Assembly (NCBI RefSeq): GCF_014633365.1
Contig: NC_068351.1
Span: forward strand, 10,670,907-10,734,906
DNA from: Diospyros lotus
Taxonomy: Eukaryota > Streptophyta > Magnoliopsida > Ericales > Ebenaceae
Reading direction: 5' to 3'
DNA length: 64,000 bases
Of this stretch, positions 1-64,000 are shown piece by piece (position 1 is the stretch's first letter; every line of letters starts with the position of its first letter). The translations under genes were made by a program, and so were the position numbers. The notes under the pieces are model-generated. The model was not told the origin of the DNA, did no database searches, and saw nothing but the letters and a program-made list of their open reading frames with translations.

Positions 1-748
1 CTCTAAACAAAATTTCAACCGCACAAAATATTAATTACTAGCTCGTTTACATACCTGGATAATTAAATCGCTGATTAAATGAGATTTAATTTGAATTTTG
101 AAGCCCAAAATTCTCAATTTCACTTCGCAAGCTCGCAGTTATTTTCTGTAAATTTTTTGGCTACTGGTTGCTGTTGAATTGCGCACAAAACACGCCCGAA
201 ATCGGGCTTAATTAAAGGCAAAAGAAGAGGCTGAGGGGTGGCCATGTGGCAGCGTTGGGGAGGCCGCTGGGGAGGCCGCCGCCTCTTTTGAAACGACGTC
301 GTTTCGATGTCCTTGGGCTGATTAAATCAGCCCAAAAACCCACCCCTCGCGCGTGCCCCTGCCGTGAATCGATCCCTCGTCCGCAGCCGGATCGCCCTCG
401 CGCGCGCTCGCATGCATCTTCAACCTATATAGGATTTAAATTATATTTAAGGTGACTTTTTCTCTCTTTCGCGATTCACGTCAGCACTCCTAACTTTCCA
501 TTAATTACACTAACACTCACTTAATTAATTACATTAACACCCGAAATTTTTGAAAATCCCACAATTGAATTTATTTTAATTTTTCTCTAATTCCAGAAAT
601 TCCTAAATAACAAAATTAATTATCTTAATTTCTTATTTCCTTAAAATCACATAATTTAATTTTATTTAATCACCACAAATCATTTTAATATTTCTTTTAA
701 ATCAAATTATCCCAAAATTAAATTAATTGACATTTACGGGGCGTTACA
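1..748 (-). mobile_element. 3' LTR (partial) of Tekay-like Ty3/gypsy element
   Basis: This stretch is nearly identical to 9162-9909, which is the inner end of the complete LTR at 7643-9909. Its right end is the terminal motif GGGGCGTTACA at 748, followed at once by a pyrimidine-rich tract that reads as a polypurine tract on the minus strand. The LTR continues to the left beyond the window. A TATATAG motif near 426-432 is a plausible LTR promoter TATA box, since it also lies in the other copy near 9587. The short open frame at 246-455 (reading through GC-rich LTR leader) occurs in both LTR copies and is not considered a gene. Confidence 0.9.
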
Positions 749-768
749 AATCCTCCCCCCTTAAAAGA
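749..768 (-). other. polypurine tract of gypsy element A
   Basis: Directly inside the LTR end there is a C/T-rich run on the plus strand, which is a G/A-rich run on the minus strand. This is the primer for plus-strand DNA synthesis of a minus-oriented LTR retrotransposon. The same tract recurs at 9910-9930 next to the second LTR. Confidence 0.8.
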
Positions 769-794
769 ATTTCGTCCTCGAAATTCGTACCTGG

Positions 795-1265
795 CTAGGC
801 AAACAACTGAGGGTGAAGTCGCCTCATGTCCTCATCTAGCTCCCAAGTAGTCTTCTCAGGGGTATGTCGCTGCCAGTGGACCTTCACATAGGGAATCGTA
901 CGGTTGCGGAGCACTTTCTCTTTCTGATCCACGATACTAGCAGGTAACTCGGTGTACGACGCGTCCTCTTACACCACGAGAGGATGATAATCAATAACAT
1001 GCCCAGGATCTGCCACGTACTTACGAAGCATAGAAACATGAAAGACATCATGTACGTGGGCTAACTGAGGGGGTAAAGCTAACCGGTAAGCCAACGGTCC
1101 TACTCGTTCAAATATCTCAAACGGTCCCACATAGCGAGGACTCAACTTACCAGATACTCCAAAGCATCGAACACCCCTCATCGACATGACTCGAAGGAAA
1201 ACATGATCACCCACATCAAACTCCAAATCCCGACGTCGTTTGTCTGCGTAACTCTTCTGACGGTC
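795..1265 (-). pseudogene. gypsy pol C-terminus: integrase tail plus chromodomain-like end (element A)
   Basis: On the minus strand this encodes the conserved tail GDHVFLRVMSMRG...KLSPRYVGPFEI, typical of the integrase C-terminus of plant chromoviruses. A short chromodomain-like end follows (VKVHWQRHTPEKTTWELDED), ending at a TAG at 795-797. In-frame stops interrupt it: a TAG just after the KVA that ends the upstream block (near 1263-1265) and a TAA after LVV (near 966-968). The second copy at 9990-10517 reads CAA (Gln) at the latter position. The chromodomain-like end supports assignment to the Tekay/Del lineage, which targets heterochromatin. The piece is non-functional. Confidence 0.85.
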
Positions 1266-2822
1266 CTAAGCTACCTTCATCCTAGCCCGAATCAATTGGA
1301 TCTTCTCTGATGTCTGCTCTACCAACTTCAGTCCAAGCAATGCTCGCTCCCCAATCTCGGTCCAGCAAAGCGGTGATCTACATGGTCTCCCGTACAACGC
1401 CTTAAATGGTGCCATCCCAATACTAGCTTGAAAGCTATTGTTGTAAGCAAACTCCACTAGCGATAAATGATCATCCCAGCTCCCATAAAAATCCAGTACA
1501 CAAGCACGGAGCATGTCCTCCAAAATCCGTATGGTCCGCTTCGACTGCCCGTCAGTCTGAGGGTGGAAAGCTGTACTGAAAGTCAGCTGGGTCCCCATAG
1601 AACTCTGCAATGCCTCCCAAAATCGTGAGATAAATCGAGGATCCCTGTCTGACACAATGCTAGCTGGGACTCCGTGCAGTCTCACCACCTCATCAATGTA
1701 TAACGTGGCCAGTCGAGGAATAGGATAGGTCTTCTTGACAGGTAGGAAGTGCGTTGATTTAGTCAACCGGTCGATAATCACCCATATCGAATCGTACCCC
1801 CGGCTAGATCGCTGTAATCCCGAGACGAAATCCATAGCTATGCGCTCCCATTTCCACTCCGAGACAGATAAAGGTCGTAACAATCCTGCGGGTCTCTGGT
1901 GCTCAGCCTTGACCTGCTGGCACACTAAACATCGCGATACAAACTCTGCTACGCTCCTCTTCATGCTGCTCCACCAATATTGACGCCGTAAGCCCTGATA
2001 CATCTTCGTCGCCCCAGGGTGGATAGTATAGGGAGAACGATGAGCTTCCTCTAAGATCCTCTGCCTGATATCACTATCACTCGGCACACAAATCCCTCCA
2101 CAGAACAATAACAAGCCATCGTCCCTCTGGCTATACCCCAGTGGACCAAATCTCTCCATATCAGCCATGATCCCGCCAAGCTCCACATCCTGTCGCTGTC
2201 TATCGCGAATCTGGCCCTCTAGATCTGAATGAATACTCATGGCAGCACAATACAGTGTAGGGTTGTCTGATGCCACGGAGATGGTAAGGTCACTCATCTG
2301 CTCCAATAAGAACCACTCCTGCACCATCATAGCTGCAACGGATGCTCCACGACGACTCAATGCATCCGCTACCACATTGGCTTTACCTGGGTGGTAGAGG
2401 ATCTCGCAATCATAGTCCTTGAGCAGCTCTAACCAACGGCGTTGTCTCATATTGAGTTCCCTCTGTGAAAAGAGGTACTTAAGACTTTTGTTATCAGTGT
2501 AAATCTGGACTCTCTCACCATAAAGATAATGCCTCCAAATCTTTAAGGCAAACACTACGGCCGCTAACTCCAGATCATGTGTAGGGTAGTTCTCTTCGTG
2601 CCTCTTCAACTGTCTGGATGCATAAGCATTCACTCGGCCGTCTTGCATCAAAACACATCCTAACCCTGCATACGAGGCATCGCTATATACAGTAAATAAC
2701 TCACCACACCTGGGTATCGTCAGTACTAGCGCTGAAGTTAAACGCCACTTCAACTCCTGGAAAGACCTCTCACAGGACTCGTCCCAAGTAAATCTGATGC
2801 CTTTCCTCGTCAACTTCGTCAT
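1266..2822 (-). pseudogene. gypsy pol: RNase H and integrase (element A)
   Basis: A 518-codon open stretch. It starts with an RNase H domain (YSDASYAGLGCVL, TDNKSLKYLF, then ADALSRR). It continues with the integrase H2C2 zinc finger (HPGATKMYQGLRRQYWW...CLVCQQVK) and the integrase core (MDFVSGL...SDRDPRF...HPQTDGQS). The third catalytic acidic residue, normally Glu in a GQSER-type motif, is Lys here (GQSKRT), so the integrase should be inactive even where the frame is open. Upstream, towards the reverse transcriptase, two in-frame stops lie at about 2862 and 2925. Confidence 0.9.
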
Positions 2823-3370
2823 GGGTGATGCAAGCCGTGCAAAGCCTTCTATGAATCGTCAATAATACCCGTCAAGGCCAAGAAAACTTCGAATCTCCGT
2901 CACTGTCATCGGTCTCGGCTAATCCATCACGACTCTAGTCTTTTCTGGGTCTACTGAGATACCCTCACCTGAGACCATGTGTCCCAAGAATACCACTCGG
3001 GTCTGCCAAAACTCACATTTCAAAAATTTGGCATATAACTGCTCCTCTCTGAGCTTCTGCAGAACCACGCTCAGATGCGCCTCGTGTGTCTCAGGGCTCG
3101 GTGAGTAAATTAGGATGTCGTCAATGAAAACTATGACAAAAGAATCCAAATATTCCTTGAATACTCTATTCATCAGATCCATAAATACTGCAGGTGTATT
3201 GGTCAGCCCAAATGGCATGACCACAAACTCATAATGGCCATAACGTATACGAAATGCGGTCTTCGCAATATCCTCATCTTTGACCCGCACCTGATGATAA
3301 CCTGACCGCAAATCTATCTTGGAAAACACCGATGCACCACGCAACTGATCCAGTAAATCATCCACACGGG
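2823..3370 (-). pseudogene. gypsy reverse transcriptase, C-terminal part (element A)
   Basis: Minus-strand translation gives [20 protein letters not shown], then [20 protein letters not shown] and the catalytic motif FIDDILIYS, followed by [16 protein letters not shown]. This is the palm and connection region of a Ty3/gypsy reverse transcriptase. Its N-terminal half lies at 5425-5747, and the two halves are separated by the solo LTR at 3376-5419. Two stops follow before the RNase H: one where PRPMTVTEIRSFLG begins, and one within GYYxRFIEGF. The two halves join exactly if the 2044-bp insert and one copy of GTAGG are removed. Confidence 0.88.
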
Positions 3371-3683
3371 GTAGGTGATTAGTGGTTAATTTTGTAAAAA
3401 TTTTGTTATAATTATACCCTTCTTTCGATCTTAAATATGGTTTAAATTAGATATTAATATATATTTTATGGTTATATGTAAATTTAAATTGAAAGATGAA
3501 TGAAATGAAGTTCTAAAGTAAATAATAATAATATATAAAATTATATATAATACATATATATCATTATATGCATGCATGTAATATATATATAATATAATCT
3601 AATATATATATGTGCCATGTGTAATACATATATATAATATATAATTTATTAATAACATTAAATTATTTTTATTTTTTTTAGGC

Positions 3684-3836
3684 ATGAAGAATTCAAGCCC
3701 ATGAAGACTTAAAGTCCATGAAGAATTCAAGTCCATGAAGAAATCAAACCCATGGAGAAATCAAGTCCATGAAGAAATCAAACCCATGAAAAATTAAAGT
3801 CCATGAAGAATTCAAGCCCATGAAGAATTAAGGCCC
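3684..3836 (+). repeat. 17-bp tandem repeat, nine units
   Basis: Nine consecutive 17-bp units resembling ATGAAGAATTCAAGCCC run without gaps from 3684 to 3836, with scattered substitutions. They lie inside the solo LTR, upstream of its TATA box, and are probably a variable-copy array in the LTR U3 region. Confidence 0.9.
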
Positions 3837-3949
3837 AATTTGAACAACCCATGGAAAATATTATTTTGAGAAGGCCCAAGGATTATTTTTAATCCTAATG
3901 AAGATTAAAAACCAATTTATAGAAATCTATTTTTATTTTTTATGTGAGA

Positions 3950-4120
3950 GCTTTATTAGGTGTGTTTTTTAGCTAAAATCCATTTAACTATTAGGTGGAT
4001 GTTATAGCTAAAATCCATTTAACTTTATGAGTGCTTTATTAGGTATGTATTTTAGCTAAAATCCATTTAATATTAGGTGTGTATTATAGCTAAAATCCAT
4101 TTAACTTTAAGTGTGTGAGT
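3950..4120 (+). repeat. about 40-bp degenerate tandem repeat in solo LTR
   Basis: Four imperfect units each contain TAGCTAAAATCCATTTAA, preceded by a TATTAGGTGTGT-like segment. The array ends about 70 bp before the TATA box of the solo LTR, so it occupies the expected promoter-proximal U3 region. Confidence 0.75.
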
Positions 4121-4188
4121 GCCCATTAGATATAATTATGTCTAATTGAATAATTGAAATTGTGTGGTTTGTATTGCATCTTGTGGCC

Positions 4189-4196
4189 TATAAATA
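4189..4196 (+). promoter_or_regulatory. TATA box of solo LTR
   Basis: TATAAATA lies in a region reading GGCCTATAAATAGCTC, about 810 bp into the LTR. An AATAAA motif follows about 40-50 bp downstream. TATA followed by a polyadenylation motif is the normal order in an LTR. This is inferred from motif and position only. Confidence 0.5.
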
Positions 4197-4380
4197 GCTC
4201 ACTTGATTGCATTTGTAAGTGTGATTATTATTCTTGAATAAAAGTTTAGTTGTTTCCTTATAATTCTCTCTTTGAGAATTGTTCTTGTTCTTTCTTATTT
4301 TCTTTAGTACTTTCTCTTATAATCTTACTTTTTTTTCTTTCTTCTTTTAAATTCTTATGTCATTTATTATTACTTTATTA

Positions 4381-4590
4381 TTCACCGCCTAAATGGCCGG
4401 TTAATTTGTGCCTTTAAATTTCTGTAATTTTAATTCTTGTCATTTAATTATTCACCGCCTAAATGGCCGGTTAGTTTATGCTTTTAAATTTCTGCAATTT
4501 TAATTCTTGTCATTTAATTATCCACCGCCTAAATGGCCGGTTAGTTTATGCTTTTAAATTTCTTGTCATTTAAATTCTGTTATTTAAATT
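4381..4590 (+). repeat. 70-bp tandem repeat, three units
   Basis: Three near-identical units start at 4381, 4451 and 4521, each beginning with a variant of TTCACCGCCTAAATGGCCGG. They lie downstream of the TATA box of the solo LTR. A looser echo (CATTTAAATT) continues to about 4610. Confidence 0.88.
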
Positions 4591-5424
4591 ACGTCATTTA
4601 AATTTCTGTCAATTAACTTTCAAATAAAAATGAGTAGTTAAATCTAATCTTGGGTTAAGGCAAGGACAGTGTCCAATGCCAATGATTCCCAAAGAAAGCT
4701 GCGTTTTAAATAAGTAACATTAATTTAAATTTCAGTATGAGTGTGTATTAATTATTGAAAAATCACTAGGTTTGGATTGGAGCGTAAGCCTAACTTAGAG
4801 CTTTCATGCCATGTATGAGAGTTACTAGAACTGGAAACGCTATCATACTCAAACCCGGATGATTAATTTAGTTGTTTTGTGTATTAATTGCAATTGGATT
4901 TATGGTGGTTGCTTAAATTAGAATCCCGCATATCATGTATGGGGATTGCTTAACCTAGAACTATCATCATCTCTAATTGCATTTAATAACAAACCCTCAT
5001 ATCTGAAATTAAATTAATGCTGCTAATCTTTTATGCTAAAATTTGGGAATCAACGGGTTGGTACTGAAATTGTCTTAACTCAAGTACTATCCAAATTCAT
5101 ATTTTTACTTTTAATGTTTATTTCAATTTTTGCCTTACTTTATTTTCTAGTATATGTTGTTTAAAAACAAAACCATAAAAAATCTTGTTGTCAATTTGTC
5201 CAAATGCGTGTGCACATGTGACATTCTTTTTCTTTTGCCATAAATAAATCTCTCAGTGGACGACCTGGATTCATCCAGAAAATATAAATTTAAATTTGGA
5301 CTACAACTGCACTTGTACACTGGCGAGTATAAACCTCTCACTAAAATAAAAAAAAAATATAAAAGTTTTATTATGATTTGTTTTTATTGTGTTTTAATTG
5401 CAGGGTGAGAGTGCAGTCAGTAGG

Positions 5425-5747
5425 GGGTACTTATTCTTAATTGTTACCTGATTAAGCTGTCGGTAATCTATACACAGCCGCATAGACCCGTCTTTCTTAC
5501 GCACAAATGATACTGGAGCCCCCCATGGCGATGTGCTCGATCGAATAAACCCCCTCTCCAAAAGATCTTGCAACTGCACCTTGAGTTCTTTCAATTCATT
5601 AGCAGCCATATGGTAAGGAGTCTTAGAAATAGGCTGCGTACCTGGCAACAGATCGACTGCAAAATCAATCTCCCAGTGAGGTGGTAGTCCCGGCAACTCA
5701 TCTGAGAACACATATGGAAAGTCTCGCACCACAGGATAGGCATCCAA
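5425..5747 (-). pseudogene. gypsy reverse transcriptase, N-terminal part (element A)
   Basis: Minus-strand translation shows [15 protein letters not shown]...[10 protein letters not shown]...[18 protein letters not shown], then [18 protein letters not shown]. These are the conserved linker and fingers region of Ty3/gypsy reverse transcriptase. The frame breaks after KYPL at the solo LTR insertion and resumes at 3370. On the 5' side it is out of frame with the protease region. Confidence 0.88.
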
Positions 5748-6368
5748 CTCCTTCTTTTCCCAGCTATCATGGTCACAAATGCAAAATAGGCTTCACACCC
5801 ACGTCGTATAAGCCTCTCAGCGTGCATAACTGATATCATCGGCATAGTCACCACAAGCTTCACACCTCGGTATGTAACAACTGGTCTCCCCGGGTGCTCA
5901 AATGAAATCACCTTCTATCGACAATCAACTCGAGCATAGTGTGGTGAGAGCCAATCCATACCCAACAGTAAGTCAAAATCCTGGATTGCCAAAACAATAA
6001 GATCCCTTAAAAATACCTAGTCGCGAATCCCTATTTCGCAATCCCTGACCATCTCACTCCCCATCAATACCGTCTCTCCCGGTGTCGAAACAGACAAATC
6101 ATAAGGTAAATGGGTACACAGGGTCGGGATCTTATGCAACAAATGGGGTCATATGAAAGAGTGGGTAGAACCTGTATCAAATAAAGCATGTACATCGTGA
6201 CCATGAAAAGAAAGTATACCTTGTATCGTGTCTGCCCTCAGTCGCCTCGGCCGCTGTCACCACAAACGCCTTCCCCTGCATCTGTACCCTCTCTGTGGGC
6301 CCTGGGCGCTGTGCCGCTGATAGAGGTAGTGGTGCTCTTGGACCCGGTGCCCTAGGTGTAAACTGTCT
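5748..6368 (-). pseudogene. gypsy aspartic protease region (element A)
   Basis: Minus-strand reading across roughly 6150-6240 gives HDVHALFDTGSTHSFI, where DTGS is the active site of the retropepsin-like protease. The codon after SFI is TGA (near 6150), so the protease is cut. Further stops and frameshifts are present. The position between gag and reverse transcriptase is the normal order. Confidence 0.8.
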
Positions 6369-7505
6369 CTAAGCTGGTCTGGGCCTTACACCTCTCGTCC
6401 GTGGCCCTTCAATCTGTGGTGGCTGGGTACATACATTCGCTCGATGGCCCCTCTGTCCACAGCGAAAGCAAATGACATCCTGCCATGTGGCCGGTGTAGC
6501 TGGTGGGGCCGGTGTAGCCGGTCTAGGCCCCTGTGGACAGTTTCTCTTCAAATGACCCGGCTGACCACAGCGATAACACACGTCCCGACAAACATCTCGG
6601 CACTGACCCTGGTGTCTCTGCCTGCACTGTGGAAGCCCAAAACTCTTACTGCCCGCATCCCACTTTCTCTTCTTATTGCTGCTCCTTGCGCCCTTCATGA
6701 CTGACTTATTTGATCGTGACTCCAATCGATCCCGCTCCACTGCGTGGGCTAGCTGAACAGCTGTAGGAAAGTCGGGTGCCTGGATACCAGCTATGGCGTG
6801 ACGAATCTCTGGTCGTAGCCCCCTCTGAAACTTACTGACTCTACGAGACTCAAGGGTCACTAACTCTGGAGCATAACGAGATAACGCCACAAAATCAGTC
6901 TCGTACTGTGTGACTGTCTTGCTCCCCTGCTGTAAGTCGATAAACTCGAACACCTTCTGCTCTCTGACCCAAGCCGCTATATAAGTCTCATTAAACGCCG
7001 CGACAAACTGTGCCCATGTCGGGCCCCCATCACCATATCACTATCTGGTGGTCTCCCACCATCTCTTGGCGTCTTCTCGCAACAGGAAGGTCCCCAGTCG
7101 AACCCTATGGGCCTCTGCACAGCCTATAGATCGCAAATGCTTTTCCACAGCCAGTAGCCAATCCTCGGCCTCTGTCGTGTCGGTGCCTCCACTAAACTCT
7201 GGTGGACGTAGGGTCATAAAATCTTTAAGCAAAGCAGCACCAGAACTGTCCCCGACTCTCGGAGTACCTGAATGTGACGCTTGGGCCTTAGCGGTCCTAC
7301 CATCATGATTGCGCTCCTGACGTAACTGAGATGCCACCAGTACGTCTACGGCCTGTAGAAGACTTGCCAATGTCTCCTGCATGTCCGGAGGCCCTGGCTG
7401 TCTCTCATCTCCTGTATCCGTCGCCTGAACCTCAGGAGTAGGAACAAGGTGCCCTCTACCTCGCGTCGGTGGTCTACCACGACCTCGTCCACGGCGTGCA
7501 TCCAT
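6369..7505 (-). pseudogene. gypsy gag with two zinc knuckles (element A)
   Basis: The likely start is the ATG at 7503-7505 (MDARRGRGRGRPPTRGRGH), because basic, glycine-rich N-termini like this are common in plant chromovirus gag. A gag core follows (AEDWLLAVEKHLRSIGC...LLREDAKRWWE), and then two adjacent in-frame stops at about 7035-7040. The same frame then stays open through FQRGLRPEIRHAIAG to two CCHC knuckles (CYRCGQPGHLKRNC and CFRCGQRGHRANVC), ending near 6369. The knuckles bind element RNA in the virus-like particle. Both knuckles are intact, and the stops make the protein non-functional as written. Confidence 0.88.
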
Positions 7506-7626
7506 GAGTCCTACATAACCAAAATTAATTAGAACGCATTTCGAAATTAAGGACACGATATAACACTCTAACTCTACCTAACAGCCTTGGTGTACAGTTA
7601 CTTGTCCCCCAAATTGACTCGATGAT

Positions 7627-7638
7627 GCTCTGATACTA
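7627..7638 (-). other. primer binding site (initiator tRNA-Met type), element A
   Basis: The minus strand reads TAGTATCAGAGC, which matches the usual plant tRNA-iMet primer site TGGTATCAGAGC except for one base. It lies four bases inside the LTR boundary at 7643, on the gag side, exactly as expected for a minus-oriented element. Confidence 0.85.
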
Positions 7639-7642
7639 ACGT

Positions 7643-9909
7643 TGTAAGCACCCCCGCCCGAATATCCCAACCACCCGGTCTATCTGAACGAAAGTGCTTA
7701 TATAAGGGAAGAGAAATAGACATAAGACAAAAATACCCTGGTATGCATACATACGAGAAATACAACAGTGGAAACAAAACAATATACATACACGCCCACA
7801 AGCACCCTGCTGGAACAGCAGTCAAGGAGTATATAAAAATATACAGACACCTGTGCCAACAAATAAAAGATACGAGGAACAACCGGGCACAGTAAAAAAT
7901 GAGAGTCAGAACTCCTAACAAAACATCAGAGAAGACGGGGGCAGCTAACTGTACACCCTATCGACACGACTGGCTGCTAGGTGGCGTGGTCCTCGCCCTG
8001 GACTTCTGCTTTACCCTTATCTGGAATGATGGAAAGCAAGGTGAGTCGCAAGACTCAACAAGTTTATATGAAAAGGAAGGCTGTAAATGAAACAGAAAAG
8101 GAGATCACCCCAAATATAAACCCACATGTACACACAAGCCATGTGACGCAACAATGCAACAATGCACCATAATAAAACACATACCGGTCCTCGGGGCCCA
8201 CATAAAACACCTGGCACCCAACTCCCAAACCAACTTGCCGCTGCCCTGAAAGGCAACATAGATCCCTAACAAACCTGTGCGCACTGTCCCGGGGCCGTAC
8301 TCCCGTCACCCGTATCCCTGCCGGTACTCCCGACAGCCGAGCCATAGGCTCCCTCGGAATGGTACTCCCGTCCGAGAACTAAATACCACCAGTAACCATG
8401 CAATGCATATAAAATGCAATGGCGTAATGAGCATAACGTGATACAAGGCACCCATACATCCAGGCATCAAGCCACGCTCCGCCCATATAGTAAATCACAC
8501 GCGATGCATATGCCCGTGCTGGATGCAACCTGACTAATCTAAAATGTCCGTGATCAAGCATAACCAAGTCATGATATTCCCAACATGCAGCCCGTATCCA
8601 TGTGCATACCAAACCATGCAACAAGAATAAAATATAACCAGGCATGCTTTAATCACATAATGGCAGAGCTAGTCAGTAGTGCTTGACACTGGTCAGCGGT
8701 CCGTGACTAGGAGAGACCATCTGACGACCTAAGATGGACCGTACGAGAGTCACACTGTCACCGAGCCATCGATCCTTTCCCCCACTGCATAACTGCTCTA
8801 ACCGATAAACAACCAAAAATCCAATAATAGTACCCGACAACTAAGAACCTAGCCCCGGGTGAGTACAACATCATTCCCACAGGCTTGGGGGTGGCACAAA
8901 CCCCGGTAGGCAACCAACGAATAAAATCCTCCAAACCAATTTAATAAATTAAATTTTAAAACAAACCGTTTTAAATTCCATAATTTATTAACAGCTGAAA
9001 TCAATGAAGGGAGGTCAAATAAATTGACTTCGAACGAATCGACAATGAGGGTATAAAGAACTTGCCCTTCCGAAGATAACCTTAGGCTCGATTTGACCAA
9101 ACGCGGTCAAAGTTATACAAATTGCAATATTCCAATTATTGACAAAATTAATAAAATTGGACTCTAAACAAAATTTCAACATCACAAAATATTAATTACT
9201 AGCTCGTTTACATACCTGGATAATTAAATCGCTGATTAAATGAGATTTAATTTGAATTTTGAAGCCCAAAATTCTCAATTTCACTTCGCGAGCTCGCAGT
9301 TATTTTCTGTAAATTTTTTGGCTGTTGGTTGCTGTTGAATTGCGCACAAAACTCGCCCGAAATCAGGCTTAATTAAAGGCAAAAGAAGAGGCTGAGGGGC
9401 GGCCACGTGGCAGCGTTGGGGAGGCCGCTGGGGAGGCCGCCGCCTCCTTCGAAACGACGTCGTTTCGATGTCCTTGGGCTGATTAAATCAGCCCAAAAAT
9501 CCACCCCTCGCGTGCACGCCTGCCGCGAATCGATCCCTCGTCCGCAGCTGGATCGCCCTCGCGCACGCCCGCATGCATCTTCAACCTATATAGGATTTAA
9601 ATTATATTTAAGGTGACTTTTTCTCTCTTCCGCGATTCACGCCAGCACTCCTAACTTTCCATTAATTACACTAACACCCACTTAATTAATTACATTAACA
9701 CCCGAAATTTATGAAAATCCCACAATTGAATTTATTTTAATTTTTTTCTAATTCCAGAAATTCCTAAATAACAAAATTAATTATCTTAATTTCTTATTTC
9801 CTTAAAATCACATAATTTAATTTTATTTAATCACCACAAATCATTTTAATATTTCTTTTAAATCAAATTATCCCAAAATTAAATTAATTGACATTTACGG
9901 GGCGTTACA
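7643..9909 (-). mobile_element. complete LTR (2267 bp) shared between gypsy internal regions A and B
   Basis: On the plus strand it begins TGTAAGCACCCCCGCCC and ends GGGGCGTTACA, with terminal inverted bases TGTAA/TTACA. On its left is the primer binding site of internal region A, so it acts as the 5' LTR of A. On its right is a polypurine tract and the 3' end of a second pol, so it also acts as the 3' LTR of B. The inner 748 bp match 1-748 closely. Length over 2 kb suits the Tekay/Del lineage. The numerous short open frames inside it are not genes. Confidence 0.9.
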
Positions 9910-10517
9910 AATCCTCCCCCCCTTAAAAGAAGTTCGTTCCCGAAATTCGTACCTGGCTAGGCAAACAACTGAGGGTGAAGTCGCCTCATGTCCTCATCTA
10001 GCTCCCAAGTAGCCTCCTCAAGGGTATGTCGCTGTCAGTGGACCTTCACATAGGGAATCGTACAGTTGCGGAGCACTTTCTCTTTCTGATCCACGATACT
10101 AGCAGGTAACTCGGTGTACGACGCATCCTCTTGCACCACGAGAGGATGATAATCAATAACATGCCCAGGATCTACCACGTACTTGCAAAGCATAGAAACA
10201 TGAAAGACATCATGTACGTGGGCTAACTGAGGGGGTAAAGCTAACCGGTAAGCCAACGGTCCTACTAGTTCAAATATCTCAAACGATCCCACATAGCGAG
10301 GACTCAACTTACCAGATACTCCAAAGCGTCGAACACCCCTCATCAGCATGACTCGAAGGAAAACATGATCACCCACATCAAACTCCAAATCCCGACGTCG
10401 TTTGTCTGCGTAACTCTTCTGACTGTCCTGAGCTGCCTTCATCCTAGCCCGAATCAACTGGATCTTCTCTGATGTCTGCTCTACCAACTCCGGTCCAAGC
10501 AATGCTCGCTCCCCAAT
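9910..10517 (-). pseudogene. gypsy pol 3' end, second truncated copy (element B)
   Basis: This repeats 749-1360 almost base for base: polypurine tract, chromodomain-like tail, and integrase C-terminus (GERALLGPELVEQTSEKIQ...KRRRDLEFDVGDHVFL). The coding frame is more intact than in copy A: the KVA stop is a sense codon (KAAQDSQK) and LVV is followed by Gln. A new TGA replaces the Trp after VKVH. Similarity stops abruptly at about 10517, where the sequence switches to an inverted copia LTR fragment. The rest of element B is missing. Confidence 0.88.
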
Positions 10518-11130
10518 CTTTGGTCCTAGATACACACTTAGATTATAATGGGTTCTAGACAACCACTACATTAAGGTTTTCATCCTAATTTACGTTAGAA
10601 ACTAGATTTACCTATATTTTAATGGTTATAGGAAACCTATACAATTCTCAATAATAATTTGAATGTTTACAAATAATGTGTCCACACTTGGACACAAATA
10701 AGTAATTAAGTACAAAAAATATATAAGACAATAATAATTAAATAAATAAATAAATTAGTGACCTTGGAGAAATTTAGAGTGGACTCAAAAATATTTTTCG
10801 AGTCTTACCTTGTGGCTCTTTGGTTGGTGTGCAATAATATTTTGTGAGCCTCAAATTGCTTGAAGGCTTGAGAGCGTTTGAGATCTTTTGGGTATTTTGG
10901 ATTTGCAATGGAAGCACTTGACATATCAAAAATGAGATTTGAGGGGTATTTTTAGGCATTTTGGACATTATTTCAACCGTAAAAAATATGACCGTTATAG
11001 GTAGGAAAGCTTAGAATTATAATTTAAAATTAATATGTGCACTCATATAACAAATGAGGCTTGTAAATCAACTGGCATGCACACGCAAGAAAAGGCTAGA
11101 GGTCATGGGTTCAAATCAAGGGGTATGCGC
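10518..11130 (-). mobile_element. truncated copia LTR fragment, inverted
   Basis: The reverse complement of 10518-10720 matches the LTR body seen at 52270-52440 and 59050-59210 (stretches around GTAGTGGTTATCTATAACCC and TTTCCTAGATCCGTT). The part 10780-11130 is an imperfect inverted copy of 11165-11530, sharing AATACCCCTC...CAAAGAGCCACAAGG. It is therefore an LTR piece of the same copia family, pointing left and truncated at the join with gypsy element B. Confidence 0.8.
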
Positions 11131-11280
11131 CCGATTGTGAAAAAAACTAGAATTTAACAACTAGGCGCATGCCTCTTGATTCGAACCCACGACCTTTAGC
11201 TTCCCTTGTGCGCATGTGTCAGCTGATCTATAAGCCTCATTTGTTATATGAGTGCACATATTAATTTTAAGTTATAATTC
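11035..11280. repeat. centre of a large imperfect palindrome
   Basis: The two arms contain GTGCACTCATATAACAAATG and its complement, with a short spacer near 11130-11165. Each arm also contains a sequence like GGTTCGAATCAAGAGG, which resembles the B box of a tRNA promoter. Since it occurs in both arms it was probably part of the LTR before the inverted junction formed. The full palindrome extends to about 10780 and 11530. Confidence 0.75.
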
Positions 11281-11530
11281 TAAACTTTTTTGCCTATAAT
11301 AGTAAGATTTTTTATCGTTAGAAGAGTGTCGAAAATGCCTATAAATACCCCTCTAATCTCATTTTTGAGATTTCAAGTGCTTCCATTGAAAATTTAAAGT
11401 ACTCGAAATATCTCAAACACTCTTAAGCTATCATCCAAGCAATTCGAGGCTCACAAAATATTATTATACATCAACCAAAGAGCCACAAGGCAAGAGGAAA
11501 AGATATTTTCGAGTCTACTTTTAAATTAAG
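11165..11530 (+). mobile_element. copia LTR fragment, direct orientation
   Basis: It contains CCTATAAATACCCC (LTR TATA box near 11341) and AAGAGCCACAAGGCAAGAGG, both also found in the LTRs at 51475-52762 and 58178-59526. It breaks off in mid-LTR and is joined directly to a late gag segment. This implies a deletion of the rest of the LTR, the primer site and most of gag. Confidence 0.78.
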
Positions 11531-11832
11531 GGTGAAATAATGTCTTTAGAAGAAAAATCACAAGAATTCAAAAAAGAAAATGAAGATAAATTAAAAGATC
11601 AATTAACTAAACTTCAAGAAGAAAATAAAATATTAAAAATCTAAAATAATAAATTGTTAGTAGAGAAGAATGTAATAGAGAAAAATTTAGCCACATTAAC
11701 TTAAAAAAAAATTTAAAACCCAAACCAAAGTACAAAACACCTAAGAAAGAATGAAAACAATCTAGATGGAGACCCCAACTTAAGAAAAACAATATAGTAC
11801 AAATATGGATACCCAAAGGGGTAATACAAATA
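11531..11832 (+). pseudogene. copia gag-protease remnant (relic element)
   Basis: A lysine- and glutamate-rich stretch (EEKSQEFKKENEDKLKDQLT) matches 54955-55045 of the intact family member. It is followed by a degenerate segment equivalent to 55050-55260 that ends near KGVIQIMNE. There are several stops. It is a coiled-coil-like gag tail with no remaining catalytic residues. Confidence 0.7.
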
Positions 11833-12771
11833 ATGAATGAGTTAAATAATAAAATTTTAAATATGGATTTATTTAGACCCACCCAAACTAGAAGTTACGG
11901 TAGAAAATTTTATGCATATGTTGTAGTAGATGACTTTTTTAGGTTTACATGGGTTATGTTCTTAGTATCAAAGAATGAAATATTTCAAAAATTTGTCAAA
12001 CTAGCTAAAAGAATTGAAAGAGAGCAAGATGATAGAATTGTCGCTTTAGAAGCGATCATGATGGGAAATTTGAGAATAGACATTTTATGAAGTTTTGTAA
12101 AACAAATGGTATTTTTCATCAATTCTCCACACCTAGAACCCCACAACAAAATGGTGTTGTTAAAAGGAGAAATAAGACTCTTCAAGAGATGGTTAGGACC
12201 ATACTTTTGGAGATTAACTTGCCAACGTATTTTTGGGTTGAAGTGGTCAATACCGTTTGTTATATCTTAAATAGATTTAATCTAAAATAAGGTATCAAGA
12301 AAACACCATTTGAATTATACTATGATAAAAAGCCTAACATATCCTATTTTAGAGCCTTTGGATGTAAATGTTTTATTTTGAACACAAAGGACAATGTAGA
12401 AAATTTTGAGACTAAAAGTGACAAATGAATCTTCCATGGATATTCAAATACTAGAAGAATATACAATATTAGAACAAATATCTTGGAAGAATTCATACAT
12501 GTAAAATTTAATGAGACTCCTAAGTCAAATATAAGAATCAAAGATGAAGAGGAGATGACAACAATAGATCCATCCAAGGGGATTGAGAAATTAAGAATTC
12601 AAGAAGAATTAGAAAATGAACCATCAAGTTCTCAATCACAAAATTAAGAGAAATTATTAGACGAGGATGATTTAGGCAAACTCGCCAAGAGTTATAAATT
12701 TGTGCAAGATTATCCAATAGTTCAAATAATTGGAGAACCAAGTCAAGGTGTAAGGAATAGAGCATCCTTGC
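11833..12771 (+). pseudogene. copia integrase (relic element), split by CACTA
   Basis: Translated segments show MDLFRPTQTRSYG...AYVVVDDFFRFTWVMFL, then after an internal deletion and frameshift FCKTNGIFHQFSTPRTPQQN. It continues with INLPTYFWVEVVNTVCYILN and FELYYDKKPNISYFRAFGCK. These are the core and C-terminal part of Ty1/copia integrase. The catalytic Glu of the GVVERKN-type motif is Lys (GVVKRRNKTLQ). Stops occur near 12067, 12287 and 12425. The frame stops at RNRASL, where the CACTA element sits, and resumes at 20275 with HQYNIHIS. Confidence 0.85.
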
Positions 12772-12789
12772 CACTACAAGAATTTGAGG

Positions 12790-12991
12790 GTTTTACCCAC
12801 ACACATAAATGTGGGTAAAAATTACCTTATGTGTCAACTATAATTTTTCCTTACACATAATGCAAATGTCAAGATGTGTGGGTAAAAGATGGTAGAAAAT
12901 AACTTTTACCCACACATATATTTATGTGTGGGCAAAACTTAAGATATTACCCACACATATATATGTAGGTAAATATTTTTATATGTGTAGG
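12790..12991. repeat. left subterminal repeats of CACTA element
   Basis: Multiple direct and inverted copies of TTACCCACACATA / TATGTGTGGGTAA are present. Such motifs bind the accessory transposase (TNPA/TNP1 type) in characterised En/Spm elements. The array is interrupted by the solo LTR and continues at 15912-16280. Confidence 0.85.
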
Positions 12992-15911
12992 TGTAACGAC
13001 CCGTTAGTGGGTCTAGGTGTTATGGGTATTTTAGTTTGCACATTAGAGTTGTTGCCTTTATTAATTAATTGTTAAAAATATTATATGAGTTGGTAATGAG
13101 GGTAAATTAATGAAAATAATATTTGGTGTGAAAAAGTCTCAAAGTTGTGGGCTAACTGGGTTTGGGCCTTATTTGAATTAGACCATTGATAAATAATTAA
13201 ATCTTAAGTGTAAATGAATTAGGTTGAACCCAAATCTCAAGAAAAGTCCATTGGGCCTTAATTGAATTGGGCCATATATTTTGACTTGGGCTTGGGCTAT
13301 ATATTTTGACTTGGGCTTGGGCCATGGGCATAGAGAATGGTATCTTAATTAAAAAGAAAAAAAGATTAAGAAAATGGTAAAATGACCAAAATGGGTAAGA
13401 GATATGTGAATTGTGTGTGTTAGTATGAAGGGTAAATTAGAGAAAATTAAAAGGGAGATGGATTGAAAGGAGTTGGGAGACAAGTCTCCCACATTTTTTT
13501 TCCTCTTTTTCTTTCTTCTTACTTTCTTGTCCCCTTCTTCTTCTCCCTCTCCCGATTGTCTCTTCTTCCTCCATTGTTCTTCTTCATTGAAGCTTTAAGT
13601 GGAGACTATGGAATTTTCAATTTCAAGGGGTGTCTTCATCTCTTTGGATTGCAACCATCTAAGGCAAGTTCTCTTCCTTCTTGTTTCAAATTCAAGATCT
13701 TCTTCTTCTTCTTCTCCTTATGATTGTGTAAGTTTTTCTTCTCTTTTTTATCTTTTAATGCAAGTTCTTGAACCTTGTTTCCATCTTAGAAGGCTTGTTT
13801 CCTTCATTTTTAAGTTGTTGCTCTTAAATTCTTATTCTCGGATTCACTGACCATGTTATGTTCTTTGGTCTATAACTCCTTGTGTTTATATCCAAATTGA
13901 GATCCGTTTGTTGGGTTGTAAACTAGACATCTTAAGCTCAATTTTAGACACAAGAATCGATTTTTTTGACTAAGATTTGATCATGTTATAGCCTTGTAAA
14001 TCCCTGCTAAGATCTGGAAATTTTACTGCTTTCGAGTAAACTGACCTTGTTGTACTCTTTAGGGTATAACTCTCTGTGGTTATATCCGATTCAAGATCCG
14101 TTTGTTTCTATATAAACTAGACTTGATAATCTTCATTTGGTAAATTTTTTAGAATTTTTGGCTATGTTTTGAGCCTACAGTATCCTTGTAAATTCTTGCC
14201 CAGAATCTGGAAATTTTCTGCTCTGTTTTTGAATAATCTGTTCTTGCTTCGGTTTTTGGGGTATAATGCTCTGTGGTTATATCCAAATTGTGATCCATTT
14301 ATTTTTTCTATAAAATATACTTCATGGGCTTCGATTCGGTATAAGATTTGAAATTTTTGGTTATGATTTGTACCCATAACAACCTTGTTGAATTCTATGT
14401 AGAATTCTGTAAATTACTGTTACAAATTCTGCCTTGATTCGGTTTTTGTGGAATATCTCCTTGTGGTTATTTCCGATTTCAAATCCAGTTGATGTTCCAG
14501 AAACTAGACTCATTAGGCTTTGATTTGGTATATCGTTTGTGGTATTTGACCAAATATTGAGCCCAGATTGGATTTTTGAAAATATGCTTGAAATCTGGAA
14601 ATTTCTGAAATATGTTGTTATTCAACTCTTCCTATGTAGTCTATCCTTCCTACGTTTAAATTTATGATTTTTGTATAGTTCTTCCATTGTTTTTTTGAAT
14701 TATTCTTGATAACCCTCATTGTTGGATAAAAGGGTTTTATTTTCCTTTTTTCGATAAATCTTGCAATATTAATTCGTTTTCTTGTTGAACATTGCAAAAA
14801 TCTAAATAGGGTTTTGTGTCACCCTACATTTCTTAAGGAATGACATTTATTCATTAGGGTCTAGTGTCATGCAAGATTTAGTGTTTCTTGCATGTATAAA
14901 TTTTGATTCCTTGCGATTATTATTGGGGTAAAAATATACCATAAATATTGGTTTGGGCATTTCTATAAGTATGAGTCAATAAATGTATTAAAATTTACCC
15001 TGTGATCATAAGATAGTGCACACTTTAATTTATGTAATTGTGCATGTTAAGCATGATTTGAGATTTTTCTTAATCATTGAGGATTGACATGAAATGGGGA
15101 TATGCATATGTGATGCATGATTATACTGATTTGCGCACCTATTATTTTGCGCGACGGCTAAGTCCGTGGATGAGAAAGGATATCCTATGAGCGCTTGACG
15201 CGGGTGAGGTGGCCATCAACCCAGAAGGCGTGGCTCAAATTGTTATCATTTGTTGATGTATTTTCATGATGCATATATATTCATGAATGGATATATATAT
15301 ATATATATAGGCCGTGAGAGCCTTGAGAATTATGCAAAAAAATTCCCTACATTTGGTGCATATGCATGAGCATGGGAACGAGTGCATAATATATGTAATA
15401 ATCACGGCATGGGAAATTAATGTAAACCAAGAACTTATGAGTCGCGTTATACTAATATCTCCTCATAGAGTTGTTTATTCTATCTTGATTATCCCTGCCT
15501 TTGATTCTATATCTCCATGCTTTATAAATACACTTGCTGAGCCTTGTGGCTCACCTTGTTTACTCTCATGTCATTCCAAGTACAAGTAGAGCAGTGGTTG
15601 AGGGCGAGCCTAGTGGGGCTAAAGTCCAGGGTTAGAAGTGTACAGAGACCTTCCAAATTAGATGGTCTATGTTAGCATTTGTGATGAGGGCAAGTGTGAG
15701 GAAATTTTATGTTGTAAAATTTGTTAGTGCCCTTGTATTTCATTTTGTTTAGACTATGGTCTAAGATGTTGTAAACCTTTATGTTAGCTTCCGCTGAGTT
15801 TATCTAAGGATAGTATTATGGTGTTGTATGTTATTGTTCTATATCACACTTGTGATGACCTCCTTTCGGATATCCTATGCTAGCGGGACTATCCGGTAGT
15901 GGGCCACTACA
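12992..15911 (+). mobile_element. solo LTR (Tekay/Del-like) nested in CACTA, 2920 bp
   Basis: It begins TGTAACGACCCGTTAGTGGG and ends GTGGGCCACTACA, with TG...CA ends and an exact 5-bp target duplication GTAGG (12987-12991 and 15912-15916). No gag or pol and no internal LTR pair are visible. The TGTAACGACCC start is common in large gypsy LTRs of plants. The short open frames at 13463-13850 lie inside it and are not supported as genes. Its insertion site is the GTGTAGGTA of a CACTA subterminal repeat. Confidence 0.85.
13853..14575 (+). repeat. about 195-bp degenerate tandem repeat, four units
   Basis: Four diverged units can be aligned on TATAACTCYCTGTGGTTATATCC followed by GATCC, then AAACTAGAC and a TTCGGT segment. 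Unit anchors fall near 13871, 14065, 14262 and 14451. They lie within the nested solo LTR. Confidence 0.7.
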
Positions 15912-16280
15912 GTAGGTATTTTCATGTTAGGAAATTGTAATTGTGACATGACTGATGATGTGGCTTTAATTGGATAATGATGTGACATGACACGTGTACT
16001 TGTTTATGTGTAGGTAAAGTTAAGATTATGTGTGGGTAATAATATAAAAATTAATTTTTATATGTGTAGGTAAAAAACGTTATGTGTAGATAAAAAAAAT
16101 ATTATGTGTGGATAATAATTTAAATTTTTTTTTGAATATGTGTGGGTAAAAAAAATATAATGTGTAACAAACATATTATATGTGGACACAATAATATAAA
16201 AAATAATTTTTGTATGAGAGAATAATTTTCATGTGTGGCTAAAAAACATATTATGTGTAGACAAAACTAAAATTTTATAT
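15912..16280. repeat. left subterminal repeats of CACTA, continued
   Basis: Direct copies of TATGTGTAGGTAA / TATGTGTGGGTAA-like motifs resume immediately after the GTAGG target duplication of the solo LTR. They continue the array of 12790-12991. Confidence 0.75.
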
Positions 16281-16429
16281 TTAAAATTTCAATTGTTACA
16301 ACATCTATTATAATATAGTTCAAACATATACACACCAAAAAAGTCATAAAATCACAAAATAAACATAAAATCATAGTCATCTAAAAAGTTCAAGCATAAA
16401 TGAAAAAAAAAGTATAAAATAAATTATTA

Positions 16430-17470
16430 AATCTCGTCGTCGAACTCTTGTTCAGTAGAATAACGGGAAGGGCTAAAGTTGAATGGGTTGAGGCGGGAAA
16501 GGCCGAGGCAAGATCGTTCAGAACTATGATCTGATGGTTTATGTGGAGTAGACGGAAAAGACATAATATTATTCTCAATCAACACTTGTAGCAGCATATT
16601 TACGTCTCCCTAGAGCTCTCGAAAAATAGACTTGTACTGGTTCAAATCTTTAACCAATCGATTGTAGATTGGACGACTAAACTCCTCACTAGTACATGAT
16701 ATCCTGAAAGTACTAGGAGATCGCTTCCAACCAAACAAGCTGATAAATTGTCGTCCAATGACATCCTCTCTAAGATATCTTTATTAATCATTTTATCTGG
16801 AAGATTATCTCGCCTCAACTGTATCATTTGTTCCTGTAAAAAAATGCAACATATTCTTAATCAACTATTTTTAAATTAAAAATAGAGAATCTGCAACTGA
16901 AAATAAGAGTTTACAACTTGACTCATGTGATACATTACGGGAATACCTAAAATTAGAGCACGGTACCATTTGGGAAAATAGAGGAAAATTCACTGTCACA
17001 ATGTAACTGTAATAGAATATCAATTTAATTTTTAAGGCAGTAAAATTTGCACAATAGAAAATCATAAAAAGCAATAAGATCCAATTATAGGTGACAACTT
17101 GAATAATTTTTTAAGGAATTTGAATAATCATGAACAACAAGCATAATTAGGGATGAATTTAGGCCCCACAGCACTTAAAAAGGAATTCTGTAATTGTAAT
17201 TTCCTAGCGTGTGTCCACTTCAACTTAAAGTACTTGAGTAGTTCAGAAGCTGATTGTAAATCCATTCCTGAGGAAAAAACCACATCATGTAAATAAAAAT
17301 GTAAATTGAGCAACTAAAAAGATAATATCAAAAGTTGAATAAATACTATAACTAAACGATTAGTAGGAGGAAAGAGAAAAGAAGAAAACAAAAAAGAACC
17401 TGAAGCCTCCTTAAAAGGAAATTTGGAGCTAGTTCCATCAACAGATTTGTGGAGCAATTTAAGCTAAGTC
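16430..17470 (-). pseudogene. exon-like minus-strand remnant in CACTA, unrecognised
   Basis: I do not recognise the product. Minus-strand blocks look like exons bounded by splice-type sites. One is LHKSVDGTSSKFPFKEAS ending at GT near 17400. A second starts after CCTCAG at about 17270 (GMDLQSASELLKYFKLKW). A third starts after TTTTTTTACAG at about 16835 (EQMIQLRRDNLPDKMINKD). The last runs through FSRPIYNRLVKDLNQYKS, past a stop, to NMLLQVLIENN and ends STEQEFDDEI. The location and the leucine-rich C-terminus could fit a decayed accessory transposase, but a second captured gene is equally possible. Confidence 0.4.
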
Positions 17471-18395
17471 AAGAACTTTTCAGAATTGATGGTGGACACA
17501 AGATGATCATACAACTACAAGTGGGAAACAAACACGTATTAAAAATATGGACCTGTATCAAATAAAATCCATAACACATCAAACCATCAATTGTAAGAAG
17601 ATACATAACACAAATGGGCATCCCTAATGCACAATGCTCCCCCTTTGCAAGGGTTGGGAGAGTCATTTCTGTATCAAGCCTTTACCCTTGTTTCAGAAAA
17701 AAATGTTTTTGCCCCAACTAGTAGGAGTCTGTAATGAAGCCAGGCACAAGACTATATATTTAGTGTGAACACAAATTACACAATCCGTTATCTCTATCTT
17801 TCCCAACTACATCAACTTTATGTGTCGACTCAAACTGATTGAGTTATTCAGAAATTTGAAACAGAAACACATTGAAGGTTCATATGCATTATCATTAAAT
17901 CTTCCCCTCTTATTAACCTTTTTTACAAGCGTAATAAGAGTTTAAAGTCCAAAAAGTTAACAAGTCGTATATCTACATACTTTATAAGGTTTAATTCCCC
18001 CCCCTCTCTCTCCATGCCTCCCATCATTACATGTTTCCAACCTCTATATACCAATATTAACTTACATTAATTTTATTTAAAACTATTTTTATTCATATTT
18101 AGTGGTTTTACAATTTAATTTATTTATAAAACCTAATATATGCATTTAATTGTTACATAATGCTAGTTTTTCAAGGCCACATTATCTCCATCACTATTTT
18201 TTTTTTATAAATGCATTAAAATCTCTATTCATATTTTTTCTTAAGTAGATTTATTAGACAACACCAAATCACATGCATTTACATGTAAAATGACATAATT
18301 CATGATATTAAGCATGTATCAGATCTATCATGGAAAATTCTCTAAAAGAAATTGTCTACCACAATTGAATCTGGCAGGTGAGACATTGAGTAGTG
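17471..18395. other. CACTA interior without recognisable gene
   Basis: The stretch is AT-rich with a pyrimidine tract near 17997-18012 and no domain I recognise. It lies between the exon-like remnant and the RanBP1-derived exons on the same strand, so it could be intronic in a chimeric transcript. Confidence 0.5.
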
Positions 18396-18965
18396 TTAAG
18401 CAATCAAAAATTTGAGAAGCCAGTGAATCGATTTGAAGCTACTTACTCTCAACTCAATAGATGCAAATCTAATACAGAAGAATTCATCCTTCAATTCGCC
18501 ATCAGCAAAATCTGCGGTATGCCAGGCGCAAGACTTGTCGTTCCCTGCGTGCTCCTGAACCGACATAGTCGGCAGAACTGCACAACAAATTTTATGATCA
18601 GGCGCCAAAACAAAAGCATAAAATGACTTTTAAGTAAAATCGAAGAGCAAAACAAACCTAGATGGTTGGCGTAGATCTTAAGGGTCTTTGTTTGCCTCAT
18701 AACGTGCCGAACTTTGCCTGATTCCTTGTGTTTCAAGAGCTTCACCGTACCAGTGCCTCTTTCCTTCCACTGATTCCCGTCCTTATCAAAGAGCTTAGCT
18801 TTCTTGTAAACAAAATTCATATAAATTGCATAAAATGAAACTGTAGATCCTGTAATTGAGTCAGATCAGAATTAATCTTTATGACTGCGGGGGAGATAAA
18901 AAGTACAGATCGAGGATAGCGTCTTCATCTTCTTCTTCGGTGGTCACGGCGACTTCTTCTAGCTT
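18396..18965 (-). pseudogene. captured RanBP1-like gene fragment inside CACTA
   Basis: Three minus-strand exon-like blocks match plant Ran-binding protein 1 in order. First, 18965-18910: KLEEVAVTTEEEDEDAILDL, followed by GT. Second, about 18805-18663: [20 protein letters not shown], then [20 protein letters not shown] and KIYANHL, followed by GT. Third, about 18575-18450: [20 protein letters not shown], then [18 protein letters not shown]. RanBP1 is a cytosolic protein that binds Ran-GTP and promotes GTP hydrolysis in nuclear export. Intron-like gaps remain, so the capture was from genomic DNA. The acidic C-terminal tail and the start codon were not found. It is a fragment, probably not functional. 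Confidence 0.85.
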
Positions 18966-19137
18966 GACGATCGAGCTTAATTTAGTGATTCTTCTGGCGG
19001 CGGAGGTAATGGGCTGGAGAAGGCAGGGAGGGAGAAGGCAAAGCGATAGTGAGAGGGATTTAGGGATTTGGGGACTTGGCGGAGGGAAGGGGGAGATTTG
19101 GCCAGCAAAAGAGGCCGAGAGATTCCCGCCTTTTTAA

Positions 19138-19735
19138 TTCTATTTTTTAAAATATTTAATAATTAAATAAAAAATTATATAATTCATAAAAATAATATTA
19201 ATAATTATTTAATTGATAAAAATAATATAATTTAAGATTATGACATATGATAAAATAATTTAAATTATGATAATTATTAAATATTTTAAATAATAATTTA
19301 TTGTAATTATCTAAAATGTGATAATAAAATAATTTAAATTATTTTATTTTAATTAATATTTATTTAAAAATTTAATTATATTATAAATCTAATAAATATA
19401 ATAAATTAATTTGAAATATCGAATTATTTATTATTAGTTTGTTATCTCAAATAATTAATTTTTTTAATAAATAATAAAAATTTAACTTAATATATTTATT
19501 TAAATTAAAAATTTTAAATTTTATAAGTTAAATTTTTTATATTCATCTCATGTTTAAATGTATATTTAATTTTTTAAATATATTTATACATTAATTTATT
19601 TAATTTTTTATAAAATTTAAATATTTAAATATTCATCTCAAGTTTAAATATTTATAAATTAATTAACTAAAATAAATAATCCAAATATATTTATAAAAAA
19701 AAAAAAAAAGAAATTTAAAATTGACTAGGGATTTA
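19138..19735. other. very AT-rich CACTA interior
   Basis: About 600 bp of nearly pure A/T with short repeats of TTTAAATATTTA-like text and a poly(A) run near 19697. No coding or RNA feature is seen. At 19740-19810 there are several CGTCGCTAAA-type motifs, which resemble the subterminal motif of the small CACTA element at 53429-54734. Confidence 0.6.
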
Positions 19736-19849
19736 TCATTCCGTTGCTAAATCAGCGACATCGTCACTAAATCAACAATGGATTTGAGTAATCCGTCGCT
19801 AAAATTCATTTTTTATTTTTTATTTTTTATTTTAGTTACAGAATGTGAA

Positions 19850-20255
19850 TTATTATACGTGGCTATTTACCCACACATATTACCATTATATGTGGGTAAA
19901 TAGCCACGTATAATATGTGTGGATAATTTATGTGTGGGCAATATAACTCAAAAAACTACCACATTAGCTCTTACGTGAATACCCACACATATATATCATT
20001 TGTAATTATGTGTGGATAATATAATCCAAAATAAATGTCACATCAGCTAAAATTTTATTGAAAAATATCTCATAACCCCTAAAAATGGAGGAAATTTTTT
20101 CGCCAAAATAAGCGTGGGTATATCAATTTATCCACACATAACAAATGTGAATAATGTAACGAGTTTGTCTAATTTAATTACCCACATATTGCCATTATGT
20201 GTGGGTAATTACCCACGTCTAATATGTGTGGGTAATTTATGTGTGGGTAAAACTC
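19850..20255. repeat. right subterminal repeats of CACTA element
   Basis: Copies of TACCCACACATA and TATGTGTGGGTAA in both orientations, some as hairpins (for example around 19868-19912 and 20180-20240). They mirror the left subterminal array, as expected for En/Spm-type elements. Confidence 0.85.
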
Positions 20256-20274
20256 CCAAATTCTTGTAGTGTGC

Positions 20275-21830
20275 ATCAATATAACATTCATATCTAAAGT
20301 TGAACCAACTTCCATAGATCAAGCATTAGAAGATAAGTTTTGGATTAAGGCTAATCAAGAAGAATTAGATCAATTCAAAAGAAATAAAGTATGTGAATTA
20401 GTTCCTAGACCCAAGGATAAATCTATAATAGGAATCAAATGGGTTTTCAAGAATAAATTAGATAAAAATGGAAATATAATAAGAAACATGGCAATGTTTG
20501 TAGCCAAAGGATACTTCCTAGAGGAAGACATCAATTTTGAAGAATTTTATGCTCCCGTGGCTAGGTTAGAAGCAATAAGGATGCTTTTAGCCTTTGTCTC
20601 TCACATGAATTTCATGTTATATCAAATGGATGTGAACAATGCATTCTTAAATAGCTACATAAATGAAGAGATTTATGTGGAACAACCTCCCAATTTTGAG
20701 GATCCTCATTTAGAGTAGTGTGTATAAACTAAGAAAAACCTTATATGGTCTCAAATAAGCTCCTAGAACTTGGTATAAAAGGTTGAGTAAATTTCTTATT
20801 GAGAAAGGTTTTTCAAGGGGGAAAGTTGACACAACCTTATTTATAAGACATGAGAAATCTAATATATTAATAATTTAAATATATGTAGATGATATAGTAT
20901 TTGGAGGGACAAGTGAAAAGCTTTGCAAAGATTTTGCAAATTTAATGACTAGTGAATTTGAGATGAGTCTCATGGGAGAACTCACATATTTTCTAGACCT
21001 CCAAGTAAAATAATTAAAAGAAGGAATCTTTGTCTATCAAGCAAAATATATAAAAGAAATGTTAAAGAAATTTAAGATGGAAAATGCAAAAACAATAGAC
21101 ACACCTATGAGTACATCTACAAAATTAGATAAAGATGATTAAAGGATAAGCGTGGATAAAAAAAAATTATAGGAGTATGATAAGGTCATTACTTTATCTA
21201 ATGGCAAGTGGGCCTGATATCATGTTTAATGTATGCTTATGTACAAGATTTTAATCAAATTTCAAAGAATTGCATGTATTGTCAGTTAAAAGAATTTTTA
21301 AATATTTAATTAGAATCCAAGATATATGCTTATGGTATCCAAATGAGGATAATTTTGAATTAATTGGATATTCTGATGCAAATTTTGTCAATTGTAAGGT
21401 AAACCGTAAGAGCACCTTCGAAACTTGTTAACTATTAGGAAATAAGTTAATTTCATAGTTTTCTAAGAAACAAAACTAGGTAGCTTTATCCACTGTCGAA
21501 TCCGAATATACAGCTGCTGATAGTTGTTGTAGTCAAATTCTTTGGATTCACTAAGAACTAAAAGATTTCGGAATAAATTTTAAGCAAACCCCCATTAGAT
21601 GTGATAATATCAGTGCAATTAACCTATCTAAGAATCCAATGTTGCATTCAAGAACAACGTAAATAGAGGTTAAATATCATTTCCTTAGGGACCATGTTCA
21701 AAATTAAAAAATATTTCTTGAGTTTGTTCCAACGGAATTATAATTAGTGAATAATTTCACAAAACCCTTGTCACAACAAAGATTTGATTTCATTGGAAGG
21801 GAATTAGAGATAATAAACTCTTATTGAATG
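20275..21830 (+). pseudogene. copia reverse transcriptase and RNase H (relic element)
   Basis: An open stretch to 20718 encodes IDQALEDKFWIKANQEELDQ, then LVPRPKDKSIIGIKWVFKNK, FYAPVARLEAIRMLLAFVSH and YQMDVNNAFLNSYINEEIYV, all typical of Ty1/copia reverse transcriptase. Further on, in other frames, are the catalytic YVDDIVFGG at about 20882-20908 and the RNase H end (YTAADSCCSQILWIH, TPIRCDNISAINLSKNPMLH). Stops and frameshifts are frequent. It continues the pol interrupted at 12771. Confidence 0.88.
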
Positions 21831-22440
21831 ATACAATTATACTAATTGTAAAAATATTTTATGAAAAATACTACTTTAAGTACTTTTACTATATCATAAT
21901 TTTAAAATCTTTTCATATTTAATGCCATGTAGTAATATTTTCCATTATGGGTATAATGTACTATTTTTAGTACTTCACGTTACATTTATATTTATATGGA
22001 TTATGCTTGGTAAATTTCTCTCACAAAATATATTGTTTAAGTTTTTATTTTCTCCACTATCAATGTCTTTTTAATTATTACAAAAAGGGAGAGAAAAATG
22101 AGATTTAATGAGATGAAAGATTGTATGTATGAGAGTGAGTTGTAATTTTTAAGTTGTAAAAATTTTTGTATGGGAGAGAAGAATGTATGATAACTTTTAT
22201 GATTGAGAGATTTTGTATGTGACAAAATTGTATATCTGAGAGATAAGAAATCAGTCTAAGCATTCAAGACAAGCATGTGTAATCAAGACAATCAGATTTG
22301 ACAATCAGGTTTGATATTTAAAACTCTTAAAAAATATTTTATTTATTAAGCTATATCCAAAACATTTTTATACTATTAGTATTTTTGAAAATAAGAGTTT
22401 TTATCAAATTAATCATCTCCTAAATTATTTTTTGTTATCA

Positions 22441-22457
22441 TAAAAAAAGGGGAGAAT
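22441..22457 (+). other. polypurine tract of relic copia element
   Basis: TAAAAAAAGGGGAGAA lies immediately before TGTTGAGCCAA, the LTR start. The same arrangement occurs at 58161-58177 in the intact relative. Confidence 0.8.
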
Positions 22458-22880
22458 GTTGAGCCAACTCGATCATATTAATTACGTTTTGAAGATTAAC
22501 AAAAATAGAATTTGTAATATATAAATTATAGTATTTTGGGTGATTAACAAAAAGAGTATTTTATTTAAAAATATTAATTGTAGAATCGAATTCTTTTTTT
22601 ATTAATTTGTAAAATATTTTTTCATAACATATGTATTACCAAAAATATTATTTTCTATTAAAAATATTTTTTATATAATTTTTAAATTAATTTATAAAAT
22701 ATTTTTCATAGTATGTGTATTACCAAAAATATTATTTTCTATTTAAAATATTTTTAGATTAATTTATAAAATATTTTCATAGCATATGTACTATTAAAAA
22801 TATTTTTTAAAAATATTTTTAAAATTAATTTATTAAATATTTTTTTATAACATATGTATTATCAAACAATTATCATGACA
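22458..22880 (+). mobile_element. 3' LTR of relic copia element, 5' part only recognisable
   Basis: It starts TGTTGAGCCAACTCGATCAT and shares TATTAATTA and GATTAACAAAAATA with the LTR starts at 51475 and 58178. After about 60 bp the sequence departs from those LTRs and becomes an A/T-rich tandem array. No LTR end (CTCTTGAGTGG...AAGGGAC) was found downstream, so the 3' boundary is unknown. Confidence 0.7.
22598..22880 (+). repeat. AT-rich tandem repeat, four degenerate units
   Basis: Units of roughly 80-95 bp carry AATTTATAAAATATTTTTCATA followed by a CATATGTATTACCAAAAATATT-like segment. They fall near 22598, 22690, 22765 and 22835. Confidence 0.7.
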
Positions 22881-24892
22881 AAATTAAAATACATAACAAA
22901 TGCCATGAAAATAATATTATTAATTATAAAAATTAGTATTTCAAAATTGAATATAAAAAAAATAATTCTAGAAGTTCTTTTTTTTTATTTCAAAATTGGA
23001 ATACTCTAGAATTATTTTTTTAATTAATTAATTTTTTTAATCTCAAAATAAATTTATTATTTATTTTATAATTTTAAATTCAAAATTAAACTAATTACTT
23101 CATGGCCTATAAGCATAATTCAAATAATAAAAAACTCATAATATGGCCTAATACAAAATTAAGATTCAAATAATTTAAAATTAAAAACTGATTCAATTTT
23201 AAAACAAGTAGCCCAAGTCTAAGCCCCGACGAGTTTAATTGGAACAAATCCACTAGCTAGATATGATCTTAGATCTTTAAATGGATCGGATTTAACCCAG
23301 TGGGTCGACCCAACACATAATGGGTCAAGACCCATCATCTTCCCCAAACATCACTTAGGGTTTTTGGGCATTCCTGCGTCGTAGTTGCTTTCTTCCTCCA
23401 TCATTCTCTCTTTTTCTCTTTCTCTCTTTCCCTTATCGCCGACGGCTTTAGCCACCGGCTTGCAACCATTTACGGCAACCATAGACGCTGTCGTTCTTGT
23501 AAGAAGGGTGAAAGAAGGAACATGCCATGGTTGCCGTCTACTGGGTTCTATGCCATGGTTGACAAATGACGCCATGGCCGACACCATGCACCATTGGTGA
23601 TGATAAGTGACTCCATGGTCGTCGCTGCCACCGCCTTCTCTCATTGGTTATGGCGAACCAGGCCTTTGGCGAGGAGCATATGCAACCGGTCATGGCCAAG
23701 CAATGCGCGGCTATAAGCTGCGACCAAGCAGCCCCACACTTGTCAGCGATGTACCTTCTATTGATCGCCACGAATGTGGCTGGCGACGATTCAAATTGAC
23801 GGCTATGTCAAGCAGCAAACTTGAATCGATGACCTTGGCAGAGGGTAACGACCATGGTGGTCGTCGGCGTAGGGCAAAAACGACGGACTATCGGCCATGG
23901 TAGTGACCGTCAGACACAACAGTCACTATCGCCCCACGCACAACAAACCCACTGGCCGTGACAAACACGACCGTCGACGATTGCCTCATCTATGGCTGAA
24001 ATAGAGCAAACAAACAGACCAACCAAAAATAATTTTATTTGGAAAAATCACGAGTTACAAAAAAAATGTAATTACTAATGATAAATCACAACATTGTAGA
24101 TATATAAATAAAATTATGATATGAGTGTAGAACTTTTAATAATTATAAACGATACGTAGAATACCTGAATCGCAACAAAATAATTGATTCTGATTTGTCT
24201 AACGTTCTTCGTGAAAGAAAATTATAAAATATTTCTTATACGTCCATCTCTTATTCTCCTGAGACTCGAATGGTGATATCAGAAACAATATATATGTAAC
24301 TAGAAACTGATTCTGATTGTTATATATTTTTATTAAATTTTATATCTATTTATAGGTGTCATATAGATATAGATATACATATACATATTTTTTTAGGATT
24401 CAAATAAGTAAGAATTTGAATCTAATTTAAATTCTAATTACTTATCCCATTATCTTATTAAAATTCAAATACGAATAAAGAAATTCTAAATACTTATCTT
24501 ATTATTAGGGAATTTATTTCAATGTAATCGCAATTCTAGCAGTTTAGTTTATATATATAAAAATTTTATAATTGTAAAATAAAAAGAAATGTTAGTGTAT
24601 TTAGTGTTTTCTAATCAAAATTTATTTCAATTCTCATAAGTCTCGCAAATCACAACATTAGTGATCAGCGCGTTACTACTTTTGCTTAGAGCTGGTAAAT
24701 AATAAATGTAATATATTTATTGTTTAAGAAAAAAATATTAAATGTAAATAATAAATATTAAAATTAAAAATAACACCGTGAAGAAAATGCATACAAAATT
24801 TAATATTTAAAATTTAATAATAACTCAAAACCAAAAAGATTACAAAATTCCCCTGCCAATGCCCACCTGCCCTCTCTCCCTCCAAATATTTC
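22881..24892. other. spacer without supported gene
   Basis: 22881-23220 is AT-rich. 23340-24000 is a locally GC-rich block with overlapping open frames on both strands, none with a recognisable domain. Its text (repeated GCCATGG, CCATGGTTG and ACGACCATGG patterns) resembles a retroelement leader rather than a gene. 24001-24892 is AT-rich with several long A/T runs and no feature I can support. Confidence 0.55.
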
Positions 24893-25620
24893 AGCGCGTT
24901 TGGTACAAAAAAAAATATTTTTAGATTCTTGAAAATATTAAGTTGATAATCTATATTACTATATTTGGTATAATATAAAAAAATTCTTAAAAAATAATAT
25001 TTTAGTATTTATTTTTAATTATCTTTCCCACAAAAAATTTCTAAGGGGTTGGAAATTTTAGAATTTTACTGATTGAGAAAGTTTTTAATAACTAAAAAAT
25101 CTAAAATACCTTTTATAACTCTATAATTCTTTTACGATTATTTTTTGTCATAATTTTATTCTTACAAACATATAAAATATGTATATATATATTTATACAA
25201 ACATATAAAATATGTATGTATATATACACACATATATTCATACAAACACACATATTCATGCAAACATATATATTATGTATATATATACACACATATATAC
25301 ATAAATTATAAAAAAATAATATTTTTTGACTTCCTAAAAGATTATAGCTCTCAATATTTTATATACTAATTTTTTTATTATTTTTAAACAAAAAATAAAG
25401 TAAGAGTAATTTTAGAAAAAATATAAATTTCTAAAAATATTATATTTAAACTAAACATAAGAATTTAAAATTCTTAAAAAATAATATTCAATATTTTTAA
25501 AAATATTTAAGTTTAACTAATCATAAAATTATATAAATTCTGAGAATAATTTTTTTAAAAAATATTCTCAAAAATCATAAATTTAAAAAATTTAAAAATT
25601 TCTCTCCTACCAAACGTGCC
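24893..25620. mobile_element. MITE, probably MULE-derived, 728 bp
   Basis: It begins AGCGCGTTTGGTA and ends with the complement of GGCACGTTTGGTA, an 11/13 inverted repeat. Flanking 9-mers are AAATATTTC (24884-24892) and AAATAATTC (25621-25629), one mismatch. A 9-bp duplication points to a Mutator-like element. The inside is AT-rich, non-coding, and has a TATATACACACATA microsatellite near 25180-25300. Confidence 0.65.
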
Positions 25621-25639
25621 AAATAATTCCCTCCAAATC

Positions 25640-25728
25640 GCCATTCTCCCTTCCTATCGGTGGAGCTGACCCCTATGTAATGCCATTCTCCCTTCCTATC
25701 GGTGGAGTGGAGCTGACCCCTATGTAAT
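25640..25728 (+). repeat. short tandem duplication (42 and 47 bp)
   Basis: GCCATTCTCCCTTCCTATCG and the following 22 bases occur at 25640-25681 and again at 25682-25728. The second copy has an extra TGGAG. It lies in otherwise single-copy-looking spacer. Confidence 0.9.
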
Positions 25729-25729
25729 G

Positions 25730-26690
25730 CCGGAAATATCACCTCCTTCTCTCACTACGTTTGAGGTAATTAGGTCATGGATTTTTGTCTCAGAAGTTAA
25801 TATTTGCTTTCAAATGCTTCATTTCGTATCGATCGGAGCGTTAATCTTAATTAGGGTTTGATTTTTGATTTTTGGATATTAGTAAGAAATCGTATGGGTT
25901 TTGCGAAGATCCTTGGGGGACAAGAATGTTAATATTTATTCTCGTAAGGCTTTTGGGGTAAGACAGATCTGTAAAAAACCGTGTGGGTTTTGCTGTTGCT
26001 GGTGCCCTGTCTTGCTGGTGTTGTCTGATCTGCTGCTATTTCTTCTGTATGATGATTCTAATTGGATTTTATGTCTTCTGTTTTTGACGCTTGCTTGAGT
26101 ATGAGACTTCTAAATTCTATATTAATAAAGTATTGGGACTGCCTTCGTTGCTTGTTGCTGTTCTTATTGGGGCTGCCCGTTTTTACTGTTAAATGTTGTC
26201 CTTATAATGAGCGCTAGTGTTTCATTTGAAATACAAAAGATAAAAACTAAAAAAGGAAACTCCGCAAAAATTGTGTCCCTTCTGATGGAAGGGTTTCTCC
26301 ATCAGAAAACATCCTGGAAAGGTTTTTTTTAGTAATTTGGAAGGATTAATGACAAGAACATGCTGCAATATACTTCTTGCTTTCATTTTCTTACATCAGA
26401 AAACTGTTCTGATTGACTGCGGTGTGCACAAAGTCTGGCACATTGCATATGGTCTGAAAGTATCCTTCAATTGCTCCTGTTTTTTCCATGAATGCATATC
26501 ATAATGTAACAAGAACTCAATACACTTTTTATCTATTTACTGTTATGTTTCATTTTATATCCATTCCATGGTCCTATTCCATGTTAGGTTGGTTGAAGAT
26601 CGAATGGCTTAGATATCATGGTCCCATTAACAATGTCTTAATATGACTTACCTATATTGCTGGCTTAGATTTTAAGATTTTAGTTGGTTT
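25730..26690. other. spacer between MITE and LTR relic
   Basis: Moderate base composition, with short open frames only. The text around 25745-25860 and 25990-26100 has the look of an untranslated transcribed region, but there is no domain or splice pattern I can defend. No gene is called. Confidence 0.45.
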
Positions 26691-27130
26691 TGTTGGATAA
26701 TCAGCTCTGATACAAGAACCAAAACACAGGAATTGAATTCTGTCATAATCATAGGATCAAAATTAGAGATACACATATTTAATGTGGTTCAACAATGTAC
26801 CTACGGCCATGGCCGAAGGAGCAAAAATCTGCTATGTGAATAAAAGAAATACAAAGAAATAAAACCGTCTCTCTCAACCTAAAAACTCCAATACACCCAA
26901 TCTCAGAAATCCCTCTAAAATTTGCATAGAAAACTGCACACAGAATGATCCTTAGTTCACTGAGCTCTGGATTGGTTATAGAAATTCTCTCTCTATCTCT
27001 ATCATGAATTGGGTAAACTTATTAGAATTGAAGTCAATCTCAGTATGATTTGAATGTGTTTTGCCATTGATTCTAAATCGATTATAATGGATCAAAAACA
27101 GTAAAATATTCACCGCCGATTGAATTGATT
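26690..27130 (-). mobile_element. LTR-like relic with primer-site motif
   Basis: GCTCTGATACAA at about 26705-26716 is the complement of TTGTATCAGAGC, close to the tRNA-iMet primer site. It is followed by a phrase (AATGTGGTTCAACAATGTACC, then CTACGGCCATGG) that is common near the ends of plant copia LTRs. No paired LTR or coding part was found, so this is a tentative call. Confidence 0.35.
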
Positions 27131-27195
27131 ATCATCATACTGTAAGCTTCCTTTTTCGACAAGACTGGAGGATTTGATGCAAGAAATCAGTTCAC

Positions 27196-28683
27196 TCAAC
27201 ATACGGCTGTATCTTTGCTGGTTATATGAGCAATGAAGGAATCTAACTCCAAGCGCGAAATACCGCCAGCCTTCACCGCTTGTCGGATGACACTACCCAG
27301 CTTTTCCGCCCTTTTCCTTATCTCTTCCCCTTGTTTTGATGCCATTAAGCTTTTGACAGCTTTTGCAATGGTGGATGAACTCACTAGCTCGTCCTTGTTT
27401 AGCTGTGTGGACCACCGCCTGACGGCCACCCCAACTTTTAGTACGTCTGTTACCAGAAAGGCATTCTTGGGCTGGTCAGAATGCATTGGCCAGGCGGCAA
27501 TCGGCACTTCCATACTCATACTCTCCATGCATGAATTCCATCCACAGTGGCTCAGGAATCCCCCCGTTGATACATGTTCTAGAATTTCTAGTTGAGGTGC
27601 CCAATCTCTCACCACCATTCCAACTTCGTTTATCCTCTCTTCAAACCCTTTTGGCAGTTGAGCTGATTGGCCTTCAACATCTGCTGCAAATATGTCTCCT
27701 TTATCTGCATCCCTCAACACCCAAATGAACTTCTGCTTACTTTCTTCCAACCCAAGCGCCAGCTCTTTGATCTGTTCATTTGATAACGAAATTGTCGTCC
27801 CGAAAGACACATACAACACAGATCTTGGAGCCTGTTTATCGAGCCACTCTAGACATTTATGTTGGCTATCGATCAACTTTCTGCTCTCACGATTGTTTAT
27901 TGCCAAGTTCAAAGGCCCAATTGCCCAAACCTTCTTGTTACTGTCTTGATTGCTTTTCAAGTCGAGGTAAGTACCTTCAATCGTTCTGCAAGTGTTATAG
28001 ATGGTTCCAGCTTGACATTTCAAAAACTCAGATTGAATTGCTACAAGATTTAGGAACTCGGATGTGAAACACCCGTCAAGAGATGGCAACCCTTCTGGTT
28101 CTGCAGTCTCGAAAGGCCTTCCTGCCAGCTGCCATCGATTATAGAAGGAACTGAATATGCCAGTGGGATTAAAGCCATAGGTTTCTGCATTCGGTATGCT
28201 AGCAGTGTCCTGCACTGCATAAGCCATAAGAACATCGTGGACAACGATAACTCGTCGAGCTGTGGCAGAGATTTTCTGCAGCAGCTCCGCCAGGGGCTGG
28301 CGGATATGCAAAGAGGCCTCAAAGGATGGTTGGAGGTGTACAGGAAATTTTGTGGTGGAGGCGGCTTTTGTATTGGGAGATGGGCTGAGGAAAGGAGGGG
28401 TGGGCAACTCATGGAAATGGATGTTGGCAGCTTGTAGAAGGCTTTTGTCACTGAAGCGGAGCTTGGCCTGGTGGATGTGGGTGGCGGAGCAAGCATAGTG
28501 GACTTGCAGCATGGCTGTGGCACCATTATTAGTGTTTCTGTAAGAGGAGATTAGGCAGGAGAGCTGGAGCAGCTGGTTGAGGTGGCTCTGGCATGGAAAT
28601 GGCACCATTACCACCACCACCACCTGAGTTTCTTGGCAGCTGCTCTGCTCGTTATTGCTTGAATCCTTGGTCTGCTCGTCCAT
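27196..28683 (-). CDS. zeatin O-glucosyltransferase-like UGT, copy 1
   Basis: An intronless family-1 UDP-glycosyltransferase of 495 residues from the chosen start. Members of this group (UGT93/ZOG type) transfer glucose or xylose from UDP-sugar to the side-chain hydroxyl of zeatin-type cytokinins in the cytosol. The start ATG at 28681-28683 (MDEQTK) is preferred because the paralogue shares GLSMDE there; an upstream in-frame ATG at 28743 would add 20 residues. Counting from that upstream Met, the catalytic His is residue 54 (PFPCQSHLNQLL), its Asp partner is 170 (VVHDVLMAYA), and the 44-residue PSPG donor motif is 381-424, ending in Gln as in glucose users. Within the PSPG, the nearly invariant Gly before Val-Pro is Glu (SMEVP), which may reduce or abolish activity. 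Substrate is inferred from family resemblance only. Confidence 0.92.
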   Translation of the reverse strand: MDEQTKDSSNNEQSSCQETQVVVVVMVPFPCQSHLNQLLQLSCLISSYRNTNNGATAMLQVHYACSATHIHQAKLRFSDKSLLQAANIHFHELPTPPFLSPSPNTKAASTTKFPVHLQPSFEASLHIRQPLAELLQKISATARRVIVVHDVLMAYAVQDTASIPNAETYGFNPTGIFSSFYNRWQLAGRPFETAEPEGLPSLDGCFTSEFLNLVAIQSEFLKCQAGTIYNTCRTIEGTYLDLKSNQDSNKKVWAIGPLNLAINNRESRKLIDSQHKCLEWLDKQAPRSVLYVSFGTTISLSNEQIKELALGLEESKQKFIWVLRDADKGDIFAADVEGQSAQLPKGFEERINEVGMVVRDWAPQLEILEHVSTGGFLSHCGWNSCMESMSMEVPIAAWPMHSDQPKNAFLVTDVLKVGVAVRRWSTQLNKDELVSSSTIAKAVKSLMASKQGEEIRKRAEKLGSVIRQAVKAGGISRLELDSFIAHITSKDTAVC

Positions 28684-28835
28684 TGATAAACCAATACTAT
28701 ACTTTCTAGGAAGAGTTTTTGCCCTTATCTGAGTTATCTCCAATCTGGTCTCAGTTCAGCAGATCCACAAACTTTATGGCTAGGCAGCTTTTGTGGGTAT
28801 AGCAATTGTCTTTTATCTTATTTGTTAATTAAATT

Positions 28836-28843
28836 TATTTATA
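28836..28843 (-). promoter_or_regulatory. candidate TATA box of UGT copy 1
   Basis: The minus strand reads CTATAAATAAATT, about 150 bases upstream of the preferred ATG. A start of transcription near 28810 would leave a leader of about 125 nucleotides. This is inferred from motif and distance only. Confidence 0.4.
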
Positions 28844-30540
28844 GATGTTATTGTCAGAGCGAGTTTTGATAGTAACAATAATATTATTCATTTGTGGTTG
28901 ATGGATCACAAACCTGAGTAAAATAAAAATAATCTCTGTAAAGAAAAAATACAAGCCTGAGTAAAGAAAGGAGATGTCCCAAGTCCAACCGTCATAATGC
29001 AAGTATTTTGTGCTTTAATTATTGAGTTTTTTATATAAAAAATTTATAGATGATATTATATATTTATATTAATGAAGAGAAGGTTGTCAATTTGCGGTAG
29101 TCCTCGTGGTCGATCTATTTTCTGAATCCGGCGGCTGTGATGTGATTCGTCTATGCAGCCATTTTTCCTGAAGAATAGTTATATTGACAAACAAATAGGC
29201 AATTGTTGTTGTTGTTGTTTATCGCGGTCTGTATGGCTCTTTGCTGTCGTCTTTTCTTTATTATTATTTCGTTGCCTCAGTCCGTGTTTTCATCCTTTTG
29301 CAACTGCCCCAAGATAATTTAAACAAAAATTTGACAGTTTCTGGTCAAAGGCAATTTTGGGCCTTTCGTCTGAATTTTTAAGATAAAAAGATAATGATTC
29401 CAAATAAAAAATGTTATCATAACAACCTGTTATCATAGCAATAAATTTTTTAAGCGTGGGGACTGGACTCGGATGATAGGAAGCTCAGTGCCCTGTGCTG
29501 TGTGGCTACCTGCTTTGCTTGATTTGTAGCCAATGCCAATCTGATTGTGTGTTGTGTAAAATGCATTTGCAGCGGTTCATCAGTTTCCTAATAGTGGCTT
29601 ATCAGTAATTCAGTGTTATCAGGTATCATGTTTTCACGTTGTGTAAGGTAATTTTACAATATTAATTATAAGGTAATTTTTTTTATATAAACATGGTGTT
29701 AAAATTTTATCTTGTCATTTATCGGTAAAGAATTGTATTAGGAAGGGTATTTAGGGTAAAATTTTGCATAAAAATGGTGTTGTATTTAGGTAAATTTTCT
29801 ATTGGAAGTGAACACAGAAATTTCCTATAAAGTTGAATAAACAAAAATTGTGAAAAGTCTTCAACTCCTGTAAATAAAAAAGTCATTAATTTATTTTTAT
29901 TTTTTTAATACCCAAATCAGTATGAATTTTCTAGATAAAATTTCATTGTCTAAAGAATTGTTTTATTAAATTCTTCTCTTAAAATAATATTATTTTTTAT
30001 TGATTTACACTTTACTATTCATTACCTAACATGAAAAATGATTCATGGGCTTAGGAAGTTTGGGAGTTTTTTCGTCTAAATAACATTCATTATTTATTGT
30101 CTAATAGTGAAAAATGATTCGTAAACTTGAGAAGTTGGGAGATTATTTTTGTTTAAATGATACTTTATTATTTATTGTCTAATATTAAAAAATGATATGT
30201 AGATTTAAAGAGTTGAGAAGTTTCCTCAACTAAATGAAAAAACAAAATAAACAAAGAATGAATTTAAATAAAAAATTATCATGAAATAGAATTAGTGTTT
30301 TTGTATTTTAAAAAATAAAAAAAATAAATTTTAATTAATTAGTAATTTTGAGCCCCTCTATTTTTGGGGCCCTAGGCATAGGGCTGCCAATGTGAATCTG
30401 CAACCCCTTTGTCACCCCTTGCCATATTATTTGTCTTTGTAACTTTCTTTGTTCTTCGTTTGACCGACATCCCTTCAACATCTCCCTTTGATTGGGAATA
30501 TAGTGAGTCAATGTTAGGGTTAGGTTAAGCTTTTTCATTG
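28844..30540. other. spacer downstream on plus strand of UGT copy 1 promoter
   Basis: AT-rich DNA with a short GTT microsatellite near 29200-29219. The only structured part is the tandem repeat at 30028-30240. No gene is supported. Confidence 0.55.
30028..30240 (+). repeat. about 76-bp degenerate tandem repeat, three units
   Basis: Units contain TGAAAAATGATTC, then GAAGTTGGGAG and CATTATTTATTGTCTAAT. They begin near 30030, 30107 and 30184, and the third is shorter and more diverged. Confidence 0.75.
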
Positions 30541-30739
30541 CTACGAAGCCATGTTGTCGTCATTGCACCACTATCAATTTTCTCCTTTGAAAAGGTCGTT
30601 GATGCTACCTTCGAGGCCGTCGACGTTTTTGCCTTCAATGATGTTGCCTAACAACTCTTCATTCAGCAATGGTTCTAGTTGGTCAGTAGAAACCCATTGG
30701 CCATTGTCCAGATTTGGGTTGGGTTGGGCCGCCCCTGCG

Positions 30740-30776
<37 letters not shown>

Positions 30777-30952
30777 GTGTTGGAAGAATCAGCCAAAAAG
30801 ATGAAAATGAAGAAGAAAAAGAGGAATAAGCGAAGAAAATGAAGAATCCCTGACCATTGCCTAGGACGAAGAAAAAGATAAACGATGCTAGCAATGAAAA
30901 AGAATATCTAACAACAACCAAACTTCTCTTTCTCGATTGTTGGTGGCAAACT
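30541..30952. other. spacer with a 34-base G homopolymer
   Basis: Positions 30742-30775 are 34 consecutive G residues, immediately after a GCCCCTGCGCC stretch. Open frames on both strands cross it and read as poly-Gly or poly-Pro; they have no domain and are treated as spurious. The remainder is unremarkable. Confidence 0.7.
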
Positions 30953-31161
30953 TGTTGAATATTAGTTACAATTATTTAGCAAGTTATTAGTAGTTAGTTG
31001 AATCAATTATATAATTAATTGGAATAACATCCATATAACAGTTGTATATAAATAGAATAGAATGATAGAAACATTTACAAGATAGAATAAATGGTATATC
31101 AGTTTTCTTCTTCTACCTTACCTTTCCATTTCAATTCTTCTATAAGGTGTGATACTTGACA
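30953..31161 (+). mobile_element. 5' LTR of short-LTR copia element
   Basis: The 209-bp repeat begins TGTTGAATATTAGTTACAAT and ends GATACTTGACA, and is paired with 36491-36678. It contains GTATATAAATAGAATAG, a likely TATA box. The flanking 5-mers (AAACT and TCAAC) do not match, so no target duplication can be claimed. Confidence 0.88.
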
Positions 31162-31174
31162 TGGTATCAGAATG
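31162..31174 (+). other. primer binding site of short-LTR copia element
   Basis: TGGTATCAGAATG directly follows the LTR and matches the tRNA-iMet site TGGTATCAGAGC over the first ten bases. Confidence 0.8.
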
Positions 31175-31293
31175 TCGATCATGAAGATTTGTTTACTCTG
31201 AGAATTGATATCTTTTGTGGTTCTTTGCAGTCTCGATGTTGATAAGCAATATCTTTTTTTCTTGATCTCGATTAATAATCTTTCTATTTTTTC

Positions 31294-31960
31294 TTGAAAA
31301 CAAGATGTTTTATGGCTTTAAGTGAAAATAGTATTGCAACCAGAATGGAAAATCGAAACCTTAACTTTGCAATAGGTGATCCTCTACAACTTCATGCCTT
31401 TGATCATCTAAGTATGATCTTAGTCTCAGCTCTGTTAATTGGTACCAATTATAGATCATGGAATAAGGGAATGCAAATTGCCTTTGGAACTAAGAACAAA
31501 TTGGGTTTTATTGATGGAAGAATACCAATTTCAAAGGAGAATAATGATGAATTTGAAATTTGAAAGAGATGCAATTACATGGTTACTTCTTGGTTGTTGA
31601 ATTCGTGGTTGTTGAATTCAATATTGAAAGATCTAGTTGATGCTTTCATTATACAACAAATGCCAAACAATTTTGGGATGAAATTGAAGAAAGATTTGGA
31701 GAAAGTTATGGACCTCTTGTAAATCAACTTTAACAAAAAATTAATTCCATTACTCAAGATAATCTTTTAGTTTCAGTCTATTATACTCAATTAAAGAGAT
31801 TATGGGATAAATTAGCTCTAGTTGAACCTTTACCTATCTGTTTTTGTGGAGCTGCAAAAGCCATAGCTGAAATTACAGACAAAAACAAACTGATGTAATT
31901 CCTTATAGAGCTACATGATGGTTATGGCCAGCTTAGGAACCAGATCTTAACCAAACAGTA
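31294..31960 (+). pseudogene. copia gag remnant (Ale/Retrofit-like)
   Basis: The N-terminal part reads HAFDHLSMILVSALLIGTNY then RSWNKGMQIAFGTKNKLGFI and DGRIPISKENNDEFEI, followed by a stop at 31561. This is the gag signature of short-LTR copia elements of the Ale/Retrofit type. The remainder is in other frames (for example the region around 31640-31920) and is broken by stops, so no functional capsid protein is encoded. Confidence 0.82.
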
Positions 31961-32501
31961 CTCAGGTAGTAAGAAAGGCCAAAAGAAGTTGAGCAAAGGA
32001 TTTTGTAATCATTGTAATCGCAATTGACATACAAGAGAAACTTATTACAAATTAGTTGATTGTATAGAGAATACAAAAACAAAGATTCTCCACAAAGGTT
32101 GATTGCTAATGTAACCAACAAACTAGACCTATATCTTGATATACCTTTAGACATCGTGCCTCTAGACAATTAGAAACGTGAAGTTTAATTACTACTACCT
32201 TTCACAAGATGCTTAAGACTAATACTTTGAACATCAACCTCACTATTGCCTTGAACAACTTTGCTAGCAACCTGAAACTAATGAAATTATGTTGCTTTGG
32301 TATGCTTGATGAAAACTCATGGATTCTTGACAGTGATGCTACTGACCACATCACATATCATAAAAAAATTATTTAATTATTTGCACAACCTTTCAAATCA
32401 TGTTTCTATTTATTTGCCTACTCACACCGCCACAATTGTGACACTAGCAGGATTGATTCAATTAAGCCCTGTTATTAAGCTTCACGTTGTTCTATAGATA
32501 C

Positions 32502-32722
32502 TTCATTTCATTTTAACCTTTTGTCTGTTAATAAGTTGCTTCATGACCTTTACCTGTAAGTAATTTTCTTTCCCTTTGGTTGCCTTATCCAGGACTTGAG
32601 TCATCTGTATATATTTTCATTTCATTTTAACCTTTTATATGTTAATAAATTCCTTCATGGCCTTTACTTGCAAGTAATTTTCTTTCCCTTTGGTTGCCTT
32701 ATCCAGGACTTGATGACTCATG
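32502..32722 (+). repeat. 114-bp tandem duplication in decayed copia pol
   Basis: The segment starting TTCATTTCATTTTAACC near 32502 and ending TTATCCAGGACTTGA repeats with a period of 114 bp (anchors at 32504 and 32618). Copies differ at about ten positions, so the duplication is old. It falls in the protease to pre-integrase interval. Confidence 0.85.
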
Positions 32723-32919
32723 AAGTACTAGCTGTAAAGAAAGTTGAAAGGAGACTATACAAGATTGACAAGTCTAGTTTCCTTAAAGCCACAATTACTT
32801 CATTTCTTGCAAAGCTTCAGTCATTCAAAATTTCACCGATACCTGCTACTTTCTCTATTTACACTCAAACAAATAAAGAAAATTGTTCTTTTCCTATTAC
32901 TATTGTACCTGTTACTTTA

Positions 32920-33438
32920 TAACATCTTCATAAAGAGTTTACTACTGTTTCCAATTGTGAATTGTGGCATAATAGATTAGGTCATCTTCCTATCCGAAAT
33001 GTAGTACATTCTTACATTAAAACACATATTTGATGAATCATTTTCATGCGATATTTGCCCTTTAGCCAAGCAAACGAGATTACAATTTTCTCACCACAAT
33101 CCTAAAGTTATTAACCTTTTTGAGCTTTTCCACATTGACTTATAGGGCCCTTATCCGATTACTTCCTTATCTAGTGCCAAGTATTTCCTAACCATTGTAG
33201 ATGATTTTCAAGAGCTACTTGGACATACATGAACCAACATAAGAGCCAAAGTCCTTCCCTCAAAATTTTCTTTAAAATGATTGATAACCAATTTCAAACC
33301 ACAATAAAGACAATTAGAATTGACAACGGTTTAGAATTTCTTAATCAATCCGTCTTAACCTTGTTACATTCCAAAGGAATTCTGCATTAAATGACTTGTA
33401 CATATACCCCCAACAAATTGGAGTGGTGGAGCGTAAAT
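32920..33438 (+). pseudogene. copia pre-integrase and integrase, first part
   Basis: Reading across frames gives CELWHNRLGHLPIRNVVHS (GAG-pre-integrase), CDICPLAKQTRLQFS (zinc-binding), then LFELFHIDL, a stop, GPYPITSLSSAKYFLTIVDD, and finally GVVERK at 33424-33438. The catalytic Glu of the GVVERK motif is retained. The solo LTR at 33439 interrupts directly after this motif. Confidence 0.82.
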
Positions 33439-34328
33439 TGTTGGGCTGGGTTTCCTCCTTTGTGGAGAGATGGCCCACTAATTTTTATTTAATCATTAAT
33501 TAAGCAAAGTAAAACTCAAATGAGTTAGGCTTATATGGAAACTTAGGGGTATTTTTGTTCTAAAAATATCAAGTATAAAAGGGTTTTAAACCCTTCTAAT
33601 GTGGCAGCCGTACATAAGAAAAAGGGGAAGAAGAAAAGTGGAGAAATTGAGAAAAAGAGGTACAATCCAATTTTGATCAAGGAGCTCTTGGGGTTTGATT
33701 CGTGGTCCGATTTGACTGAAATTTGGTTAGCATGTTCACAATGTACAGCTCTACAATTTGAACGACATAGATCAGTTTAGAGCTCTCTGTTAACAAGCTT
33801 TTGTAGTAATTGCCGTTGCAGTCCAGTTTTGATCAAGAGGGTGTTTGTGGTTCATGGTCCAATTTGGTTAGCATGTTCACAACACATGAATTTACAATCT
33901 GAATGGGGGAGATCAGTTTTGGAGTTATTTGTTAACAGGTTTCTACAATAGTTGAGTTTTTTTACTTGGTGAGATCTCTTCTATTTCTTATTGCAGTTGT
34001 TTGGTTTCAAGAGTGGTTATTCTTGAAGAGATATTGTTATATGTCTCTAGTTATTGACAACTAGAGAAGATTTTTGCATATTCCCATTATTTGTTTGATA
34101 GTAAAAGTTTTGGGTGGACTTTGATCCTGTGATTTTTATTCATCGCATTGAAGGGGTTTTCCACATAAAATTTTAGAGTTATTGTAATTGAGTGATTACT
34201 ACACTTATTTTTTATTACTTTATATTTGTTTGATTTAACTCTTACTAGATTCACACAAGAAAGGAGAGAACAAACTATTTGGGCATCCTTGTATTAAGTT
34301 GTTGATTTGACGTGTTTTTCTCCCAACA
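33439..34328 (+). mobile_element. solo LTR (890 bp) in copia integrase
   Basis: It begins TGTTGGGCTGGG and ends CTCCCAACA, with 7-bp inverted ends TGTTGGG/CCCAACA. Flanks are TAAAT (33434-33438) and CAAAC (34329-34333). The integrase frame VERKHRHLLKAAKAL is restored if the original target was TAAAC and each copy has since changed once. TATAAAAGG at 33574-33582 is a good TATA box. No coding sequence is present. Confidence 0.75.
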
Positions 34329-34333
34329 CAAAC

Positions 34334-34870
34334 ATAGACACCTTCTTAAGGCGGCAAAAGCTCTTCAACCCTAATCCCATTTATCCAAAACTTTTTGGTT
34401 CAAATGTGTGTTAATTGCAACCTACCTCATAAATTGGATGCCTGTATCCATTTTGAATTGGGAAACCCCTTATTTCCAATTGTTTCATAAAGACCTTGAT
34501 TATACTCATTTAAAAACTTTTGGTTGCTTTTGTTATGCCACAAATACTCTATCTCACATAGACAAATTCACACCAAGGGCCATCAAATGTGTCTTTATTG
34601 GTTACTCATTGTCAAAAAGCTTATAAACTTTTTGAATTTGCTACCACCACTATCTTTGTAAGTAGAAATGTTACCTTTTTTGAGACCAAATTTCCTTTTA
34701 AAGACATTGTTTTTCCTTTTATATCAGGACAATACACCATTACCTCAAATTCTTGTCATCATTTCTACTCCCACAACTATTTCATCTCCTACTTTATCAC
34801 CACCTTCTTTGATTGATAGATTATCGAGTGTTCTTCCCCAATCGCCTTTTCAACCTAAATTTCGATAAAG
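34334..34870 (+). pseudogene. copia integrase, C-terminal part
   Basis: After the solo LTR the frame continues RHLLKAAKALQP. An open frame from 34408 then gives MLIATYLINWMPVSILNWET and LKTFGCFCYATNTLSHIDKF, followed by AIKCVFIGYS. This is the conserved C-terminal integrase block of Ty1/copia. Frameshifts follow in the linker before the reverse transcriptase. Confidence 0.82.
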
Positions 34871-35094
34871 CACTCGGATTCATCACAAACTAGTTTGGTT
34901 AATGATTTTGTCAGTTTGGTTCAAACTTTATCTGCCCATGCTTCCACTTCTAAGTCAGCAGGTAAGATTTTCCTTCCTAATTTTGAATCCATTATTTTTT
35001 CCCTTACTTATCTCTCTTTTCTTAATAATACTTCTTCCATCACTAAGGCATGTACTTTTTACCAAACATCTCGTGATCCTAACTGAGTTACAAC

Positions 35095-35800
35095 AATGGA
35101 GTAAGAGCTAAAAGCTCTTGAACAAAATGGCACTTGGCAAATTACTAATATTTCTAAGGGCAAGAAATCTATTGGTTTCAAATGGGTATATCATGTGAAA
35201 TATAAACCTAATGGAGAGGTTGACAGATACAAAGCATGATTAATAACTGAGGGCTACAATCAAATAGAAGAGTTGGACTATAAAGATCGATTTTCCCTTG
35301 TGGCCAAACTAGTAACAATCTGTCTTTTAATTACTTTTGTCATTGCTAAGGCTTGGCCTGACATTAACAATGCTTTTCTACATGGTTATCATGATGAGGA
35401 AGTTTATATGACACCTCCTGATGGTTATTCTATTGCTCCAGGCAAGGGGTGTTTTCTTAAGAGGTCTTTCTATGGCTTGAAACAAGCCTTATGCCAATGG
35501 AATTAGGAATTCAGTGGTCTTCTTCTTAAACTTGATTTTGTTCAATCACCATATGATCATTGTCTCTTCCTCCACAAAACTGATGCTCATTTTGTTATCC
35601 CACTTATATATGTTGATGATGTCCTCAACACTGGTGATGATATTGATTTTATTCAATCTACCAAGTCTGCTCTTGATAAGCAGTTTATTGTCAAGAATCT
35701 CGGCTTCCTTATGTATTTTCTTGGTCTTAAGGTAGCTAGGTCCTCCTCAGGGACTTTTCTTTGCCAATGTAAGTTTATTATGGACTTGGTTGCTGCTATC
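35095..35800 (+). pseudogene. copia reverse transcriptase
   Basis: Conserved segments are ALEQNGTWQITN, IGFKWVYHVKYKPNGEVDRY, NAFLHGYHDEEVYMTPPDGY, KRSFYGLKQALCQWN and the catalytic IYVDDVLNTGDD near 35610-35645. Stops interrupt at about 35240 and 35505. The central YVDD motif is preserved, though the gene is inactive. Confidence 0.87.
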
Positions 35801-35858
35801 GACCTTTAAGATGCCAAATATTCACCCTTTCATCTATCTAAGGGATTACATTTGACAC

Positions 35859-36240
35859 TTGACCAAGGGACTCCTCTTCCTAACCGAGTACACGAGATTT
35901 ATTGGTAAACTGCTTTATATCAATCTAACAAGGCCTGACATTAGCTATGTTGTACAACATCTTAGTCAATTTATGGCCTCTCCTTGTCAGCCATATCTTG
36001 ATGCAACTCTTCAATTGATTAAGTATCTTAAAGGCACTATTTCCCAAGGACTTTTCTATCATGCTTCTAACAACTTATCCCTCACTACCTACTGTGATGC
36101 AGATTGGGTTTCCTGCTCTTTCTCTCACAAATCTTTAATAGGTTTTTGTATATTCTTTGGTGGTGCTTTAGACTCTTGAAAAACTAAGAAACAAGCTACA
36201 ATTTCTTGTTCTTCCATCAAGGTTGAATATCACACCATGG
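35859..36240 (+). pseudogene. copia RNase H
   Basis: The open stretch reads FIGKLLYINLTRPDISYVVQ, then LIKYLKGTISQGLFYHASNN and TYCDADWVSC, and after a stop KTKKQATISCSSIKVEYHTM. The CDADW and the final Glu-containing motif belong to copia RNase H. The N-terminal junction to the reverse transcriptase is frameshifted. Confidence 0.85.
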
Positions 36241-36476
36241 CCTTTTTCACCCTATTCTTCTTTATTGTGACAACAAAGTTGCTTTCCACGTTGCTGTGAA
36301 TCTTGTTTTTGATGAGCGTACTTAACACCTTGACATTGATTGCCATTTTGTCAGAGACCATCTCAAGCAAGGTTTCATTGCACCAGCTTTTGTACCTTCT
36401 TTTTTGTTGCTCCCAAACATGTTTACTATGTCTTTTTAACTTGGGGTTTGTGTAATCCCCAATCTCCAACTTGAAG

Positions 36477-36490
36477 GGAGGGGGAGGGGG
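36477..36490 (+). other. polypurine tract of short-LTR copia element
   Basis: GGAGGGGGAGGGGG lies directly before the 3' LTR start TGTTGAATATT. It is an intact plus-strand primer site. Confidence 0.88.
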
Positions 36491-36678
36491 TGTTGAATAT
36501 TAGTTAGTTAGTTACTTACAATTATTCAGTAAGTTGTTAGTACAATTAGTTGAAATAACATCCACATAGCAATTGTATATAAATAGAATAGAAGGACAAA
36601 AGCATTTACAAGGCAGAATATATCAATTTTCTTCCTCTACCTTACCTCTTTATTTCGATTCTTCCGTAATATTTGACA
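36491..36678 (+). mobile_element. 3' LTR of short-LTR copia element
   Basis: This 188-bp copy of 30953-31161 starts TGTTGAATATTAGTTAGTTA and ends ATATTTGACA. It differs from the 5' LTR by several substitutions and indels, consistent with an old insertion. Together the LTRs delimit an element of 30953-36678. Confidence 0.88.
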
Positions 36679-37224
36679 TCAACAACCCCCTCTTTCTCTT
36701 TGCCTTTCTACCTTTCTCCTGTGGTTGCCCGTAATGGCAAGGGCCGTTAGCAAGCTTTGATTGAAGAATAAGATCTGTTATTTGACATTTTCTTTTTATT
36801 TTTTTTGTTTCTTTTTGCGTTAAACTTGGTTTTAATTTTATTTAATTATCATTTGATTAATTTAATTAAAATTTAAGTAATAAAATTAATAATGAGGGTT
36901 GTTTGAGTAAAAAATATAAATCATAAGTACCTTTAGAAATATTTTTAAATTATAAAGGGTACCCAACAAATGACCCATACCATAAAAGGTATGGGTGCAA
37001 TTTACCCGTTGTTGGCACATTTTCTCCTACCAACTTTTTCAGTTAAATAAAGATATTTTGGTTGTACAAGAACAAATATACTAAGATAAATAGAGTAAAA
37101 TTTGCAATTATCTTTCATATTTATTCACACAGAATTTTATCTTCATTCGACCCATAATATCTAGTCTGATTAAAACAAGGTTGCACCTTAATTAATTAGC
37201 TGAAAATTAGTTATAAAATCAGCA
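36679..37224. other. AT-rich spacer
   Basis: No coding, RNA or repeat feature I can support. The text just after the LTR (CAACAACCCCCTCTTTCTC) loosely resembles the region before the 5' LTR (CAACAACCAAACTTCTC), but not closely enough for a target duplication. Confidence 0.5.
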
Positions 37225-37665
37225 TGAGAATGTTGGGCGACTATAAGATCAATTTTGTTATATGAGTCAGAATATTGAATAATTAAATACTAGCATGACC
37301 AAAAGATGAGCGTAGCGGAGATGGAGATGTTAAGATAGATGTGCAACCATATAAGAAAATATAAAATTAGAAATGAGTTTATTCGTAATAAGGTAGAAGT
37401 AATGCCAATCGAGGAGAAGATGAGAGAGATTAGACTAAGATGGTTTGCTCATGTAAGAAGAAAACCAATAGACACTCTTATAAGGAAAGTTGATGAAATA
37501 TAACACAATTAGTAAACAAAAAAGAAGATAGAGGCAGAGTTAAGAAAATTTTGGAAGAAACATTATAGTTTGATATGAAGTATATGAACATAAATGAAGA
37601 TATGATAAAAGACAAAAATATATAAAAGTTTAGAATTTATGTAGTCGACTTCACATAGTGGGGTA
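37225..37665 (+). pseudogene. LINE reverse transcriptase C-terminal remnant
   Basis: Frame from about 37300 reads QKMSVAEMEMLR, a stop, MCNHIRKYKIRNEFIRNKVE, then PIEEKMREIRLRWFAHVRRK and PIDTLIRKVDEI. A weaker continuation (RGRVKKILEE...NINEDMIKD) runs to about 37665. This is the conserved tail that follows the reverse transcriptase in plant non-LTR retrotransposons. It is 5'-truncated, as LINE copies usually are, and has several stops. Confidence 0.8.
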
Positions 37666-39299
37666 AAAGCTGAATATATTGTTATTTTTATGAAACCCTC
37701 CATTATTGAATATACACACCTTAAAAAGCACCCTGGCTTCCAGCTCAAGACTGCATGCTTTTTCGCTTACATAAATCATAATACACAATTGAAGCCACGA
37801 GTATGTTTTGAGTTTTAGATTGATTAATTTTTGTTTACGTATCTTGAATTAATCTGGGATTGGAAAAACAAAACAAATCCAGTAAGATTACTAATTATGG
37901 GATGGAATCAAAGATGGATGTAAATGACAATATTGATGAGAGACCATAACTACTAAAATTCGATCAAGACTGATAAGTACCTTAATTAGGGACCATAAAA
38001 TGGGAAAACATTGGGTGGGATGGCATATACTTGCTAGTTCAATATTCATATGGCATCACTGCTTCTGGACTCGATCAGGGTTACAGATCATGGGATTGAA
38101 CAAAGATGAATGTAAAATGACCAATGAAAAGTTGTTGCAATATTGATGAGAGTCATAGTGTTGACAACGAGGTAGGGGCCCTTGGAGCTAAATTCCAATA
38201 CCCTGTCCCATACTCTACACGGGATCGAGCACCTCGAAGTCAATGTCTTTTTTGCTAAAAAAAAATAAATTAAAATACCATATTATACATATTTAAATAG
38301 TTTTTAAAATGATTTAGAGTTTAGGGGATGTATCCGTGATATGCATGTACAAATAAAAAAAATGCACTTTAAATCATATTCACATAAATTTGTATTTTTT
38401 AAAGTAAAATCAAAAAAGATATTTTAGAATTTATTTTACTGACAATATTTCGTAACTTCAAAATAATTTATTTAATTAATTAAGAGTATAAAATATTTAT
38501 TTATATTCATATATCTATATAATTGTTGGCGTTTGAAAATGGTCGACCGTGATTTGTTAGCTCACACTGGTGTAATGAATCAAAGAGGGAGAATGGATTA
38601 TCTGGTTCGATTTGTTGACCCGTCCGCCGATTCTTGTAAGGTACTTCGATGCTCAAGTAAGTGAACGAATAAGTAAAAATGTATAGTATTAACAAATTGG
38701 TAGAAAAAATATACCCTGCCTCTAGTAAGAGCTGATTGATATATAGGAGAAGGAGATGTTCTCATGCATGTGTCGTACGCCTGCAGGTGATGGAACAGAA
38801 AATCTAGACACGACCGTAATGATGTTGTTGCAAGGGGCCAGGATGTGACTATCATGGGCCGAGAGGACGGGGCTAGATTGGGTCTTTCAGGCCCAGCTGG
38901 GACGATTTCTAGCTCACTAATATTCTTCGGCGTCTCACCTTTTCGTTATGTGAGCTGATTGACCAGGCTAACGAACTGCAAGAGTCGCTGAGAGCTCGCT
39001 CAAAGTGTAGCTGCGAGCTTGCTAGCTAGTGTGGAACTCGTTTGGTCCTGCGATTTGAGCTTGGGCTCCAACGATGTGCGAGCTTGTTTCGACGAATTCA
39101 ATTTGAGGTCTACTGGGCTGTATGCGATTGGGCGGACCTGCTGAGTTGAGTCAAGCCCATAAAGAATAGAACGAAAAATGCTCGTAACAATAATAAAATA
39201 GAACAGTTTTTGAAAATGTCTAACATACATTTTATGGCTGAGATGAATTTTAAATCTTAATCAATGGCTGAGATCAAATACCTACATATCCCCCCTCGG
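37666..39299. other. spacer without supported gene
   Basis: Two loosely similar segments occur near 37893-37950 and 38088-38150 (GATCATGGGATTGAACAAAG and relatives). 38800-39130 is less AT-rich but has no open frame with a recognisable domain. No gene is called. Confidence 0.5.
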
Positions 39300-39317
39300 C
39301 CCTTGTCGCCCCCAAAC

Positions 39318-39396
39318 ACACAAATACATATATATACACACATACGCGCATACATACACACAGAGACATATATACAGAGCCATATATACATGTGTT
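39318..39396. repeat. CA/TA-rich microsatellite cluster
   Basis: Interspersed ACACA, ATACATA and TATATACA units form a degenerate dinucleotide block; a second block lies at 39612-39670. Neither is coding. Confidence 0.75.
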
Positions 39397-39670
39397 TTAG
39401 AAAAGTAGATAACCCAGTGCACCCACTATTCCTTCTGGCCATGTTTTACCAACCCACTTGGCAGTTGAAAAACGTTTGGGATGGTGGGTGACGACTATAA
39501 GAGAGCTTATAATGCCTTAAAATGTAAATCATGAATTGCCATTATAAGAAGAATTGGGATATATGCCTTAAATATATTTTATCTTTTTTTTTTTAATCCT
39601 AAGTTCCTGACACATACATATATATACACAAACTTACACGCATACATATATATACACATACATATGTATA

Positions 39671-39860
39671 TGGAAGAAGGGGGAAGAAGAAAATGGGAAG
39701 AAAAAAAAATAAATTAAGAAAGAAAAGAAAAGGAAAAAAAGAAAAAGAAAATATAAAATATAGAAAAAAAAAAGTTTAGGTCGTGCATGAAGGAGAAGTA
39801 GGAGGAAGAAGAAGATAAGAGGGAAGAAAGAAAAAAAAAAGAAAAAATTTGAAAAAAAAA
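39671..39860 (+). repeat. long purine-rich tract
   Basis: About 190 bp of almost uninterrupted A/G (GAAGAAGGGGGAAGAAGAAAA and similar). The minus-strand open frame across it reads as Phe/Leu-rich low-complexity text and is not a gene. Confidence 0.8.
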
Positions 39861-39909
39861 AGAGGGAAATGATATTATTAATGGGTGTGTTTTGGCAAGA
39901 GATAGTCAA

Positions 39910-41055
39910 AGAGGCGATGCGAGTGTAAATGTTTGTTGGTTTCTTCTCTAGATTGATTGATGTAAAAATAATTAATAAGATAAAATTATAATTATAATTT
40001 GTGTCTATTCGACCACTATAAAATAAAGAGTATCATAGATTATAATTTTTTTTTTAATTTTTCTTAAAGAGTATCATTCTTAATATTCTAATTTTAAAAG
40101 CATTTAATACTTAATTTCTAAGTATTTTAAATATCAACAGTGTAAATTTTGAAATATCATGTAAGTTTTAAATAAAAAAATACCAATAGTGTAAGTTTTA
40201 ATGTATAAGAATTGACATTTAGAATTTGACATGGATGATCTAAAAGAAATAAAAATATCTTTTTAAAATTATTGATGATCAAATGTTTTTAGTGTAAAAT
40301 TTTATTCAAAGTAGGAATTTAATTCAAAATTTAATATTTTTATCTTTAGGTGTTGAATCTTTGATATTTAAAAAAATGTGAAATTGGTTAATCTATCCTA
40401 TTAAGTTACTTAAAGATGCAAATATTCAAAAAAATTCATTTTCATAATTTTATTTTTAAATTTTTTAAAATTAAAATAATATAAAAATAAAAAAATTTTT
40501 GACCACGCATAGCCGGAGAACCCAAGGTTTGGGAACCCAAGGGTTCCCAACCACTCACAATCAAGAACCCAAAGTTTTCCAACCCCGAATCAGAGTCCCC
40601 TTATCCATTGATGGTTGCGGTCATGGCTACCGACGATGATTGGTATGTATTGTTTGATATTTAATTTTTAATTTAATTTATTTAGATTGTAGAACACTTA
40701 TTGATATGCTTCATTATATAGATTTAATAATTTTTTTTATTATAAAACGTTAACAAGTATACAATAATTTTTATTTTTATTTTTTGTTCAATGTTTATAA
40801 TTTTTTTTTTTTACTTGCCCTTATATTTTAATTTAGAATATTAATGAACATTATAAATCTTATATATTTGAGTTTTGTAGAGCATTTAATATAAGTAAAA
40901 TTATTACAACATAATATGTATAAATTATAACTACATTTTAATCTTAATATTATTTATACCGTGTCTTTAGGCATGAGTATACGCTAATATATAAATATAG
41001 AATAGATGAATTTTTTATATTTTAATATATTATTATACATTTAGTAGAATAGATA

Positions 41056-41091
<36 letters not shown>

Positions 41092-42747
41092 TGCATTGGG
41101 GTGGAGAAGGTAAATACTATTCTCTCTCTCTCTCTCTATATATATAGAGAGAGAGTGCACTGGGGGTGGAGAAGGTAAATACTATTCTCGCCTCTACTTC
41201 AGTCAAATAGTCTTTATCCCTGCTCAACTAGGGTGTGCCAGGGTTGGTTTTTGTAGGTTTAAGTTACTTTACCAACACTTGTTAGAGCTACGAGAATACT
41301 ATCAAAACTAGTATACCTTGGGACCACAAAAATGGGAAAAAGAATGGGTTCAACAACATATACATGCTAGATGATCAATATCCACCGTCACTAATTTTAG
41401 ACTCTAGCTCACCGCATAATCAGAAATAGTACTGTTGTTTAAACTAGATTGTGAGAATAGATCCCAAAACACTAGATTTATCCCTAGATCCCATATCCAT
41501 AGATTCAATCGACAGGAGACAGTGAAGAATGAAACATATATAGATGAAGGCATGGGTTGAGGGTGAAGAGAGAAATAGAGGCAAAGGGGGGCAAAGAAGC
41601 TTAGAGGTTGAATGTGAAGAGAGAAAATAGAGATGATGCGTAAAACCAATTAAGCCATAAGAGGAAAGGGGGGAAAAGGTGTGGGAAAAGAGGCCAAGCA
41701 AGAGGCATCAATAGAAAGCAAGGGAAATGGAGAGAGGCAGTGAGAAAGGGCAAAACGCAAAGGAGAGAAGAGAGAGAGAGAGAGAGAGTTTAGGAGAAAA
41801 GGTCAAAACAGTTAAGTCCAAACATAGAGAGATAAAAAAGAGAAAGAGAGAGTTTAGGAAACAAAGTCTAATTAATGGTGAAGTCCAAATAGTATAGCCA
41901 ACATATACTTTTCTCAAACTTGAGAGGACCCTCAACTCTTTATGACTATGTACTAGCCTTGGTGCTAAATAGCTAAAAAAAGGTGTACCTCTCATTGTTC
42001 ACATAGTTTTTCATTTTGGAGGACATTTCTCGGTCAAGTTCATCCATATGTCATATGACTCCTTTTTCAGCTAAACTTTATATTCCTTCCATTGTTTTGA
42101 CATGTTCTTCAAGAATCAAACATGTCTTCTTGAATGTAGCAAGCGTGTCTATATTGTCTTTAAAGAATAAATTCAATTAAAGGAAATGGTTAAAATATAC
42201 AAACAAGTAATATCAGAACATTGACCACTGTCAGGGAAATGTTTGTTTACAATGATTTCTTGTCACATTTGGACCTTGTAAGGATGTAGTTCTAGACACC
42301 TCCAATTAGTGAAGGTGATGGGACAAAGTGTGTTATCTCTGACCATGATACCCGTTGCATTGCCAACTTTGCATATGCAGTTAAGTCCACTATCTCTCTC
42401 TCTCTGTGTACATTCAACTCGACATGGAGTTTCTTGTCAGTGCCCCAACCATCGACTTGTCATGCAATTCCCTTCTTATCTTTGTTGGGACATTTGTATA
42501 GAGCTTACCTATATCAAGGGAAAATGAAAATTTAAGAAATATAGTTTTATATATGAATGGTTCACATAAAATTATAACAAAGTTGAAACTAAAACATAAT
42601 TTAGTTTAAGTAGCAGTATTCTTCCAAGTGTGTGGATAAGTAAAGTGGGTGTCCTCGTCAAGATATATATTGTCTACTGGCGCCCTAATTAAGCTGGTCA
42701 TCTATCAAAGGAAGTGTCCCCGAGATCTCAGGAATTGGATCAAACAA
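39910..42747. other. AT-rich spacer before UGT copy 2
   Basis: The only structure seen is the repeat block at 41056-41190 and a GA-rich microsatellite near 41767-41788. No gene is supported. The short frames near 41404-41995 are pyrimidine-rich low-complexity text. Confidence 0.5.
41056..41190 (+). repeat. duplicated segment framed by TA/GA microsatellites
   Basis: A GAGAGAGAGTGCA block followed by TGGGG(G)TGGAGAAGGTAAATACTATTCTC occurs twice, near 41077-41125 and 41142-41188. A CTCTCTCTCTCTATATATATA tract between them is an inverted match to the preceding TATATATATA...GAGAGAGAGA. Confidence 0.8.
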
Positions 42748-44226
42748 TTAACTGGTTATATGAGCAATAAAGGAATCCAATTCCAAGCGTGAAGCGCCTC
42801 CTTCCATCACTGACTGCCGAATGGAAGCACGCAATTTCTCCGCCCTCTTCCTCATCTCTTCCCCTTGTTTTGAAGCCATTAACCTCTTGACAGCTTCTGA
42901 AATGGTGGAAGAACTCACAATCTCGTCCTTGTCTGGTTGTAAAGGCCACTGCTTCACTGCTACCCCAACCTTCAGTAGTTGTGTTACAAGGAAAGCATTC
43001 TTGGGCTGATCGGAATGCATCGGCCAGGCGGCAATCGGCACTCCCATGCTCATACTCTCCATACACGAATTCCATCCGCAGTGGCTCATGAATCCGCCTG
43101 TTGACTCATGCCCTAGAATTTCCAGTTGAGGTGCCCAATCCCTCACCACCATTCCAACTTCTTTTATCCTTTCTTCGTACCCTTCTGGCAGCAGTTGAGC
43201 TGATCCACCTTCACCATTAATATCTCCTTCGAATATGTCCCCTTTATCTGCGTCTCTCAACACCCAAATGAACTTTTGCTTACTTTCCTCCAACCCAACT
43301 GCTAGTTCTTTGATCTCTTCATTTGTCAATGAAGTCGTCGTTCCAAAAGAAACATAGAGCACCGAGTTCGTAGCCTGCTTGTCAAGCCACTCCAGGCATT
43401 TATGTTGGCTATTGATCAACCTTCTGCTCTGATCATAATCCTTTACCAGTGCTAAATTCAAGGGCCCAATTGCCCAAAGCTGCTTGTTACTGTGTTGATT
43501 TCTCTGGAAATCGAGGTAAGTACCCTCGATGGTTCTACAAGTGTTACAGATGGTCCCAGCTCTAAATTTCAACAACGGAGAGTGAAGAGCTATGAAATTT
43601 AGGATCTCGGAGGTGTAGCACCCGTCTAAAGATGGCAACCCTTCTGGCTCTTCTATCTGGAAAGATTTTCCCATCAGCTGCCATCCATCAAAAAGGGAAC
43701 TGAAAGAGCTAGTGGGATTAAAGCCATAGGATTCTGCAGTTGGTATAGTAGCAATATCTTGGACAGCATAAGCCATGAGAGCGTCGTGGACAACAATAAC
43801 TCTTCGGGCTGTGGTGGAGATTTTCTGCAACAGCGCAGCCAAGGGCTGGCGGAGATGCAGAGAGGAATCGAAGGATGGCTGGAGGTGTGCGGGGAACTTG
43901 GTGGCCGCGCCAGAGGCATTTGGGTCGGGAGAGGGGTTGAGAAAAACAGGGGTACGCAGCTCATGGAAGTGGATATTGGCGGCTTGGAGAAGGCTTTGGT
44001 CATTGAACCGTAGCTTGGCCTGGTGGATGTGGGTGGCTGCGCAAGCATAATGGACTTGCAGCAGCATGGCACCATTATAATTGTTTCTGTAGGATGAGAT
44101 TAGGCATGCGAGCTGGAGTAGTTGGTTGAGGTGGCTCTGGCATGGAAATGGCACCATCACCACCGCCTTAGCTTCTTTGCTGCTGCTCCGATCATCATTG
44201 CTTGAACATTGGTTCAACTCATCCAT
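42748..44226 (-). CDS. zeatin O-glucosyltransferase-like UGT, copy 2
   Basis: An intronless UDP-glycosyltransferase of 492 residues from the ATG at 44224-44226 (MDELNQ), the position shared with copy 1; an upstream in-frame ATG at 44262 would add 12 residues. Long blocks are identical to copy 1 (VMVPFPCQSHLNQLLQL, SRKx-type linker, SQHKCLEWLDKQA), so the two are a tandem pair. Numbered from the upstream Met, catalytic His is 44, Asp partner 160 (VVHDALMAYA), and the 44-residue PSPG donor motif is 376-419 with the normal Gly (SMGVP) and terminal Gln. The family O-glycosylates zeatin-type cytokinins in the cytosol, and the exact acceptor here is an inference. All key residues are present, so this copy is the more likely functional one. 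Confidence 0.95.
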   Translation of the reverse strand: MDELNQCSSNDDRSSSKEAKAVVMVPFPCQSHLNQLLQLACLISSYRNNYNGAMLLQVHYACAATHIHQAKLRFNDQSLLQAANIHFHELRTPVFLNPSPDPNASGAATKFPAHLQPSFDSSLHLRQPLAALLQKISTTARRVIVVHDALMAYAVQDIATIPTAESYGFNPTSSFSSLFDGWQLMGKSFQIEEPEGLPSLDGCYTSEILNFIALHSPLLKFRAGTICNTCRTIEGTYLDFQRNQHSNKQLWAIGPLNLALVKDYDQSRRLINSQHKCLEWLDKQATNSVLYVSFGTTTSLTNEEIKELAVGLEESKQKFIWVLRDADKGDIFEGDINGEGGSAQLLPEGYEERIKEVGMVVRDWAPQLEILGHESTGGFMSHCGWNSCMESMSMGVPIAAWPMHSDQPKNAFLVTQLLKVGVAVKQWPLQPDKDEIVSSSTISEAVKRLMASKQGEEMRKRAEKLRASIRQSVMEGGASRLELDSFIAHITS

Positions 44227-44262
44227 GGATAAACCAGCACTACAATTGCCCTTAATCACCAA

Positions 44263-44693
44263 TTTGCAAGTTTAACCTCGGCAGATCCAATCCTTTCAGA
44301 GGGCTCTTCTGTGACTATTGATTGACGCTTTTAACATAATAAGTAAGAATTTTGGGCAAAATACACGATGAATGAATTATTTGCGCAGCAAGCCTACAAA
44401 ATTAAAGCAAAACCTACAAAACAAGATGAACAGAACAGAGTAGCTTAAAATTTAATCAAACATCCCCTAGTAGTTTAAATTGTAAATTATCTGAAACAAA
44501 AAGAAGGGAAACCAAACTAATATCACATACTAAAGAAAAGAAAATATGCAAGAAATTGAAGAAAAGAAACAAAAGAATAGAAAGCAACTTCTCTAGTAAG
44601 TTTTGATGTCTTTAGGTAACATTGCCAACTGACCCATGTCAGTTACAAAAATAGTATAACAAAATTTTTTTTTTATGCAAAAATATAACTTAA
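44263..44693. other. upstream region of UGT copy 2
   Basis: AT-rich sequence with no clear TATA box within 150 bp upstream of the ATG on the minus strand. The TR-GAG element begins 430 bp upstream and may have displaced or supplied promoter sequence. This is an inference from position. Confidence 0.45.
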
Positions 44694-45477
44694 TGTTAGA
44701 ATTTATGATTCAAAATGTGTTTTCATATATTTGTTTATGTGCATTTCTATTTGCATTTTGATATATGCATTTGGGTTTCATCTTACTTGCATTTAATTGT
44801 GTATATGATCTGCTAATTATTTTGTGGGCCAAATAACCATTGGGCCGAGATTTGTTTATGAGCCAAGCCCATTTTTTCATGCGGCCCATGCAATATGCCT
44901 CAGCCCAACCTGGTTGCTTGCTACTATATAAGGGCAGCTTCATGCCCTAGCTGATCCAGATCGCTTTCTCTCTCATTTTGAAACCTTATGTTTGGTGCAT
45001 GAAGTGAGACTCTCTCTCGCTTGTAAATCCTTCTCTCATTCGATTGACTTCGATTTGTGGTAAGATCACACGGTAAGGTTGTATTGTTTTAATCTCTGTT
45101 GTTGAATAGCTTGAGACGTGAGAGATTTGGTATAACTGATAGATCAGATTCTTGACACAATATTGAGATCGGTAGAACAGATACTATACTTGTTCATGTT
45201 TTTTTTTTTTTTCTTCTGATTTTAGTTTATGTATTTGCATTACGTTTTGTTCTTGTTGTGATCTTGTAATCCGGTTGTAATCGAAAGCTATTTAGTGGAT
45301 TGACTAGAGGCGAAGCCTCTGCCGTGAGTAGAATTCTTTTGAATCTGAACACGTATCTCACTGTGTTGTTGTTCTGTGTGCGTGAGTTGTGTTTTGAGGG
45401 TTTCGTTTCTGTTTCTATTTTACTGCGCTTGCTCTTGGTTGGTTTGGCCAATTAAACAAGGTTGTAATACATTAACA
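44694..45477 (+). mobile_element. 5' LTR of TR-GAG element
   Basis: The 784-bp repeat begins TGTTAGAATTTATGATTC and ends AATACATTAACA, preceded by target duplication CTTAA (44689-44693). TATATAAGG at 44925-44933 is a good TATA box. Relative to the 3' LTR it has about 92 extra bp at roughly 45290-45381, so the 3' copy has a deletion there. Confidence 0.92.
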
Positions 45478-45479
45478 AG

Positions 45480-45491
45480 TGGTATCAGAGC
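45480..45491 (+). other. primer binding site of TR-GAG element
   Basis: TGGTATCAGAGC, an exact match to the plant tRNA-iMet primer site, starts two bases after the LTR. Confidence 0.92.
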
Positions 45492-45987
45492 ACTTGGGAT
45501 TCAAGATCCGGGCCAAACCATTTCAGATCCAGAAAGGTAAACACGAAGATCTTTTTTTGGATCTTCGATTTGGGTAAGAATTTTTTTTTTCAGTTGTCCT
45601 AATTTTGCGATTTGTTTTGTTTTGCCCTAATTTCATAATCATTACGATTTTTCCAGTAATGGTGTATGTGATTCTGATTTGCTTAAATTCCCTTTCTTGA
45701 GTTTTTTAAAGCATGCTCAAATTTGCTTGATTCCCGTGTCTTTTCTTTCCCCAACTCTTTCTGAAGTTCTTGATTCTGTTTATCATCTAATAAGTTTTTC
45801 GTTTTGTTTTTAGCCTAATATTGTATTGATTTCTTGATTTTGTGTTTTAAATCCAAAATTGTTTTTCTTTAAAATCAGTGTTTAAATTCTGATTTGTCTT
45901 AAAAGGGTTTAGAGAGTGTCTGATAGGACTGCTTATCTTGTTCGATTCTTGATTAGCCTATTTTTAGCTTGTTTATATTTTTTCTAT

Positions 45988-46809
45988 ATGGCTCTATCTA
46001 AATTGGAAGTAGATAAATTTGATGGCCATGGCGATTTTAGCATGTGGCAGAAAAAGATGAAGGCAGTGCTTGTCCAACACCAGTGCGTGAAGACTCTGTT
46101 GGAAATAAAGGAGGAGAAGGATAAACAACTCTCCATGACCGCCCAAGAAAGGCAAGACATGGATGAGATGGCTTTTTCCTTGATCATCCTCAGTCTAGCA
46201 GACAATGTCCTGTGCCAGGTAAATGAAAAAGAATCAACTACAAAGGTATGGTCTAAGTTGGAGTCCTTGTACATGACTAAGTCTCTAACTAATAAAATAT
46301 TTTTGAAAGAACAATTGTTTGGATTTAAAATGAACCCTGCAAAAAACCTAGAGGAAAATCTAGATGAATTTAAAGTGATTACAATAGAATTGGCCAATGC
46401 TGATGAAAAAATTTCTGATGAGAATCAAGCTATTATTTTGTTAAACTCTTTGCCAGAAGCTTATAAAGACCTTAAAATAGCCATTAAATATGGTAGATCT
46501 TCTTTGACCTTAGAAGATGTGCTGTTAGCTCTTAGATCTAGGGATCTTGAGGTTAAGAGGGATATTAGGTCAAGTTCTGCAGAGGGACTGCAGGTTAGTG
46601 GTCAAGTAGATAAAAATGCCACTAGGGATAAACCTACGATTGGAGGGTCAAGAAAAGGATCCTCAACAACCAAGACTTACTGGCACTGTAAGAAAGAGGG
46701 TCACTTAAGGAAAGAGTGTTTCAAAAGGAAGAAAGATCTCAAGAAAAATAAAGCTAAAGAAGAATCAGCCAACCTGCTTGATAGTTATGAGAGTATAGAA
46801 GGTCTGTAG
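45988..46809 (+). CDS. retrotransposon gag protein (TR-GAG)
   Basis: The product is 273 residues from the ATG at 45988 (MALSKLEVDKFDGHGDF), chosen because plant copia gag proteins begin close to this KF-G-x-N/D-F motif; the frame extends 24 codons upstream. It contains the UBN2-type gag core (MDEMAFSLIILSLADNVL, then KVWSKLESLYMTKSLTNKI and ENLDEFKVITIELANADEKI) and a single zinc knuckle near the end, WHCKKEGHLRKEC. The first Cys of that CCHC knuckle is Tyr, which should impair zinc binding. The protein would package element RNA in virus-like particles. There is no protease, integrase or reverse transcriptase downstream, so the element would depend on an autonomous relative. Confidence 0.88.
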   Translation: MALSKLEVDKFDGHGDFSMWQKKMKAVLVQHQCVKTLLEIKEEKDKQLSMTAQERQDMDEMAFSLIILSLADNVLCQVNEKESTTKVWSKLESLYMTKSLTNKIFLKEQLFGFKMNPAKNLEENLDEFKVITIELANADEKISDENQAIILLNSLPEAYKDLKIAIKYGRSSLTLEDVLLALRSRDLEVKRDIRSSSAEGLQVSGQVDKNATRDKPTIGGSRKGSSTTKTYWHCKKEGHLRKECFKRKKDLKKNKAKEESANLLDSYESIEGL

Positions 46810-47428
46810 GCTTGGAGTCTAGGCATTAAAAGGCTAGGGCATTGGTCATAAGAGAGCTGTTAGAGTTAAGCATGTTAGGCATGAATGGATTTGTTTAGGT
46901 TTGTAACCTAGAGGTCTGTATAAATCCTGTTTTATTGTATGGGATAGAGTTTCCCATAGATGCCTGTGTTTTTGATTCCCATGGGTTGTAAGTTGCTTTC
47001 TTTGTCTCTTTATTGGAAGTTATTCTGAGTTCCTGGTTTCTATCTAAGACCTGTATTTAAATTATGTTTTAGGCCTAGATGTTGATGTGTGCCTGGTCTT
47101 GTAGTATTTGATGGCCTTGTAGAATTAGACTTACCTGAACAAACTGATAATGTAGAGTTTGAGGTGGAAATTTGTTAGTCTCAAGGTGGAACCTTAGGAA
47201 ATTTTTGTGTCTAATGGAAGGCTGAGTGTTAGCCCTTATTTCTTGTTTATAGAAGTCTTGATAGAGGTTTCTGTTGTTTTAATGAGGCATGTATTAATCG
47301 AGTCAATCTCGGGTTTTAAGTTTGAGCAAGCTGTGTCATTGCTCAATGTGCTCCCTTTGTAGCTGGGAGAGTTGTAGAGGTCTCTAGTCAAGGCCACTAT
47401 TAATCCATTCTTGAATTAAGGTTGAATT
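46810..47428. other. non-coding remainder of TR-GAG interior
   Basis: No pol domain is seen in any frame. GAGGTGGAAATTTGTTAG near 47160 resembles a polypurine tract with an LTR start, but the real 3' LTR begins at 47429. The tract before that (AAGGTTGAATT) is a poor polypurine tract. Confidence 0.6.
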
Positions 47429-48131
47429 TGTTAGGATTTATGATTCAAAATGTATTTTCATATATTTGTTTATGTGCATTTGTATTTGCATTTTGATATA
47501 TGCATTTGGGCTCATCTTACTTACATTTAATTGAAGTTTAAATGTGTATATAACCTGCTGATTATTTTGTGGGCCAAATAGCCATTGGACCGAGATCTGT
47601 TTATGAGCCAAGCCCATTTTTTCATGTGGCCCATGCGATTTGCCTTAGCTTACCCCAATTGCTTGCTGCTATATAAGGGCAGCTTCATGCCCTAGCTGAT
47701 CCAGATCGCTTTCTCTCTCATTTTGAAACCCCATGTTCGGCGCATGAAGTGAGACTCTCTCGTTTGTAAATCCTTCTCTCGTTCGATTGACTTCGGTTTG
47801 TGGTAAGATCACACGATAAGGTTGTATTGTTTTAATCTCTGTTGTTGAATCGCCTAAGGCGTGAGAGATTTGGTGTAACTGATAGATTAGATTCTTGACA
47901 CAATCTTGAGATCGGTAGAACAGATACTATATTTGTTCTTGTATTTTTTTATTTTTTTTTTCTGATTTTAGTTTATGTATTTGCAATATGTTTTGTTCCT
48001 GTTGTGATCTTGTAATCTGGTTGTAATCGAAAGCTGTGAGTTGTGTTTTGAGGGTTTCGTTTCTGTTTCTATTTTACTGCGCTTGCTCTTGGTTGGTTTG
48101 GCCAATTAAATAGGGTTGTAATACATTAACA
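47429..48131 (+). mobile_element. 3' LTR of TR-GAG element
   Basis: This 703-bp copy begins TGTTAGGATTTATGATTC and ends AATACATTAACA, followed by target duplication CTTAA (48132-48136). TATA box at about 47670. Exact matching duplications show 44694-48131 (3438 bp) is a single complete non-autonomous element. Confidence 0.92.
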
Positions 48132-48136
48132 CTTAA

Positions 48137-49800
48137 TATAAAATATATTATACAAATAAATGATACAACTATTCAATTACAAAAATTCTATATATACATT
48201 TATAAACATGAGGTTATCCCATTTTCTCTTTCTCCCCAAGTCAAACCCCTTCCCCAAATCCCAACAAATATTTTCCTTCTCGTCATATTTAATCTTACTC
48301 TTTCCCCATTTTCTGCTCAAAAATCAACCCCTTTCCCTCCAAAACTTCTCCATAACCCCAAACACTTTCACCTCCATCCACACAAAACTTCTCAATTGCT
48401 CACAGTCACACAGTTTGATGTTGTGGGGGTTAAGGTGTCAGACCCCTTTTTCCAACAATAGCTTCAACAATCGCTATGACTCAAATCCTCGTAATCAGAC
48501 CCAAAAAGAGATCGTTATTCTGGTCACCCCACCTTCCTCTTTATTTAATCCAAAAACAAAGAAAAAAAAGACCCCGCGACCTAAAATCCTGATCATGTTG
48601 CTAACACACTCACAAAAAAACAAGATAAATCTTAGAAATCCAGCCCCCTCCACCTCAGAGAAAATGCAATACAATGCACACAATCAATTTTTACAAAGAT
48701 TTCTACAACTCCAAGAACCCTAGTTTCATATACATTTATACATACCAAATCAGGGGTCAAGCGACGAGACGAGAGAGTGAGAGAGATGATACAAAATACA
48801 TGGCCTACCTGCGCGATGAGCGGCGGATGTGAAGGCTCTCTAGTTCCTACATCTATTTCCGGCAGCCAGGGAGACCGAGACCGAGACCGAGGGAGAGAGG
48901 GGCGGGCGGACCCTTATCCCTCGATCCAGCCCTCTTTCTCTCTTTATTCTTTTTAGTCGTTTTTTAGTTAAATGTTAATAATATTTTTATTTGCGTTGAT
49001 AAAGTGATTGGTTATTGTATTTTAATTTTTATTAAAATTAAGTTATTTTTTATTTTTTGTTGAGTTTTATTAATAAAAAATGTCATTATATACATTAATA
49101 TAAAATTTAAAATATTTGACATTAAAAAATATCTAATAAAATTTGACAATCAAATAATTTTGAAACTTATAGTAATATGTACGATCACGTCAATTTTTGT
49201 TAATAAAATTTAATGAAAAATTAAAAATGCTTGAATTTTAATAAAAATTAAAATATGACGACTAATTTATTTTAAAATACAAAGTTGAGGGATGACTAAG
49301 AGTATAATTTATCCTATGTTAATAACTTGGTAACATATAAAATGCTTTTCTTATTTTCTCAAAATAAAATTATATATATCTATATAGTATATTGTTATTT
49401 ATTCATGAATTATTATATATTAATAGATATATGTCAATACATTATAATATTAAATAATTAATATATGACATGAAAAATAGATAGCATATTATAGTTAATA
49501 TATTAATTTCTTAATAAGTACTTTAATATATATTAAAAATAATATATGAATAATTGAATATGCTCTAATAAATAATATGGTATTATATATATATATAAAA
49601 TAAATTTCCTGGGGTTGCTTTGTTTGTGCCTTTTTGTTTCTTTTATTTTCTTTCTACGGGTTACACAAACACAATTGAATGAGACTATATATTAAAACAA
49701 CTGAATAATCCACGCTTAAAAGTTAAAAATATGATTGGAAATTCACTTGTTTGATGCATGAGAGGTGTAATTACAATAAATTTAAAAATTAAATTTTAAT
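48137..49800. other. spacer with a possible transcribed leader
   Basis: A plus-strand open frame at 48160-48723 is low-complexity Ser/Pro/Phe/Asn text and is rejected as a gene. On the minus strand, 48930-48812 is GC-rich with a CCGAGACCGAGACCGAGGGA repeat and ends CGCGCAG|GTAGGCC, which looks like a 5' splice site after an untranslated exon. 49000-49800 is AT-rich with nothing recognisable. Confidence 0.4.
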
Positions 49801-49819
49801 TAATATTAAAAAATCTTTA

Positions 49820-50016
49820 GGACCTAAAAGGTGAAATCCCTCACCTTAAGGACCTCCCACAGCTCAGCCTCAAAATTTCTGCAGTAGAGATAAATCACGG
49901 AACCCAATAATGAGATTCGAACATAAGACCTGTGACTGGCTATATAGTAACTAGAATCTAAGACTCTTTTGGACCAACACATGTACGGTCTCAACCGTTG
50001 GACTATGCCCATAAGG
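49820..50016 (-). mobile_element. tRNA-derived SINE, 197 bp
   Basis: On the minus strand it starts near GGGCATAGTCCAACGGTTGA (box A type) and has GTTCGAATCTC as box B, at plus positions 49912-49922. Both are internal RNA polymerase III promoter elements. A 19-bp target duplication flanks it (49801-49819 and 50017-50035, one mismatch), as expected from LINE-driven insertion. The spacing between boxes is longer than in a real tRNA and no cloverleaf can be drawn, so it is not a tRNA gene. Confidence 0.75.
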
Positions 50017-50035
50017 TAATATTGAAAAATCTTTA

Positions 50036-50484
50036 TATATATAAAAGTATGATAGTTTGCAAAAAAATTTTTTCTCTCAAAACTTGCATTAATTACTAAA
50101 AGTAGCAGTAATTAAATGCTTATATTTTCTAATAAATTAAAAATAATAATTAAATTAAAAAATTAAGCATGAAGTTCGAATACTATTTGTAATATTTATT
50201 TATAACTTAATTTTAAACTCAATTAATCTTCTCATCAATTAATTCCTCAATTAATTAAAAATAAGTATTATTTTTTTATCAATATTATTAATTAAAAATA
50301 TTTATAATATTATTTTTGATTAATTTCTCAATTAATCTCTCAATCAATCAAAAATAAATATTATTTTTGAAGAATATGAATAGATAACTTAAACTATTAA
50401 TTAAGTCATAAAAAATTGTTCATTTGTATAAAATAAAAATAATTTGCATTTAGTACTTATTATTCCAAAGCAATTGGAGATCTT
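50036..50484. other. AT-rich spacer
   Basis: Several short repeats of AATTAATTTCTCAATTAATC type occur. No coding or RNA feature is seen. Confidence 0.5.
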
Positions 50485-50492
50485 CTATAAAG

Positions 50493-50679
50493 GAGTTCTT
50501 CTACAGACCCATATAGATTGACAGACAGGCTTACGGAATGGGGACTAAAAGACTAAAATGCCCTCGCCCATATTGCATTCCTATATTACATTAAAAAAAA
50601 TGCAATACAATATGGGCGATGATATTTTAATCTTTTAACCTACATTCTATAAGTCTGTCTGGCTCTCAAGAATTTTTCC
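50493..50679. mobile_element. foldback MITE, 187 bp
   Basis: An imperfect hairpin: GACAGACAGGCTTACGGAAT...CGCCCATATTGCATT on the left pairs with AATGCAATACAATATGGGCG...ATTCTATAAGTCTGTCTGGC on the right, around a loop near 50580-50598. Both sides are flanked by CTATAAAG (50485-50492 and 50680-50687). An exact 8-bp duplication suggests a hAT-type parent. Confidence 0.65.
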
Positions 50680-50687
50680 CTATAAAG

Positions 50688-51469
50688 TATCTTGGAACTT
50701 TTCATTATCAATTAAATAAATATTATTAATAAAAAATTTGAATAGACAGTTTAAATTATTAATTAAGTCATGTATAGATATATAATTTCTCAATGAATTA
50801 AAAATAAATATTATTTTTTTATAAATATTATTAATCAAAAATATTTATAATATTATTTTTTATTAATTCCTTAATTATTAAAAAATAAATATTAATGTAT
50901 GGGTTTATAAATGTTAATTAAGATTTAACATATTACATTTGCAAGACTATGCAAGAAAATTAATACATAATAAAAGAAAAATAAGTCAAAATTCATATTT
51001 TCAAAGTTTTGTTATCATTGCAAAAATTAAATTTCAAGATCAGAAATTAAAAATTTCAAATGAATTTTTAATTAACATTAAAAAATCCATGTTTCCTCAC
51101 ATTTAGAAGTTTTAACTAATATTTATATTTTTCAATATTAATTAAAATTTAATTTTTAAATTTACTATGATTACAACTCCTGTGCATCACACGGGTGAAC
51201 ACTAGTTTTTTTTATAAAATTTAGGTTTTTTTTTATTATTTTTAGATATTTTTTTAAATATTGTTTGATCTTATTAATGGAATTTTTATATATTTCTTAT
51301 GAAGTTTGGGTCTTTCCTTATCAAAATTAGTCTCTTTTTTTTTTTTTATATCAAACCAAATGTTAAATTGTTTAATTGTTGAGAAATTAAATGTCAAATT
51401 TTTTAATTATTGAGAGATCAAATGTCATATTTATATATTAAGTCTAATCTAATTTGTCTCGCCGACGTG
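50688..51469. other. AT-rich spacer
   Basis: No gene, RNA or repeat structure is supported. It ends in the GTGTT target site of the copia element. Confidence 0.5.
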
Positions 51470-51474
51470 GTGTT

Positions 51475-52762
51475 TGTTGAGCCAATTTACTCATATTAAT
51501 TAAGTTTTGATGATTAACAAAAATAGTTTTATGATATAAATGTATTATTTTCTCATATAAAAAATAAATTTATTTTAAATTAAAAGTGGGTGCAAAGAGT
51601 AAATTTATTTTGAATTAAAGATGGATTATCTTTAGAAATGTTTCCTACTTTTGATCATTTATGTCTCAAAAGTTTATGTTTGAATTTTTATTTATTGATA
51701 AATACTTTTATTACTTATGCAAAAAGTATATTTATTTTAAATTAAAGGAGAATTACTTTTAAACATGTTTTCTCTTTCTCATACAAAAAGTAAATTTATT
51801 TTGAATTAAAAAAGATTGCTTTTAGACATGTTTTCTTGTTTTAATCATTCATACCTCAAAAGCTTATATTTGAATTTTTAAATCTTGATTTCTTATGCGA
51901 AAAATAAATTTATTTTGAATTAAATATGAGACATGTTTTCTTATTATTTGATAAAGTCTAAATATTTTTTGAATTTCAAATTTTATATTAATCATTTCTT
52001 TAGTGGCTAAAATGCTTATAAATACCCCATAAACTCATTTTTTGAATATCCATTGCACATATTGCACATCCAATTCTCCCAAAAGTTCTCAAGTTAATTT
52101 TCAAACATTTCAAGGCTCTCAAAGATTCATTATTCATCCACCGAAAAGCCACAAGGTAAGAGGAGAAAAAGATATCGCAAAGCCGAATCCGATCTTCTCC
52201 ATTCAAACTAAGGTCACTGTTTATTTATTTATTTAAATATTATTATCTTGTATAATTTATTCTTAATTGCTTATTTGTGTTCAAGTGTGGAAAAATTATT
52301 TGTAACATTTAAATTATTATTGAGTATTATATAGGTTTCCTAGATCCGTTAAAATTTAGGTAAATCTAGTTTTTAAGGTAAGTTAGGGAGAAAACCTTGG
52401 TATAGTGGTTACCTAGAACCCATTTTAATCTAGGTGTATATCTAGTTTCTAAGGTGAGTTAGTGTGAAAATTTTGGTGATTTTGATTTAGTGGAACTCTA
52501 AGGGTAGTTAGACATTGAGAGAGTGGACTAAGTATATGTAAAAACATTGAACCACTATAAATTGTATTGTGCCTCATTGTATTTATTTTTGTTATATTTT
52601 GTGGCTTACATTTATTATTGATCTCAAATAAAATTTATTATATTTATCAAATATATATTTTTCAATAAAATCATTAATCAAGAATATTTATTAAAATTGA
52701 AAAAAATTTTAATTACTCAATTCATCCTCCCTCTTGAGTGGGCATACCCTAAGGGACTAATA
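51475..52762 (+). mobile_element. 5' LTR of copia element carrying LBD copy
   Basis: The 1288-bp repeat begins TGTTGAGCCAATTTACTCAT and ends AAGGGACTAATA, preceded by target duplication GTGTT (51470-51474). TATAAATA at 52017-52024. It contains three units of a roughly 63-bp repeat (AAATTTATTTTGAATTAAA followed by ACATGTTTTCT); the 3' LTR has four. Related LTR pieces occur at 10518-11530 and 22458-22880. Confidence 0.93.
52017..52024 (+). promoter_or_regulatory. TATA box of 5' LTR
   Basis: TATAAATA in GCTTATAAATACCCC, conserved in the 3' LTR at 58783-58790 and in the relic LTR near 11341. It would drive transcription of the whole element, including the LBD copy. Confidence 0.65.
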
Positions 52763-52764
52763 AT

Positions 52765-52776
52765 TGGTATCAGAGC
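52765..52776 (+). other. primer binding site of copia element
   Basis: TGGTATCAGAGC, an exact tRNA-iMet match, lies two bases after the 5' LTR. Confidence 0.92.
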
Positions 52777-52830
52777 GGGTCCTAAAATATTTGTGATTAT
52801 CAATCTCAAATCTTAGGATAAGATCTTATA

Positions 52831-53428
52831 ATGACTTCTTATTTTAGCAAATCCCTAGGTGATGTCTCAATCCCTTCTAGTCATCTAATGCTCATTAGAA
52901 AGGATTATATTTTTTGGAAGATTAGAATGGAATCCTATATCATTTTCATAAGCTATCTTTTATGGAGATTCGTTAGGAATAGATTTGATCTATCTTCTAA
53001 ATATGAGAAAGAATGGACAAAGGAAGACCTAAAAAAAATAGATATTGACCATAGGGCAAAGTATTTAATTTTTAGTTCTTTAATGTCTAGTGAGTGTGGA
53101 AGATTGTCTTCATGCTCCACTTCTCATGAATTATGGAAAGAATTAGAGAGAATTCATGAAGGAACCAATAATTCTAAAATGAGTTTTCTTATGTCTCAAT
53201 ATCAAAGATATAAGTTATGGCTTAGTGAGACAATTAGTAATTTGAATGGATGGTTCGAAAAAGTCTCAAATATTTTTAGAATGTTAAGAAAAATGAATAA
53301 AGATGCTAAAGAATATAATGAAAAGAAAACATTAGCATTCAAATGTGAGGAGAAAAAGAAAAAGGAAAAGGAAGAAAAAAGAGCCAGGAAATCAAAGAAA
53401 AATGTCATTCACGCATGGGATATGGATG
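52831..53428 (+). pseudogene. copia gag, N-terminal part
   Basis: It begins MTSYFSKSLGDVSIPSS and includes YIFWKIRMESYIIFISYLLW, AKYLIFSSLMSSECGRLSSC, HELWKELERIHEGTN and MSFLMSQYQRYKLW, the usual gag core of this copia group. After MLRKMNKD the normal central and zinc-knuckle portion is missing, and the text jumps to a Lys-rich stretch and HAWDMD. The small CACTA element inserts here. Removing it and one ATG joins WDMD to DSNESFQSNKENARV in frame. Confidence 0.85.
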
Positions 53429-54734
53429 CACTACAAAAAATTTGATTTTTTGCGACGATTTTTTTGCGGCAGTTCTAAAAATCGCCGCAAAACATGGTAT
53501 TTTGCGGCGATTTCATAAAACTACCTCAAAATTCAGTAAAACATGTTTTTTTGCGACGGTTTTCAAAAAATCGTCACTAAATTTAAAAATAATTAAATAA
53601 TAAAAAAATTAAATTCTTTTTCGCGGTGGTTTCTTAGAAACCGCTACTAAATTAAAAAAAAAATTAAAATTAAAATTAAATTAATATTTGCGGCGATTTT
53701 CAAAAATCGCCGCAAAATTCAAAAAAATTTAAAGGAAAAACTGTCGTTAAATTTTAAAAAAATTAAATAGTTTAAAATTAAAATTAAATTAACATTTGCG
53801 ACAGTTTTCAAAAATCGCCGCAAAATTCAGAAAATATTAAATTTAGTAGCAGTTTCTCAGCGGCGATTTTTGAGAAATCGCCGCTAAATTTAAAAAAAAA
53901 AATTAAAAATTAAAAATAAAATAAAATAATTCATTAAAAAATTAAATTTAGCGACGCTTTTCCAAAATCACTGCTAAATTAAAAAAAATTAAAATTAAAA
54001 TTAAAAAAAATCTGAAATATTAAAATTCATTATTTTCATTAAAAATTAAATTTTGCTTAAGAAAATAATTAAAAATTAAATAAATATAAAATCTTAAAAA
54101 TAAATATAAAATTGCATTTAAATTAATAGCAAAATTCATTAAAAATATAATTTAAAAAAATAAAAATAAATTTAAAAAAATTTAATATATAAAATTTTAA
54201 TAATTTTTAAAAAATATATAAAATCTTCTTTTTTATTTTTAATAAATTAATTTATTTAATTTAACTCAACTAATTTATTTTTAATTTATTCTATTATTCT
54301 TTTAAAAATAATCAATTAATAAATATTTTTAATATATATTAAAAAATATAAAATATAATTCTAGAAATTAGTTGTTAGATTAGTATATAATATATATATG
54401 TGCATATATATTAAGGAGTTCTTCGCAGATTAGGCGGTTCACGTGCGCGCGCGCGCACAAAAGGTCTTGGGTTTTTTTTATTAATTTTAGCGGCGGTTTT
54501 GAAACCGCCGCTAAAATTAATAAAAATATTTTTTTTTAAAAATAAAATTTTAATTTAGCGGCGGCTTCAAAACCGCTGCTAAATATTATTGTAACCACCG
54601 CTAAATTACTTATTTAGCAGCGGTTTTTAAAACCGCAGCAAAATTTAAAATTAGCGGCGGTTATTCCAGTGGTTGCTGAAAGCCGTCGCTAAATGCAAAA
54701 AAAACTGCCGCTAAATGTTGATTTTTTTGTAGTG
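53429..54734. mobile_element. small non-autonomous CACTA element, 1306 bp
   Basis: It begins CACTACAAAAAATTTG and ends TTTTTTTGTAGTG, with exact 3-bp target duplication ATG (53426-53428 and 54735-54737). The interior has no coding capacity. It is filled with subterminal motifs of the form GCGGCGATTTTT...AAATCGCCGC in both orientations, and GCGGCGGTTTTGAAACCGCCGC-like variants on the right side. A short (GC)n run lies at 54445-54456. The family differs from the 7.5-kb CACTA. Confidence 0.92.
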
Positions 54735-55376
54735 ATGATTCTAATGAGTCATTCCAATCCAACAAGGAAAATGCACGTGTATGTTTTATGGCTATAGAAG
54801 AAGATGAAGAAGAAGAAGATAACTTAGAGTTAGAAGAATTACAAAAAGCATACGAAGAAGTATATATAAAATATATATCAATTAGGAAAGAAGTAAAAAC
54901 AATCAAGAAGAATCATAAAGAAGAAAATGAAAAATTAAATAGTAAAATAAAGAACTTAAAAGAAAAATCACAAGAACTCAAGAAAAAAAATGAAGATAAA
55001 TTAAAAGATCAATTAATTAATTTTGAAGAAGAAAAAAAATATTAAAAACTCAAAATGATAAATTATTAGTAGAAAAGAAAGCCATAGAGAAAAGTTTAGT
55101 CACATTAATTTTAAAGAAAATTTCAAAACCCAAACTAAGGTACAAAACACCTAAGAGAGAATGAAAACAATCTAGATGGAGACCCCAAACTAAGAGAAAC
55201 AACATAGTACAAATGTGGATATCCAAAGGGGTAATACAAATAATGAATGAGTTAGATCATAAAATCTTAAATGTTACTCCTTATCCACATACATCAAGAA
55301 TAATTAAATCATTTGATCCCAATGAAAAAAGATTCGAGGGACCCGTCTATGGATGGGTGCTTAAGGCTAAAACTTA
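54735..55376 (+). pseudogene. copia gag C-terminus and start of protease region
   Basis: Continues DSNESFQSNKENARVCFMAI, then EEDEEEEDNLELEELQKAYE and a Lys/Glu-rich coiled-coil-like part to 55043. After a stop the region to 55376 contains SKGVIQIMNELDHKILNV, SFDPNEKRFEGPVYGWVLKA and ends KT with a stop. The same arrangement is seen in the relic at 11531-11832. No protease active site, integrase or reverse transcriptase follows. Confidence 0.8.
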
Positions 55377-57000
55377 ACCTTACATGTGCCAGTGTGCATG
55401 AGATTCACATGGGAAACATGTTATATTTGTTTAAGTGAAAACTCATCGCACAAGAGAGGTACAGTTCTATGGTTTAGACTTCACTCACAAAAATATGATG
55501 GAAAGCCAATTGAATAAATGAAAATATGAGATGTTTGGATTTTGGGTAATCACCTCATTTCTAGATTCTAAAATTATTATGGTTTGAAATCTAAGTTTGT
55601 CAAATGCTTTAAAATGTGAAAAATCATTCGGTGGCATATAAAGGAATTGGACTTAATAAAAAAATTTCATGCTTAATTATGTCTAGGTTTTATTCCATGG
55701 TGTTTAAATGTTTGAAATTCTTTGAGATTTTTTTTGAAAATCCTCATTTCCATAATGTTCATCCAACTTGCATGACCTATTGTGATAGATATATATTTTT
55801 GGAGTCATTCAATGCTAGCAAAATTGGTTCGTTTGGAAGAAAAATGAGATTTTGGACAATTTAGTCTTTATTTTTTAGAAGAATTATTATTATTTTTTTA
55901 AATAGTCTAAATATGTTGTGTGCTTAAATGTTTCATTTATGAATGTATTAGGACTTGTAGTATATACATGTGTGTGAGTTATGTCATGTGTTACATAAAT
56001 GTAATAAATAAATAATTTATATATTTAAAAGTTTTAGTAAAGAATATTTATTTAATCAATTATTATGCTAAGTGATGTGGAAGAAATTTGTTGTGTAAAC
56101 TTCATTTATTTTCTTTTTAAATAATAATAATAATAATAACAATAATAATAAATTAAATTAAATTAAAATTAAAAAAACACAAACACTATAGTTTATAAAA
56201 TAAAAAAAAACTCCCGTTGACCCTTCTTCTCTACTCTCTCTTCCTCCTCTCACTCGAACCCTCTCCGACTGCCTCTTTCTCTCTTGTCGCCCTTGACCTC
56301 CTCTCTATCTCACTCTCTCTTGTCGCATGCGTCCTTCTCCATCGTCCCCTTGTTCATCGTCCCCTCGTTCATCTTTGCCTCACCGTCGTTGCAGCCTCAA
56401 GATCTGCAGTCGCCACCGTTGTTGCCGTCGCTCAGACCTAGGCCGGTCGCTACTCTCGCCAGATCGAATCCACTAAGATCTGCTTCACCACCATCAGATC
56501 GCGGTCTCTATTATCATCGGCCAAATTCGCATCGGTCGCCGTTGTTACCGCCTTCTAGATCCACCCCGACAGCCACCCAAGTCTGCTTTCGCCGCCATCT
56601 CTCAGCCTCTGGTATCTCTCTTGTTCGCCGCCACTTCTCTATTATGCAGTCGATCAGATCCATGACATCAATTAGATTCATAGTGAGCTCTTTTTCATTT
56701 GCATTTCTTTTCTATCTTGGTGATTGTTCTTGTTAGGGTTTCATAGTAGTTTGTCCTTTGTCTGGCCCATTCTACCCAGATTCAGCTAAATCTACCAAGA
56801 TCTACTCAGTCCCAACATCCAGTAAGATCTATCCAGATCCAGTCAGATCTACCTAGTACCCAGATTTAGCTAAATCTATCCAGATCTACATAGTACCCAA
56901 ATTTGACTAGATCTTCCCAATCGTAAACAAAAATTAATTAAAATTAAAATAAAATTAAAAAAATTAAATTAAATTAAAATTAAAAAATAAATGGAATATC
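55377..57000. other. unassigned cargo region of copia element
   Basis: In place of pol there is DNA I do not recognise. 55390-55860 has short frames only. 56100-56160 is an AT-rich TAA microsatellite. 56210-56740 is GC- and pyrimidine-rich, with frames reading Ser/Arg/Pro-rich text and the look of a leader. 56750-56930 has repeats of CAGATCTACC and TAGCTAAATC. This may be additional captured DNA or an old insertion. Confidence 0.5.
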
Positions 57001-57596
57001 ATGTCAGGACCTGGTTCTCCGTGTGGTGTCTGCAAAGTATTAAGAAGAAAATGTACTCAATCATGAGTCTTTGCCCTTTACTTCTGTCATGAAGAATGAG
57101 CTATTGATTTTGTAGCTATCCATAAGGTTTTTGGTGCCAGTAATGTCTCAAAGTTACTGGACCAGCTTCCGGTTAGTGATCGTTGTGGGGTTGTCGTTAC
57201 ACTCTTGTATGAAGCTCAAGCTAGACTTCAAGATCCTATTTATGGCTGTGTATCTTACATTTTTTCCCTCCAACAGCAAGTCGTTGATCTTCAATTTCAT
57301 TTAGCTTTATTAGAGCAATTACTATTTGCAAACTCTCTCAATGTTTAAAATTGGTTTCACCTAGAAACCAATTTAAACCCATATTATGACAATGGATCTT
57401 TTCTCGTGGATGATCCAAAAACTCTATTTGGAATTTTGAAAATCCGGTCATCCAAGAAGAAAATGTATCGTTTCCTTATTTTCAAGAGACTAGTTTGCAA
57501 CCTTACCCAGTCGAAACTAGTAACAGCCAATGGCCATTCCCATGTGATATAGATGAACTTGGATTCGTCATGTTCGACAACCATTATCAGCATTGA
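57001..57596 (+). pseudogene. intronless LOB-domain (LBD) gene copy inside copia element
   Basis: From the ATG at 57001 it reads MSGPGSPCGVCKVLRRKCTQ, then S-stop-VFALYFCHEE-stop-[44 protein letters not shown] and [20 protein letters not shown]. After a frameshift it reads NPVIQEENVSFPYFQETS and ends CDIDELGFVMFDNHYQH, with stop TGA at 57594-57596. This is a LATERAL ORGAN BOUNDARIES domain: C-x2-C-x6-C-x3-C zinc motif, GAS block and coiled-coil. LBD proteins are plant nuclear transcription factors. The fourth Cys of the zinc motif is replaced by a stop. Full length (about 198 codons), absence of introns and a natural stop suggest capture from mRNA. It is a pseudogene. Confidence 0.88.
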
Positions 57597-58160
57597 GTAT
57601 CGACGAAATCCAAAGATATCAACGTGGGTGTCTTAGATTATCACTTTGTAAATTTTGTAATGTTACTATATCCCTTGACGTTACTGTGATTAATTTATTT
57701 AATGTTGTGTAATTGTGGATTATGCTCAATATTGTGGATTATGCTCGATATATTTATCTCATGAGCTATATTGTTTATATATCTTTATTTTCTTCGTTAA
57801 CAATGTCTTTTTGATTATGACAAAAAAAGGGAGAAGAATAAAAAGTTATGAGATGAGAGATTGTATGTATGAGAGTGTGAATTGTATATTATTTTCTTAT
57901 AGGAGAAGAAAAATGTATTATGATATTTTTTCGTGTATGTGAGGAAATAATATATCTGAGAGATAGGACATCAAGCAAGTGTAATCAAGACAATCAGGAT
58001 TTTAAAAACTCTTAAGAATTATTTTATCTATTAAGCTATATCCAAAATACTTTTATGCTATTAGTATTTTTGAAAGAAGGAGCTTATAGTATAAAATTAA
58101 GGGGGAGTTAAAAAATATTTTATCAAATTAATAATCTCATAAATCATTTTTTTGTCATCA
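57597..58160 (+). other. 3' non-coding region of copia element
   Basis: From about 57790 (AACAATGTCTTTTTGATTA and following) it matches 22060-22250 of the relic element, so this is original element sequence. 57597-57710 directly follows the LBD stop codon and may include the 3' untranslated region of the captured gene. Confidence 0.7.
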
Positions 58161-58177
58161 TAAAAAAAAAGGGAGAA
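58161..58177 (+). other. polypurine tract of copia element
   Basis: TAAAAAAAAAGGGAGAA immediately precedes the 3' LTR. Confidence 0.88.
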
Positions 58178-59526
58178 TGTTGAGCCAACTTGCTCATATT
58201 AATTAAGTTTTGATGATTAACAAAAATATTTTTATGATATAAATGTATTTCTTTTTCATATAAGAAATAAATTTATTTTGAATTAAAAGTGGGTACAAAG
58301 AGTAAATTTATTTTGAATTAAAGGTGGATTATCTTTAGAAATATTTTCTACTTTTGATCATTTATGTCTCAAAAGTTTATGTTTGAATTTTTATTTATTG
58401 ATAAATACTTTTATTACTTATGCAAAAAGTATATTTATTTTGAATTAAAGGAGAATTACTTTTAGACATGTTTTCTCTTTCTCATACAAAAAGTAAATTT
58501 ATTTTGAATTAAAGAGAATTGGTTTTAGATATGTTTTCTCTTACTCATATAAAAAGTAAATTTATTTTGAATTAAAAGAGATTATTTTTAGACATGTTTT
58601 CTTCTTTTAATCATTTATACCTCAAAAGCTTATATTTAAATTTTTAAATCTTGATTTCTTATGCAAAAAATAAATTTATTTTGAATTAAATGTGAGACAT
58701 GTTTTTTTATTGTTTGATAAACTCTAAACATTTTTTGAATTTCAAATTTTATATTAATCATTTTTTTAGTGGCTAAAATGTTTATAAATACCCCCTAAAC
58801 TCATTTTTTGAATATCCATTGCACATATTGCACATCCAAATCTCTCAAAAGTTCTCAAGCTAATTTTCAAACATTCCAAGACTCTCAAAGATTCATTGTT
58901 CATCCACCTAAGAGCCACGAGGCAAGAGGAGAAAAATAGATTGTAAAACTGAATCCGATCTTCTCCTTTCAAACTGAGGTCACTGTTTATTTATTTATTT
59001 AAATATTATTGTCTTGTATAATTTGTTCTTAATTGCTTATTTGTGTCAAAGTGTGGACAAATTATTTGTAACATTTAAATTATTATTTAGTATTGTATAG
59101 GTTTCCTAGATCCGTTAAAATCTAGGTGAATCTAGTTTTTAAGGTAAGCTAGGGAGAAAACATTGGTGTAGTGGTTATCTATAACCCATTGTAATCTAGG
59201 TGTGTATCTAGTTTTCAAGGTGTGTTAGTGTGAAAATTTTGGTGATTTTGATTTAGTGGAACCCCAATGATAGTTAGATCTGGGGAGAGTGGACTAGGTG
59301 TATGTGAAGACACTGAACCACTATAAATTATTTTGTGCCTCATTGTATTTATTTTTATTATATCTTGTGGTTTACATTTATTATTGATCTCAAATAAAAT
59401 TTATTATATTTATCAAATATATATTTTTTAATAAAATCATTAATCAAAAATATTTATTAAAATTGAGAAAAATTTTAATTACTCAATTCACCCCCTCTTG
59501 AGTGGCCATATCCTAAGGGACCAACA
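58178..59526 (+). mobile_element. 3' LTR of copia element carrying LBD copy
   Basis: This 1349-bp copy begins TGTTGAGCCAACTTGCTCAT and ends AAGGGACCAACA, followed by target duplication GTGTT (59527-59531). TATAAATA at 58783-58790. It has one more 63-bp internal repeat unit than the 5' LTR. With 51475-52762 it delimits an 8052-bp element. Confidence 0.93.
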
Positions 59527-59531
59527 GTGTT

Positions 59532-60512
59532 CACTTCCAAAGATGAGTGCGTTTATGCACGAGATATTAAATACTTAAAATAATTATTTTTATCAATTAA
59601 GATATTAAAATTTAATATTTTGTACCATGAACTAAACATTATATTTTTAATTGTTGGGTGACCTTGAATATCTATTCAAGATATTTGGATAATGTATTGA
59701 CCAAATGCTTTAAACATATAAATTACATAAGGAAATACCATACAAGCAATTGCCTTATCCTTTTTTTAGATAAAAACTTAAAAAAGTGATAAGTTGTATA
59801 TTAAGAAATTCTTGTTTTCAATTGAAATGAGACTCAACTCATGTGTCTATTATGAGATTAGACTAGTGAGTTTTTAGTTATTAATAAAATTTAGAAGATA
59901 CTATATTATTAAGTTTTGATGATAATATTTAAAGATTTTTACACTTAAACCTAATTAATAAGGATAAACAATCACATGAATAATTAAGAAAACTAAAAAC
60001 ATGTTTTCACATGCATAGCACAATGATAAAACACAAAAAAGATAACAAAAGTATCGGATGATTGAATTCTTATGACGTCTTGAAAGACATAATTATTGTA
60101 GGAAGGCAGCATTAACTGAAAAGTAATAGTAAGGTCGGAAGACAAGTCACCTAAGTGGAGGCAAGGTTATGGTATGCTTATCGCCACTTCAGAAGTCTTA
60201 TCTGCACGACGTAAAGGTGGGGTCCATAGGGAGGGTAGTCATTTCATAAAAATTCACTCCGAGTGTGCATAAACTATAATCGTATCCACATTTACCTAAA
60301 AAGTAAACTAGAGAGGAATGTTGCTTTTCTCATGATTAGTTGGGTAGACCTCAGACACTTGGGTCACAAAAAAAAAAAAAAAAAACTAAAAAACATGATA
60401 TCATGCCTTCACTAAACACAATTACCCATCCCTAAACAATCACACTAGTGAGAGACCAGCCATACCTTTTTAAAGATAAGATAAGCGAGACTCTACATAC
60501 TAGATGGAGGCA
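59532..60512. other. spacer between copia and Harbinger-like elements
   Basis: AT-rich with a poly(A) run at 60369-60386. No coding or RNA feature is supported. Confidence 0.5.
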
Positions 60513-61629
60513 TTAAGCTATCTCTAATGGTTCTTCCTATCCCATTTCCTTTTATATTATAAACAATTCATTTCCTATTTTAATTTTGCATCGAAAATTG
60601 TGTGTGCTCCAACTATATTCCCTATCCTTTTCTCTATCTCACTCTCAGTTTCATTTATTTATTAATAAACTTCAATTCTATTTACTTTACTTTACTTATA
60701 GTTTTTACTACTATAAAAATTTATTATTTATTTTATTATTTAATAATAAATATGATAATATTAGATTTTTATAATATTTAATATATTTTTAAATAAATTT
60801 ACTAATATTTTTTTAAATACAATTATTTAACAAAATTGTTTGAAATATTTCCATAATTCAAAATATTATAAAAATGGGTCTTGTTTAGTATATTCGTCTT
60901 GAATATTCTGGTTATCATTAAGCAAATTTGTATAATATTATTCATTATCTCCCTCTATGACAAACAAAAGGCAATTGATCAATTTGCGTAAAAAATCACA
61001 ACAAAAAAACTATAGAGAAATTGAATAAACACTCTTATTGTGATACAATAACTACTATCTTAAATACACAAATAAATAATCTAATTAAATAACTTTGAGA
61101 CCCATTTTTAGGATCAAGTTCAAAACATTACATAATTTAGAAAAAATATGCTACAAATTTTATATGATTTGGATCTTTAGTGAGATAATTCACTAGTGTA
61201 TAATTTTGTATAAAAAAAATTATAAATATATTTAACACAATTATCTCTAATTTAGATAAGTGGTCATATTTTGTTTAAAAATTCATTTAATCTAAACATG
61301 AGATTATCTTTGAAAACTTAATACACAAAATAATAAAATACATAATGTAAATAATAAAATATATAAATTAATAATCAAATACACAAAATAATCATATAAA
61401 TACAAAATATATAAAATCAAAAAACCGAAAAAGATGTCGCCGAAGACGCCAAAGGAAGAAGAAGTTGTTGCTGCTACTGCTTATCACCGTTGTTGCCTCC
61501 GTCACCACTGCTGCTTGTCGCTGCCATTCCGAATCTAGGGTCTGCAACGAGAAGCTGTGCTTCTACAACCTTGGTTCTTCTCCATCTGTCTTCTTTCTTA
61601 CTCTGGCTCTGCGTTGATGGTTGTTAGGG

Positions 61630-62400
61630 GTCTTACACCGGGAGGTGCTATGACACACACCAAGAGGGGGGTGAATTAGTTATTTTAATAACTTAATTAA
61701 GCTTGAAAGACTTTTTGATACAAATTGAGGTTTTATGATTTAAAATGCAAAGCATATAAAATGATAGATGTAAGATTACAAAGATAAATATGTGAATCAA
61801 GTGAGGAATAATGAAATGCTTGGAAAGATAAATAGAACAAAGAGCACAAGCATAAGAAACTCAAGGATTTATAGTGGTTCGGCTTAATCCAAGTCTAATC
61901 CACTACCTTAGTTCCTCACTAAGAATTTTGCAAACAATCCACTAAAATCTCCTATTTAAACCAAGTAGGCCCTTTATTTCAAAACTATGAATTACAACCT
62001 TTTGCTTATACAAGCAAACCCTAGCACCTAGCTAAGAATTACAACCCCTTGCTTCAAGGAGCAAGTCCTCTAGCACAGCGAGCTAGAAAAATAAGAGTGA
62101 TACAAATGAAAGAGAGAAGTTAAGAGTTAACACTCTTAGTTACAAGTTCTCTCACAATGAAAACAAGGCTTAAGAATAAATTTACAATGATAGAACGAAG
62201 CCTTGCATAGAAAAATATAATAATGAAAGCACAAACTCTTGTAAAGCTCGAATAAACTGATTTGTAATCTCTATATCAACTCGTTTCCGTCCATTAACCT
62301 CCTCAAGTTCATCCACGACTTGAATAAATAGGCATCCCAAAAGCTTTGCTCGAAACTAGCCATTTGTGACCATTGGAATTTGAAAAACTAGCCGTTGGAA
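61630..62400. mobile_element. LTR-like insertion within Harbinger-like element
   Basis: The text around 61640-61680 (ACACCAAGAGGGGGGTGAATTAG) and around 61870 (TATAGTGGTTCGGCTTAATCC, then a CAAGTCTAATCCACTACCTT stretch) is typical of certain plant copia LTRs. Ends and target duplication could not be fixed. Coding sequence is absent. Confidence 0.4.
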
Positions 62401-62411
62401 GCTTTTTGTGA

Positions 62412-62775
62412 AAAGAGAGAGTCGATAGAAGACAATGTATAGTTGATATATTCATAAATAAAACAAGGCATAGTCGACAAAGAAGAAGACATAGTCGACT
62501 ATTGTTCAACAAAATCTATTGATAGTCGACAGATACATTCACATAGTTGACAGATTCAAAAATACAAAGAAATTTTACAATATCATGCACATACATAGTC
62601 GACAGAACAAAATTCATAGTCGATAGATTAGAATATAGTTGACACAAGCCATACATAGTCGACAGATCATGCAAGCATAGTCGACTATCTTCAAGCATAG
62701 TCGACTATCCTTAAGCACATAGTCGACTATTCATAGGCAATAGTCGACAAAGCATATACACATAGTTGACTATTC
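62412..62775. repeat. array of AGTCGA-type motifs
   Basis: About fifteen copies of CATAGTCGAC(A/T) or its one-base variants (AGTTGAC, AGTCGAT) lie in about 360 bp at irregular spacing of 15-45 bp. Several extend to the palindrome ATAGTCGACTAT. The spacers are unrelated, so this is a motif cluster rather than a tandem repeat. Confidence 0.8.
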
Positions 62776-63420
62776 ACTTAGAAAAACAGAACACTTAACT
62801 GATAATATGTAGAAGAACACTTGATTGATACACGACACATATTTACGTTCTCATTTTGTTTAATTTATATTTTACGTTCTATTTACTTTAATACATAAAT
62901 GTAAATAAGAAAGTACCCCCTATTTGGATTCAATAAAAATATCTAAAAAATCAAATTCTATAACCATAAGAAAATAGAATCTTGGTTTTAGTACAAATTA
63001 TGGATTTAACAATTTTACCACTCCCAAAATACATACATTCTATTTCTTGAAAAATTCATTAAAAATTATTTTAACAACAATGAATACTAGCTATTAAAAT
63101 ACCGGGAGATAGTTTTCTAAAAAGAAAATATTTTCATATATGTCTCCTTATAAGGTGCTAACCTTCCAGACTTAGAAATATGACTTTGAAATCTCGATAC
63201 TTGAAATTCATTTGGTTTTTATTCTCACAAAATAATACTTGATATCGAAATTGATTTATGTTGAAAACCACAACCTTGATTCATAATTTAGGAATTAAAT
63301 AAAATATTATTTTTCATCATCAAAACTAAGTATACAAAAGTAAAACAACAAGGGGGTAGGGGGAAAGAGATGGCGAGAAGGGCTACGTTGCCAACACTAT
63401 GAGCCTTTTGAAGCTTATCA
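62776..63420. other. AT-rich interior of Harbinger-like element 1
   Basis: No coding or structured feature is seen between the motif array and the right terminal region. Confidence 0.5.
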
Positions 63421-63535
63421 AATTTTTGGTGAGTGAAAATAGGTATAGGGAGCACCGTTGGAGCTGATTTCTCCAACTCGGCTCCCTATAAATTAGCTTG
63501 GCGAGGAGAAAAGGCTGCCATTGGAGATCGCCTTA

Positions 63536-64000
63536 GGCCATCTCCAACCCACTTTCCTATTCTACTCACTATTATATTATAAACAATTCACTCTCTATTT
63601 TTAACTTATCTAAAAAATTGTGCGTGCTCCAACCCATACTCATCTTATGCTTTATTTCACTCATTATTTTATTTATTTATTAATAAACTTCAATTTTATT
63701 AATTTTACTTATAATTTTCACTACTACAATTTTAAATACACAAATAAATAATCAAATACACACATGCACAAAATTAATAATCAAATATATAAAAAATCAG
63801 ATACACATAGACATAATCAATAATTAAATACACAAAATAATCAAATAGACGTATATATAAAATTAATAATCAAATACACAAATCAATAACCAAATATAAA
63901 AAATATCAATAAATCAATTAAAAAATAAATACAAAATACATATTGAATCACAAATTAGGTTGATTTTGGGCAAGAAGAAGACGTTGCCGCCGCCGCAACC
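63536..64000. mobile_element. Harbinger-like element 2, left part
   Basis: It starts GGCCATCTCCAACCCAC directly after the TTA that ends element 1, and is similar to the left end of element 1 (ATATTATAAACAATTCA, ATTGTGCGTGCTCCAAC). It runs off the window, so its right end and target duplication cannot be checked. Confidence 0.55.

What the first reader, a model, noticed from the sequence alone, without database searches (positions are those of the whole stretch)
57001..57596. Full-length LBD transcription-factor copy carried inside a copia retrotransposon
Seen: a complete LOB-domain reading frame (ATG, zinc motif, GAS block, coiled-coil, natural stop) with no intron lies where pol should be, in an element bounded by two LTRs, primer site, polypurine tract and exact GTGTT duplication. 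It has two in-frame stops and one frameshift. Inference: the gene was transduced as mRNA and the LTR TATA boxes could transcribe it. If it is expressed it could make a non-coding or small-RNA regulator of the parent LBD gene. I do not know of this particular combination, but I could not search.
Basis: partly seen in the sequence, partly recalled or inferred. Interest (0 to 1): 0.85.

Follow-up and report, generated by a model that had tools for sequence, protein, structure and literature searches.

The report
LBD gene copy inside persimmon retrotransposon
In the date-plum persimmon (Diospyros lotus), a copia retrotransposon carries, in the place of its enzyme genes, a full-length but broken copy of a divergent LBD29-type transcription-factor gene, which was likely picked up as messenger RNA; capture of host genes by such elements is known, but the source is likely an unusual, fast-changing gene branch seen here by name only in persimmon.

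Summary
An 8.05-kb copia element (51475-59526; LTRs 92.8% identical, primer site, polypurine tract, GTGTT on both sides) keeps a damaged gag; no pol was recognised. Against a pol-bearing relative in the same window (11523 to beyond 22457), homology ends at 55272 and returns at about 57714-57735, so a 2.44-kb foreign block sits where pol belongs. It holds a full-length LBD copy (57001-57596), sense-oriented and without intron. It has three premature stops, not two, plus one frameshift; the first stop replaces the fourth zinc cysteine. The host is Diospyros lotus. The copy does not derive from ordinary LBD29: it groups with two D. lotus proteins from other contigs and two unnamed ENA proteins in a divergent clade (98/99). 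Changes shared in that clade avoid conserved sites; the copy's private changes do not. This fits constraint before capture and decay afterwards. RNA-level capture by template switching is likely but unproven: the parent's introns could not be read, because the own-genome search did not complete, and papers disagree on introns in this LBD class. Expression could not be tested. It is a new member of a known kind.

The parts
51470..51474 (.). target-site duplication GTGTT, left
51475..52762 (+). 5' LTR, begins TGTTGA; TATAAATA at 52017
   Evidence: alignment; (92.8% identity to the 3' LTR over 1285 aligned columns, K2P 0.076; the alignment used 51475-52761)
52765..52776 (+). primer binding site TGGTATCAGAGC (initiator-tRNA-Met type, recalled)
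52822..53428 (+). gag, first part (PF14223, E 5.7e-12)
53429..54734 (.). CACTA-like insert in gag, inverted ends CACTACAAAAAA, ATG on both sides
   Evidence: (I11)
54735..55272 (+). gag, second part; homology to the relative element ends at 55272
   Evidence: 54932-55272 is 87% identical to 11523-11862
55273..57713 (+). foreign block in the place of pol
   Evidence: no match to the relative or to the rest of the window found inside it; right junction 57714-57735, blurred by a tandem duplication with a 19-bp period
56150..56987 (+). stretch bounded by two exact 27-nt A/T-rich repeats (56150-56176, 56961-56987) around a GC-richer piece
57001..57596 (+). full-length LBD29-lineage pseudogene: stops at 57064, 57097, 57346, then one frameshift
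57714..58177 (+). element's region after pol, ending in polypurine tract AAAAAAAAAGGGAGAA
   Evidence: 57735-58177 is 68.5% identical to 21997-22456
58178..59526 (+). 3' LTR; TATAAATA at 58783
59527..59531 (.). target-site duplication GTGTT, right
11523..22457 (+). related copia element that keeps pol fragments (integrase remnants within about 11863-12780, RT 20272-20718), itself broken by a large insert; used only for comparison

Best explanation
A copia retrotransposon of Diospyros lotus carries, in place of its pol genes, a full-length, intron-free but broken copy of a divergent LBD29-type gene that was likely taken up as mRNA by template switching during reverse transcription. The likely steps are: LBD mRNA was co-packaged with element RNA; reverse transcriptase jumped to it and back (inferred); the chimera was inserted as one unit with a GTGTT duplication (LTRs and repeat are seen), with enzymes supplied by a pol-bearing relative (inferred). 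After insertion the LBD decayed without constraint (supported). The source was a fast-evolving but constrained LBD29-like branch, not canonical LBD29 (supported by the tree).
For: One unit: LTR pair and GTGTT on both sides. The block sits where the relative has pol. The LBD is in sense, from ATG to natural stop, with no intron-sized gap against P0003. The longest A-run in 57598-57713 is 3, and the best direct repeat around the LBD is 7 nt, reached by 260 of 300 shuffles, which speaks against a LINE-made insertion. Source clade: window copy with P0003, P0004, P0006 (98/92) and P0129 (98/99) against 26 canonical rows; residues S21, E32, G63, L68, Y86, F99, L103 common to the first four. Host: 487 of 487 residues of a window UGT frame equal D. 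lotus P0157, listed on a contig of the same length as the window's. Private changes of the copy: 5 of 8 at invariant columns; shared changes: 3 of 20. One survey reports one intron in most class Ib LBD genes (PMC9504267, passages; that LBD29 is class Ib is recalled).
Against: The D. lotus parent's exons were not seen, so intron loss is not proven. Another survey reports eight class Ib genes of physic nut without introns (PMC11649428, passages). About 1.7 kb of the block upstream of the LBD is unexplained and could be genomic DNA. No clear microsimilarity marks the junctions: the best shared word of the two block edges is 9 nt (AATGTTACT, 55270 and 57659), reached by 25 of 300 shuffles. Weak inverted matches enclose the LBD slightly more often than in shuffles. 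P0003's private changes also hit invariant columns (7 of 12), so it may itself be relaxing. One copy of the element was examined.
Confidence: 0.55

Rival explanations
1. DNA-level capture: a genomic piece with an already intronless LBD29-like gene and its upstream region was pasted into a pol-deleted element by recombination or end joining, then carried along by retrotransposition.
For: The block is 2.44 kb, much longer than the LBD coding part, and about 1.7 kb upstream of the LBD has no match to the relative element, the rest of the window or Pfam. The parent's intron status is unknown, and eight class Ib genes of physic nut are reported without introns (PMC11649428, passages).
Against: The copy is in sense with the element and its match to relatives spans ATG to stop; another survey reports one intron in most class Ib genes (PMC9504267, passages).
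Confidence: 0.27
2. Stepwise patchwork: the element lost pol first, then several separate insertions landed in the gap, including a retroposed GC-rich piece between 27-nt repeats, and the LBD.
For: The exact 27-nt repeat (56150 and 56961) is longer than in any of 300 block shuffles (largest 16), and exact copies occur only there in the window, with one 3-mismatch copy at 56936; composition changes from 26% to 48% GC.
Against: The LBD itself has no significant direct repeat and no A-tail; the 27-nt word is a low-complexity AAATT-type word, which such shuffles model poorly.
Confidence: 0.12
3. The copy is an active regulator: read-through from the LTR makes an RNA or small RNAs that silence LBD29-like genes, as the pseudogene OGI does to MeGI in the same species.
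For: TATAAATA in both LTRs; a small-RNA-making pseudogene is known in D. lotus (PMC7048303, abstract and passages); [quoted passage not shown]
Against: No expression data; signs of decay; the LBD lies about 5 kb downstream of the 5' LTR's TATA box, behind a CACTA-like insert; the LBD had no second match on either strand in the window.
Confidence: 0.05

Closest known systems
Maize Bs1 LTR element with captured host-gene segments (PMC13317346, passages)
   Same: LTR element carrying host-gene sequence between its LTRs
   Different: Bs1 holds segments of three genes, none with a full-length frame; here one gene is full length (though broken) and lies in the place of pol, in a copia element of a persimmon
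LTR-captured genes of rice (672) and sorghum (1,343) (PMC3726574, abstract and passages)
   Same: host genes inside full-length LTR elements, in rice often turned into pseudogenes
   Different: this one is an LBD transcription factor from a divergent clade; LBD genes were not looked for in that paper's lists
TR-GAG elements (PMC8704663, passages)
   Same: LTR element with gag and without pol, thought to use enzymes of other elements
   Different: gag here is broken and a host-gene copy sits in the pol place
LTR-mediated retroposition by template switching (PMC5408686, passages)
   Same: mRNA-like copy between LTRs, in sense
   Different: junction microsimilarity and intron loss are not shown here
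OGI pseudogene of D. lotus (PMC7048303, abstract and passages)
   Same: decayed copy of a regulatory gene in the same species
   Different: OGI arose by segmental duplication with an inverted repeat and has a shown function; none of that is shown here

Membership tests
copia LTR retrotransposon without pol | paired LTRs with target-site duplication | tested here: met
copia LTR retrotransposon without pol | PBS and PPT in place | tested here: met
copia LTR retrotransposon without pol | copia-type gag | tested here: met
   PF14223 E 5.7e-12
copia LTR retrotransposon without pol | no pol domain | tested here: met
   no pol family in the 12 open frames of the element scanned against Pfam
TR-GAG element | single intact gag reading frame | tested here: not met
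   gag is cut by a CACTA-like insert and its second part ends at a stop after 55042; it may have been intact before
LBD29-like gene | LOB domain | tested here: met
   PF03195 E 1.7e-20
LBD29-like gene | complete CX2CX6CX3C zinc motif | tested here: not met
   fourth cysteine position is TGA 57064
LTR-mediated retrocopy | intron loss relative to parent | tested here: inconclusive
   copy has no intron; parent not seen, the genome search unanswered
LTR-mediated retrocopy | copy inside an element unit, without own A-tail or target duplication | tested here: met
LTR-mediated retrocopy | microsimilarity at switch points | tested here: inconclusive
   25 of 300 shuffles reach the 9-nt match
LINE-made processed pseudogene | A-tail and target duplication around the copy | tested here: not met
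Pack-MULE / Pack-CACTA capture | terminal inverted repeats around the captured piece | tested here: inconclusive
   no long pair; two weak pairs enclose the LBD (56953-56977/57690-57714, 76%; 55527-55542/57606-57621, 88%); pair counts reached by 10 and 6 of 200 shuffles, best matches by 15 and 32 of 200

The most novel reading that the evidence does not exclude
The whole divergent LBD29-like clade of persimmon was born from and spread by this copia element: an element-borne developmental transcription factor that kept a selected LOB domain while it travelled, with some copies still coding intact proteins elsewhere in the genome.
Probability: 0.17. Interest if true: 0.75.

Novelty: new member of a known kind. 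Interest (0 to 1): 0.42.

Why it matters
It gives an anatomically complete, roughly datable case of a plant retrotransposon carrying an entire developmental transcription-factor copy (LBD29-type genes act in auxin-driven root branching, from recalled knowledge), with a pol-bearing relative in the same window for comparison. It also points to a fast-evolving LBD29-like branch in persimmon that deserves attention by itself: changes shared within it avoid conserved sites, as selection would leave them.

Tried and rejected
Own-genome search for LBD loci and for other copies of the element: not completed (17 tries). LINE-made insertion of the LBD: rejected. TIR-element capture: not supported, not excluded. 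Homology of 57597-57714 to the relative's region after pol: not above chance, 160 of 500 shuffles. Pfam for the rest of the foreign block: no family in six open frames scanned, at E up to 1 (two frames) and 0.1 (four frames). Rfam on 51400-59600 and tRNA scan of the window: nothing. Structure model of P0003: low confidence (mean pLDDT 54, pTM 0.26), so no fold search was made. Conservative-exchange test against neutral simulation: P0003 0 and P0006 1 of 300 simulations as conservative, P0129 12, P0004 30, window copy 48, so this second test does not support constraint for the window copy. Chenopodium P0005 was left out of the tree because it reads as two joined LOB domains; both break off after LQQQ, which hints at an intron there in an LBD18-like gene (recalled label) but is no evidence for the parent here.

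Full report
What the window is. The UGT open frame at 42751-44211 (minus strand) is identical in 487 of 487 residues to a Diospyros lotus protein (P0157); P0157 and the window's other UGT (P0153) are listed on contigs of the same length, 36,294,965 bases. The window is therefore from D. lotus (Ebenaceae, Ericales).

The element. Two LTRs, 51475-52762 and 58178-59526, align at 92.8% identity over 1285 columns (69 transitions, 23 transversions, K2P 0.076). With substitution rates recalled from memory (1.3e-8 and 7e-9 per site and year) that is about 2.9 to 5.4 million years. GTGTT stands directly outside both LTRs. A primer site TGGTATCAGAGC lies at 52765 and a polypurine tract ends at the 3' LTR. 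Gag of copia type is recognised at 52822-53445 (PF14223, E 5.7e-12). A 1.3-kb CACTA-like insert, with ATG on both sides, cuts it. No pol family was found in the 12 open frames of the element scanned against Pfam.

The place of pol. A related element in the same window (11523 to beyond 22457) keeps integrase remnants (PF13683, E 7e-4, below the curated cut-off) and an RT piece (PF07727, E 1.8e-27). Its gag end is 87% identical to 54932-55272, and its region after pol is 68.5% identical to 57735-58177. Homology stops at 55272 and returns at 57735. A tandem duplication with a 19-bp period (copies at 57713 and 57732) makes the right edge uncertain by about that length. Between lies a foreign block of about 2.44 kb. 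The relative is itself damaged: its integrase remnants begin where the focal element's homology ends, so the left edge could also coincide with an older deletion in either element. Left of the right edge, 57597-57714 shows no homology to the relative beyond chance (160 of 500 shuffles).

The LBD copy. The frame 57100-57348 matches the LOB domain (PF03195, E 1.7e-20) and the solved Ramosa2 LOB domain (E 1.7e-17). In the frame of ATG 57001 there are stops at 57064 (TGA), 57097 (TGA) and 57346 (TAA); the frame then shifts near 57405-57420 (from the alignment), and the natural end is TGA 57594-57596. P0003, an intact 201-aa protein, follows the copy from the first methionine to the final residues, with a four-residue gap as the only one before the frameshift, so the copy is full length and has no intron. 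The first TGA stands at the fourth zinc cysteine.

Which gene it came from. The searches gave 2,091 proteins with E up to 1e-5 against the read-through copy and 3,196 against a four-row profile; 120 were listed each time. The top four in both are P0003 and P0006 (ENA, contigs of 840 and 629 bases, so probably transcripts), P0004 (D. lotus, a contig of another length) and P0005, which reads as two joined LOB domains and was left out of the tree. P0129 (D. lotus, a third contig length) appears lower. In a tree of 31 rows (the window copy and 30 chosen by me from the listed hits), the window copy, P0003, P0004, P0006 and P0129 form one clade (98/99) apart from 26 canonical LBD29-like rows. The window copy pairs with P0004 (96/85, highest identity 79% over 117 columns), although by path length P0006 (0.72) and P0003 (0.75) lie nearer than the fast P0004 (0.9). 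P0129 has a long branch (1.24), so its place is less sure. Over the LOB part, Camellia and Vitis agree in 102 of 105 residues, the window copy and Camellia in 77 of 103, the window copy and P0004 in 86 of 103.

Constraint, then decay. Against 145 canonical rows (145 of the 145 proteins taken from the capped lists), 50 of 105 columns are invariant. Changes from the canonical consensus fall there less often than in neutral simulations for all five members (0 of 300 simulations as low, in each). A second measure, how conservative the exchanges are, departs from neutral for P0003 and P0006 (0 and 1 of 300), weakly for P0129 and P0004 (12 and 30) and not for the window copy (48). Split by kind, shared changes avoid invariant columns (window 3 of 20, P0003 1 of 27, P0006 2 of 25, P0004 3 of 21, P0129 1 of 15), while private changes do not significantly do so (window 5 of 8, P0003 7 of 12, P0004 3 of 8, P0129 7 of 18, P0006 1 of 6). 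Part of the avoidance is built in, since shared residues can be old variants. The window's 8 private changes (two of them stops) in 105 codons are in line with the 12 substitutions of all kinds that the LTR divergence predicts for 315 bases. So decay since this insertion is enough, and the LBD was probably near intact when the element landed. P0003's own private changes warn that it too may be relaxing.

How it got there. There is no A-tail (longest A-run 3 in 57598-57713) and no significant direct repeat around the LBD. Two weak inverted pairs enclose it; such pairs are somewhat more frequent than in shuffles (6 and 10 of 200 reach the counts), their best matches are not clearly so (32 and 15 of 200), and they are not at the block's ends. 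The sense orientation and the place inside one element unit fit template switching between element RNA and a co-packaged mRNA, as reviewed in PMC5408686 (passages) and PMC13317346 (passages). But about 1.7 kb of the block lies upstream of the LBD and matched nothing that was searched: Pfam on six open frames and the rest of the window. A GC-richer piece there (48%) is framed by an exact 27-nt A/T-rich word with no other exact copy in the window. Papers disagree on introns in this LBD class: most class Ib genes with one intron in one survey (PMC9504267), eight class Ib genes without introns in another (PMC11649428). RNA capture is therefore likely, not proven. The parent's introns, the key test, could not be read, because the genome search gave no answer in any of 17 tries.

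Literature. Capture of host genes by plant LTR elements is well known: Bs1, Rider/SUN, hundreds of cases in rice and more in sorghum. Searches for LOB domain with retrotransposon and retrocopy (0 papers), Diospyros with LOB domain (11 listed, none on this by title and start of abstract), lateral organ boundaries with LTR retrotransposon and retrogene (1 paper, on WOX genes) and persimmon with LTR, captured, pseudogene and small RNA (2 papers, neither on this by title) found no report of this element. The library holds open-licence papers only.

Verdict. The thing is real, the capture is convincing, its RNA route is likely, and a regulatory role is untested. It is a new member of a known kind; the divergent LBD29-like clade behind it is the more surprising lead. 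On re-checking, confidence in the RNA route was lowered from 0.58 to 0.55 and the DNA rival raised from 0.25 to 0.27, because of the physic-nut intron report and the inverted-pair control.

Noticed in passing
53429-54734: 1.3-kb CACTA-like non-autonomous insert with repeated GCGGCGGTTTT-type motifs, inserted in gag with ATG on both sides.
   Followed up: partly
56150-56176 and 56961-56987: Exact 27-nt A/T-rich direct repeat framing a GC-richer, CT-rich segment; could be the target duplication of a retroposed piece with an A-rich tail, or a simple-sequence coincidence.
   Followed up: partly
57345-57377: Short hairpin (14-nt arms, 93% complementary, 5-nt loop) inside the LBD copy.
   Followed up: no
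11523-22457: Related copia element with pol pieces, split by a large insert (about 12780-20275) with repeated acccacacat-type motifs near its ends.
   Followed up: partly
27196-28755 and 42748-44271, minus strand: Two zeatin O-glucosyltransferase-like genes, 75% identical to each other by the listing, the second matching D. lotus P0157.
   Followed up: partly
P0003, P0004, P0006, P0129 (protein ids): Divergent LBD29-like clade; the full-length member P0003 has a shortened part after the LOB domain, and P0129 has lost a zinc cysteine (C11R).
   Followed up: partly
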